Source: Apostichopus japonicus
Lineage: Eukaryota > Echinodermata > Holothuroidea > Aspidochirotida > Stichopodidae
NCBI RefSeq assembly: GCF_037975245.1
Contig: NC_092575.1
Location: 26,190,841-26,254,840 of the forward strand
Direction: 5' to 3'
DNA: 64,000 bases
In this document: positions 1 to 64,000 of the stretch, piece by piece
How the letters are laid out: each line of letters starts with the position of its first letter
Position numbering within the stretch: position 1 is the stretch's first letter
Notes under the pieces: generated by a model
The model's input: only the letters and a program-made list of their open reading frames with translations
What the model was told of the DNA's origin: nothing
Databases searched by the model: none
Program-made: the position numbers and the translations under genes

Positions 1-504
1 GAAGTTGGCAAAAGTTACTGCAGCACCAGTTGACAAATACTATAACAAGGACTAACCTTACATGCAAAAAAGTTCACCCCTTGTTTGGTGCAGTAACAAG
101 TATTTCAGCATAATTACAAGGCTTCGTTTTATGTGTTTCGAGAACGCAGACGTCAGGATGGCTGACGAGTGACAGCAGACGACTACTGTAGCTGTATAGT
201 GTATAGGCCTAGCTGTAGCCGAGGCCCCTAAGCCTGTGAATCACTAGGCCAAGAACCACCTAGACTAGACACAACTTAGTTACATTGTACTAGTGTAAAT
301 AAGGCGAGCCAAGGCCTGATCTGGAATTTTACCAAATTTCACCCACCGATTAAGGTAGGGACCCAAGCCAAAGCAAGACAGTGTAGTTCCATGTATCCTT
401 GGCTGGGGATCGCATTAAAGAAGATTTTTTTTCGAAATCAGGCAAATCTCAAGAGACACTACAAAAGCTAAAATTTTATAGATTTTAAACCAGACTCAAG
501 TGTG
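1..504 (+). promoter_or_regulatory. Upstream region and probable 5' UTR of SPATA22
   Basis: No coding exon is visible here. The stretch lies immediately before the SPATA22 start codon, so it should contain the promoter and 5' UTR, but I see no clear TATA box or Inr and cannot place the transcription start. It includes a short run rich in 'aggcc' words near 200-330. Assignment rests only on position. Confidence 0.35.
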
Positions 505-3500
505 ATGAATTCGTTCAACTCGCAGACCTCAAGCTCAGCATCTGGTAAGATGAACTAGCCTACATTTATTGCATAAATGTCACTCGAGTCATACAGTGTA
601 TTTGCATGCTCCTACAATATTTGCATTGAATCATTGGAACAATGCACACTTCGACATCAATTTAGAATACCAAGTTAGGCCTAGGACATTAGGCAAAAAG
701 AGGTTAGGGTCCATAGTCATGCCATTAAAAGTTCTGCATAGCTTCATTATCATACTAATTGTCACAGAGGTCACAATAAGGATATTCTGGGTGAGTGTTT
801 GAGCTTAATGAGTTGATGCAGTTAATCATTAAGGCATTAGGCCCTAGCCTAAGCCAGCTGAGCTTCATATTTTATGCTCTTTTAAATACCCTAATTCCAT
901 AGTGTATAATACATCTTAATATGATCATGTTTTCCTATTCTGGGATTTTAATTTTCAGTTTGGTATTTTTATCTTCTTTCCTTAAGGGCACAAGATATTG
1001 CCAATATTCAACATGCGAAAGCGTCCAAGACAGGCATTATATGCTGTGCCATCAAGCCAAGAAATAAGAAATAAAGGTCTGTTAACCAATGCAATTTAAT
1101 CATTTTTGATATTACATTATGAAATTAGACTTGGGTTTGTCAAGTATTGTTAAAATATTCGGTATCATCCAAAGTCCCAAATTTCGATCATCACACTGAG
1201 ATCTTCAATTTGTCAGAATTACTGTTATAATGCTGCTTCAACAGCTGAAAAAAAGAAAGATGTTTACATGAACTCTCTTTAATCTACCTGAATATACTCT
1301 TTCTTTTCTCTTCAGAAGAAGTGGTTTCCTTGACAATAAATCATGAAAACCAACCTATGAATCCACAAAGTCAGAGTTTTGTACAATACAACCAGACAAG
1401 AAATGCATCAGCACAGTTCAAAGGTAAGTAATCTTTACAATTATTGTAATCATTATAAAACTCTGTAAGATGCAGTCTTGTTGGAACAGCTAACAATCCA
1501 TTCCATCCTTTTTTTTCTACTATTTTCAGTGTAATTTCTTCCATTTGAAAAAAAAATGATGTATTACAATTCTTTAAATGACAACTGCATTTTGCTCTGC
1601 CAAAGCCAAAAATTTCAATATCTAATTCTCACTGCTTGAAACATCCAAGGCCTATTACTAAGTACATTTTTAATACTACATAGGAAACTGGAACAAGCCT
1701 AGCAGTTCATTTGATAGTTCATCTAAAACCTTCAAGCAACCGACAGGGATTAGACCAAAGACACAACTCAAAAATACAAACCAGAGCCAAACCAGGTAGG
1801 TGGAGCTTATTTTCATTGTATGAGGCTTCCATTTAAGGCAGTGACATAGCTATGGGGGAGCGGGCTAGGTGCCTAGGCCTCCCCCCCCCCTCTCTCTAAT
1901 AATGCAAAACTTGGGTGAAATCAGAATAATCAAAGAAATTTATAAATATCATTGATTAATAAAGCAACCGTTTTGGTGGTAAAAACATAATCATAATCCC
2001 AATATGATGGGCTAGTGTAGTTGACAAAATTATGCTTGTGCTGTTACTTAAAAGTGAAATAATTCCTAAGTAGAGTTCATCATCCAATTCCAAGTATAGG
2101 ATTAACTGCCAATACTTAAGAACCTGTGTTTCCAGGCCTATTATTTCACAATTTTAGCCACTTTCTAAAAATGTCAGTGCATAAAATATCTACTGACTAA
2201 ATTCAAATCCAAACTGGCCCTTCCTTAAATTAATACAAAACAACATTTGTCTTTACTGGCAGAAAAATGCCAGGGCCATTTTCTTCTTCTCTTTTCTACT
2301 AGCAAACTGAAATCCACTGGCCTGGTTTAAATGATATTTTGTTGAGATAACTGTCATGTTTCATAAAGTGTCTACAAATGATACCTTTGTGACTCTTTTA
2401 TTTGCAGGAAACTTCCTCCGATGCAACTTCTTCCGAATAACAACAAAGCAAACTCAACCAAAAGTCAATGGTCCCGGGACCAAAGTAGCACACCCAGAAC
2501 TGCAGTGGCACACAAAAGTTCAGTACAGAGCTTTCAAAAACAACCAAAGCTCACTAAGCTGGAGAATCCATCCTACAGCTATCATACCAGTAAAGAGACC
2601 AGTTTCCAATCAAATGTCTCACACAATGTGTTTCAGGTTAGTTCCTGCAATTGCCAGTTTTATATTTCACTACAAAACATAGTATTATCTTGGTTTTAAT
2701 ACTTTTTCTGTTTTTTTGTGACTTCAAATTTGAAGAGCAAATCATTTGTCTCCATTCACATTAGTTTGAATCATGATATATTTATGACTCTTACATCACT
2801 CCAGCACTCAGTCATTTTCAGTTGGAGGGGTCCAAACAATTTTAGTTGAGGGGTGTAATTGTACACATGGTGTCACAGATGGGGGAGTAGTCTGCATCCC
2901 CCTCCTCCACACCATGTGCCCCAGTCTGGTTATGAGCCTGAGTTTTGGTCATTTTCATCATGTGCCACTGAAGTGTATTAAATTGTCAAGGCGACATTTT
3001 GAAATGATACAATCCCATTGTAGGAAGGATCAAACTCCCAACACCTCCCCCCCCCACACACTCCTCCTCCAAAAGGATCAATAGCTTTCCACTTGTATCC
3101 TAGCAGGTGTTAAATGAAATTGCTTCATGTTGTCAGTAATTTACAAATGTGTCACTTAAAGCTATGGTTATTTCCCTTCCAGGAAAGAATCAGCACCACA
3201 ACTCCTCATGAGGCACAGAGTACATCTGATATGACAAGAAACAAAGTGATGCAACCAAAGGAAACAATGGGAAGTTCTTTGAGGGTGCTCACGCTTGGTG
3301 TCGAAGGTGTAAAGAAATGGAGTCAAATCTTATCGGATGGAATGCTCCTATTTGAAGTATTTGGTAGGGTTGGAACTGTTAAATGCACACAAGTTTTCAT
3401 TCTTTCTTTATGGTGTAACGTGACTGCTAGCTATCTATAAGAGTGATTCCACCACTCGAGATTAACCAGCAGTCACAAACACAAAAGAGACAAAAAAAGA

Positions 3501-5033
3501 ATTTGTTCTGTTGAATTATAATTATTTATTTTTTTTAGCCTTTGAAGATCCTGTTAGGATCGAAACGTCAGGCCAACTCACTTTTACACAATCTCCTACA
3601 CAGGCTCTCTAGTGGATAAGCAGTTTGCTAACAGTTTTAGTTTATTTGGAATTATAATTAAAACATACTATACATTAACACATGTAACAAATTAATTTCA
3701 GCTACTTCCAATCACTTGAGGGCAGGGCGTGGTTCCTGGTAGGTTGGCGAAAGAGGTGGGTTTGATAAAGTGGTGAGAGCATGGTTCTGTAATGGGCGAA
3801 TATATAGGTTGAAGAAAAGTTTCTCGCGAAGAGAATTGGAAAAGAAGGTTCCAAGTAAACTTTATTCATAACATAAGTTCAAATCTAGAACATCCAAAAT
3901 AAAGTACAAGTACCCTCAAGGTAAATGGATTGGCGAAGTAAGTTCAACAAGCAAGAGAGAGAAATCAGCATAGGTGTATTCATTGCATATGCTTTAGCAA
4001 AAGCCACGTGAGAGCAGGCACGTGCAAAACAGAACGGCCATGTAGAATTAACAAAGTAGAACGGCGTTGACCGTGGAAGCAGGCACGGGCAAAACAGAAC
4101 GACAATGTAAAAGTTGGCTAAATAACGAGAAGATAGGCAACATGTATAGCAAAGAGAAGACACCCTTCTTGTTGGGCGGAGTCAATAGAACTAACTCCAA
4201 GCTACTGCCAAAGAGGAGCCAGCACTTAGCTAAGACAGTACATAAAGATTACCTCCAAGAACACATCTGTAGTGCAAACAAAAACATTTATTTATTTATT
4301 CCTAGCATCAAATAAAATCCATTACAAATTACTTCTTCCTTGTAATGTCAGACATGATGCTGGCATTTTTCCTTCACTGAAGAAAAAAGGATTCAAACTT
4401 ATGGTGATATCATGACACTTGTTGTAACTTAAACAAATACCTTAATTTCTTTTATGTTTTACAGGTCTGTTGAAGTCCGAGGTGACTTACAATTCAGAAA
4501 AGTCGGCAAAACAATTCACTGTGAAGGATGGCAACCACACGATGCAGTGTATTTTCTATGAAACTGTAAGATGTTTACCTTCTATGACAGGCACTAGCTC
4601 TCTTAAACAATTTGATATTTGTAGAATTCATATGTTATTATATATGTTCTAATTAGTCTCCTTACCTATTGTTTTGCATATTTCAAAATTCAAATTAGAA
4701 AATACATCTGAATTGAATAGAATAATAAGATGATTGTGAATGTAATGATTAGCTTCCACTTTGATTTGAAAAGTTCATTTGGTAAAAGGGGAATAATCAT
4801 GTTTACTTAAATTCTTTTTATTGTTTTCCTTACTGCAGGATCGCGTAATGCCACATCTGAAAAGAGGTCAGTGGATAAGATGTGTTGGTATTTTCCAAAA
4901 CAACATAACCATCTTTCAGTGTGTTTCTGTCAGGGAGGTCTCACCAAATGAACAAAGATGGATGAAAGCACAGATGGGAGCTTGCGAAAAAGTCATTAAA
5001 TCTCATGCATCTATTGTGAAAATGGAACCATAA
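505..5033 (+). CDS. SPATA22: SPATA22, meiotic recombination factor (MEIOB partner), 8 coding exons
   Basis: Model: join(505..544, 987..1076, 1316..1423, 1684..1795, 2408..2636, 3183..3363, 4465..4565, 4839..5033), 351 aa; human SPATA22 is about 363 aa. All introns are GT-AG and all phases agree. The N-terminus has a short basic patch (ILPIFNMRKRPRQAL, about residues 16-30) like the FNQKKR segment of vertebrate SPATA22. Residues about 35-220 are polar, Ser/Asn/Gln-rich and look disordered. From about residue 226 a conserved C-terminal domain begins: LRVLTLGVEGVKKWSQ, LLFEVFG, KQFTVKDGN, CIFYET, RCVGIFQNN and FQCVSVREVS all match the RPA-like OB fold through which SPATA22 binds MEIOB. From family knowledge, the MEIOB-SPATA22 complex binds single-stranded DNA with RPA and is needed for meiotic double-strand break repair. 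A poly(A) signal AATAAA lies at 5066. The gene converges on SUPT4H1. The identification is based on remembered motifs, not on an alignment. Confidence 0.87.
1076..3182 (+). other. SPATA22 introns 2-5, no further gene
   Basis: Introns 1077-1315, 1424-1683, 1796-2407 and 2637-3182 are AT-rich and hold no recognisable gene. Around 1845-1900 there is a poly-C tract beside a 'gtgacatagctatggggg' stretch, a word typical of the decayed ends of small hAT-like elements, but I cannot define both ends. A second C-rich tract lies at 3050-3070. Confidence 0.4.
3364..4464. other. SPATA22 intron 6, repeat-derived DNA
   Basis: Besides the hammerhead-like motif, this intron has an imperfect tandem copy: 'gcaggcacgtgcaaaacaga' near 4014 and 'gcaggcacgggcaaaacaga' near 4079, about 65 bp apart. 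Short open frames on both strands look accidental. The whole 3530-4320 part reads like inserted repeat DNA, but its borders cannot be fixed from one copy. Confidence 0.35.
3537..3573 (+). mobile_element. Degraded hammerhead-ribozyme motif of Penelope-like type
   Basis: In SPATA22 intron 6. The segment shows a 4-bp outer stem (GCCT/AGGC), a stem-loop GATCC-tgtta-GGATC and the strand CGAAACGTC. This is the layout of the minimal hammerhead ribozymes known from Penelope-like retroelements: CTGATGA, stem II, GAAAC, GTC. The first core strand is damaged here and reads CTTTGAAG where CTGATGAAG is expected, so cleavage is unlikely. It marks a fossil retroelement end. No reverse transcriptase reading frame is visible nearby. 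Confidence 0.5.
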
Positions 5034-5560
5034 AGGATACTTAACCTTGTTGACATGAACACAAAAATAAACACATATGTGAAACTGTTACATAACTTAA
5101 AACATTTTGTTCTGGATGGTATCTAGATAGATTAGATAGTAAATTACTCCAAATACGAAAAGTAGTGTTACATGTTCAAACACCTGTTTACTCATTAGTA
5201 CCTTTCCTTGTCCTTGGAGTGAGCATATTCTTCCTTTGGAATGCAATGTTCACCATTTTTTCAAGATCACACAGGTATGTGGAATCGATAAAGTATCATT
5301 ATAAGGAACTGTCACAATTAATTGAACTCCACAGTTACAGTATATGAACAGAACCTGGTAAACAACTTAACTTTATCCACCTTTGGTGAAAATGTCCCAC
5401 ATTTTCACAAGACTTACTTCCTTTTTGTCTATATCTTCAATGTGGGTAATGAATGAGACTGCAAGGCAAACCCTACCATTAACAGTTCAGTACGAGTCAC
5501 TAAAACATCGTTGAATGACAGGGAATGAATTCACGTACATAAAAGCATTCATTTCTACCA
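5034..5560. other. 3' regions between convergent SPATA22 and SUPT4H1
   Basis: About 530 bp separate the two stop codons of the convergent genes. It should hold both 3' UTRs. AATAAA at 5066 on the plus strand fits SPATA22. I see no clear AATAAA for SUPT4H1 on the minus strand. Confidence 0.5.
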
Positions 5561-8500
5561 TTAAGAGTTAGTGCTGGTATCTCGTGATCTATATTGTATT
5601 CCTCTACTTTTAAGTTCTTGAACAATTCCTTTGGGGAGATGACCCGTCACAGAAATAGCATAACATCCTTTGGTGCAACGACCTTGAGAAAAGATGAAAA
5701 AGTGATGTAAAAAGTATGCAGTAAATACTTAATTTTAATATCAAGAAATACATCAATATTTAATTTAAAATAGTTTATTAACAACAGCATGTTGGAATAA
5801 AGCAATTCCTTCATCAGTTGAGATTTACAAATGGAAATTTACTCTTAAATCAGTTGTTTCATTATTTTATGCTCTTGTTTTGCCAGGAAAATGTTTTTAA
5901 TCTTTGAAATTACCTGTTTAGAAATATTGTTATACCATTCGCTTTCACTTTCATGCAGAGAAAATATCATATACTATAATATGACGATGCTATTATCCTG
6001 GTTATTGTTAACTATTTCACTGCAAGTGCCAATAAGATATGTTAACACCATTGAGGGAAGTTTGTAAATATCAAGCAAGCAAGATTTCAGCTACGTTTAT
6101 AACATTTGTTAACTAGGTTTCAAAAACTTGGAAGTTTCTCTACCTTAAAATAGCTACTATCATTATTTACAACCTAAATGGTTTCTTGTTCTGACAAGAA
6201 TGCACCCACATATGAAGTTCAAGCATTCTTTAATCTGTAGTGTATGTAGTTCAAAAACCAAAGTATCACACATATACACTGACGTATCACGTATCCACTG
6301 GTTTAAATCACTTATTTAACCAAACGAAACATGCAAAACAAAACACATGAGAACGAACTTATGTTTTGCGTCTTTATTGTAAACGAGTAAATGCCGAACT
6401 GATCTAAGATGATACATATTGATGTACATACAATCTGGTATAATGATATGTAGGTGATAGGTCAGCGGACAGACCAACGGTGGTTTCGAAGAACCCTAGG
6501 AAGACTGCATCAGAATACTAAAACTTATCAATATACTACATACAGCATATAATGTTGCAAATGCCTTAATGAATTCTTTATCGTTCATCGTTTCTTCCTC
6601 AAAAAGAAACAATCCGTCTGCCCAACATTAAACATATTGTATATGGAGCATCTCAATGCACTTATATTGCTATAGTAGATAACTAGATACTGAATCCTTC
6701 TGTAAGATGAAAATTTGAAATATCATCACTAGACATTTAAAGGAAGTGAAGACTCGCGCACAAAGAAACAACTGATGCCGGTTAAATGACCTAGCTTGGA
6801 ATATGGCGTAACAGAAGTGTTAGACACTACCATCGATCCCAGAAAATACACACACAGCTTGCAACCATCGGTAATTAGAAACTAGTGTACAGTCAATACC
6901 TGCAGCTACAGTCAATACCCACAACACAGTGTACATGTATAGCAGCGATGGATCTCTCAGATCCAGATAAAAGATAACAAGGTATCACGTTTCATTACTG
7001 AGATACCCGGTTCGATTCCCCGCCGACGGCAATGTGTGTCGTCTGGCAAGGGTGTTGTTCAATAACAACTTCCCGACATGGACGTTAAATGGATGTGTGC
7101 CGAGAGATTGGCTTCGGTCAGCTTGCGAGTCTACAAGCCTCCACGGCTTCTTTCGCGAGTTCCTGCTTGCGGGAAGATCACATATACATACATACATACA
7201 TACATACATACATACATACTGTCTGCATTTCATAGTGACAAGAAGAAAACTTCACTTGCAAGCAACAGAAAGTTAACTTTTCAGAGGGCGGCACACGGTT
7301 TGGGGCGAGTCTTCAATGCCTTAAACTGGTTATTATCTTGGTATTAATGTGTTTGGATGATCAAGTGATCCTCTGTGAAAGAATTGGTACTTACTTGTCC
7401 TCTGCCATTTAGCAACCCAACTATCTTCAGGAGTCATCAGTGCAATCATTCTAAAAGAGGAATACATAATAATTTGATGTCAAAGATACAGTCAACACTT
7501 GGTACACAGATATGGCTTCACTACTGTAAACACCATGGATAAAAATGGAGATGAAACTGCAGACAAATTGTGGCATTATTTAATTTACTTCAGACTTTAT
7601 ACTGCAGTAAAGTATATTTAATACACATGCATGGCAAGAATTTCACCGACAGTTATAATAAAGTATAGAAAGTATGAAAAGCAGAACCCCCTGTGGGGAA
7701 AAAAATAATAGAGGGAACATTTATGAAATACAACTGGAAGAAGAGGAGAGAGAAGCAAAATGTATATGGAGAACAAATAAACTTGACGGTCCTGAGATCA
7801 AGTGAACCATCTCTTCCGCAGCAAGAAAAAGGCTCTCTATGTGTAACATGTATGTTACCCTACAGAGTGTTGCAGTAGGAATATTGCAATGAACAAGAGT
7901 ACAATACAATGAAAGTAATCTTTCTTGGGGACTACAAGTTCAGTTTCATGAAGCACACCAACCAATCCTAAAAAAACTGTACAAGCTATCAGTATCAACA
8001 TGGAGTTTCAAGTTCCGATGGTGTTTTAACTTCAACTCTAGGGAATTTCACACTGAATGGTTCTCTTTATAAGAGTGCTTTTAAGCAAGGTATTGAATGT
8101 GGAGGTTGGATGATGACATAATAAATTAATTTCTTTACACTGATCCTAGAGATTAGCTGGCTACATCAGATACCTCTCAAAATACAATGGAAAGACTGTT
8201 CACGGTAGACCTTTTTTGCTGCAACATTCAAAGCAAATTTGTATTCCTTGGAAATATTGTCCTCTAAGACATACTCTGATTGGCTATGTTACTGCAAAAC
8301 TTCTATCTTGCTTACTGTATGTTTGTTTGCACTATAAGATCAATAGAAAATATAAGCTTTGCAAAATATCTGCTTTCTTACCCATCAAAGGAGGAACTAG
8401 TACAGTCCATAACCATGTCTCTGTTTCCTTTCATCTGCAAGTATTCTTCACAATTATCACATCCATCTGCTTCAAACTGATCAGTTGTCTGGGGAAAACA

Positions 8501-9123
8501 AATTTAAAGTCCCATCTTATTCCATCACTTTTCTGTCAAACGTACATTGCCTACACCTATGGTGACCGAAAACTTGAATGCATATTCAGCAATGTATAAC
8601 AACAATTTCTGAGTTTTGACAATACATAAACACTCCATGACTTCTGTTACATAATGAGTCAACAATAGACAAACTGTCTTTCCCTGACATTGGGGCCTAC
8701 ATCAAATGATTCATGAAATAATATTTATAGGATTAGGAGCCTGCAATATAACAGTTTAAGATCAATCATCCTGCCCAAATTCTTATTCCCAACCATTACT
8801 CACAACGCAAGTGCAACCAGATGAAAATATATAATAATGATCTAGGCCTAATATCAATACAAACTAGTTTTGACGATATGTTTCTGTGGAATGTGGTTTC
8901 GCAACGACCACATGGAGAAGATGCAAGTACATACATTACTGCAACATTTTACTGCATTTATTGTTGATGAGTAGCAATTCCACGAAAACAGAAATGAAAG
9001 TAGCCTAACCTAAGCTTAACGTTGCATTTAAAACATGGAATCATTGGTAATACCACAAACCTTGATGAGAGAACAAAGAAGACAAGCTCTTGTGTGTCTC
9101 AGTTCTGTTGGTACAATATCCAT
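5561..9123 (-). CDS. SUPT4H1: SUPT4H1 / Spt4, DSIF elongation factor zinc-finger subunit, 4 exons
   Basis: Model: complement(join(5561..5682, 7395..7450, 8382..8488, 9061..9123)), 115 aa; human SPT4 has 117. All exons are short and easily missed. The protein starts [19 protein letters not shown], followed by [20 protein letters not shown]. Cys14, Cys17, Cys31 and Cys34 form the expected CxxC...CxxC zinc finger. Then come [25 protein letters not shown] and the C-terminal stretch [20 protein letters not shown] ending in RSRDTSTNS. Each block matches the Spt4 family in order and spacing. Spt4 pairs with the NGN domain of SUPT5H to make DSIF, which clamps RNA polymerase II and controls pausing and processivity in the nucleus. 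Exon 4 aligns [12 protein letters not shown] with human SNFKPGVYAVSV. The gene is complete and in frame. It is divergent from SMG6 across about 2.2 kb. Confidence 0.95.
6741..7320. mobile_element. TTAA-flanked MITE, copy A (interrupted by a SINE)
   Basis: TTAA stands on both sides (6737-6740 and 7321-7324). The termini are inverted repeats: the left end reads AGGAAGTGAAGACTCGC and the right end, complemented, AGGCATTGAAGACTCGC. A second copy in the opposite orientation lies at 34280-34626 and matches along its length, apart from the SINE. TTAA target duplications are typical of piggyBac- and Kolobok-type transposases; the element itself has no coding capacity and would need one of these in trans. 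Confidence 0.8.
7001..7216 (+). mobile_element. 5'-truncated tRNA-derived SINE with CATA tail
   Basis: This insert is absent from the second MITE copy, so its borders are visible. It is flanked by a 5-bp duplication TACTG (6996-7000 and 7217-7221). It begins with a B-box-like GGTTCGATTCC at 7010-7020, lacks an A box, and ends in a (CATA)n microsatellite. The 3' part, with 'gagttcctgcttgcgggaag', recurs in reverse at about 16865-16945 in SMG6 intron 2, also beside a CATA-like tail. The features fit a Pol III-derived SINE whose 5' end was lost on insertion. Confidence 0.7.
7451..9060. other. SUPT4H1 introns 1 and 2
   Basis: Introns 7451-8381 and 8489-9060 (apart from exon 2 at 8382-8488) are AT-rich with no recognisable gene or defined repeat. 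A plus-strand open frame at 8216-8599 overlaps exon 2 antisense and is not a gene. Confidence 0.5.
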
Positions 9124-11349
9124 CGTACTCAATTGTTAACCAGTTAAAGACTGTCTTATTGTACTAATTTAAGTAGTCAAATCGAGAAAATGGACGCTTT
9201 TCTTAATGTTGGGGTAACCAAATAACGATTCAGAATTATGCTAGGTCAAAACTGAACAATGTCTATCTGGAATAGTTGACACTGGATGTCTATTGTAACG
9301 TGAGTGATCGAGAGAGGAGTTGCAGAGGGGGAAATCCTCGGGGTCCGTGTGGCATTTACGGTGATAGCCGGGAAAAGATTGGATAAAAAATAACTTGGCC
9401 TCATTTTCAAAATATATTTAAGCATGAGTTAGTTCTTGAAGAGGTGGTTCGGTGAACTTTCCCCTATGCGCTTTCACCCGATTCCAGCTGCGGAACAAGG
9501 GGTGTTGCTAAAACGAATGACAATTGCGTTACACATAACGAATGACAATATGTTGTACACACTAAAAAATTGCGTTGACTAAAACGAATGACAGTGAATG
9601 ACAGCACAGACATTTGCTTCAACCGGATATCACAGTTCAGACTTCGTGGGTATATTTTAGCCACGCAAACCGAGTGGACGAGAAGTGCGTTGATTACAGA
9701 TCTAGTCAAATACGGACAAGATACAAACGCACCTTATAGTAAGCGAAATTGTAAGTCTGATTTTACTAACAATACTATAATCTTGAAACGGCTTCAGTTA
9801 TCTTTCTATATTAATCTACAGAGGTAAATGTCAAAAGCATAGCACTCAAGCGCATTCTCACACAAAAACTTTCCCTGGGGTTTCTATCCGTAAATTACAC
9901 CAAAACCCTGCAACCAGGTAACATGCGATTTTCCTCAAATCATTTTTGCGCAGAAAACCAATAACCGCATTTACTCCACTCCGTTAATCATTCTATCTCC
10001 ACTCACCACTGTCCTTCGTTGCATGTCATTCGTTGTCATTCGCTGTCATTCGCTGTCATTCGCGAATGATAATTAACTCTGTACAAAGTCAATTGTCATT
10101 TGGTCATTCGCTGTCATTCGTTTTAGTTTGTCCCTTGTGGGGGCATGATATATACCTTCAACCCCACATAAAATTAGCAATAGTATTTCCGATATGGAGA
10201 CTTGGTTTTCCCTCCTGATCTTTTTCATCTACTTTTCATCTACATTTATTGACATCGCTGCGATCAGCTGATAGCTGACGTGGAAAGTTTATTTCTAGTT
10301 CACTACTTAATTGTTGCGAGCCTTCAACTATAAGTACTTATTAGATGGTTGAACAATCTTCTTTCATCAGAGTCTTTAGAAATATTGACGTCCTTAAGTT
10401 TGGCGAAACTTGCTCTGCTGTAAATGGAAATTTCAATAGGCGTCATCACAGGTATGTGAACAGCTGAAACCTCTGTCAATTCGGTCTGTGTAACTGATTA
10501 GGCGTGGATCCATGGTGTCGGGTGGGCACTATATCATACACCCCCCCCCCCTGCCCAACCCTTCCCCTTCAATAGCACACTGCTAAAATCAAAGGGAGTT
10601 ATTAGCACAACCTTGGTATAAACCTAAGTATAGACCTCCTTCAAAGCCTACATATGGTTTAGAATGCTCCACTGATTATAATACTATATATTTTATTTCC
10701 GGGGTCCCCCGCAAACCTCTATACATGGGAATTGTCATCAACGACCTCAGGGGTCACACCCTACTATTAAAATCCAAGCTTGTTAATAAGCTAAAACCAG
10801 AGTTATAATTTATCAAATTAATTGGCATATTGTATGAATGAATTTCACTGATAGACCGAAAGGAACACTACATATGAAACAAGACTTGTTGGTATTTGTT
10901 ACAGTAGTTACCGTATGCCTATATAGCCTAGCAAGGTCTAATGTAGGCTACATATCCATTTTTTCATGGTTGTTATTTTCATTGTCTTTCGGTTCGCTGA
11001 TTGGATAAAAATCTCAACCCCCCCCCCCCCCTCGAGAGATATGTTTCGTGCCCACCCCTGGGCCATATACCTCTCATATGACTGGCTAAATTTTTTGGCC
11101 AACTGGGTCAGACTGTTTGTACTTCTCCACCCCACTGCTACAGTGAATCACTAATCCCTATGTCAGATTTTCTTGTAAATAAATCCAAAGGACGCCGTCA
11201 ATTCTTTACAACCGTTGCTCGTCTTCAGTTTACCCAGTGTAGTTCTGCATACGTACGTACCAGTACAGTGTGTGATCGTAATAGTGGAACTGGTTCGATC
11301 GTAAATTTAATGTGAAGCTTTCAACAGATGACAGTATTTTCATAGAATA
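9124..11349. promoter_or_regulatory. Head-to-head upstream region of SUPT4H1 and SMG6
   Basis: About 2.2 kb separate the two start codons. It should contain both promoters: SUPT4H1's close to 9124-9300 and SMG6's close to 11170-11349. No TATA box is convincing. The middle carries an inverted-repeat element (9495-10140) and two poly-C tracts (near 10540 and 11020). Confidence 0.4.
9495..10140. mobile_element. Non-autonomous inverted-repeat element with clustered CGAATGACA motifs
   Basis: The left end reads ACAAGGGGTGTTGCTAAAACGAATGACA; the right end, complemented, reads ACAAGGGACAAACTAAAACGAATGACA, an imperfect terminal inverted repeat. Inside each end the word CGAATGACA or a near variant is repeated: about four times forward at 9515-9605, and several times in reverse at 10024-10120. 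Repeated short words near the ends resemble transposase-binding arrays. No transposase is coded and no clear target duplication is visible, so the family is unknown. Confidence 0.6.
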
Positions 11350-14300
11350 ATGGCTACTCCGAGGCTGAAAGTGACATACAAAGACCTCCAGAGAAGGGTT
11401 CAGATGAATAAGGACAAACTTGCAGCAGAAAATTCAAAGGGTAACGCAATTCTTCCTTTAATGCTACATTAAAAGCAAGACGAATTGATAGGTATTCCTA
11501 ACGAGTAACGGGACTAACACGATAATGTAGGCTATTGCAGGCCTACTCTTGTTGCAACCGTCACAGTACCAGTGTACTGTAACATTACAAGGATTTTGTT
11601 ACTGGATATTTATTTACTTTACTGTAATGTAGACTCAGCACTGAATTAATCATGATAGTTCATTTTTAAATGTCAATAACACCAACCTCGGCAACATTAG
11701 CTGGTAAAATATTTAGTTTTGCGATGTGCATTTAGTCTAATAAACCTTACTTGCTCCAACAATAACAGCAAATTAGTCTTATTCTCAGTCTTAAGTAGGA
11801 ACTAACAGTACAAATAATGCAAGGACTAGGCCAAGTAAATGGCAAATTGTATATTTTTCAGTCAAAATCTCAGTGATTAAGCTAGGCACAGAAATATCCT
11901 GACACAATTGCAGAGTATAATGCAACTAGAAATCTTATCCACGTAGCCTACAACATCGGCTTTGCCGACAGTCAGCATGCAATAGAAAACATCAAGTCTG
12001 TGTCATATGAGAATGGGCAATCTGCTAAATCTGCTTATGTAGCCAACAGAGCTTGCTATTAAACATCGCACTAAAATATTTTTCAGAGCAAATCATTTTC
12101 AAACAAATCCAAGATATTTTCAAAAATATCCTTTACAAACTGCCAATACCTGAAGATTCTCCCTGGCAACGTAGCCAGCAGAGTCAGGGAGCTAACTTGT
12201 GTTAGACTCAGAAAAAAGCAGTAAACGATGTTTGTTGAGTCATTCTCAAAAGCAATTTGTCAAAGAGTGATTTGGGTAAAACGAAATTGCCTAGCCTAGA
12301 CTGACAGTGACAGCGAAGCCACTGTTTCGTGAGGGGTTGTTCGCGAGTTGCTTGGTATTCTGCAATTACTTCAATATCATAACCGTGAAACAAAGGAATC
12401 AAAATCCAGCCTACATTAGGCCTATAGCTTGATTAAAGTTAGATTTTTCAGATAATGCAAACTTCAAATGTTCAACTATATAGAATGAAGGGCCACTTGA
12501 AAAATGTTTCCCAGTTGCATGGATGCCCAGTTATGTCTTCTCCCCAATCAGCATCAATGTTCCCAAGCTGAAACCTTGGACTAAGAGTTCCTGGCTGTAT
12601 ATATACATCAGAGAATCAACTTCAGTGTCTCTTGAAAAACGCATATTATAAGCAAGACACTGTAACAGCACAATTATAGGTCATTCTTAAAATCTCACAT
12701 AACGTACAGTATGACTGCTTTTTAGACCCAAAAGCTTGATGAGAAAAGCTGAGCTATGTATTTGAAAAACATGCCACCATTGTGTAGTCATCTTTAAAAT
12801 CCAGAATTTTCACGGTCTTCATCATCATTGTTGGAATTCAGTAGTTTTTAGAGAACTAGACTTTGAAGACTGAACATTGCTCAGTTTTTGCAACCTTGTG
12901 AGCACAAATTCTTAGAGCTTGCAATGCACAAGTACATGATATATCATATTTAGATTTAACCATGGAAAGCAAATCTGAATTTGAAGAAAATATTGCCAGT
13001 TTCCCTTTGTGTCATATATAGTGTTTGTTAAGTTTATAGTACCATAAGCTGCTATTCCGTTTCTTTTTAGAGAGTGAAAAGAAGCATGATACTAACTTAT
13101 GACACCATTTCCCTGTTGAATGGGTTACTTTTGTTGTAAGTGACAAATTAATATGTGACAAATTTCTACCCACAGTACTCCAAGAATGCACATGAAATCA
13201 ACAGTAAATGTAAATAAAGCTACTTTCACAGTTACCAAATAGTTGCCATCTGGAGTTCATTAAGTATGGTACCTATATGGATGTATCTGTGTATAAGGTT
13301 TAAGGAGTAAACATCTCCAAAAATGTCTGAATAACAATTAATACTATGCTGTACATGTATGTGGTTTATGTGGTGCTTTGTGTTTTCTCCTGGTTTCAGA
13401 GTGGGCAGTTTTTTCTTACAAGTGATCTTAATTTCTTTTCTTAAAATGCTTGAAGAATTATACATGACAAAACTGTGTAGTCCAAATTAAGTGACAATGA
13501 ACTTGTAAGTTAATAGGATTCTAAACCATGATGCATTGTTGAGTGGTGGGTGTGCTTAATCCTATTGAAGTGTTCATGAACTTCCAGCTACAATGATTGA
13601 CAGTGATATAGAACTAAGAAGCTTAGCTGATAAGCCTTATTGATATATTGAATGATGAGTTTGATTAAAATACTGTTTGATTAAAATACTAGAAGCTAAT
13701 TAAGGGGACTTAATGTCATTATGTTTTGGTACAAAGAACATAGATTGAATGTAAAGAAAATATCAATCCTGGTTTGCCCTACTGTACAGTGTTCGTCTCA
13801 ATTCACAAGATTCAATTTCACGCAGATCACTTGATTTAAGAAACTTATGGTGGATTTGGAGATACAGTAGCTGGTATTTCAAAGAGCTATGTATTTTGGA
13901 TTGTATATTTATTCAATATTTTGATACTGTTTTGAACATGAAGGTATTCTGAAAACAAGTCATGTCACTAAAGTTAACAAACGCAACAATAAAAGTGTTG
14001 AAATTAAGCATAAACTTTGCAAGTGGAGAAGAAAAAAATGCTTTGAGTCAAACTTGTGGAACATAAAATTTTTAAGTTGTGATGCGATTAAAACTTACTG
14101 TACAGTATTGATGAGAATGATGCAAGAATGACAACCAAACCACAAAAAGAAGCTTCAATCATTTGTTTTCAAGGTTCAATGAGTTTAGGCAGTAAAGCTT
14201 CGATATCATTGTTTCCTGTTTCCATCAGGTCTCTCATCCTTTTCCTGGAAAGCTATCTCCCTTTTTGCAAAGTGGTTGGTACTGTATTCAGTGTTTACCA

Positions 14301-17300
14301 ATTAAAATGTGGAAACAATGTTAGATATATGTATGTGAATGGATTGGTAGTGCATCTACACTGCCTTCCTCCCTTACTGATTTACCAATTAGTTAGTTCT
14401 GTCCTTGTAGTCTTTCTCTGTGTTGTGTCTAGATATGCTCAAACTACATGGAGTAGCAATATAAATCTTGTAAAGTTCTCCCCAGTAAGTGTTCCAAGTT
14501 TCATATTGATGTTAAACGTTCTTTTCAAACAGATGCCCAAGACATGCACAATGAGAGAATTGATGTTGCCCCGGTGTCCCGCCAAGATAAGAGGAGTAGG
14601 AGGCCTGACCAGGTCATTTATAGGCCAGGTCAAAGGAGGCAAGGGAAAGGTCAATCGACAGAAGAAGGAAAGCCCACCACGACTGACAGGCAACAGACAT
14701 CCAACCAACAGATATCCAACCAAACACAGCCTCCTGCAAAAGCTCCCCAGAGGCCACAGAATGATTTTGGTGACCTCATGGTCGATAGTGGATTGAAAAC
14801 AACTCCCCCCGGTAGGAAGTTTGGTCCCCGTGGTAGACAAGCTGCTTCTTTAGCTGCCAATGCTCCAACCAAGAAGATCACTCCAGAGTCATCCCCTTCC
14901 GCAGGGTCAAAGTCCAAAAATGGTGACTCAGAGGAGGAATTGTTGTTAGATGCGGATGCCATGGTGGCAGAAGCAAAGAATCACACTACAGCTCAGGATA
15001 CAAATGTGTACTCCTACAACAACAGGCCAAAGAAAAATGACCATAGAGGTCAACATGGTGGAGATGTTCAGAGTAGGGTATTCTCCAGGAGCAAAAACCA
15101 CCAAAGAGAGCAGAGGGTTATACCAGATGAAGAGGTGACTGTAGAAAAAGAAGCAGCGATGAAGCCACAAGAGGGAGGGTCTGTTCACAATGACACAGAT
15201 GAACTAAAAGATGATGTAGAGGATGGAGAGACATGGAAAGCCCACCTCGGAGGAAATACAAAAATAACATGCAGGTTCAACACATCTTCACTACCAGCAA
15301 CAGAAGGCCTTGAATCTGAGGGTCCTAATGTGGCTCATGAATCAAATAGGCCAAAGGGAAGTCAACCTGGAAGGGGTGGGGATAAATCAAAAGGCCCCAG
15401 GGGTAAGCTGCACACCCTCCTGAAAGCTAGAGAAAAATACGACAGTGGCAGTTCCACAGGAAACGATAAGCTTGAAAACTTTGGGAGATTTGCCTCAGAG
15501 TCGGACAACTGGGACCCCGAGATGGAGAGAGCCGACTATCAGCTTCAGACCATGGTAATATCGTCCCGGACGAGAAGCGGGAAGGGCAGGCAGGAGGACG
15601 GACTGGAAAGAGAGGAAGAGCAGCAGCTGAGACGTCCGAGAATTCCAAAGTTTGAGACTCCAGAGGTCGGGGAAGAAGAGTTTTACTGGGATGAGGACCT
15701 GATCGATCCTAAAAAACACAACGGAGACAAGGAAGGAAGGAACGCCAGACAAGGCAGGGTAGGAGAGAGGAATGCCGAGAGTAAAGTCAGACACGAGAGA
15801 CGGCCACCATCACGAGAAGACAAAATGCAAGGGAAGGAACCAGAGTACAGGACAAAGCCAGTGAAAGGGAGAGGACCTGTTAGGAGCAGACTGAGGCAAG
15901 ATTCAGAGAGTTCAGAGGAAGCCTGGAGCACACCTTTCAGGAAAGGTGACTCGCGAGTCGCTCGCCTCAGACGAGAATCGGGAAACTCCAGAAGCTCTGA
16001 TGATTATGATTCTGATAGGCACGAAGAACGACATACTAAAGGAGGAGGGGGTATACTCCATCTGGGAGGTAGGAGTAGCCCCAAGGCTATTCCCGAGAAT
16101 TCCACTACCAGGGGTCACCGAGAGGTCACTCACAAGAAAAATTCGCCGGGGAGAGCTCAGAGTCCGGCGCGAAGTCCCAAACCAAAGGACAAGCAAAAAG
16201 ACAGCAGGCTGTGGGATCCGAGTAAACCGAACCAACGACCAGCACTGGAGCAGAAGCCACCAAGCACACAACTGGTGTTTCTTGATTCTGACTCTGAAAC
16301 ACAGAATTCACCGGCCGACCGGGGAAGTTACGAGTACGGTACCAGCTACCAAGGCTACGATCCCAGTGCCTACCCACCGGTTCAGTATCAGGGTTACCAA
16401 CAGAATTCGACTCAGTCCTGGGCCGACCAAACAGAATCGTCTTATGGGTACCCGCCGACAGCCATGCAACCACCGTCGCAGAGTGTACCATACGGGTACT
16501 ACAACACCCCTGCTCAGAGTATGAACTTTGACCCTCAACAGATAGCACTAATGCATGGTAAGAGAGCCAAAGAGCAGGCGGCCATGCAAGTAGTTCTGGA
16601 AGCTGCTAACAAGGAAACCGACTTTAGCAATGCTGTCGTCCAAGGGATTCATTCCAAGGAGAACCTACAGATAGTGCTCAGTATCAGGTAAGTCAATAAA
16701 TCTGCTCACTCAGTCGTAGGCCTACAGTAGTTAGGCCATTATAAAACAAGACATTTCATCATCAAGGCCTTCAAACTTAAAATGTCAAGACAGATAGGCC
16801 ATTGTTTAAGACAAAGGGAGATCTGAGATTGGTTTGTTGTAAAATTTAGTGTAGTTTGTATTTATGTATGTATTTTAGATCCTCCTGCAAGCAGGAACTT
16901 GCGAAGAAGCCATCATTGGCTTATCAAAGCCGCAAAGCCGCAAGTTTGTGTAAGAAGCATGGATTGCTTAGATTTTCATCAGAATTTTAACACAGAATTT
17001 TTTCTGAGTCTTTTAAGCTGGAATAGTCTAGGGATCAACTCAGCTAGATATATTTATGACAATGTGTATAATCACCTAGTGGGGTGTCTTGATGCCTGTG
17101 AACTACTAGTTAAGTTTTAATTAGTATCTAACAGAACTAAAGCAAGCCTGGGATCTAAGTATATTTCGTTCAGGAATACGGACATCTTTCAACTGTGAGC
17201 CCTGAAACATGTCTCTATTAAGAACTGCTACTTGTTTACGATTTAATTTGAAATAACCATTCTTAAAAAAAACTAACCAGAAGCTCTGGAAGTATTAAAA

Positions 17301-20300
17301 TATATTCATTTCAGGAAGCTGCTACAAGAAAGCTTATCATTGTGTGAACAAACATTTTTGTGACTTACCACATCAATAGCTCTCACAACTGACTTCTTCT
17401 TCTTCTCCTTTTTCTTCCAACATCAGGAAAGATTTGGAAAAGCTCTACGAGGGTATCGTCCTACTGGATCTCCAGATCTCCACCCAATACAACATTGAGC
17501 AGTTGTTGTGGAAGAATGCCTATTACCAGCTATGTGAACTGATGAAGAAAGAGGAATATGCAAAGGATACTACCTACAAAGATGCAATGGTGGAACTACT
17601 GCAAAACGTAAGAATTTACCATTCCGCGATGCTGTAGGTCGGATCAATTTTAAATGTAAACAAAATGGGAAACTGACTTTCAAATTTTAAAAGAAACTGC
17701 AGAAGTGCAAAGAAATTTTTGGCTAGAGGAGGATTTGAGCCGGTGACCTCCTCTGGGTTGCACAGGCCCTGACTGTCAGCTGTTTGGTCCTTTATTGGTG
17801 GCCATCCCTACATAGCCATTAGATTTGCAGTCATAAGCCACAGTACTTTGCATACACCAGGAAACACACCCCTATTTCATTGACTTCAACCCAGATAGCA
17901 GCAGGGTAAGGGGTGTCAAATAGATTTGGTTATTTACATATTTAGTAAATGAACAATGAAAAACTGACTTGGAAATTATTTTAAAATATCAAGAAAAAAA
18001 AAGGAAAAGTGCAATTTTGCGACCTGAGTTTTAACTTTTATGATCATGATATTTTCAGACTATTGCTGCAGCTGTTTCTTACTGTCCTTGTACTTACATC
18101 TTTGCAAGTCGTTTCTATCACAAACTTTTGTTTTCTTCATATTTTTGACCTTTTTTCAGGGGTCAACATTTTATGAAGAATTGTTAGAGAAACTGCAATC
18201 AACATACTGTTTTAAGTTAGACACCAAGACCGGCTTGGATCCGTTACACGAAGAACCCAGGAGAACGGTTAGTTGATTCCATTGGTGACCTCTTGAATCT
18301 TATTTATATTATTTAGTGTCATTTAAGCAACAAGATCTACTTCTACAAGCCACACCTTAACAATATATTGGAGGTATTATAGGAGCACAGTTTGTAGTAT
18401 TGAAAATATTCTCTTGGACGTACAGTAAGAAGTGACCAGGCAGAAGTTATTCATTTCTTCATATTGGTATTCCAGATGGGTAGACAAGAAAAAAAATATT
18501 TAGAATTTTTTATATATTTTTTTACACATCGTGATGGTGATATCATAATCATGAGAATGATTGTATTATCTGAACCTAATCAGGAGGAATTTTTTTGATC
18601 AGTGTACTGAGAAGGAGGTATTTTTCATTGTAAATATTCAAATTTGAATAGAGTTGTTATGAGACACTTGTAACTTAAAGAGTTTTTGTCTTTCACAGAT
18701 AAAACTGGCAATACTCAGTGCTCAGAGATGTATGATAGCTCTGGGTGATATTGCAAGATACAAAGAACAAGCTCATGGAACTAGCAGCTATGGAAGAGCA
18801 AGAAGGTATGTTTTATCTCTCCTACATATGTGAAGTAAAACTTTCTAGTTTTTGTGGGAGTGAGATGTAGCATTGCATTAAGTGTGGTGTAGCGTTTAGA
18901 GGGAGGTTTGGTGTACCAGTTAGAGAGGTGAACTGTGGTGTAGCAGTTAGGTATTATGTATAGTGTTACAGTGAGGTTTGACATAACAGTTACAGGTGCA
19001 AGTGAGGTTTGACGTAACAGTTACAGGTGAAGGTATAATTCAGTTGGAAGTCTATGCAGTGCGTTACTTATAGGTGAAGCTAAACCCGAGGGTTTCATGT
19101 GCTGCATCAATAGAGCTAAAGTTATTTTGCAATTAGACAAGAAATGGTTGTTACATAGCGATAAGAGCTGATAATGTGTTGTATCAATGTACGTAAGAGT
19201 ACATTAAGGTTTAATGTATTGTGTGTTAAAGGTGTGGCATAGTTAGAGGTGAAGCAGTTAAATGGGTGAGTTGTGTCCATGGCAGAGAAGGTTCACTACA
19301 GCATCTATATATGATGTTTGTTAATTTAACATACACCATGTTAAACTTTTGTTTTTCGAATATCTTTTTAACAGCTGGTATACGAAGGCTCAAAGGTTAG
19401 CTCCAAGAAATGGGAAACCATACAACCAACTAGCGATCCTAGCTCTCTACACTGTAAGTATGTTTCTACCACCATTAGGGGTTCAAGCTTTACTCTGTGT
19501 CATGACAGTCTGTCTGTCTGTCCCTACTTATTTTCAAATTCTGCAGGACACAAAAGATTGTCTGTTTTTTTATGAAAAGATTTGTTAAATTTTGGTATTA
19601 ACTTTAAAATGTCAATGAATACATTTTTTAATCATGCATGTGCATATTAAATGCATTAGTCAATACAATTTACAACATTTGTATATAAAATGCATTAATA
19701 AATACATTTATAGCATGTGTATATTAAATGCATTATTCAATGCAATTTATAGTATGTGTATATAAAATGCATTTGTCAATGCATTTTATATCATGTGTAT
19801 ATTAAATGCATTAGTCAATGTATTTTTATAGCATGTGTATATCAAATGGATTAGTCAATGCATCTATAGCATGTGTAAATAAAATGCATTAGTCAATACA
19901 ATTTACAACATGTGTATATAAAATGCATTAGTCAATGCATTTTATAGCATGTGTACTTAAAATGCATTAGTCAATGCATTTTATAGCATGTGTATATTAA
20001 ATGTATTGGTCAATGCATTTTATAGCATGTGTATATTAAATACATAAGTCAATGCATTACATAGCATGTGTATATAATATGCTTTTGTCAATACAATTTA
20101 CAACATGTGTATATAAAATGTATTAGTCAATGCATTTTATAGCATGTGTATAAATTATGCTTTAGTCAATGCATTTTATAGCATGTGTATATAAAATGCA
20201 TTAGTCAATGCATTTTATAGCATGTGTATATAAAATGCATTAATCAATGCATTTTATAGCATGTGTATATAAAATGCATTGGTCAATGTATTTTATAGCA

Positions 20301-23300
20301 TGTGTATATTAAATGCATCAGTCAATGCATTTTATAGCATGTGTACTTAAAATGCATTAGTCAATGCACTTTATAGCATGTGTAAATGAACTGAATATGT
20401 GTTTTATGTTTGATCTTCATCTTCCATCCTACCAACAGAGAAGGAAATTGGATGCAGTCTATTTCTACATGAGAAGTTTGGCAGCTAGCAACCCATTTAT
20501 AACAGCCAGGGAGAGCTTGATGACTTTATTTGAGGAAGTTAGAAAGAAGGTGAACAAAGATTTTATTGAAAACAAATGTACTGATATTGAAGACTCCTCA
20601 CTTACCTATCTCCTCACAACCAATGTACTCTTGTATGTATTGCCCAATGTTAACCATAACTGTCGATTGCAGTACTGCACACATCTTTCTGAATATATTT
20701 AAATCTCATTATCAAAACTTCCATAATTCAATGTAAAGTCAGATATTGCAAAATGTTGTCCCAAGTTAGATGTTCAGCATCTGGTGGAATGTGTTTTGCG
20801 GATTCTTGTATTGTGTCTTTACAAATTGTGAGTTTGAAGATACACTGCACACCATTAAAAGGCGACTTTGGTTTCAGTTAATGAGACCAACTATTGGGAA
20901 GAGAAATATGATTTGTTTGCTGAGTCTTAGATCAATATATTATTCTTAACTCCAGGCATGGTCAATTCACAATAACTATGGTTGAAATTAGAAGGTAACA
21001 TCGGAATATATACTGCTCCAATTTGAGCAAATATGATATATTATCTTTATTATCTCTCGGTAATGTGTTAATTGTGACTTGCAAGTTGAATATTTATCCA
21101 AGATCGGTTTTGTCTCTCGTTTCATTTTTAGATCGAACACAAAGAGCAAGAAGTTCTACGACTGAAGAAGGAGAAGGAGTCTCGTCTAAATCAACCTCCG
21201 CAGAGGAGGGGACAAAGGGGAGGAGATGACGGGGGTAACCGGAAGGAGATCTGGATCCATTACGATGGTACCAGAGCAGGGGCTAAACCTCATGATATGG
21301 AGGAAGAGGAACAACTTAGTGATGAAGAAAGCAGTGAGAGGGAACTGAAGAAGATGCCCCCAGCTGAGGTAATGCATAGATGCTGGCCTGATGAAAGGGT
21401 TGTTGGGGGGGGGGGAGCAATGGGAGGGAATTGAAGAAGATGCCACCAGCTGAGGTTATGTATAGATGCTGGCCTAATGAAGGGTGGTTGGGGAGGGGGG
21501 GAGGGGAGCAGTGAGAGGGAACTGAAAAAGATGCCCCCAGCTGAGGTAATGCATAGATGCTAGCCTGAAGAAAGGGGGCATCAGGGGGGAGGCTATAGCC
21601 ACGGGACCCCCATGGAAATATATATATTTAGCTAATGTAGTTTCATTTTCTTTTAATAAACTTATACATTATTATTCATTCACATGTTATTCATTAGCTC
21701 CTTACTAAGTTGTGCAGCATTCCTTGAAATTGATCTCGGAGGTTGATAAATAGGAATGTATGAGGCCTTGAATTCTGTAACCAATTTCTTCTTTTCTTTT
21801 GTCGCAGTTGAATAAGAGATTCGTTCTCAGCTTTCTGAATGTTCACGGGAAACTGTTTACAAAGATTGGGTAAGCTTTCTTCTGTTTTGTAATTGATTAT
21901 ATCCAAACCATTTAGAGTGTATTCTTCAGCATTCTGTGAAGGGTGCAGTATTTGGATGGAGAAATAAATTGATTGTTTAAAAACCTGTGACTAGTAAAGT
22001 CACGTATGTGAAAAGTAGAGTAACTTCAATATGCGTTAATCATGTATTATGAATGGTTTCATTGTTATATATATCACCTAGTAATTGTTTCAAGAGAGCC
22101 AATTTAGGCAGAATAATAGGGTGGGGGGGGGGTCGGGGGATGGCTGTACAACCTCATGGATGAAACTTGAGGGGCACCATGGAAAAAAGCACACACACGA
22201 TGATGCTGTTATTCTGATATTTGTGATGGAACTGCAATTAAAATCTGAATTTCTTCGTGTGTACTGTTGTTTGTTATTTCAAGTTGTTGATTAATGATCA
22301 TGTGACTTGTGTCCAGTTTGGTTGTAACATTTTCTATTTTTTTTTTCTTTCTTGTAATTGTTAACTATCAGAATGGAGGCATTTTCTCATGCCGTGGGGA
22401 ATCTGTTGAAGGAATTTAGCGCTTTGCTAAGCCAGACTCCAACTCCCATCACCAGTAACAGACTCTTGCAGCTAATGGCTATCAATATGTTTGCAGTTGA
22501 AAACACAAATGTCAAAGGTAAGGACTGTGAGAGGAATCAATGTAAGATGGATGACTGACCTAATGCTGAAGAAGAATGGTATGCAGAGAGAGAGAGAGAA
22601 AAAGATGGGGGTTGGGGGGAGTAGGGGCTAAAGCAGCTAGGCACAGGTTTACATAGGGGGGCAGTGAAAATATGTGAGAAAGAATTATGTTATGTGTTGT
22701 CATTTGCATTTGAATATAGTTATTTCCATATTTACAATAATAAAAGTGCAATGGAAATATACAGTAAACTAGAAATTAAGTCAATTAAATTGCAAACGAA
22801 CTGAAGGGAATGTGGAGGCCTGGTGATATAATTATCCATGGGGCCAGAAACTGGCTCTCAATTCCCCTGACTGTAGGAGTAAAGGTAGAAAGCAGCAAAG
22901 TGTGGTGTAATGGTAGAAAGCACATGTTAAAATGTAAGACTGTCATAATTATCGAATTGGTTTTGTGACCAGTGTCAGCCTTCCAGTCCTGAAGAAGTCT
23001 CCATCTCGGTGTTTATTTTCAGATGAGAGGACAGCATCTGATGACCTCAGGCCATACCTTCAAGAGCTTTCAGTTCAACTGGGATTAGATATGTTCATTA
23101 TTCTGGTACAGAGGTGCAGTGAATATCTTAAAAGTAAGTGTTTTATTTATTCATTATCTAAAGCTTTTATGCGTCATTTTTGCTCATATTCATCTAAGAT
23201 ATTGATGAGATTCTAGCATCGATCTCTCCTTCCATCGTTTGTTGATAAATATTACCCAGAGAATGTTTCAACGTAGTTCAGACACATCCTCACAACTACA

Positions 23301-26300
23301 TTTGGTAATAATTAAATTGATTATGAAAATAACAAGAAAAAATACAACACAAAACGGCAGTAAGGATTAGAACACAACAAGTTCTATGCAACAACACATC
23401 AACAATGGAATAACCATCTTAAGTCTTGCACATACACAGGGTTCAAGAAACTAGTGATTTTGTATCAAATTGATACTCATCACACAATGTCAGCGTCAAT
23501 GTCATTGGATTCAAAGCGAGGAAGGGGTTGAAGATCGTTTCATAGGAACCTTAACTTACCTTTTAATAATTAGAGAATTGCCTCAGTTCCAGTAGTTGTT
23601 AATCCACCAATCACTCTGTGTCTTGATTTCACTGTCTTTAATTATCTTGCTGTTTGATTAATGTTTGTGTTTCCATCCATCCATGTGATTCTCCCTCACC
23701 CCCCCCCTTCTCCCCCTCCAAAGAAGACTTGCAGAAGCAGACCAGACCGGACCAGTGCCTTTGCGAGGATCTCCATGAGATGCTGCCAGCTGTCAAGGTC
23801 TTTGCTGATTGGATGATGTGTCATCCAGGTTTATGGAATCCACCGCCGACTGTAAACGAAGAGCACTTAGTGTGAGTACAAAACATTGTTTCCTAAGTCT
23901 AGGGCTTGGAAAAATGATCATTTAGTACTTGTTATAAGAGTTACATTTGTAAACTGATTCTTGAAAATGACAAAAATGATCATTTAGTACTTGTTATAAC
24001 AGTTGCATTTGAAACTGGTTCTTGTGATGGTTTGACATGCTCATTTCAGTGTCGCAAGACAGCATGAACACCCAGTATCACAGACTGTCTTATAACAGGT
24101 TTTGGGTAGGTCAGTTAGGTATGCATTGGGTCACGGACAGTGTATCAAGTAGAACTTGTGTCACTGTGGTATGATACATCTGTCACATATGACTTGTGTC
24201 ATGAAGATGTGACTTGTGTCTGTCAGGTATGACTTGTGTCAGTTAGATGTAACAAGTGTCAGTGAGGTATAACTTCTGTTAATCAGATATGAATTGTTCA
24301 TTCAAGAATGACTTGTGTGAGTCAGGTATAACTTCTGTTAGTCAGATATGAATTGTTCATTCAAGAATGACTTGTGTGAGTCAGGTATAACTTCTGTTAG
24401 TCAGATATGAATTGTTCAGTCAAGAATGACTTGTGTGAGTCAAGTATGACTTCTGTTAGTCAGATATTGGTCAGTCAAGAATGACTTGTGTTTGTTAGAT
24501 ATGACTTGTGTCACTCAGGTGAAACATTTGTGACCAGTAAACCAGGTTTGAGTTTTGACATGGTTGAGTAACTCTAACTCATGCTTTTCTTTCTTATTCT
24601 TTTAAAAATAAACTATATTATCCCTTACTTAATTTGTCCCTTCATTGTCCCTCTTTTTATTTATCCCTCTATGGTTTTTTATTTTTCTACAATAGTTCCA
24701 AAACAGATGTTTGGGAAACAGTTGCATCGTTCTTAAACATTTTGAAAGACTATGAAGAATTTGGAGTAGACTTTATGCCAGAGTGTGAAGGTAACGTTAA
24801 TACATTCTTTGGTTTCATTTCTCAAATCACTTAGGTTAACTGAAATATTCCAAAACTGTGATATAATATGTAACTAAATAATAGTATTTTACATGAGAAA
24901 AAAACATTTGGAGATAAAAGTCTTAACTTGACATAACTTAATATGATTTGAAGATATTCAAAACAGCTTGATGTTTACAAAATTCAAAAAAACATATAAA
25001 ATTCAGGATATAATGGACTCACTAAAGTGTCCTCTGACACATTTTATAAATTTGTTTAACTTCTTCTTTTTTTTGTATTTGATATAGATTCGGAAGAGAT
25101 TTTGCTTCCAGAAGACCACATGTTGTCTGGTTTTGTGCCTTTACTAGCTCTGCCTCTCAAACCTCTCTACGTTTCTAAGAATGTTGACAAGGTGAGCTGG
25201 TTTTATCTTTCTATCTCATAAAATTGTTTGTTGAGGTAGAGCAAGAGATGGGATGGATAGGGGTTTGTTTGTTCAGCATCAGTCAATGAATATTAGAATA
25301 AATGAATAACAAATTTGCATAATTGTTTGCTTATAAAAACAGAACATGTCAGTACTAAATATACTGCTGGTCTTTGGCTCGGTAATTATGTCACAAACGA
25401 AGCGTTGAGATTAGCATGGAGCAGATACGGATATTGATGATAAGTTAAGATCTGATGAGACATGAGACAGTAAACTGATTTTCTCACTGATCCGTATTCT
25501 CCAAACTTCTTCCAGATGTTGGCCATGGATTCCATCAGGATCACATCACTCAAGTTATTCGGTGAATTCATCTACGGGCAGGAGACACCCCTCATCGCCT
25601 TTGATGGCGCAAGAGGTTGCTACGTATCGGTGGCTCCTAAGATGGTGGCCGGCAGCGTCCAGAGACTGCACAGGAGACTGGATCAAGGAGCCCATCTAGA
25701 GGTTTGATCTTGCTTGATTTCTGAATTGGCAAAACATTTTACTGTAGAATCTGAGGTTAGGTGGAGAATGTTTGCATAGGATGTAAGTACCTAATCCCCT
25801 TCCCATCCCTCCCCCCACCCACATCTTTTGAACGTTAACAAAACCTTGCATGTGTTCGGTCCATATTGAGACAATTCTGAACTACTGGTTTAATGATCCT
25901 ACCTTCTGTCAGGTGAGGGAAGCAACTACTATTTTCTTGTAAGTTGAGTCTCATTAAATAGTTAAATAATTCATTAGTCTTGTGAAGCAGATGAATCCCT
26001 CCCCACTTCCCCACCCTTCCTCCTCCCCATCTGCCCTTCCACTCATCTTATGAAAACCTAGTGTCTTGAATGTACAATTTCATGATTATCATCCTCATTG
26101 AATATACATAATTCATTCCTTGTGGAGGCTTTAATTTGGTATTTTCTAATTCTCCCATGAAAGCCTACATAAAATTGCCTGTCCTGTTTGCCTTATACTG
26201 TTCAGGAGAGTAAGATTTTGCAATACCATACACCAAATACATTGAACATGGTTGTTCATTTCCAACTTTACAGTAGAATAGAGGCAGAAAGTGTTAAACT

Positions 26301-29300
26301 AAATCACATTCATGGACTTCCTCTAGCTTGACATTCCTTGCAAAATCAAGACTTTTCATTCTCATGAAATTTAGAAGCTAAACATGAAATTCGAAATAAT
26401 GTAATATATATAATATATATATATATGTATATAATACATATAATATATATAATATAATACATATAATATATATATTATATATATATTTAAATGTCTGTTG
26501 CTCTCCGTCTTCCCTGCAGGGACATGGCAATGATGATGATGATGATGAGATGCTGGAATCTCACATGGAGGATGGAGCTACCAACGGAGAGTTTGAGGAT
26601 AACCATGTCAGTCATCTCAGAGAAAGAAGAAACAGCCTAGAGAAGCTACTCCTGGAGCAGAAGCAGAAACAAGCTCAAAGACAGGTAGGAAGGAATGTAA
26701 AAAAAGCCTTCATCGGAAAATTGCTAGATATCATGAAATATGGTCACTTGGAACCCAAACTTTTGGCCCAAGCTGGTTACTTACAACACTCTGTAATTTT
26801 TACTTTTTCATTGAGAGAAGTCTATGTTATTTAGTTTTCACTTTCAAAAAAAACTTTTTTTGAGTTATGGATATGTCCTTGTTACAGATCATGTCAACAA
26901 GTGATAAAACATGGACGTGTCCACTATTTCCCAGTCATTGCCTTGATAAGGTTTAAGTAATTCACCCATCTGTACCACTTTAAAGCAAAAACAGACGGAA
27001 CAACCAAAAAACATTGATTAGTTAAATGTTGGGATTCAGAAATGCCTCCCTCTTTGGTAACTTTTTCAAACAGTTTCAATACAGATGTTGACTTTCCATT
27101 ATGTTACCTGTTATGATAATTCAAACTATAACACTGCTATCTTGACAGGCTGTTTAAAGTTGTTTTGCAACCACACAAGAAGATGATACAAATACCACAT
27201 GATTTAAATGCAGTATTTGCATAGGCATGGTGTGCCAAAACTAAGACATAAGTCATACTGTCAGATATGATGAGGGATGGTCAGAGTTGGCCACCAAATG
27301 GTGGGCCAACTAGGGAGCTCTTGGATGATATGGTATTGAAGAATGGAAGTCTTCAAAATGCAAAATGAAGGCTTCAGAAAGTATGCACGGTTCTATGATT
27401 ATCCCCAGGGCCAGACAGGACTGTGGATGCCCCCAAATAATGTAAGCAACAGTAATTAAAGCATTGCATGATATGCAAAGAGCTCAGCACTAAACATAAT
27501 GAGTGCTTGTTTTGCTACATCGGAGGTAACTGTGATTGGAGATGGTTAATGGTGTGTTACGATTGTTTCCTTCCTCCTCTGTTTAGGAAGTCATAGAAAG
27601 GCAACGCACTCAGAGAGACCTGGTGATTGAAATCAACGCAAGATACCTCATCCCGGACACAAACTGCTTCATCGATCATCTGCCTGCCATCGAGGAGCTG
27701 GTGGCATGTCAGAGATACCTGGTCATTGTGCCATTAGTTGGTGGGTAATACATAGTATAACTTACTACATAAATAATAAACACAGAGATACTTGTCATTG
27801 TACCTTTAGTTGGTGGGTATTATACATAGTTTCACTTACTACATAAACCTTAATTCATTGTCATTGTACCATTAGCTGGTGGGTAATACATAGTATAACT
27901 TACTACATAAATAATAAACACAGAGATACTTGTCATTGTACCTTTAGTTGGTGGGTATTATACATAGTTTCACTTACTACATAAACCTTAATACATTGTC
28001 GTTGTGCCATTAGTTGGTGGGTAAAACATAGTATAACTTACTACATAAATAATAAACACAGAGATACTTGTCATTGTACCTTTAGTTGGTGGGTATTATA
28101 CATAGTTTCACTTACTACATAAACCTTAATACATTGTCATTGTGCCATTAGTTGGTGGGTAATACATAGTATAACTTACTACATAAATAATAAACACAGA
28201 GATACTTGTCATTGTACCTTTAGTTGGTGGGTATTATACATAGTTTCACTTACTACATAAATCTTAATACATTGTCATTGTACCATTAGTTGGTGGGTAC
28301 TACATAGTATAACTTACCACATAAACCTTAATATATTTTCATTGTGCCATTAGTTGGTGGGTAATACATAGTATAACTTACTACATAAATAATAAACCTC
28401 AAGAATGAATTATTTTTTTTACATGTTAAAGTTGTCCGGCGCCGTAAGACACCAAGTTACGTTACTGGTGATTTAATGATCTTTCAGCTGCAACTGATAA
28501 AAGTAGTTTAGAAGATATCATTTTCACTTGTCACGGGACAGCAAATATTTGTGATAGCTCCACTGGCCCATACAATAGCTTAGGTTATAACATCAGGCAT
28601 AAGGTGAAACATTTGTCTCAATTCTAGTAGAGCCTCCCACTTTAAGTCTTCTCCTCCAACTCATTAAGACAAGTTGGAATGTTTGCAATATGAAATGTTC
28701 TGCCAATTGACAAAAAATAACAAAATGCAATTGTTTGTTGCATCATAGTCAAAAGAGATCTTGAAAATCCCAGGACCTTTTGCCAACGTTCCTCGGTTCT
28801 GACGAGCTACAAAATTTGTTTGAGATATCAAACATCTACGATGACAATATCATCGTCAAACAAGACAATCCCTCAAAATTTCTGTCACTGCTGGAAAGCT
28901 TCAATTTTTCCTTTTCAACCTTTTCTACATGTAGTGATTAACGAGCTTGACGGATTATCGCACGGATTAAGAAATGAAGGCGCAGGTGTCTCCACAGCTC
29001 AGAATGTCGCAGCATTTGCTGCGGACGCCATCGAATTCTTGGAGCGTTCCTTTGACGAAAGAAACAAGCACTTGAAGGCCATGACCAGCCAGGGTACTAG
29101 GCTGGATACAATAGCATACAGGAGTGAAGAATCCAAGAGAATTGTAAGTTCAATTATGGATCTTGTCATCGTCATGGCGATATCATGCGCTATGGTGTTT
29201 AATACATACACTTAGGGTGCATGCAGTGATGTCATCATATACAAGAGTGCAATACAAGATATGCAATGGTATATTGCACAATGATTGAGTAAACTTTACT

Positions 29301-30973
29301 GTAATACATGCAATATGCAGTGGTGTAGTATGCATTAGTGTAATACTTGTTAGTGAAGTTCTGCACAATATGCTATGTTACAGTAGAGTACAGAGTTGAG
29401 CAATACACAATATAGACAATGTATAATGCTGTAATATATGCTGGTGTATAATAAACAAGCATTCGATGTATGCTGTAGTTTAAAACATGTTAGTGTAAAT
29501 ATACAAAATGTGCAATGATAGAATTCACAGTTGAGCAATACACAATATACACAATGTGCAATGTTGTAATCTATACAAGTGTGTAATAAACAAGCATGTG
29601 ATGCATGCTATGGTCTAATACACGTTAGTGTACTAAATGTTAGTCTAATTATACAAATATGCAATGATAGAATACACATTTGAGCAATACACAATATACA
29701 CAATGTACAATGTTGTAGTCAAGTCTATTGTGTAATTAAGTATGTGATGCATGCTGTGGTCTTATACACATCAGTGTAATACATTTTAGTGTAATTATAC
29801 AAAATATGCAGTGATAGAATACACAGTTGAGCAATACACAATATACACAATGTACAATCTTGTAATCAAGTCTAGTGTGAAATAAACAAGTATGTGATGC
29901 ATGCTGTGGTCTTATACACATTAGTGTAATACATGTTAGTGTAATTATACAAAATATGCAATGATAGAATACACAGTTGAGCAATACACAATATACACAA
30001 TGTACAATGTTGTAGTCAAGTCTATTGTGTAATTAAGTATGTGATGCATGCTGTGGTCTTATACACATTAGTGTAATACATTTTAGTGTAATTATACAAA
30101 ATATGCAATGATAGAATACACAGTTGAGCAATACACAATATACACAATGTACAATCTTGTAATCAAGTCTAGTGTGAAATAAACAAGTATGTGATGCATG
30201 CTGTGGTCTTATACACATTAGTGTAATACATGTTAGTGTAATTATACAAAATATGCAATGATAGAATACACAGTTGAGCAATACACAATATACACAATGT
30301 ACAATCTTGTAATCAAGTCTAGTGTGAAATAAACAAGTATGTGATGCATGCTGTGGTCTTATACACATCAGTGTAATACATGTTAGTGTAATTATACAAA
30401 ATATGCAATGATAGAATACACAGTTGAGCAATACACAATATACACAATGTACAATCTTGTAATCAAGTCTAGTGTGAAATAAACAAGTATGTGATGCATG
30501 CTGTGGTCTTATACACATCAGTGTAATACATTTTAGTGTAATTATACAAAATATGCAGTGATAGAATACACAGTTGAGCAATACACAATATACACAATGT
30601 ACAATGTTGTAATCAATACTATTGTGTAATAAACAAGCATGTGATGCATACTGTGGACTAATACACAACAATCCACCACGCTAAACCCAGCATGACAGGA
30701 TGTAGGGAAAGAGGAATGTGTTAATTTTTGACAAATTCTTAAAATATTTTTTTTCTCTGGTAGGGCAATAATGATGACCTCATTCTCAAGTGCTGTCTCC
30801 ATTACTGTAATGACAAAGCCAGAGATTACATGCCAGCCAACAAGGACGCACCAATCACGCTGTACCGGGAAATCACCCTCCTAACAAACGACAGGAATCT
30901 CAGGGTTAAAGCCATCCAACAGAATGTACCGACCAGTGAAGTGCTGGCTTTCTTGAGATGGGCTAAACGGTGA
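11350..30973 (+). CDS. SMG6: SMG6 / EST1A, NMD endonuclease with PIN domain, 19 coding exons
   Basis: Model: join(11350..11440, 14533..16687, 17427..17607, 18160..18267, 18699..18805, 19375..19453, 20439..20549, 21132..21368, 21808..21869, 22372..22517, 23023..23133, 23724..23871, 24696..24790, 25088..25191, 25516..25701, 26520..26684, 27587..27740, 28935..29143, 30764..30973), 4659 nt, 1552 aa; human SMG6 is 1419. All phases agree. The giant exon 2 codes a charged, disordered N-terminus; RRPDQVIYRPGQ (about 53-64) resembles the exon-junction-complex-binding motif of SMG6. The 14-3-3-like TPR domain runs from about residue 700, with ARSWYTKAQRLAPRNGKPYN and RRKLDAVYFYMRSLAASNPF (from 908). 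The C-terminal PIN domain starts near 1375 and keeps the acidic pocket: D1386 in IPDTNCFIDH, NNDD at 1485-1488 and D1526 in LTNDRNLRVKA. SMG6 cleaves mRNA near premature stops. Several introns hold tandem arrays. Confidence 0.95.
11441..14532 (+). other. SMG6 intron 1
   Basis: A 3.1-kb AT-rich intron between the 30-codon first exon and the giant second exon. Exon 1 ends in phase 1 and joins exon 2 directly in frame (codon GAT), so no further exon is needed. A 222-aa open frame at 14128-14796 runs across the acceptor in a different frame and is judged accidental. No defined repeat was seen. Confidence 0.55.
16688..17426. other. SMG6 intron 2 with a SINE tail fragment
   Basis: Contains, at about 16865-16945, a minus-strand fragment matching the 3' end of the SINE at 7001-7216: 'aagttcctgcttgcaggag' followed by a TACATA-type tail. 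The remainder holds nothing recognisable. Confidence 0.5.
17608..19374. other. SMG6 introns 3-5
   Basis: Introns 17608-18159, 18268-18698 and 18806-19374. A minus-strand tRNA-like piece at about 17725-17800 (B-box-like CGGCTCAAATCC) may be a SINE remnant. Intron 5 has loosely repeated 'gtgtagcagttag' and 'gaggtttgacataacagtta' words at 18870-19030, a decayed short repeat. No other gene is visible. Confidence 0.4.
19625..20390. repeat. 39-bp minisatellite in SMG6 intron 6
   Basis: About 19 imperfect copies of a ~39-bp unit built around 'gcatgtgtatataaaatgca' and 'ttagtcaatgcattttata'. The array fills most of the intron and ends about 50 bp before the acceptor of exon 7 (20439). The unit is very AT-rich and has an internal 'atgcat' palindrome. 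Copy count is an estimate by eye. Confidence 0.85.
20550..21131. other. SMG6 intron 7
   Basis: About 580 bp, AT-rich, with no recognisable gene or repeat. Exon 7 reads out through a GTGAAC donor, weaker than its neighbours. Confidence 0.4.
21330..21590 (+). repeat. Threefold tandem copy of the SMG6 exon 8 end and its 5' splice site
   Basis: The last ~35 nt of exon 8 (codons for ERELKKMPPAE) plus the donor GTAATG and ~30 nt of intron form a unit repeated three times. The true exon ends at 21368; copies of the boundary fall at 21454/21455 (GTTATG) and 21545/21546 (GTAATG). Spacing is 86 and 91 bp, with G-rich linkers. The copies are nearly identical to the exon, so the duplication is recent. 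Confidence 0.85.
21591..23022. other. SMG6 introns 8 (rest) to 10
   Basis: Noncoding apart from exon 9 (21808-21869) and exon 10 (22372-22517). Contains poly-G tracts near 22120 and 22610 and a short (GA)n run at 22590. No gene was recognised. Confidence 0.4.
23134..24695. repeat. SMG6 introns 11-12: 68-bp tandem duplication and 59-bp array
   Basis: Intron 11 (23134-23723) shows nothing defined except a C-rich polypyrimidine tract before the acceptor. Intron 12 (23872-24695) begins with a ~68-bp direct duplication (23908-24030, 'atgatcatttagtacttgtt') and then holds a 59-bp tandem array at about 24180-24520. The array is centred on 'gaattgttcattcaagaatg' (units starting 24291, 24350 and 24409), with more decayed copies on each side. 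Confidence 0.7.
25702..27586. other. SMG6 introns 15 and 16
   Basis: Intron 15 (25702-26519) ends in a (TA)n microsatellite at 26400-26490 close to the acceptor. Intron 16 (26685-27586) shows no defined repeat or gene. The exon between them (26520-26684) opens with GGACATGGC and a (GAT)5 run, giving an acidic stretch in the protein. Confidence 0.5.
27715..28410 (+). repeat. Tandem array derived from the SMG6 exon 17 / intron 17 boundary
   Basis: The exon 17 end (codons for VIVPLV, ending TTAGTTG) with its donor GTGGGT and following intron sequence is the first member of an array of ~66-72-bp half-units, paired into a ~138-bp higher-order unit. About nine further copies of 'attgt(g/a)cc(a/t)ttagttg|gtgggta' lie downstream, at roughly 27812, 27878, 27950, 28015, 28084, 28155, 28224, 28292 and 28355. 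Every copy keeps an intact GTGGGTA donor core. Confidence 0.88.
28411..28934. other. Rest of SMG6 intron 17
   Basis: About 520 bp of unique AT-rich sequence between the boundary-derived array and the acceptor of exon 18 at 28935. No gene was recognised; an open frame starting at 28820 runs into the true exon 18. Confidence 0.4.
29220..30665. repeat. 150-bp satellite-like array in SMG6 intron 18
   Basis: Tandem units of close to 150 bp, anchored by 'cacagttgagcaatacacaa' near 29823, 29973, 30121, 30271, 30421 and 30571, with more decayed copies to about 29240. Because 150 is a multiple of three, the minus strand stays open for 212 codons (30671-30033); this is a product of the period, not a gene. 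The array lies between two PIN-domain exons. Confidence 0.88.
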
Positions 30974-31089
30974 AGGGAATCGACTGCGGTACTTGTGTTG
31001 GGAGGCAGGAATAAGGAATGTCACAGAGATTGTAATGCAGATTGTGTAGGTCACAAAAGTGATTAATGAATTGTTGTGTGCAGGTATTA

Positions 31090-32800
31090 GAGGAAATAAG
31101 AACTGTCGTGCGAAGGTGCTTGACAAAAACGAGAACTGTAGTGAGAAATGTTGTGGGAAGGTCTCTAGAAAATGAGAAACCTGTGTGAAAGTCTCTAGAA
31201 AGTGACAATGTTGTGCAAAGGTTCCTAGAATATGAGTAAACATTGTGTGAAGGTTTCTAGAATATGAGAAATGTTGTGTGAAGGTTTCTAGAAAGTGAGA
31301 ATGTTGTGTGAAGGTCTCTGAAAGTGAGAATGTTGTGCCAAGGATTCTAGACAATGTGAAACTTTGTGTGAAGGTTTCTAGAAAGTGACAATGTTGTGCG
31401 AAGGTTTCTAGAAGATGAGAAACATTGTGCAAAGATTTCTAGAAAGTGACAATGTTGTGCAAAGGTTTCTAGAAAGTGAGAAATGTTGTGTGAAGGTTCC
31501 TAGAATATGAGAAATGTCGTGTGAAGGTTTCTAGAAAATGAGAAAAATTGTACGAAAATTTCTAGAAAGTGACAATGTTGTGCAACGGTTCCTAGAATAT
31601 GAGTAAACATTGTGTGAAGGTTTCTAGAATATGAGAAATGTTGTGTGAAGGTTTCTAGAAAGTGAGAATGTTGTGTGAAGGTCTCTGAAAGTGAGAATGT
31701 TGTGCCAAGGATTCTAGACAATGTAAAACTTTGTGTGAAGGTTTCTAGACAGTGACAATGTTGTGCGAAGGTTTCTAGAAGATGAGAAACATTGTGCGAA
31801 GATTTCTAGAAAGTGACAATGTTGTGCAAAGGTTTCTAGAAAGTGACAATGTTGTGCAAAGGTTTCTAGAAAGTGAGAAATGTTGTGCGAAGGTCTCAAG
31901 AGAGTGGCAATGTTGTGCAAAGGTTCCTAGAATATGAGAAACATTGTGTGAAGGTTTCTAGAATAGGAGAAATGTTGTGTGAAGGTTTCTAGAAAGTGAG
32001 AATGTTGTGTGAAGGTCTCTTAAAGTGAGAATGTTGTGCCAAGGTTTCTAGAAAATGTGAATGTTGTGTGAAGGTTTCTAGAAAGTGACAATGTTGTGCA
32101 AAGGTTTCTAGAAAGTGAGAAATGTTGTGTGAAGGTTTCTAGAAAATGAGGAACGTTGTGCAGAGGTTTCTAGAAAGTGACAATGCTGTGCGAAGCTCTC
32201 TAGAAAGTGAGAATGTTGTGCGAAAGTTTTAGAAAATGAGACATGTGGTACGAAGGTTTGTAGAAAGTGACAATGTTGTGCAAATGTTCCGAGAATATGA
32301 GAAACATTGTGTGCAGGTTTCTAGGAAGTGAGAAATGTTGTGCGAAGGTTTCTAGAAAATGAGAAACATTGTGCGAAGATTTCTAGAAAGTGACAATGTT
32401 GTGCAAAGGTTTCTAGAATATGAGAAATGTTGTGTGAAGGTTCTAGAATATGAGAAATGTCGTGTGAAGGTTTCTATAAAATCAGAAACATTGTGCGAAG
32501 ATTTCTAGAAAGTGACAATGTTGTGCAAAGGTTTCTAGAAAGTGAGAAACATTGTGTGAAGGTGTCTAGAATATGAGAAATGTCGAATGAAGGTTTCTAT
32601 AAAATCAGAAACATTGTGCGAAGATTTCTAGAAAGTGACAATGTTGTGCAAAGGTTTCTAGAAAGTGAGAAATGTTGTGTGAAGGTTTCTAGAAAATGAG
32701 GAATGTTGTGCAGAGGTTTCTAGAAAGTGACAATGTTGTGCAAAGGTTCCTAGAATATGAGAAACGTTGTGTGAAGTGAAGGTTTCTAAAAAATGAGTTG
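31090..32800 (+). repeat. 30-31-bp minisatellite just after the SMG6 stop codon
   Basis: About 50 imperfect copies of a unit like 'aatgttgtgcaaaggtttct' plus 'agaaagtga(ga)'. The array starts about 120 bp after the SMG6 stop (30971-30973), and a plausible poly(A) signal AATAAA is at 33081, so the array may be part of the 3' UTR. Almost every unit carries the palindrome TTCTAGAA, which equals a two-pentamer heat-shock element (TTCnnGAA). Long minus-strand open frames here come from the repeat. Confidence 0.85.
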
Positions 32801-33080
32801 TGCTAGTGTGAAGTCATCAGTTAATTTGTGTGAGGTTATGTGCTCATTTGAATCATCACTCCATCCAACACCCTCCTCATTGTATCTTTACACTGTCTTG
32901 TTTTAGCTTCCACTGGTTCTTACTTAACATGTTTGTATAGGTGCTCTCATGTCTTCTGCAGTTGTGTTTAATTGCCTTGCACTCTTATTGTCAATGTATT
33001 TATAATAATCTGTAAAACAATCTGTGCATTCCTAATAGGTTCCTCCATAAGAGTGGAAAGGGGATTAAAAATGATTCAAC

Positions 33081-33086
33081 AATAAA
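33081..33086 (+). terminator. Candidate poly(A) signal for SMG6
   Basis: AATAAA about 2.1 kb after the SMG6 stop and just beyond the minisatellite. It is the first convincing signal I noticed on the plus strand, so the 3' UTR would contain the whole array. Nearer signals of variant sequence cannot be excluded. Confidence 0.35.
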
Positions 33087-34279
33087 ATCATAAAATCACC
33101 CGTATACTTTCTCAAAGCTATGGTATAGCATCCAAATATGTATTCCAGTGTTAAGGTTAATTTGAAATATTAACTTTCAAACCACAATAGTTCTCAGTAT
33201 GTAAATCAAATCCCAGGCAGTTATTTGTTTTGACCTGTATTAGAACGAAATAATTTTTTTTTAAAGAAGCAGAAGTTTTGTGGAAAAATTGTAAATTTTT
33301 GTGACATGGTTATAGGCTACATACCAGAAATGAAAGGAATAATTTAGAGCAAAAGGCAGAATACCATTTTATCTGTTTCTTATAAACTGCAATAAGGTCT
33401 GACTTTAATGATGAAGGGTTATCCATGATTGTGAAGCTATTCATTTGGTTGAACAGAGAAGACATTAGAATTGTCAGGGTTAACCTCTGTAGTAAACATT
33501 TTTGCTAATGCCAACCAGCACTTCAGTTATTTGTATATTTAGAGACTGTTAATTCAATTTTGGAGTTATTAGTGTCATTCCTTGGAGTGCATTTTGAAGC
33601 TTAAAATCTAATTTATGAAATAGGCTTCATTGCAATGTCTGAATGGTAAGGAGAGAAAGGGTGGAGGCAGGGGTCTGCAAAGTTCTCAAAAGAAGGCAAA
33701 ACTTATACAAGGGAGAGGGGGGGGGTGGCAAATGCCTTATGGAAATTAATTCTACAGGGAAAATATATGCAAAACATTCCTTAAAGGGCATCAATATTGG
33801 CCCCAAAAATGCTAGAAAATCAATTAATGGTCACTCATGCTTCAATTTTCAACAAACATTTAAACTGCTGACCATGGAGTATTTTTCCCCACTGATACAT
33901 TGCATTGTCTTAATACTCTTCGACAACGACGATGTCCTGAAATAATATGCTGGTTCAGAACCACCAGGGAAGTACTTTTCAAAACTTAGCTATTCTTCAT
34001 ATGCAAGAATATGGGGCTAACACAAATGACATATACTGAAGTATGAATATATTACACATTGTGTCTTGTGAGTTAAATCAACTTCAGGGAGGAAATGTAT
34101 CAAAAACACAGTCACTGGTCATTCATGTACACTGATTCACATTATGGATGAACTCAGAGAGTCAATACTAACCTACAAGGTTCATAGGGATTCTATCTTG
34201 AAATGGCCATGATATTGCCTTTTGGAGAGTGTTTATTACTTATTCAGTGTAGGGCTAGTTGTAACAAAACTTAGGTTAA

Positions 34280-34626
34280 AGGCATTGAAGACTCGCCCCA
34301 AACCGCGTGCCGCGCTCTGAAAAGTTAACTTTCCGTTGCTTGCAAATGACGTTTTCTTCTTGTCGCTACTAAATGCAGACCGTAATGAAATGTGATATGT
34401 TATCTTTTATCTAGACCTGAGATGTCCACGCTGTATGTACACAGTGTTGTGGGTATTGACAGTATCTGTATGTATTGACTGTACACTAGTGTCTAATTAC
34501 CGACGGTAGCAACCTGTGTTTTTTCTGGGATCGATGGTGGTGTCTAACACTTCTGTTACACCTCATGGGAAACCAGGTCAGATTACTCGTATGAGATTTT
34601 TCTTTGTGCGCGAGTCTTTACACCCT
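34280..34626. mobile_element. TTAA-flanked MITE, copy B (uninterrupted)
   Basis: 347 bp, with TTAA on both sides (34276-34279 and 34627-34630). The left end reads AGGCATTGAAGACTCGC; the right end, complemented, AGGGTGTAAAGACTCGC. It matches copy A (6741-7320) in reverse along its length, including 'gtgtctaattaccg(a)cgg' and 'tgggatcgatggt', but lacks the SINE. It thus shows the empty site of that SINE insertion. Confidence 0.8.
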
Positions 34627-37286
34627 TTAATGGATGTAACTCACACCTAGGCTTATGGAATGGGGCTTCGTAATCACACCTTTATCTTACTTGCAATAAC
34701 TCCAGACAACCAGCCTCAATGGTACACTTTGTCTTCGTTAACTGTATTCACAACTTATAAAAGTGAAAATGAGAGATGTTTAGTATTCAATCCATTGTCT
34801 GCTTGCTGTGTTCAGATGAAGTGAAACAGCATTGCCTGAAATATTTCTAGATATATCAAAGAAACAATCACAGGGTGTCTCTTGTGTCTCCATGGTTTCA
34901 TGATTGCCATCTGTATTGTTTTTATAAATCCAGGGCATTCGTTTGGAAACTGGTTACCGTGTCCGAACAATTGACGAAGGAAATAATCTCCCTATGCATC
35001 TTTGCCATCCATACAGTTCAATCACCTCTGAAATACCATACAGACTCATACCTATAAATTCTTAACCTTACCATACCAATTATTGGAAGTCAAACCTTTG
35101 CTATTAGGTCTGCAAATTTTAGCACGGTTCGATTCCTACGCATCTTTATGTGTGAGGATTTTCATTTTCCTACATTTCAGGGCTTCCAATGGGGAAATAG
35201 AGATACGAAAGCATTTGACAGAGTATCACATCTTACAAGAGTATCAATTTTAAAGCAGCTTTTTTTTTTTTTTTGGCATTGATTTGACAAATTTTTTTAA
35301 ACCCCTCAGCAGACTTGCATAATAGGTTAATGTTTCATTTCTTTTTATGGGAAAACTTGAAAACAAGTTTTTGGATAAATGCTGATTTGGTTGGTAGCTC
35401 ATGCTAACATCAAAAAGTGTCTCTGCAAGAAATGGTTTTACAATGGAAAGAAATTTGAAATCTTTGAGTAATGATTCGTCAGTTTGTTAAAATCATTTGG
35501 ACGTTGACGACCGAATGCGAAAAGCTGCATTTTGGGCGTTGAAACTAAAATGTCTGTTTCTTACGACCTTGACTACCGAACTCATCCAGTATCAAGTTGA
35601 CTGTTTTCCCCCACCAGTGTCCAAACCTTTCTCACATAGTTACGATACAGTATGTGAATTTGAAATTGTGCATTATAGAGAAAAAGATGAAACAAATCTC
35701 ATTTAAAAAATTTTGAATGTGCAACGTTTTTATTTTGTGTAGTACTGAAGAATATAATTAGTTGCTTAACTTTTACATTTTCACTATAAATGAATAAAGG
35801 AGATAAAGAAAATGTGCAAATTTCTGTCATATTTTGTGCCCTTTTTTGTTACTCACCACTTTGATGTTTGGACGTTACTCTATTGCTAAAATGTATTCTT
35901 ATTCGAATGTATTCTTAAGCGCTTCCCCAAACAATACTCTAAAATGTACTTTTCAAGCACCTCCGTAAACAGTACTCTAAAAGGTCCACTCTGTCTCCCC
36001 CCTCAGGTCCACTCTGTCCCCCCCCCACCCTCTGGGAAAAATCACCGTTTTCTGATAGGTCACAAAAGTGATAACATTTTTATCTGTTTAGGTTTGTGTT
36101 TGGTCAATTTGCCAAATTATGAAATGAACAATATTCTTCACAAGATCATGCAGTGAAAATAAGAACAATATTTGGGGAATTGAAAGTTTCAAGTATATTA
36201 CGTTGATGATAAAAAAAATCTTTCCAAACGTTTTAACACTGAAGGTGGAAGGCACAAATCACATTATGATACGAGAGCTGCCCAAATAATCAAACAGATC
36301 TCGCTCTGTAAGTTCATGCTAAACTTAAAACAGTAATAAACAGTGCAAAAAGAATGTCCTTTAAGTAGTAAACAAAATAATAGCATTTTTTCAAACAGTG
36401 TTTAGTTATATAGTATTAAGTAAATAGATACTTCAAATATAATGCATAATGAATACCATTGTCTTTGATAAAGAGATTCTTCAGTTAGGAAATGTAAAAT
36501 CTTTCTAATCATAAATATTCCCATTTGGATTAGCACCATTACTGATAAGACTACACGTTCATTCATAATTTGGCTTCAAATCAGTTTTCTTGTAAGCATT
36601 TCTTCTTGGAAACCAAAGATAAATAAACAAGCAAGTATTTATGGACAAATTAGGCAGGTTTGAGAAACCCTCACCTGTTTGGTTATGTTGAAGCATAAAC
36701 ATTGTTTCTCCAAATGCAATCTTGTAAAGGAAATTTCCAATGCAGATGCCCAAAAATTGTTCTCAAATTTTTTCTCACTTTGTGAAATCCAATATTATAC
36801 CTTTACCAATCACTCTTTTCATAATCTCTGTCTTTCATTTGTATTCCCTTCTTCTAAATAAATCATTTTAAATGTTCATTGCAAAGCATTCACAGAACAC
36901 TGGCAAGGAATAAATTTGCATACATCTGCGTATCTCATTTTAAGAAGGCTATTGTGAGTGCACTATTGCCAAACATATAAAAATTTCAAAAATTCGATGT
37001 TGCATTATCATGCTCCATAAAGTTCACAAACTAATTCTATTAAACTGAAAATATAATATTTGGCACTTATTAGAAATTGCACTGAGATGATTTAATGGAG
37101 TGATTTTGTTACATTTAACACGTTTTATTGTGTTCGCTGACATTTTTGTTGCTTTAAGGCGATGCGAGTCAGAAGAATATAATATCCCATCTGTCAAAAC
37201 TCTCAATTTGTAAGTAATGTGAATTTCATTAACATAACTATTGCACCAATTACACACAACAAATTTGAATAGAACACCACGCTGAC

Positions 37287-40200
37287 CTACGACCAATCAG
37301 TTGATTGCACAAACAGAGCTGCCCCAACGCATGCGTCAATTTCATCTCTGTACACCACCGGTAGTTGAAAACACCTCTCTAATTCTTCCTTCAGAATCAT
37401 ATTTTGGCTCAGGGTACTTCCACATCCCACAATCCTTTCAACTCCTGCCCTTCTCAGTTCTTCCTTCGGCATCATGGATTCAATATTTGTGATGATTCCA
37501 CGACAAATAGCTCTAAAGACACCGCCCAGATCTGTGTTGCCCGGTTTTAAATTTGAAATGCTCCCCCTGTCACTCTGCCTGTGTCTCTCTCCAAGCAAGA
37601 CCGGGTCCGCGACGAGGTCCGTTTCCACCTCCCCGGCCAGATGGATCAGTTTGGTGAACACTTGGTCCCTGTCGGATGGTCCGTTGCTTCCTAAGCCAGA
37701 GCACCAACGTAGAAGCATATCCACAAACGTAGAGAGGACGTTACCACCGTTGAGAGCTGCTGCCACAGCGATATACTTCTTGTTAAAATAAACAAAGTAT
37801 TCCACCGATGAAGGGTCGGTGCGTCCATCTGGAATGAAACCCTCCGGCATACTCCTCACGAGTTGGGCTGAGGTCCCCATGTTAAGTACTGTAATAGAAG
37901 AAACAGTAAAATGTACTTAAATGTGTTATATTGTGGACAGCTCCAAACAAATTTAAGCATCATGTCTCAATAATATTAACCAAGCGCATGGAAGCAGAAA
38001 AACATTGTGCTTGTTACAACATGGTCACATCATGAGCTAAGAACCTCAAGGAAGTTGTTATCTTTATATAACAACTATATATATGCAATTAGCCTACAAC
38101 TACCTAACAGCAGTAGTCTAGTATAATTTTGTATATTAACTCTAAGGATTAAAGCAGTATTAAAGTTACTACTGTCGTCAATTGGTTCGTGGTCACTCTA
38201 AATACCAGCTGAATGCACCACTCGGGTGAGAAGTAACTTGGCTGAATGTACCACTTGAGTGAGATGAAACTCTTCACAGCATTGCTGCTGAGCAATCAGC
38301 TTGTGACTCAAGTGATAAACTATGTACATATGGTGAATAGGGTACTAATATTATACTGTTAATAATATCATTATGTTAAACTCAGTAAAACGATGGACGG
38401 CAGCTGTTAGCTGCTTAATATATTAGCTGAGAAAAGTAATCTCATTGTGTCAAAGTTATTTATGAATTACTTCACCGTGTGAGGAATCTTTTAACATTAC
38501 AGTTTGTACACAATGGTTCAGGTATACTGGATGAGTATGTAGAATCAGTGTAATACAGAACATCAAAACATCTAGCACTGCTAAAATATTACAGTACTTT
38601 TTGTACCCCTTGAATGATCTCTTACTGATCATCAGAGTACAAGACTAGATAAATACAGATGCTAGCCATGACCTTGACTAAGCTATGCGACTTTGGTATC
38701 CTACACCATAAATGGCAATATGTGCATTGTTACAAGCCTTGTTGTACTGTTGAGATACAGTGGCGGAGCGTCCATACAGTCAGGGGCGGTGGATGCCCCC
38801 CCCCCTGACGGACTCAAATGGACTGCTGGCGCCCTTTCAGCTTTCTACCCCTTTTTACTTATTCGTGATTATTGACTATTTTTACCCGCTCTCATCTACC
38901 TATTGACATTTGTCACATTATCTGCAAATTAGCAAGGCCCGGAAAGGGTCATTTCCGGCGATCTAGGGAGTATCTTTACTCAAAAAAATTCTGTACACTC
39001 CGCGCCAACCTGTGGTGGTGCTCCGCTTAGAGAGTGTCGAAAGCGCCCCTACAGACCATTCTCGCCCCGCCTGACCAATACCCCTAGCACCGCCACTGTT
39101 GAGGTCTGTATGTCATAAATGACACACAACAGCAAATAGGACATGACACCCTGCACATACAAACAAAGTAACTATTTCAGCTGTTGCTTATGTTCTCTAT
39201 GATTCACTCGGCTTACCTGCATCTGTTGGTGTGTCCAACACAGAATAGACGGAACACGGTAGGTCTCCCATGGCAACGCCTACTTTGGTTCCGGTTGTGA
39301 GGCCGAACCAAGCGGTCGGCATAGACCCAGCCCGGCTTCCCGGTTCCTGGATCTTTGGTAGGAGACGAGTGGGAAAGCCAGCAGAGGACAGACTAGTGAA
39401 GGAACATAAAAAAAAAACATTTCAAATTAAATTCACATCAGCATGCAGTACTGAACCAACAAGGAAACTCACAAAGACAAAAATACAATTTTGTTAAATA
39501 ACAAAATTATTCATTTGTGTATTTTTGAAAAATCCTGAATGAGACCAGCTATAGGCACATACACATTTTGTGAGAACATCCCACAGATTGTAGTATAACA
39601 AATTCCAGGCAACAGCACATCTGGTACCTTCTCAAGGTTAGTTATATCATTCGGCAATAGCCTTGTGTCAGGTTTTGCACTGCAAAGCAAAGCTTGAGAA
39701 AGTGAACAGATATTTATATCTCTACCAGGATTGTATTACTTATAAGTTCTGTCTAAAAAAAATGTCTTACTTAAATGCAAGACAAAACAATAAGTTGTGA
39801 GGTCCTAAAGACACCTTGGGACAACAACAAATGACTTGTGAATGCACTCTGTCATCACAGCTACTGTTACAATTACTATGTTGTGTGGTCATCTATTGTC
39901 GTATGTATGAGAATGCGATATAATCTTATCCTTACATTTCTGTGTTCCATGTACCTGACTGGCAGTTGAAGTAACCCCAACTTGCAGCGTTCTGGACGGA
40001 CATGACTGGCTGATCAAGACCGCAGAGTGCAGACACAAAGAAATCCATCACAGTCCCCGCATAATCAAATTGATCTAGATACTCTGGGTGGTTCCTCACC
40101 CACCAAAACAAGGTGGCACAACCGTGTCCCGTTGCTAGACGAAGATGAGAGTTTGGTTGGGGGAGGGTGGCTAGGAAAGCCGGTGAACATCGGCCATCCT

Positions 40201-40558
40201 GCCAGTTGAACAAAGGACTCACATCACTCGATCGTAATTGGAGGGCGCCCTCACAGAGAGACACTGCTTTGGACTTCCACAAAACGACTCCGTGCATCTG
40301 ACCGGTCACTCCGATCTTAGAGACGCGGCTTAAAAGTTTGCTGCCTATTCTCTTGAGGGATTCCTCGATGGTTTGAAATATCAACCAAACGCTCTGTTCA
40401 CATCCATCGTGAGGTGCTGACACACTCGGCATGACGGCGTTCGATGGTGACGATATGGGGCCATGGACGACCTTACAGTCAGGACCAACGAGGGAGAGCT
40501 TCACAGAGGAAGTGCCAATATCGATACCTAGCTGGAGTGGTTCGTCTTTGGTCGCCAT
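37287..40558 (-). CDS. SHPK: SHPK, sedoheptulokinase (FGGY carbohydrate kinase), 3 coding exons
   Basis: Model: complement(join(37287..37888, 39217..39392, 39936..40558)), 466 aa; human SHPK (CARKL) is 478. All junctions are GT-AG and in frame. The enzyme phosphorylates sedoheptulose to sedoheptulose-7-phosphate, feeding the non-oxidative pentose phosphate pathway in the cytosol. The first FGGY domain opens with LGIDIGTSSVKLSL (10-23), the ATP phosphate-binding loop. KIGVTGQMHGVVLW and the substrate-side FNWQDGRC follow, then QNAASWGYFNCQSG. Exon 2 gives TKVGVAMGDLPCSVYSVL. Exon 3 gives LNMGTSAQLV, YIAVAAALNGGNVL (LNGGN at 312-316), LLGERH, AICRGIITNI and VERIVGCGSTLSQN (nucleotide-binding GGGS-like loop), closing with EIDACVGAALF. 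These match SHPK in order. The chosen ATG at 40556-40558 lies 16 nt after an acceptor, so a 5' UTR exon is expected upstream. Confidence 0.94.
37889..39216. other. SHPK intron 2
   Basis: A 1.3-kb intron with a small hAT-like element (38758-39098) in its upstream third. The rest is unique AT-rich DNA without a gene. Confidence 0.5.
38758..39098. mobile_element. 341-bp hAT-like MITE in SHPK intron 2
   Basis: Ends are CAGTGGCGGAGC and, complemented from the right, CAGTGGCGGTGC. The flanks are an imperfect 8-bp duplication: TTGAGATA (38750-38757) and TTGAGGTC (39099-39106), 6 of 8 matching. CAGTGGCGG ends with 8-bp duplications fit decayed non-autonomous hAT elements. An internal poly-C tract is at about 38798. 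Confidence 0.65.
39393..39935. other. SHPK intron 1 (coding part)
   Basis: About 540 bp of unique sequence between coding exons 1 and 2. No gene or defined repeat was seen. Confidence 0.4.
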
Positions 40559-42455
40559 GGTGTGAGCATGCTACCTATCCAGAATAAAAATGCATACAAT
40601 AAATCATAAAGAAAAAGAAAAGAATAAACAAATCAGTTTTATTAGATAGTGAAAGTCAACAGTCAACAGCACAGATCAGTGCTCACTGCATGTAACAATG
40701 AACTTCAATAAGGGATAAATTGATTCAATATGAGCTACCGATTTAATCACAGATTCCATTCACAGAAAGCAACCGACAAATAACACCTGATCATGCATTT
40801 AATTGTAGTTTTAAAGATCACAGAAAAAGGGTAGAAAAATGCCATGTGGATGGTGATGACTGTGATGCTTGATAAATTTAATAAATCAAGCATACAGTAG
40901 GCCACATGATCATAATGGAAAGAGGAAAAATATGATCAACACCTCCAAACGATAGACATTTTGCAAACATCCCTTTGAAACGTCAAGGTGTTTTTGCTTA
41001 AAGCTATACTGTGGGCCTATCTGCACATATATATGCAACCAAGGATTTGTATGTGAAATACCCCAGGCTAGGATAGTAGCCTATTCATCTTAGCACTTCA
41101 GTGTCTGAAAGTGACACTTTGATGGCAAAGTATGCTCACCTTTTGGTGATGTATGTTGTGTACAATTAAGGTATTATTGTGCACTTCTGGGCAACACTTT
41201 TACAGTATGTCAAAGAATTCACCAATTGGAAGATTACAGTTATGTATACTCTTGAATTGCAGTTGGTCCTAATTTCATACACCATATGGCACTGTTTACA
41301 ATTTGAGAATTAGAACATGACAAAACTCATGTTATACTGAAGAAAACCATGGAGATGGCTTTAAAGAGAGTTTGGCAGGCCTTTCAAACAGAGAGATCAT
41401 CATATTTTATGAAAAATATTAACATTTATTGAGGTTCCTCAAGAGGATTTTTGTGTGCTGGAAATGGCATATGGCCAACCACTGATTGTCCCTCCAAGGA
41501 TTAAGTGAAATATTCCTGTCTTCTTGAACGCACTGACATTGAGGGGAGCCAATGCCTTCAAATCTTTATGACTTGCATACCAGCTTACAAATGTCATGCC
41601 ATATAATACAGTACCAGTTCACCTGGTCTGTTTCTCATTCATGAGTCTTTGACACCCACTGTGGAAGTATGATTTCCTGAAGAGCCTTTATGCCTATGTC
41701 AAGTAGTTGACGAACATGGCTTGCATGAGGTGGCAGCACAAATCATATTATATTGTGAATCTTTGCCAATTCATTTAAAGGTATGGACATGTGGAACGAA
41801 TGTCCATCATACAAATATTACCAATTTAAAGGACTGACTGATTGTTCTTCCTTTGGGGTAGAATGGTATGAAAGTTGCTGAAAATGTCACTGTCTATCCA
41901 ATGTCTGACGGCGACTGAATTTGGACAGTGGCATTGCATCGTCAAAATGTTGGTTCGGCATGGCCTACAATAAATTATGTCTGACTGTTAGGCCTAATAT
42001 ATTGCATGTAGCCTAGGCTAAGAACCTTACTGAAGTTTAGACCAAGGATATAAATTTACCACCACATTGGTGGCACCCTTGGGGCTGACGGATAGCACAA
42101 AACAATTAGCCTACATTACAGTTGATTCAATGTAGCTGAGCCTGGGGTCGGAAATTATAACTTTTTTCGCTTAAGATAGGACTAAAGGCATAAGCAGTTA
42201 CTTGCTATATAATAGCGCACAAAGCGCCGATTTCATTTCCAATGCTGTCATTTAGCCTAGTCTACAGTATTATAGGTCCAAATGAACTAGTTCTTGGCTA
42301 GGTCCTATCTCTGCCCTAATGTTAAGCCACCGCAGGTCGATGAAAACAAATTGCCCGCTCCATCGAGCCTAGGCTATGCCCCTAAGGCCTTCACTTGATC
42401 CCTTTTAATATTATTCAACCAATCACATCAGTCATCTCACTGTATTGATACTCAC

Positions 42456-42650
42456 ACCGCAGAGGAACAGTTTCAAGTTTGCAGTCTTCGTCGAGAACTT
42501 TCTCTTCGAAGGTTTATTAAATGATTTATGTGTAGGCTGGATTTGAGCTGTAATGTATGTGAAGTTTGTGAACCTCGTATATTCGCAGAACCAATCTCTC
42601 CACAATCAAGCTAGGAGGTCGTATTGTTCGTCATAGCGGAAGTTACGCAA
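42456..42650 (-). other. Probable 5' UTR exon and promoter of SHPK
   Basis: On the minus strand a good donor, GTGAGTATC, starts at 42455, and upstream sequence is richer in CpG than its surroundings (around 42570-42680: 'tattgttcgtcatagcgga'). The coding exon of SHPK begins at an acceptor (TTCTGGATAG, exon start 40574) only 16 nt before its ATG, so an upstream non-coding exon is required. This is the best candidate I see. The transcription start cannot be placed. Confidence 0.4.
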
Positions 42651-45320
42651 TGCTTTCAATCATTTCGTCGTTGTGCGACTGAAGTAACACTTAACGCAGG
42701 TTTTTGTAAACTAAGCAGCAGATGGGGAGAGCAAAAGGTTGAAATGAAAGAGAGCAAATGAGACTGAGAAAAGTCATGAAGAAAAAGCTAACATTCATCC
42801 TTCCCACTCTCCACCAGAAAAGTTAAAAAAGGTTCCAAAATATGAAACCAATACTAGTGTATCTAATATTTTGGTACTTGAAAGAAAGGAAACAAATTAT
42901 GACATCCAATCAAATTGGCAAATCAAACCAAACTGCCTTAAATTTTGCAATCTATTGTGGTTTTTTATATTGACCCATATCATAAACAGGGGTATTAAGC
43001 ACTATGGAAATCACATGACTCAGCTCCTTTTTTAAGAAAATCACATTCTTTATACTCAATCCTTATCAATATCAGAATGACATAATTGATGATGGATTAT
43101 TTATAACAAAGTAAAGTTGAATACCAACTTTGCTATGAAAAATCACTAGTGTATACTATGATTCGTAGTTCTGAATCTTCACATGCCAGGAATATCATTG
43201 GGGAGTGTCTGCTATCCATGGACTCGATCTACAAAAGGTACATGCGTGCCAAATTGCTGTCCTTGTGGGTCGGCTCTGGTCGTACTCAATGCTTCTTTGT
43301 GGCTATTAGTTTTGATAATAAGGATTTTACTAGGTAATTCTTCTTTGACTTGTTTCTGTGTTTTATCTTTTTGACAACTTTGTTTTTTATATCTATGATA
43401 CTCTCATCTGCACCTTTCAGATTTATTCTTCATCTCTCCCTGCTCACCCCCCTCCCCCCCCCCCCATTCCCATTCCAGCCAACCATAAATAAAAAATAAA
43501 GACGCTTTTTATGTCAGGTTTCAAACAGTAGATTTCCATAAAAAAAAACAAAGAAAACTGGGTAAATGAATCATTTAGAATGACATTTAATAGTTTCATC
43601 ATCATTAATTTAGGAAACTCCAACAGTAGCATTTACAACTTATATCTGACACAAGGCTTGTAAATGAAATGACTATACTATTATTGATACATATATATAG
43701 CGCTAACCGCAACTCTGGAAGAGTAACGATCTATAGCGCTTATTAAAGAAAAATGATATCAAACTCAGTGAAAAGGACCAATCAACAATCAGGAAACAAT
43801 CGGCATATGTGATAGAATTGAAGTGCTTTCAGTGTCACAATCTTTCATCACAGGTGATCTCTTTTTCTTTCAATAACAGAACCATGCATCAGTAGTAAGG
43901 GAGTCCATTCAAATGAACATGAATGTTGCAAAACTCAAATAACCTTCAAGTTCAATATACATATTTCAAGCTATGGAAAATACGGCAATGATCAATAACA
44001 AATGATAATCACTATTCCATTGCTACGATGAAGAGGATCTTACAATCGGTGACATGATGAAATCATGATGAATTGACCTCAACAAACATTTGACCTTGCG
44101 ATTTCAGAGTGCTTTAATGTATCCACCATCAGTCAACTACCATTTGCAATTTTGGTGAATAACAAAAGATGCTGTGGTACACTGGTAATTTTAAGAAACC
44201 TTTCCAAATTAACAACCTAGGATCACCTAAATGAACGTTAACCTCTGCAATAATGATAGCAACATATAAAATAAAGTAAACAGTTCTCAGCAATCATTAA
44301 AGACAGCTTTGCCAAATATATCTGCACTCCTGTGGAAACACAAGCATCATGATATGCTTTTCCACAAAGAACCCAAAAGTAAGGTCCGGTTAACCTTTGA
44401 ACCCAAACTCCCGGAGACCACAAATCGGCCAACCACTTAAGGATTGTTATGTGCAATACTTATTAGATCCAGGAGAAGATAAATGTTGTAACTTCTAGAC
44501 TTACCAGTAGACAGGAAGTAGACAGAAGTTACCAGTAGACAGGAAAGGTCCACTGTTACTTTCAGAAAAAGAAAATGCTGTCTAGAATTTAAATGTACAG
44601 ACATCCTTAAAAGAAAATTATTTTGATGTGCTCTGCCCAAAAAATCCCCAAACCAAAGCATGTCTCAAATTTCAGTCCAGAATATTGGCCTATCCACCCT
44701 ACTGACTTAAGAATGTTAAATTGAAAATCGTAATCTGAATGAGATGCCACCATTTCTCTCTATTTTCATCATAGATATGTTTGACAACCATCGCATAGCT
44801 AGCAGAAAGGACTGCAATAAAACTTGGCAACTTTTGAAGTTGAAGTCTTCTATTATTTCATTTAATTTCTGATTTATTTATGATTTCCTGATATTGTATT
44901 AAGTCTGCTTCTTCATCACATCACTCTACGGAATTACTTGTGATTGTACAATGCACCGATGTACTTATAAACCTCGAGAAGAGAATACCTCTCTCTCTCA
45001 TTCAGGGCTATTTGGAGCTCATTTAACAATAGCAAACACTACAAGGGAAAAAAATCAGTGTTCAAATTTTGTGTAGCTCCTTTGAAAGCTCTGACTTCTG
45101 TCTTGTACAGAATATTATGATTCCTGCTTAAAAATACCATTATACATCTTTGGATTTGTACAGCTGTTTGATCAATTGGAACACATTTTGGGATGCGTGA
45201 CTGAATAATAATTACTCCCTGACCACTGGTCATGAATTTTTTGGGGGGCGGGCAAGACAAATAGTGTTGCGATGAGCCAGATTCCTTGACCACTCCCCAA
45301 TGGCTATACCAATGCATTAA

Positions 45321-45722
45321 GGCCCGGTCACACTATACCGATATTTTATCGGAATACTATCCGATTTTCCCAGAGGAATCGAAACAGACAGTTTTTCGTT
45401 CGGGTCTTCTAGCCACAGTGATAAAGGACCTGATTGCTATCTGTTGAGCCATTCCGATGTGGAATAGCCCTCTCCTAACTTTTGATATTGACTCCGTTTC
45501 CTTTTATCGGTTAGCTATCCGATTTCTCTTCCGATTTTTATCGTTTTTCGATGTGACGTCACTTCAGAATGTAGTCAGTTCTAGAACCCCTCAGATTTGA
45601 AGTAGGTATTCGAATATTCTACTGCATTCATTACATTCACTACCACAAACCTCACTCTTCGGCCTAAAATCGGAAAAATCGGACCGTATTTCGATAAAAT
45701 ATCGCTGTAGTGTGACCGGGCC
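45321..45722. mobile_element. 402-bp MITE with GGCCCGGTCACACTA ends
   Basis: The left end GGCCCGGTCACACTA and the complemented right end GGCCCGGTCACACTA are identical over 15 bp. Flanks are TTAA (45317-45320) and TTTA (45723-45726), a TTAA-type target duplication with one change. More inward, 'gatattttatcg' near the left faces 'cgataaaatatc' near the right, so the inverted repeat extends. No coding capacity. A TTAA-specific transposase (piggyBac or Kolobok type) is likely but not shown. Confidence 0.75.
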
Positions 45723-46370
45723 TTTAGTGGCAACTGAAAATGGAACCAAAAAAAATCAAAAATCAAATTGTTTGAAAAATTCCTAAAAAGTTTTACCAAA
45801 GATGAAATATGTACATGACACACTAATGAAGAGGAAAATGAATTCAGGTATGACATTCCCATCTCCTCTGCAATGAATCAACTTTCTCATTCTTCTTTCC
45901 TGAATACTGACAGATAAAGCAATCCATTCACCTCCACACATTCTGGTCGTCTCTTAGTTTGATAGTTTGCTTAATACAGTTATCTGTCCATTAAGTTGAT
46001 TCTGTCACAGTCTTGGATTTGATGACTAGCCATTCTTCGTTGCTATCTCTGAGCATTTCTTTGTTAGTATAATTGACTTACTGTCCCAACCGAACTACGA
46101 CTTGGTTTGTCAATTATGCTTTGTATATTCTTCTTTTCTCTCTGAATAGCTTCCTTTTTACAATTTCTGTTCTAAACAAGTGTCAACAAGTGATTTCATT
46201 CTACTAATAACACTAGATAGCAATCCAATTCCTGACTTCTCTGTGAACTCCAATTTTAACACTTATTGCTAACAGTGTGTGAAAACCCAAGTCAAGATAC
46301 CAGTATGACACAGCCAATTAATCTGTCCTCAGCTTTGTGTTCACTGGATAAAAATTTTGCGATTCCATCG

Positions 46371-49300
46371 CTATGTGGTAGTGGTGGTTGTTGTGGTGGT
46401 GGGGATGGGGGTTGGGGTGGGGGTGGTGGTTGTCGGTGGCTGCTCTGCTGCTGCTGGTGGTGAGGACACTGGTTGTACCACTTGTGATGAGAATCCCAGA
46501 CCTACACCCCTCTGGGTGTGGGTCTGGAGACGGGCTGTCTGGTATGCATGGTCTAACTTCTCCATCAGATTCTTCTGCTCTATCTGTTGTTGGGCAGTCA
46601 GTTCATCCTCACCTGATGATACAATAAAGAGACGGCAACATTTTAATAACACAAGGGTCATGTTTTAACGAAGGAGATTCCTGCTTCGAAGAGAACTTTG
46701 CAAGCTGATCACCTCAGATTATTATCTCGTCTTCCTATATCGTCTATTATTTGATATAAAAGATTATCTACAAATTAATCTAATTGCAATTGAATATATT
46801 TCAATGGGAGTTCTTTAAAGAGGAAACTCCAAAGTCTTGTAAAGTGCAAGGATGGTGAGCTAAAAATGGATTCATGTGTTAGATCGCCCGGTTTGCAGGC
46901 AATAAAGTTGCTATGGCCAAGAGATACCATTGCAAGATTGGAAATGCTACTTGTAGAAGGTTGCCTACAGTGTCATACAATGTCTGAAAGACAAGTTTAT
47001 ATTTTCAATTTTTTCCCCATCTCAGCTGCAGATGTAGGAGATATAAATATATCCCTTTTGACCTTTGAGGGGGTGGGGGGGATGAGGAATATCATTATCT
47101 CTAATGTATGTTTGAGGCATAAACTCTACACAAATCAGAGACCTGGAAAAATACTGCAGCACTATTTTTACACAAATCTCATCATACACACTACACATAC
47201 AACAGGTGACAATTGTGATAATTATGGAGTACTGTTTTTGTTCCAAGTAAATGGCAAATAGCACCAAACAATGCTTACCAACTTCTCCTTTTATGCCCAT
47301 CAGCCTGCGGAACTTTTCTTGTGTGGATCCACTCTCAAATGTAGTGCTCTCCCATTTGTTGCTGCTTGCTGCTGGAACTTCCACCTATGGATAAATTAAA
47401 GTGATAATAATAATATTATATATTATAATCTGCGAATGCTATTAAAAAGACTTGTTGAAGAGTAACTGTTGTGTCAATTGAATTAATCTTTGTCTAGTTT
47501 CAGTTAAGAAAAAAAGCAAAGAACTTTTTTCCCTTTTAATTATAACATACTTCTTTTTAAGCTGACAGTACTTTTTTCCAAATAGCTGTCAAAGTTCTAG
47601 CTAGGTCCTCCCTCCCCAACAACAGCCACACCCCCGCCCCCCCCCCGAAAAAAACAAAAAAACAGTGCATTTTAATTGATTATTAGGTTCATCACTTCCA
47701 ATGTAAACACAACTTCTGCATATTTCAAAGAAAGCATTATAAAGGGCGAAGTGGGATAAATTCTGATTCTGATCGGATTCTCAACATTTTCATCCAATAA
47801 AAAAACCCAATTGTATATGAAGATGTATCTGACCTCTTCTTTCTTTGACCACAGCATTTTCCTCTTTTTAATCTGTTCAGCGTATTGCATTGGGTTGATG
47901 GCTAAGGGGTTGTAGTAGCTGGGTACTGCTATGCCAGTCTGAGCCAACACCTACAAAAGACAAAGGAAGAATCGACGAGTTAGTTACCTGACATGATCCT
48001 GGCTAGTGGCTACATTAACATATTAAATCAGGCAGAATATATGTGCATCAAATCATCAAAAACTTACTTGCACGTACCACATATAACATGGTCAGCAAAT
48101 GTTTACAGTTACTAATGAATATACATGCTCTGAAACTAATGAATAAACATGCTCTGAAACTTATGAATATACATGCTCTGAAACTAATGAATAAACATGC
48201 TCTGAAACTTATGAATAAACATACTTTGAAACTTATGAATAAACATACTCTGAAACTTATGAATAAACATGCCCTGAAACTTATGAATAAACATGTCCTG
48301 AAACTTATAAATAAACACGCCCTGAAACTAATGAATAAACACGCCCTGAAACTAATGAATAAACACGCTCTGAAACTAATGAATAAAAATGCCCTGAAAA
48401 TAATGAATAAGCATGTCCTGAAACTAATAAATAAACAAGAAGCTTCATGCCTTTCCTAATAAAAAGCATCAAAGTCTACAAAATTCAAACCCTTCCTATC
48501 ACAGCAGCTGACATAGTAGGAAAAACACTTATCTTTCCTTCTAGAATGATGCCAGTAAATCTGAACCTGGAGAGCTATGCAAAGTAGTGATTGCTAAGCA
48601 AAGTAAAGTTCAAAGCAAGCTTGGGATATATGGCAATTATCTACAATGGATGGAAATAACAAGATAAACTGCAGGTTGCGAATGTTTAATGGTAGTCCAG
48701 TCTTCCAAATTTCAAACTACCGATTCAAGTTTAAGATACGGCCTCATACTTCATTGTGTTTCATTACAGAGGGGTTACGTAGGGGTGACCCCTCTCTATA
48801 AAGGGTTGTTTTACTTCATGAATGCCTACCTTAGCTTGCATGGCTGCAGCAGCTGCTGTTGCAGCAGCCTGTACGTTAACCTGTACAGCTGACGCCACCT
48901 CAACAGGATTAGATGCAGCGTGTAGCTGGGCTGCGATGACTGCAACCTCTGTAGGACAAAACACACACATTGAGACATTTATTACCCACGCAGACGATCA
49001 TGAGGGAAATCAACCTATGAGAGTACAGACAAATTTGTGTCTGTTTATTGCTTCAAAATGATACACTTCCAACTTTGGAATTGAATTTCAACTTTTATGC
49101 TGATATTTGATGCATACCTTCTGAGTGGCAGTCAAGACTTTGGAATAGAATTTCAACTTTAACACCGATAATTAATGCATACCTTTCTGATTTCAACTTT
49201 AACGCTGATATTTAATGCATACCTTTCTGAGTGGCGGTCAGGGTATCATCATCGGACTTCTTCTCCTCTTTCTGCCTCTTCTCTTTCTCTTGCATCAATT

Positions 49301-52300
49301 TCTTGGCCCTCTCCAGCCTTCTCGCGAGCCTCTCCTGAGAGTCCATCGCTGAATCAAACCCAAACTTATAACTTCCTGACCTGTAACAGACATGACTTAT
49401 AACATCAACAGCTGTAAAAGACAGTTGTCTCTTTTCAGAACTGTCCATTCCCTTCTCTGTATGTGGGTTATCATACCCAAAGACTTACAAACAACTGCTA
49501 TCTACTTTTGAAGGCTTGGTTGAGAAGAGTGCTTTTATGTAGGATAGAGGGGTAAAGTAAATACCAAAGTGTCTGGACGGTAATAATGTTAGATATTATA
49601 GATGTTATAGATACTATATGTATGAATGCTATATATATTATAAACACTAATTTAAATTTAAGTACTCATTCTCACACTTCCATAGCCTTGTACTCCAAGG
49701 GGAATTTTGATTGTAGTTGTACTCATGCTGTTTTAATATTTGTACTACAAGTCTTGATCTAGTTATCTGTAACAGGGAATTATAATTTATCCTGCGTCCC
49801 ATAGCCAAATGGGCCAGTTGCTATATATATACTAATGCTGAGATGTACATCAGTTGTGTACACTAAAACCACAGAAGACTTCAGAGACTTGACAATTGCT
49901 ATATAAGATACTTGAATACTAAATTTTATTCCCCGTGTGGCCGTTTGATTTATTGTTCATCTCACATGAAAGCAGCCCTTCTTATAACGGTAAAAGAAAA
50001 CATCACCCCGACTGACCTTTTGCCAGGTGACCGGCTGAGAGATTTTGACTTGGTGCGACTCTTCCTTCTCCTTTTAGGAGACCTTGTTCGGGACCTCGAC
50101 CTTCTTCGGGGAGACCTACACCAAAATCATAAACACTATTATTTAGTAATGGCTACCTACATTACTTATTCTGTTGTACCATCTCCTAAAGTTCTTCTTT
50201 CTTGAATACTTTTCTTTACTCTCTTAATAATCAGAGGGATTATATCAATAGCACCAGTCTTTCCATTTCAGAATTTAAAAGGTACGGGACCAGTTGGGTT
50301 CTGTTGAGTAGTCATGTAGCCTGATCTCACTGTTGGTTTACTGTGAATGTTACCTTATCACACATTGACAGAAGTTACATTACAAAGCTTTCATTTATGT
50401 GAGAGCAGAATAAATTTGGTTTTCGAAGCAAAGAGTATTTTCAAGTAAGGTTGAACCAGGAGTGAAGCTACAGGTCAGGCAACTTCTTAAATATATCATA
50501 TATATATCGGGGGTGCATAACCCCCAGGGTTAAAACTTGCCCTGATAAATAAATATATATATTTTGACATCTTAGACATTGTTATGAATTTAACATATAA
50601 TCCAGAGCCAAACAGACACCTTACCTTCTGCGTCTCCTATCTCGTGACCTGGATCTCCTCCTCCTTGGGCTACGCGATCTGCTCCTCATCCTCCTCCTCC
50701 TAGGACTCCTCGACCTTGATCTGCTCCATTTAGGACTCCTCGACCTGGATATGCTCCTCCTCCTCCTTCCCCTCCTCTTTGACCTAGACCGACTCCTATG
50801 TCTCCTCCTCTCCTTGGAACGTGACCTAGACCTGGACCTTGACCTGCTGCGTCGCTTTCTACTCTTCCTACCCTTGGACCTAGACCTAGAGCGTGATTTA
50901 GATCTGGAACCCTTCCGTTTCCTTTCCTTGGACCTTGACCTAGAGCGTGATCTAGATCTGGAACCCTTCCTTCGTTTCGATGACTTCTTCACGTCAACTT
51001 GGTCTTCTTTCTCTCCGCCTTTGTCATCTTCTCCATCCTTGGACACATCCTTATCTTTGTCCTCTTTCTGCTCCTCCTGCTCTCCATTTTCCTCCGCCTC
51101 TTTTGGGCTTCTGCTCCTCTCTTGTGGACTCTTTGATCTACTTCTTTCTTTACCGCTCTCCTCGTCGTTTTCATCTTTTTCATCCTTACTTGGGCTTTTC
51201 GATTTCTTCCCATTTTTCTCGCTTGAGCTCTTTGATTTCCGTGTATCTGATATTTGAAAAAGTAAAGGCCAATTGGAAAGTGAGAGAATGGAAAACCTTC
51301 TACTCGGCTATTTTAACACAAGCTGTAAGAACCATGCCATGCGATGTTGAAACGAAAACATTATCGCCCATGCACCTCCTTCATAAAATCAATAACCCCA
51401 TTCACCATACTAAAATTCCAAGCTTTTCATAAATTCTTCTATTTTTCTTCAAGAAGAACCTCAACTAGTTGGAACGTAATATTAGTTTGTTTTGAAAAGT
51501 AATTATTCATTACTTAATGAAGTTAAATTTAAATATGAGAATAAAGGTTCACCGTACCAGGACTGACAGAGGATTTACGTTCTCTCTTCTTGGGGCTCCT
51601 GGATCGACTCTCGTCTGCTCCATCTCGGCTTCTTGAGCGACGCCTGCTCCTCCTTCCTTTGCTTCTGGACCGGCTCCTCTTCCGTTTGCTCGGCGACTTT
51701 GACCGGCTCCGTCTTCGTCTGACTGGACTTTTAGAGGCCCTCCTTCGGTCTTCTTTACTCTGCAGAGGTGAAATGGGGAGAAAAATAGGACGGATATTCC
51801 TAGAAAAGGTTCCTTTTAATGCGTGGAAAGAAAAATAATCAGAAGAAGGGAAAGGTATTTATTAGAGAAAGGGTTCAACAAATAGTTCAGCTTTCTTAAA
51901 GATGACTTCAGGCAGCAGAAGTGCTTAGTCTTGATAAATTATAGTCCAAGAAAAACTTGAGTTCTTTCAATGTTTCTGTAGCTAATCAGGTTTTGTAATA
52001 TATTCCACCTTTAAAGATGCTTAATCCCTGGAATGCTCCTTTAAGGTTTAATTGATGACATCATCAGCTCCTCAGTGTAGGCCTATTTCGTTCATAATAA
52101 TTCATTGTCTTATAAATTTCTACTTTACTCAACCAAAACACGTTCTATTAATTCATGTTATCAACAGAGCATGCTTGGATGATATTTAACACCATTAGTC
52201 TGTGAATAATTAATAATAATTAATTATAACACACTGTAAACATGTCATTACAGGGGACATCTTTACCAATGAGGTTTTGTTGTATCTGAGGAACTGACCT

Positions 52301-55300
52301 AATGACCTGTGTATTAGTCTATGTAGTTCAGTCACTTTCATTGATTAGACATATAACCAGGACTGATTACAGTGATTTGTGATGGTTTTTTAACATATCA
52401 AAAAGAACTTTGTGCCCAAAGTCATCCTTTACTAGATAAAAGAGAACTAAATCAAATATTCCAGGCGTGGGTCAAAGTAACCACCTAACTAAACAAAAAA
52501 AAAAGAAGGCACATTAATCCATCCCAAATTTGTAAATTCTGTCACCTATGCCATGAAAAAATTACCAACATCTCTTTAAATGGATTGGATGCGGGTGGGG
52601 TGGGGGTGGGGTTGTGGGGGGTGGAGAAGAAGAGAAAGGAGTCAGAGATTTTGTTTTTCTCAATGACATTAGCCAAACAATGTGTCGCTTTATAAAACTG
52701 TCACGGTCTGATCAAACAACCCTCTCTCTACTTAGCACAATACCTATCTACAAGTTTTGCTATGAAAATTAGTGTACCAGGGTTGCCTCGTAACTCACAA
52801 CACAAGACAGAGTTATTCCCCCCTTGATTATGCTACCTTCATGACAACTGCTAGACCACCTGTTTATATAACATTGTCTTGAATTTCTTCCTCCATTTTC
52901 ATAAGAAAAGTTTTTCTAATGACATCTTGATGCTGGTGTCTACAGAATCTGACATCATAATACTGGCCTATAGTTGATTACCACTAAGGTGCTTACAAAC
53001 TCCTGCATTTGCCTTTTTCCCTCTGAAACTTTAAAAGCCAACTTGTTAAATAGAGAGTTCAGTGCCTGGATTAAATGTGCACTTCATGTGAGCAAGGCTT
53101 CCTACTGCATCCACTGATACATTACTTTAAGGACACAATTTCTGTTAGGTGCTTTTCAATAGAAATGATAACTTCTAATCATGATGTGATTGTTTGCCTT
53201 GGGAATTATTCTAATTGAAACAGCTGGATGAGCCAAGGAGAGATTGTTGCATGCCCATCTTCAGCTTCTATTGGAACAGATATAGGAACCTGCACAGTTT
53301 AACATCTAAACCCGAGGTTTCCCAAAACTGTATTGTGTGTAACTGTAGAGGCTGCACAATGCAAAGAAAAGAAGGGTGCACATGAGTGAATGAACGAATG
53401 TAGCATGGTGTAATATGAGATTCAATTGGTGGCAACATTCCTATGGTAGCTGTGAGTTATATATTAACAGTACCGAAAACATGTGCCGTTCACTGTACAT
53501 CTCTACCAGCAGAATAATGTTGTGATCAAAAAATATCCTTTGTTCTCCCCAAAATCCCAAAGGGATGGGTCAATATAACACCAACATGGTGATTCTTACA
53601 AAACCAAAAAGCCTTGGAAAAAGCTACCTGGAAAGTGGGACTGAACAGTTCTAAAAAGGGAACTGTTTTGGGGATAATGAAAACATAAGGGGATGGGTCA
53701 TCCCCAGAGAATACCATGACACTATTAGGCCACAAGAAATGGTCAAAGGACTCCAAAGTTAAGAGGGAAAGGGGCGGGGAGGGGGGGTTGGGGGATGATT
53801 TATAAACTTCTTCTCGGTTCAACAGCCTTCTTGTATAACCTTGCATTTGTCAAAATGATAGTAGTAAGTTCCGCATGATATCACTACGGTACAGTTGTTT
53901 CAGCCGACAGGAAATAACTTACATTGGAGTGGAGAGATAATCACCTGAGCTCGAGCCAATTACGTGCTTGCTTCAGCCGCCTCCTGTTTCTACATGTGTC
54001 TTGGTGGTGATGTAACAGGCATGAGGCACTTTGGAAGTTTGCCCCACACAACAAAGCTGAAGAATACATTTTTTACAGCAAAGTATGTTAAGATCAAGAA
54101 AGTTCAAGGCTAAACGAGGGACGGAAAAGTTATTTGGGATTGCTTTCACAGTCGTCGTGTCTGTATTAACATTTCGAGTTTCATGAATATGACAAAATTA
54201 CAACAGTCGCCTACACCTCTCTCTCACAGGAAACCTACGCTGGCAGTACCTGCCCAACCTACACAATTCAATATCCTGTTGGACCATGTCCTGAAGCCAA
54301 CTTTGATTTCACCTCATGCACTGTCTATCAATCGAATAACCGATATAATCATTCCTTGGAATCTCACAAGGTTTACACTTTCTTGGAAGTATCACAATCC
54401 TGATGACATGAACCAAGTTAGAGTTTATGCATCTTTTTTCTCTTGTGTGTCACGTATCCCATTTTTGCAATGTCTCCTTCTTTGTAGGTGAATAAATTTT
54501 CTCTATAATTATCTAGGACAGCAAGTACTCACAGCTGCATTAAGTTGAAATTCTTGTATTGGCAACAACATATGGGACAGTCACAATTGACTAACTTGTA
54601 GTTCAGGAAGCTCACAATGCTTGCTGTTGGGATCGAAGGCTTGTAAACCAACACTTTGTCAGCAGTGAACACACACAAAGAATTGATACAGGAAAACACA
54701 GAAGCCATATTCAAAATGACAAATGCATGTACGTATGTATATACATTATATACATATATATATATATATACATGCCAGTAAGGCTTTTAGCATGTCATAA
54801 ATTTTCATTTGTGAATATGGTTTTGCTGTACTATCATGTCTCCTGAGAACAAATCTATTTGCAATACGTTCACACTTCTGACCCAAGAACAAGCTTAAGC
54901 AAAGGTCCTGTTGGCTGCATGGTCAACAGCAATTACAGTATACCACTAGCAGGCATGTACACATATTTGAAAACCAACAGTGTGAGTTTGTTTGTCACTG
55001 AACACTTTATGAATCGAACGTCTTGTGGCGCGAGCAAAAGCTTATCTTTGTTATGAAATTTTCCCTACCCACACAAGCATGCATTACCTTTGACTGGCTC
55101 CGGCTCTTCCTGGATCGGTAACTTCTTTTCCTTTTTTCTGCAGAAACAAAGGGAACTGAAAACTACTGACCAGGCTTCATAAAACTGTCATTATACACCA
55201 AACATCTTTATCTAACATTTGATTTGTTTACAGACTTTGTCTCTTTAATGGTTGAAGGCTTCCATCAGCAGTTCAACCTGCTCAATTCCAAGACGAAAAG

Positions 55301-56160
55301 GATATTCTGGGGGAGGGAGGGGCGGGGGAGGGGCTGAAGTTGATTGCTTTAGTAATTTGCTGAAAATTTTCTGTAACCTTAGGGCCAAATTCACATCCTC
55401 ATAGCATTTTGTGTCGGGAAAGATGTGAATTTCTCAAATTTTGTGATTTATTTTGTAGACATATAGGAATCTGGCAACAGCAGAATGGATGATGTCATCA
55501 GCTGAAAAGCCAGCAAGGATTAGTTATATGTATCTAATCAACCATATCTGTTGTTAGGAGCAAGATACTGAGATGGGGTTTTCAACTAGCAGTGTAGAAT
55601 GTTTTTCTCTTCGATACAAGTTTAACATTAATTGTCACCAGAGAAAACTGTTAATTTGGTTGAGGACTTTCACCAAGCAATTCAAATTGCTCGAATCTAT
55701 TAAAACCTAAAAACCTCTCATTTAACTGTTGGAGGACGAAGCGAAAGATCTACCGACCTTTGACCCTTTTCTCTAGAGATGGTGATCTGGACCTGGTTCT
55801 ACTCCTCCTCTTTCTGGACTTTGTCCTCCTTAATGGCGAATGAGATCGAGAACGTGAACGTGAACGGGAGGCAGACTTTTTGGATTTGGAATGTTTCTCT
55901 TTTGATGCAGAACGTGATCTACTCTCCTCCCTTGGAGGTGGAGGTGGTGGCAGCTCAGAATGATCGTTATCCATTTTGTTATCCGGTGAGTTTTCTGCTT
56001 CATTCTCCTTCTTGCCATCATCATCATCATCATCATCATCATCTTTGTTTTGTTCATCTATTATTGTTTTGGAGGCCTTTGTTTCCTTTTCTTCTGCATC
56101 ACCGTTACTCTCAGACGACAACTCGTCTTCGTGTCGACTCTGATCATCCGACAATTCCAT
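46371..56160 (-). CDS. RSRC2: RSRC2, arginine/serine-rich coiled-coil protein 2, 10 coding exons
   Basis: Model: complement(join(46371..46612, 47279..47384, 47834..47950, 48830..48948, 49223..49380, 50017..50115, 50625..51246, 51558..51759, 55088..55137, 55758..56160)), 2118 nt, 705 aa; human RSRC2 is 434. Every phase agrees. The start is MELSDDQSRHEDELSSE, 16 nt after an acceptor. The N-terminus is acidic with nine Asp in a row, then PPPPPP. A very long RS domain (about 95-458) of RSRSRS and SKERKRK blocks fills exons 2-6. The conserved part follows: AMDSQERLARRLERAKKL, a helical EKEKRQKEEKK, an Ala-rich helix, LAQTGIAVPSYYNPLAINPM, QIKKRKMLW, EKFRRLMGIKGE and QTHTQRGVGLGF, each matching RSRC2 in order. 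The tail is Pro/Thr-rich and ends in nine Thr. RSRC2 is a nuclear protein linked to pre-mRNA splicing; its exact role is poorly known. Confidence 0.93.
46613..47833. other. RSRC2 introns 9 and 10 (coding numbering)
   Basis: Introns 46613-47278 and 47385-47833. The second holds a poly-C tract near 47640. No gene was recognised; open frames on the plus strand at 46866-47261 are not supported. Confidence 0.4.
48105..48440. repeat. 24-bp minisatellite in RSRC2 intron 8
   Basis: About 14 copies of a 24-bp unit such as 'aataaacatgctctgaaact' plus 'taatg'. It lies between RSRC2 exons at 47950 and 48830. Because 24 is a multiple of three, the plus strand shows a 138-codon open frame with an eight-residue repeat (MNKHALKL); this is a by-product of the period and opposes the gene. 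Confidence 0.88.
49105..49240 (-). repeat. Threefold copy of the RSRC2 exon 7 end and its 5' splice site
   Basis: On the minus strand the end of exon 7 (CCGCCACTCAGAAAG, exon end 49223) and donor GTATGCAT with ~20 nt of intron are copied twice downstream. Boundaries fall at 49183/49182 (AATCAGAAAG|GTATGCAT) and 49117/49116 (TGCCACTCAGAAG|GTATGCAT). The third copy keeps about 20 nt of exon sequence; the second keeps less. Spacing is 40 and 66 bp. Confidence 0.8.
49381..50016. other. RSRC2 intron 6
   Basis: About 640 bp of AT-rich intron. No gene or clear repeat was recognised. Confidence 0.4.
50116..50624. other. RSRC2 intron 5
   Basis: About 510 bp, AT-rich, with short (AT)n runs at 50488-50505 and 50550. 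Nothing else was recognised. Confidence 0.4.
51247..55087. other. RSRC2 introns 3 and 4
   Basis: Intron 51247-51557 is short. Intron 51760-55087 (3.3 kb) separates the micro-exon 55088-55137 from the next RS exon. It contains G-rich tracts at 52590 and 53770 and a (TA)n run at 54745-54770. Open frames at 53526-53846 and 54183-54491 have no recognisable family and are not called. Confidence 0.45.
55138..55757. other. RSRC2 intron 2
   Basis: About 620 bp between the micro-exon and the start-codon exon. Contains a poly-G tract at 55310. The donor used (GTCGGT after 55758) is weak but is the only one that keeps frame. Confidence 0.4.
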
Positions 56161-56176
56161 CTTTGATGACGTTAGA

Positions 56177-58792
56177 CTGTAAGAAAAAAGGGTTGACATA
56201 AGTAACGACAGGTTATACTAGCAATGCAAGGTTTTGCCTCAAATTCAGGGTTGGCCGGTTTTTACCGCCCCGGTAAAAAGAAGTTTTTTACCGGTTTTTA
56301 CCGGGAGGTTTTTCCCACCTATAAGTGGGAAAAACTGGGAAAAACCGGGAAAAACCTCAAAATTATATAGAATTCCTAAAAACTCATGTGGAACTTGTGG
56401 AGGAGCATAGAATCTACAAGAAAATGGCATCTTATGGTAGGGGGTTGGGTTACATCCAAAGAACAGCTATGATCTATAACTTGTGAGTTTACCGATTAGA
56501 CTATTATAAATAATTCAAATAAATAATATATTGGATGCTCAAATCAACCAACTTTATTTTCCTATCGAGATGCATAATTCCATTATCTAGAGAATGGACT
56601 CGTATCAAACTGTTGGTGCCTCCTAGGGCTTTGGTTCGTCATATTATACATGCCACATTAGTCCGCTCAGATCCAAATGATGATTCACATCCAAGATTGA
56701 TCACTTCATGTCTGCGATAAATTGTACTCTGTTCACACTTCGCACTAGGCACTGTACTATGCTCATATTGCTTATTGGCACTGTACTAAGTGACTGTTGT
56801 GACATCAACTAATTTGAGAATAAGTAACAATTGGAACAGTTACTTGTGTTGTTGATACTCCTACCTCTTCAGTTAGCCTATACACAGGAAGTGCCCAGTA
56901 TCACCTCACCTGTCCACCTCAAAGTGTTTAATCACTCATGCATGAAGTTGTATAATAATTGGACCATGTTTGCATCAAGGTAAACAGTTTGGTTGTGTGA
57001 ATCCATAGGGCCATTTTGCGTTTAATACTTTAATTGGGCCCATGTGCCTTACAAAGTTTCAAAGCAGTTTCTATTGAGCCCCCTGGATTGAAGTTCACCT
57101 CAATAGACTGTTGCCTACTGTATTAATGGAATGAACTGTCTGAGCATATAATATTATATTATTATATGGTTCCTTGTCCCTTTGAGGCTTTGGATGCCAT
57201 GGTTCGCCACTTCGTTCTATCCTCCGCTGTTCATGCCACATAATAGGCCTGAAGAATTTAGGAGGGGTGAATGTCCCAGTGTAGACCTATAATGGTTTGG
57301 GCAATAGGCAATGCATACTGCTAAAGAGATCGTGACAGAATAACTATACATGTGCAATACGAAAAATACTCTTTTTTCCACAAAAAGTAGAATAAGAATG
57401 TGATAAAACAGCTCAAAATGAAGCTAAGAAACTCCCATATTCAATAAAATATGCCTGTCATGAAACAATATCGTGCCTACTGATGACCCTGCATTTTACG
57501 GACAATTAATACTAGTTTTCGAGACGGAGGCGGTGTTTACCGGTATTTACCAGTTTTTCCCGGTTTTTACCTGGTTTTTACCGCTTAGTGGGAAAAACAG
57601 GTTTTTCCCGGGAAAATGCCAACCCTGCTCAAATTAATGAAAAAGAACATGTGCTTTGTCTGAGACGTTTGTTTTAGACAAAACCCTGACATTCCTCAGA
57701 TACTTAACACCAGAATAAGCTGGATGTAGTACACTTTCTTAATAACTTGCAATTAAACCATCTTAATATTTTGTAGGTTTCTATTCATTATGGCCCTACA
57801 ATGATGAAAAGATTATATGCAGGATGAACATAAAAGATAACCAAACAATTGCTGGGAGGCAATGCCAATCTAACATATTTCTGTGTACAGCTGAAAATTA
57901 ACCATATTTAATTAGTGTGGTGCGGGATCCCGGTAGTCAAGTGAATCCTGGTAACCCGATCCAGGTATTGACAAGTCCCGATCACAGTGCAATGTGTAAA
58001 TACTCCCGGGAGTGGGAAAACAACTGTTTTTTACATTTAACCTCTTATTTATGATGAATCAAAACACTGCATTTGGATTCCCTGGCATTTTGCAAATTTG
58101 TTTACAAGATATTGATAATTGGGAATAAGTATTACAATCAATTCAACATTTAATTAGTTTAGGCCTATTCCAAATCCATTCTGCTACTGTGGGCCTAGAG
58201 TGCTGCTCCAAATTTTAGGTCTAAGCCTAGCCTAAAGGGAAGGGGGACATATAACCTAGGGATGAATTTTAATTATTAATAATAATACATTACTCATTAG
58301 GCCCTTGAGATTGTTTGAGAGCTGTTACTTTGTAAAAGGAATTTGGCCTTTCACAACATTTGATTCTTCATTTGTTAGAAGCTTCTAAACATAAGACTGA
58401 GCAGAGCACTGTTTGTATCACAACAAAGTTACTCCAGGCGCTAGGCCTAGAACTTAGAAGAAACTATTGATGATATTTGTGAGCGGGCTTGGTCCGTAGT
58501 AAGTATAGGCTAGGCTTATACATGTACAAACTATAGGCTGCTAGTACTACTAACCAAAGGCCTATGCATTGATGCTGTTGAGCTATCCTCGTACTCGTTA
58601 AGTCTTACTCTGCGAATTACGCTGCACACTGAAGTATAGCAAAAAACAACACACAAATCAACGCTACGAAAGAGGAACCCTTATGCCGCTAGCCTACATC
58701 TCTTTCAATCAAAGACATCTCAACGCGAATAAACTTACAATCCATTTTTAAAAAGGGAAAAAGCTACAATAAATACATTAATTACAGACTTA
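56177..58792. other. RSRC2 5' UTR intron
   Basis: Between the start-codon exon (acceptor TTCTTACAG, exon start 56176) and the non-coding first exon. Besides the hAT-like element, 57636-58792 is AT-rich with several 'aggccta' words and no recognised gene. Confidence 0.5.
56246..57627. mobile_element. Complete 1382-bp hAT-like element with perfect 8-bp target duplication
   Basis: The ends are CAGGGTTGGC and GCCAACCCTG. On both sides stands the same 8-bp duplication CTCAAATT (56238-56245 and 57628-57635). CAG...CTG ends and 8-bp duplications are the hallmarks of the hAT superfamily. Both subterminal regions are packed with CCGGTTTTTACC- and GGGAAAAACC-type words in both orientations. No transposase open frame is present, so it is non-autonomous. 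It sits in the 5' UTR intron of RSRC2. Confidence 0.9.
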
Positions 58793-58900
58793 CCGAATGC
58801 GAAACAAGTTTAGGCCCGATGAAAGTTAGAATATGGGCTTCAACCTTCAGCAGTCGATGCCGACGGGATTTCGAGCGCTACTTGATGAATTTAAGTGACC
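58793..58900 (-). other. Probable non-coding first exon of RSRC2
   Basis: On the minus strand a strong donor, TCG|GTAAGTCTG, lies at about 58794. The RSRC2 start codon stands 16 nt after an acceptor, so an upstream non-coding exon is needed. The location is about 200-300 bp from the CpG-rich promoter block with ETS and YY1 motifs. The 5' border is a guess. Confidence 0.45.
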
Positions 58901-59106
58901 AAATAAAGGCATAATATATATGCTAGATCTTAGAACGCCTAGTCAAATGAATCGCGATTGTAAGGTGGATAAAAGAATAGAGGGCGGACTGCCCCAAACA
59001 GCTGCTGTGCCAGTATCATATGGCCAGCATGGATAGTCCACTGATCTGTACACTAACTGGATTGGCGGCTCACCGCTTCTGAGCGCTAGTTGGTCTATTC
59101 CCTGTG

Positions 59107-59138
59107 AAGCTACCGGAAGTGGGTTTGCGGCCATCTTG
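59107..59138. promoter_or_regulatory. ETS and YY1 motifs of a probable two-way promoter
   Basis: CCGGAAGT at 59113-59120 is the core ETS/GABP site. GCGGCCATCTTG at 59127-59138 is a YY1 site (CAAGATGGC on the minus strand). Both are typical of CpG-rich promoters of broadly expressed genes. They lie between the RSRC2 first exon (leftward) and the putative gene starting at 59278 (rightward). Confidence 0.55.
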
Positions 59139-59277
59139 AATCACCCAAAAAGACGCCAAACATTTCTTGTTCTGTTGTAAGAGGGTGACGGTGTCACAGT
59201 ATGTTAGCACCAATCAAAATAGATCTTAAAGAAGGTTTGGGGTTTCAGCCAATCGCTGCCAAGCACCCCAAATCAAG

Positions 59278-60925
59278 ATGTCTGCGCCCATAGATGTAAA
59301 CAAAGTGCAAAGCGTATACGGGAAGAATGGCGACTTCCAGCCCGACTTCAAGCGTGTATAGTCAAGGTGAAGGAGCATAGAAATAGAGAAATGGCGAGCG
59401 GTCGATTCGGGCGCTTTGGAAGTGATGGAGAAGTCCGAATTTCGATATAGCCTACCTATAACTAGTAGTAGGCATAGTATTAACTACTGTACAGTAGTTA
59501 CTACTAGTACTACTACTACTAGGCGTAACTGTATTTTAGGAATGTAACTGTGTTAGCCTTACTTAGGCCTGCAAACTGTACTGCCAGTGTCATGCACGGC
59601 AATTCACTCTGGTATTTTAATAATTATTAGTACCCTAGGGCCTAGGATCAATACTTAGCTTTGTACTGGTGGATCCAAGGGGAGGGGTGTCATGCTTTCC
59701 CAAAGGCGATTCACAATATGTCTAATGCCCCATTGTTTGTCCTTTGTACACTGTATAACAATGTGCAGTGTATTGTCTGCAATTTTGAAAAATATAATAT
59801 TATTATCAAGTACTCACTCCACATGTTCTTCAGCACTAGGCTATACTGTACGTATTTCATGGACTTTTGTGGATGAAATTGGAAGCCCGTAGTTTGTAAT
59901 GACTTTATAAACTGCAGTGATTGAGATCCTTGTTTGGACAAGGTGTTGAGCTATTTTAATAAAATTGTGACAGGTGATCAGCATGAGATCCAAGAGAACT
60001 TGATATGTCATTCAAAAGCATGACTATCCAGTCTGGCCTTAATTTCAAAAGATGGTTTCCTGACAACACACCCTGGCAGAAGATGTCAATGATCGTTAAC
60101 ATGCTGATAAAAAAGATAGTACAAGCAGTATAGAAGCACAACCAAAAAACACTGGAAAGGAAAGTTAAGCTGCACTCAAAGACACACAAAATATTTTGCA
60201 TGGTTCCATGACTGGTCTATGGAAGTTGCCATCATGGTATTGTATGAACGGAGACTCTGGAGCAAAATGTTGTTATTCCATATTTAATGGAGTGGCACCT
60301 GGTTAATGGAGATCAAGCACAGTGTATGTAAAATACTGGTGTAAGTCTGAGCAACTGGATATTCGAAAGACTCCCCCATATTGGAATGTTACTTTTAGCT
60401 CAAACAAGCTATGTCACTTGAACTATTGTGACTCAGAATCTTCACTCTGTAAATCTATCTAGCTGTTATCCATCTGTTATTCATCTTTCTACAGTACCTT
60501 TTTGAAGTAACTGGGTGGTGTGAAAGCCCCTCATAGCACTGGGACTGTATGACAGCCTTTGGCTTAGCCATCCTTTACCAACTTTAAACCGTGCAGTCTT
60601 GTGTTTGAGGCAAGTGGGATTGCTTGACAAAAGATTGAACTATTAAGTTTATGTAGACAGCTCAAAATTGGCAAAATACAATTAGCTTCCTAGTTGTATT
60701 AACATGTAATAGATAACCATCAAGGTGGTAATTTTGTTCACCATACATGTATCTGTGCTAGCAGCCTAGGATGTCATCATTTACAGTTTGTATTTAGGAA
60801 TTCTATAAAAATTATGTCTATTTCTTTCAGGTTGACACACGATGTGGTCGATTACTTATTTATGAATCAAGTAGAGCCTTGTTTACAGGAAATCTGCAGC
60901 ATATCATACAACATGCCAGTTTCAG
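59278..60925 (+). CDS. Start of an unrecognised gene (two candidate exons, partial)
   Basis: Exon 1 would be 59278-59355: ATG at 59278 opens MSAPIDVNKVQSVYGKNGDF and reads to FKR, ending at CGT before GTATAG. Exon 2 begins at 60831 after a good acceptor (TTTCTTTCAG) and, in the same phase 0, reads VDTRCGRLLIYESSRALF then TGNLQHIIQHASF, to about 60925 before a GTTTGC. I do not recognise the protein. An alternative start at 59327 (MATSSPTSSVYSQ, donor GTGAAG) gives a stop straight after the same acceptor. In the third phase exon 2 reads LTHDVVDYLFMNQVEPCLQE, which is also open. Both donors are weak. No later exon was found before 64000, so the gene may continue outside the window, be a non-coding transcript, or be wrong. 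Confidence 0.25.
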
Positions 60926-63900
60926 GGTTTGCAAATCACTCAATCTTTTGGTATATATGACCAGTTTACAGCACTTGGTAACTTATCAGTAGTATTAAAA
61001 AAGCTATATAAATTTAGGGTTAAAATTTCACAACTTAAGTGTGGTATTACATTTATCTATGGTTGTTTAAGTGCTCTGGAAACTCTTTTTGTGATGGATT
61101 TTTGTGAAAGTTGGATGCAATTTCCTCTGCAATATCACAATTGCAACCACAAGCATTCCTCTGGCAACTAGAAATGTTCATCCTCTCAGTTTAGTCACAG
61201 AGCCGGTGTTCGTTCAATCATCTGTTGGCAAAATTTTCAGACATTGAATGAGAAGAAATTCAATAATTTCACCTATGGCAGTGAGCAAAACTTTTGCCAA
61301 AAGTGGGCAAAACTGGCAAATACTCTACACAAAATACCAGACATCACACTCATATTTTCATGCATATTGTGTTGAAACTTTTTATCTTTTCATTCTATTT
61401 ATGTCAAGAGACATGTTGAAGGGCATAAGAAGCCTCATAGAGAAAGTTTCATGAGTGCAGTAGTAGCAGAAAGACATGACAGTAATCACATAGAGACTGA
61501 TTCGGCTGGATAACTGAAAATTATATGTTCTACTAGTTTTATCAATTTTTATGTCTTTCACCAGCCATGATTGCTAATAATGAAGGCATACTGTGCATAC
61601 CTGAAAAGGCAATGGGTTGGGAGGAGGCATATTTCTTGGTTTTGCAGGTTTATGTGTATGTAGTTGTTTAAAGCTGCAGTATGGTATAATGCAGTTGAAC
61701 CTCATATTGTGATAAGTTAAATACTGTCCCTGGATACAGTTAGTATTTTACCTTTGCAGACATTCTTAGATGTTTACTCATTTAGGTACTGTAAAACTTC
61801 ATAGGATCAAGCAAATGATCCAAATAACTATGATTGATCACAATTCAAGTCAATTGAGAAAGTACTGTATGCAAGCAGAATAACAATTAGAATGGTTGTT
61901 CAGTGATGATAAAAAAAGGGGGTGTGGCAGAAAAGGTTTGTAGGTATATTTGCTCTAGTTACTATCATAATTATCATATTTCTGCCACCTAATCATACAG
62001 TTAATCAAGAGGAATTTTATACTAGTGACTAATAATTAGTAAGCAATGTTAAAATAAATAACAATTCTCAACATTAAAACGCTATAGAAATATGCCCTTT
62101 GCAAATCACAGGTGATATATGTTCTGTTCCTTTATTAACAGATCTATTTATTCTAAAAAGGTTCTTTTCACTGTGAAAAGGTATTTTTTGTGGCATGAAA
62201 TAGTTATCTTTCGGCAGGGTTCATATTATGTTATTTTCTGAACATTGCAGTAAATGAACCCACCCATTGTATGTTAAGCATTCTGTGGTTTCAGTCAGTC
62301 TTTTCAGTCAATTAACATTTTCTTGCTGTCAAGGTAAAGTAGTATGCAATTACCTCTTTGTTTAATTAACAAGACATATCATGTTGCATTGTGCCTGGAT
62401 CAAAAACAACAGTTAACTTAAATTTATGTGCATTTTGTGTACGACATTTTGTAGTTTTGGTTCCTTGCTGAAAGCAAAGGAACCTTTGTAATCAGGTCGG
62501 TGTGTGTGGGTGTATATGTGTATGTGTGTGACACTTAAGTTTTTATGCACGATAACTCAACAAGGGCTATGATTGATCAATGCTATATTTGGTGGGTGGG
62601 TGGGTGGTCCATAATTTGTTGATAAAAATATTGATTTTGGTGCTCATATCATGAATATTAATGAGGTCACAGGGTTAAACCTACAGTAGACAACCATAAG
62701 TCACAGTCCCATCAAAAGTGAGTGTGTTATTGATAGGTAGCTTACACATGGTGATGTGTGTTACAATTGATAACGTGTGTATTTATGAGGTGTGGCTTTG
62801 TAAGGCAATTATTGATCTTGCTTCATCATTACATACTTGGAGTGTTCCCTGTTAATCAATGAGCAGCAGCAGGAACCATGAAATGTTTTCATTCTGGTTG
62901 ACAGTACCTTGCCATGCCAAATGTATCTTGGAAATACCATAGCTGGTTGTGTTTCATATGTAAATTAGTATGTGTGCTTTGTGCTTGCTTATTTCTACTT
63001 ACGATCTAGTTGCTGGAAAAAAGCAGTGATTTGTTTTGTTATTCAAGTGATATCAAAGCATATTTGTGGTGAATAAAGGCAATACTTTAATCTGGTGACA
63101 GTGCAACAAGAGGACTGTACTTGGTGATTTCAATAAACTCAAGTCGCAATTGATAATGGTATTTGGTTGTTTATTTCATTAACTATTATTGACAGATGGA
63201 TAAAAATCCACATTCTTGACATTTTTATTATTACGGAAGGGACTCCGTCAGCATGTCTACAGCACATACTGAGCAGAACATTTTGGGTGTGTCTCCCCTG
63301 GGGATACTGAGCAGAACATTTTGGGTGTGTCTCCCCTGCCCCCCCCCCTATCTGTCATACCCTCACACTGGATGTGAATGACTTTGCAAGTGTGGGGGTC
63401 CATGTTTAATGTTACCACAAAAAACATGACCCTCTAGGGAGGCTGATTTATTTATAACATTTCCACTTTGCCCCCTCCCCCATACCCAAGTGTTTTCGTA
63501 GGGAAAACTCGGAAAGTTGCACCTACAACAGCACTCCTATAATGCTAACAACAGCCCGATCATTTAAGTTTGGAAAAGGCAATGGTCAGGCAAAACTCTT
63601 CTTCGCACCAACATCATGCAGTATACTACTGCCAAGGGGAGTGGGGGGGGGGTATCAATAACCTCTCATAGGTTGGTCTGATAGGATGAAGAATCTCAAC
63701 ACTTTAAGGCTTATAGCTTTGAAATATGACAGGTTATGTATCTTACATTAATGTAAACAAAAAGGTATACATGGCTCTGAATGTAAGTAGAACATAAATT
63801 AGCTCTAAATGTAAGCTAACAAGAGCGCCCTCTACTAATATTTATTTGTTCCTTGGCCACATTTGCATGCCATTTTAATCACGGGACATTTTAAATCGGG

Positions 63901-64000
63901 CAAGACTATAAACAATAGTGAGTCCCATCTGTGGTCTTGTACCAACAACATAAGTTCAAAGTCAACGTGGCCTCCCACTGTGGCGTAGCCAACATTCAAT
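60926..64000. other. Right end of the window, no recognised gene
   Basis: About 3 kb of AT-rich DNA. It includes a hairpin at 62458-62490, a TGTG/GGTG-rich patch at 62500-62610, a ~45-bp tandem duplication at about 63267-63337 ('gagcagaacattttgggtgt') and poly-C/G tracts at 63340 and 63645. The last 35 bases contain 'cactgtggcgtagcc', a word common at the ends of small hAT-like elements, so the window may stop inside one. Poly(A) signals at 63070 and 63132 are possible 3' ends for the unrecognised gene. Confidence 0.4.
62458..62490. repeat. Short hairpin GGTTCCTT...AAGGAACC
   Basis: The arms GGTTCCTTGCT and AGCAAAGGAACC pair across a 3-nt loop with one bulged A. It could fold as a tight stem in RNA or be the end of a mobile element. 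Only one copy is seen here. Confidence 0.45.

Follow-up and report, generated by a model that had tools for sequence, protein, structure and literature searches.

Ten near-identical 5′ splice sites stand in a row at the end of exon 17 of SMG6: do the nine extra ones form a switch through which the gene could limit its own output, or a repeat that came to lie across an exon end by chance? A preliminary description of the locus had proposed an NMD feedback switch and, as an alternative, neutral slippage that does no harm as long as the first donor prevails. We addressed the question in the whole stretch of DNA analysed (64 kb, GC 35–40%; the window). We conclude that the exon 17 array is a fresh example of an already described kind of repeat and most likely neutral; the sequence gave us no hint of a regulatory switch.

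SMG6 gene model and the true exon 17 donor

We placed 19 exons of SMG6 on the + strand of the window (11350–30974), with exon 1 supported by an ATG and the frame alone. The joined frame is open with a single terminal stop, and the exon number 17 assigned earlier agrees with this model. The joined exons 17–19 match the human SMG6/EST1A PIN domain (PDB 2DOK, E 5.9e-60), gap-free across the exon 17/18 junction, and Pfam places PIN_4 in exons 17–19 and EST1 and EST1_DNA_bind in exons 3–7. Because of the frame and the human PIN match, the donor of exon 17 is fixed at 27740/27741 (here and below, a slash within a splice site marks the exon–intron boundary) and the next exon at 28935. A search for relatives of the SMG6 PIN domain in viral contigs found none.

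27587..27740, + strand: SMG6 exon 17 (PIN domain), donor 27740/27741, TTG/GTGGGT (open frame, 2DOK match)
28935..29143, + strand: SMG6 exon 18, PIN domain continued (open frame, 2DOK match)
30764..30974, + strand: SMG6 exon 19, the last coding exon, which holds the stop codon (open frame, 2DOK match)

The exon 17 donor is the first unit of a tandem array

The repetition of the exon 17 donor observed earlier is real, and our count of one true donor followed by nine further copies confirms the number given then.

27710..28404, + strand: tandem array of ten donor-spanning units in the order A B A B A B A B A A (TRF, motif positions, unit alignment)
27812..28363, + strand: nine intronic donor copies, each GTGGGTA (motif search)
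27812, 27878, 27950, 28016, 28088, 28154, 28226, 28292 and 28356, + strand: last exonic-type base of each of the nine copies

The repeat unit spans the exon–intron boundary, joining about 31 nt of exon 17 to about 41–42 nt of intron. The first A unit is the exon copy itself (copy 0), whose exonic part is the last ~31 nt of exon 17, and the array is mostly a 138-nt dimer: TRF reports a period of 138 for 27715–28325 (4.4 copies, 96% matches) and, as an alternative call, a period of 64 for 27788–28389 (8.9 copies). Measured from 27740, the spacings of the ten donors are 72, 66, 72, 66, 72, 66, 72, 66, and 64 nt. The motif GGTGGGTA occurs ten times on the + strand of the 64-kb window, always inside this array (and once on the – strand), and it is present in 10/10 array copies, so the splice signal is carried by each of them. 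The donor core reads TTG/GTGGGTA in nine of the ten and CTG/GTGGGT in the one at 27878. The 28-nt context of the exon 17 donor (–16..+12) has a 28/28 copy downstream, which 0/300 dinucleotide shuffles equal.

The units differ in how much they have diverged. Over 65 aligned columns the four B units show no differences, while the five intronic A units are 90–97% alike. With the exon copy included, the six A-type copies vary at 16/63 columns and contain no identical pair. The exon copy is 84–92% alike to the intronic A units and 92% alike to the B units; it matches the B units in its 5′ part (CAGAGATAC) and the A units in its intronic part, the pattern one would expect had the array started from the exon end. 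The repeated stretch had been described as the last ~20 nt of the exon, which holds for the A-type copies (about 19–20 nt in common with the exon end) and falls short for the four B-type copies, where ~31 nt are alike with one gap and a few mismatches.

Use of any copy would lead to one early stop codon

Reading past the true donor reaches a stop almost at once, as the preliminary description had stated, and two exon junctions do lie downstream of it.

27746..27748, + strand: in-frame TAA reached if the true exon 17 donor is bypassed (frame reading)

For all nine copies this TAA would stand 64–608 nt upstream of the new junction and 273–817 nt upstream of the next one, so that the premature stop of each of the nine predicted isoforms lies more than 50–55 nt before a junction, the distance used for AS-NMD. 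The claim that use of any decoy would give an NMD-sensitive transcript is thus formally right, and it is not specific to this intron. Among the 17 SMG6 introns tested (introns 2–18; the model has 18), reading past the donor meets an in-frame stop in 17/17, after 4–153 nt (median 30), and in five of the other 16 the stop falls within 9 nt of the donor. We therefore rejected the stop codon as a sign of design.

The true donor is weak, which makes some leakage plausible

Donors were scored with a PWM built from the window's own 35 donors, each left out in turn; the scale is rough, with 11/35 sites placed by eye. The true exon 17 donor is weak (score 3.58, rank 33 of 35), eight copies equal it (3.58), and one, CTG/GTGGGT, is stronger (5.78). 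Since the copies have equal or higher strength, a win of the first donor would have to come from its position and exon context. We rejected an excess of strong decoys in this intron: donors scoring at least as high as the true donor number 11 in its 1,194 nt (true donor uncounted) versus 93 in the 10,551 nt of the 16 other SMG6 introns, so the density is no higher here. The pattern ATTAG-TTG-GTGGGT might suggest recursive splicing or a microexon of 3 nt; both were likewise discarded by eye, because AG and GT are not adjacent and the sequence is therefore no ratchet site.

These scores bear on a rival reading that overlaps with the neutral one, a leaky but unselected array in which copies are used at a low rate, NMD clears what results, and the number of copies has a slight negative effect on SMG6 output with no regulated switch. 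Leakage is plausible because the true donor is weak and the copies are equal or stronger, and the copies share with it not only the donor core but about 19–20 nt or more of exon context. Data from lancelet Adh3 and RT-PCR of globin genes, as reported in PMC3087553, argue the other way by suggesting that comparable repeats leave splicing undisturbed. A leak of this kind is compatible with neutrality, so the probabilities of the two readings overlap; at a low level it is quite possible, though we consider it less likely than not.

The array is probably young

Near-identity among the B units together with 90–97% likeness among the A units indicates recent homogenization. The intact donor copies fit this youth, because the four B units are identical. 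Within the array, a comparison confined to this one sequence, the donor core varies in 1/9 columns versus 18/62 for the whole unit (hypergeometric P = 0.19 for one or none). With no significant excess of conservation, we set aside purifying selection on the donor core as unsupported; the array appears young and bears no sign of long retention.

Identical units also raise the question of whether misassembly inflated the copy number, given that tandem arrays are assembly-prone and that a lancelet globin array is said to have been misassembled in a draft (PMC3087553). We think this very unlikely, as the variation among the six A-type copies and the presence of two further arrays of the same kind in the window speak against it.

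Other splice sites in the window carry arrays too

In a local-copy test of 35 donors and 34 acceptors of the window (300 shuffles each), 3/35 donors and 1/34 acceptors stood out. None of 300 shuffles reached the match of the SMG6 exon 17 donor, of the SMG6 exon 8 donor (28/28), of a – strand donor belonging to an RS-rich gene (21/28), or of the acceptor of that same RS-rich exon (22/28), and the next best site after these four was reached by 16/300. All four sites (3 donors and 1 acceptor) lie within the 24 frame-tested introns of the tested set, 18 from SMG6 and 6 from the RS-rich gene. The sites placed by eye comprised 11 donors and 10 acceptors: 3 donors and 3 acceptors in an SHPK-like gene, whose by-eye exons give no open frame when joined, 7 and 6 in the first gene, and 1 and 1 in the RS-rich gene.

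21330..21576, + strand: second donor-spanning SMG6 array, at the exon 8 end CTGAG/GTAATG (TRF, shuffle test)
49073..49242, – strand: third donor-spanning array, in the RS-rich gene, limits by eye (TRF 49150–49230, 2 copies; sequence)

The exon 8 array has three copies that each include about 39 nt from the end of the exon; its donors are at 21368 (true), 21454 (GTTATG), and 21545, with spacings of 86 and 91 nt. In the RS-rich gene the exon end CAGAAAG/GTATGC recurs two further times in the intron; the true donor is at 49223 and the copies are at 49183 (by reading and best match) and 49118, the third copy containing a longer piece of exon. The acceptor copy of this exon lies 31 nt upstream (49365–49423, – strand). 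We take the RS-rich gene to be reminiscent of RSRC2 (SREK1 has also served as a label), and it is not known as an NMD gene; Pfam gave no match to its C-terminal part. The gene labels in the rest of the window, SHPK-like, RSRC2-like, and SPATA22-like, are likewise our assumptions.

The frequency of such arrays can be set against the repeat content of the gene. In the 17 introns between exons 2 and 19, 24.5% of SMG6 28-mers are matched at 21/28 or better somewhere in the 1.2 kb downstream of them; the figure is 0.7% for exons and 7.7% for the whole window, the last being close to the 3/35 donors that have a copy. We placed the eight arrays of the SMG6 span at random, allowing at most 60 exonic nt per array (a limit set after the arrays were known; SMG6 only). 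Donors were struck 0.89 times on average, with P(2 or more) = 0.22, and we rejected special targeting of SMG6 donors on this value. For SMG6 acceptors 0.86 hits were expected on average and none was observed (P(0) = 0.41). The rate at which SMG6 donors are struck is thus close to the chance level for a gene so rich in repeats. Arrays inside SMG6 exons, for their part, are presumably removed by selection.

Several repeats lie away from splice sites. Large intronic SMG6 arrays occupy 29476–30667 (150-nt units), 19636–20384 (39-nt), and 24187–24513 (20/59-nt units), and ~54 copies of a 31-nt repeat (31140–32776) start ~166 nt past the SMG6 stop, which probably puts them within the 3′ UTR or close to it. 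Two oppositely oriented copies of a dispersed repeat (7150–7220 and 16870–16940) have a core of GCAAGCAG/CTGCTTGC next to TATG/TACA repeats and look SINE-like by eye. At 7270–7320 and 34280–34335 a short dispersed repeat (GCATTGAAGACTCGCCCC...) occurs as an inverted pair that appears, again by eye, MITE-like. Patterns made from a dispersed repeat had no match in viral and prokaryote contigs, and searches of the window for tRNAs and against Rfam (gathering score) were both negative.

Discussion

The exon 17 array is, with high probability, a young, neutral, mirage-type minisatellite that spans a 5′ splice site by chance. We infer the order of events, the choice of donor, and the neutrality of the array as follows. 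A tandem duplication of ~72–73 nt (~31 of exon end and 41–42 of intron start) would have given the intron a donor of its own; this new copy would then have diverged, and unequal exchange or replication slippage may have amplified the resulting 138-nt dimer ~4 times. Every extra copy is downstream of the real donor, so the spliceosome would go on using the exon-proximal site and the copies would leave with the excised intron. A copy used now and then would yield a premature-stop transcript, and since NMD is expected to remove such transcripts, the array would be hardly visible to selection. Of the two ideas put forward earlier, tolerated neutral slippage with a winning first donor is therefore the one that fits best, and it corresponds to a phenomenon reported from lancelets (PMC3087553, PMC3902484). 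Harmlessness is not automatic for such repeats, as boundary repeats are reported to alter splicing in some human genes (PMC2812944).

Mirages are described as tandem repeats spanning exon–intron boundaries in lancelets, reported for globin genes with Adh3 and other loci cited; the same report describes length and somatic instability and finds regular splicing, from Adh3 data and globin RT-PCR, apparently undisturbed even though many repeats carry splice signals (PMC3087553). A second report adds PGBD5 as a mirage locus and, citing earlier work, states that the mirages of Adh and troponin C give rise to no aberrant mRNAs (PMC3902484). As given in these two sources, the lancelet loci (Adh3, BflGb6, BflGb9, troponin C, PGBD5) have units of tens to about 160 bp across the boundary and copies of splice signals, and the units of BflGb6 show concerted evolution. 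The exon 17 array resembles them in that its unit spans the boundary, its copies carry splice signals, and arrays occur at several splice sites within the window; it differs in its host gene, SMG6, its ten units, and its A/B dimer pattern. It thus has the defining structure of a mirage, and we place it beside the lancelet examples by structure only.

Other systems are less close. Minisatellites at exon–intron boundaries also occur in human segmental duplications, where they are reported to modify transcripts and to be able to create new introns (PMC2812944), whereas such effects of the exon 17 array would be hypothetical. In the Rogers model of intron gain through AGGT-type proto-splice sites (as cited in PMC3087553), a splice site is likewise copied by tandem duplication, but here the array lengthens an existing intron and no new intron is seen. 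A literature search on sea cucumber minisatellites returned unrelated matches.

The other earlier idea, an NMD feedback switch, found no support. It holds that high SMG6/NMD activity, or a shortage of U1, leads to the use of one or more copies, after which the TAA is reached, NMD follows, and less SMG6 is made. The stop shared by all nine copy isoforms and the weak true donor are what such a scheme would use, and many RNA-binding proteins are reported to regulate themselves through splicing of this type (PMC6547761). As in AS-NMD or poison-exon autoregulation, any copy that is used would give rise to a transcript of the NMD type, but a switch role for the exon 17 copies is a candidate only. 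Against it, the early stop is generic, donors of at least equal score are as dense in the 16 other SMG6 introns, similar arrays stand on SMG6 exon 8 and in the RS-rich gene, and the young array shows neither long retention nor significant excess conservation of the donor core (P = 0.19). Among the matches listed (including PMC6173133 and PMC6547761), no title or beginning of an abstract reported self-regulation of SMG6 by splicing. We regard such feedback as highly improbable. Less probable still is an inherited rheostat, in which the copy number of a possibly unstable array would set how much SMG6 pre-mRNA is diverted to the NMD-sensitive form, so that individuals would differ in NMD capacity while SMG6 cleared its own diverted transcripts. 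Regulation, by switch or by copy number, is accordingly possible only at a very low probability.

The array would gain much greater importance only if transcripts using its copies exist. Taken as a mirage-type repeat, it adds SMG6 to the genes with such arrays and, if the host is not a lancelet, makes the phenomenon wider than in the two lancelet reports (PMC3087553, PMC3902484). Should it be neutral, its row of ten near-identical donors offers a clear example from nature in which to ask how the spliceosome picks the exon-proximal donor.
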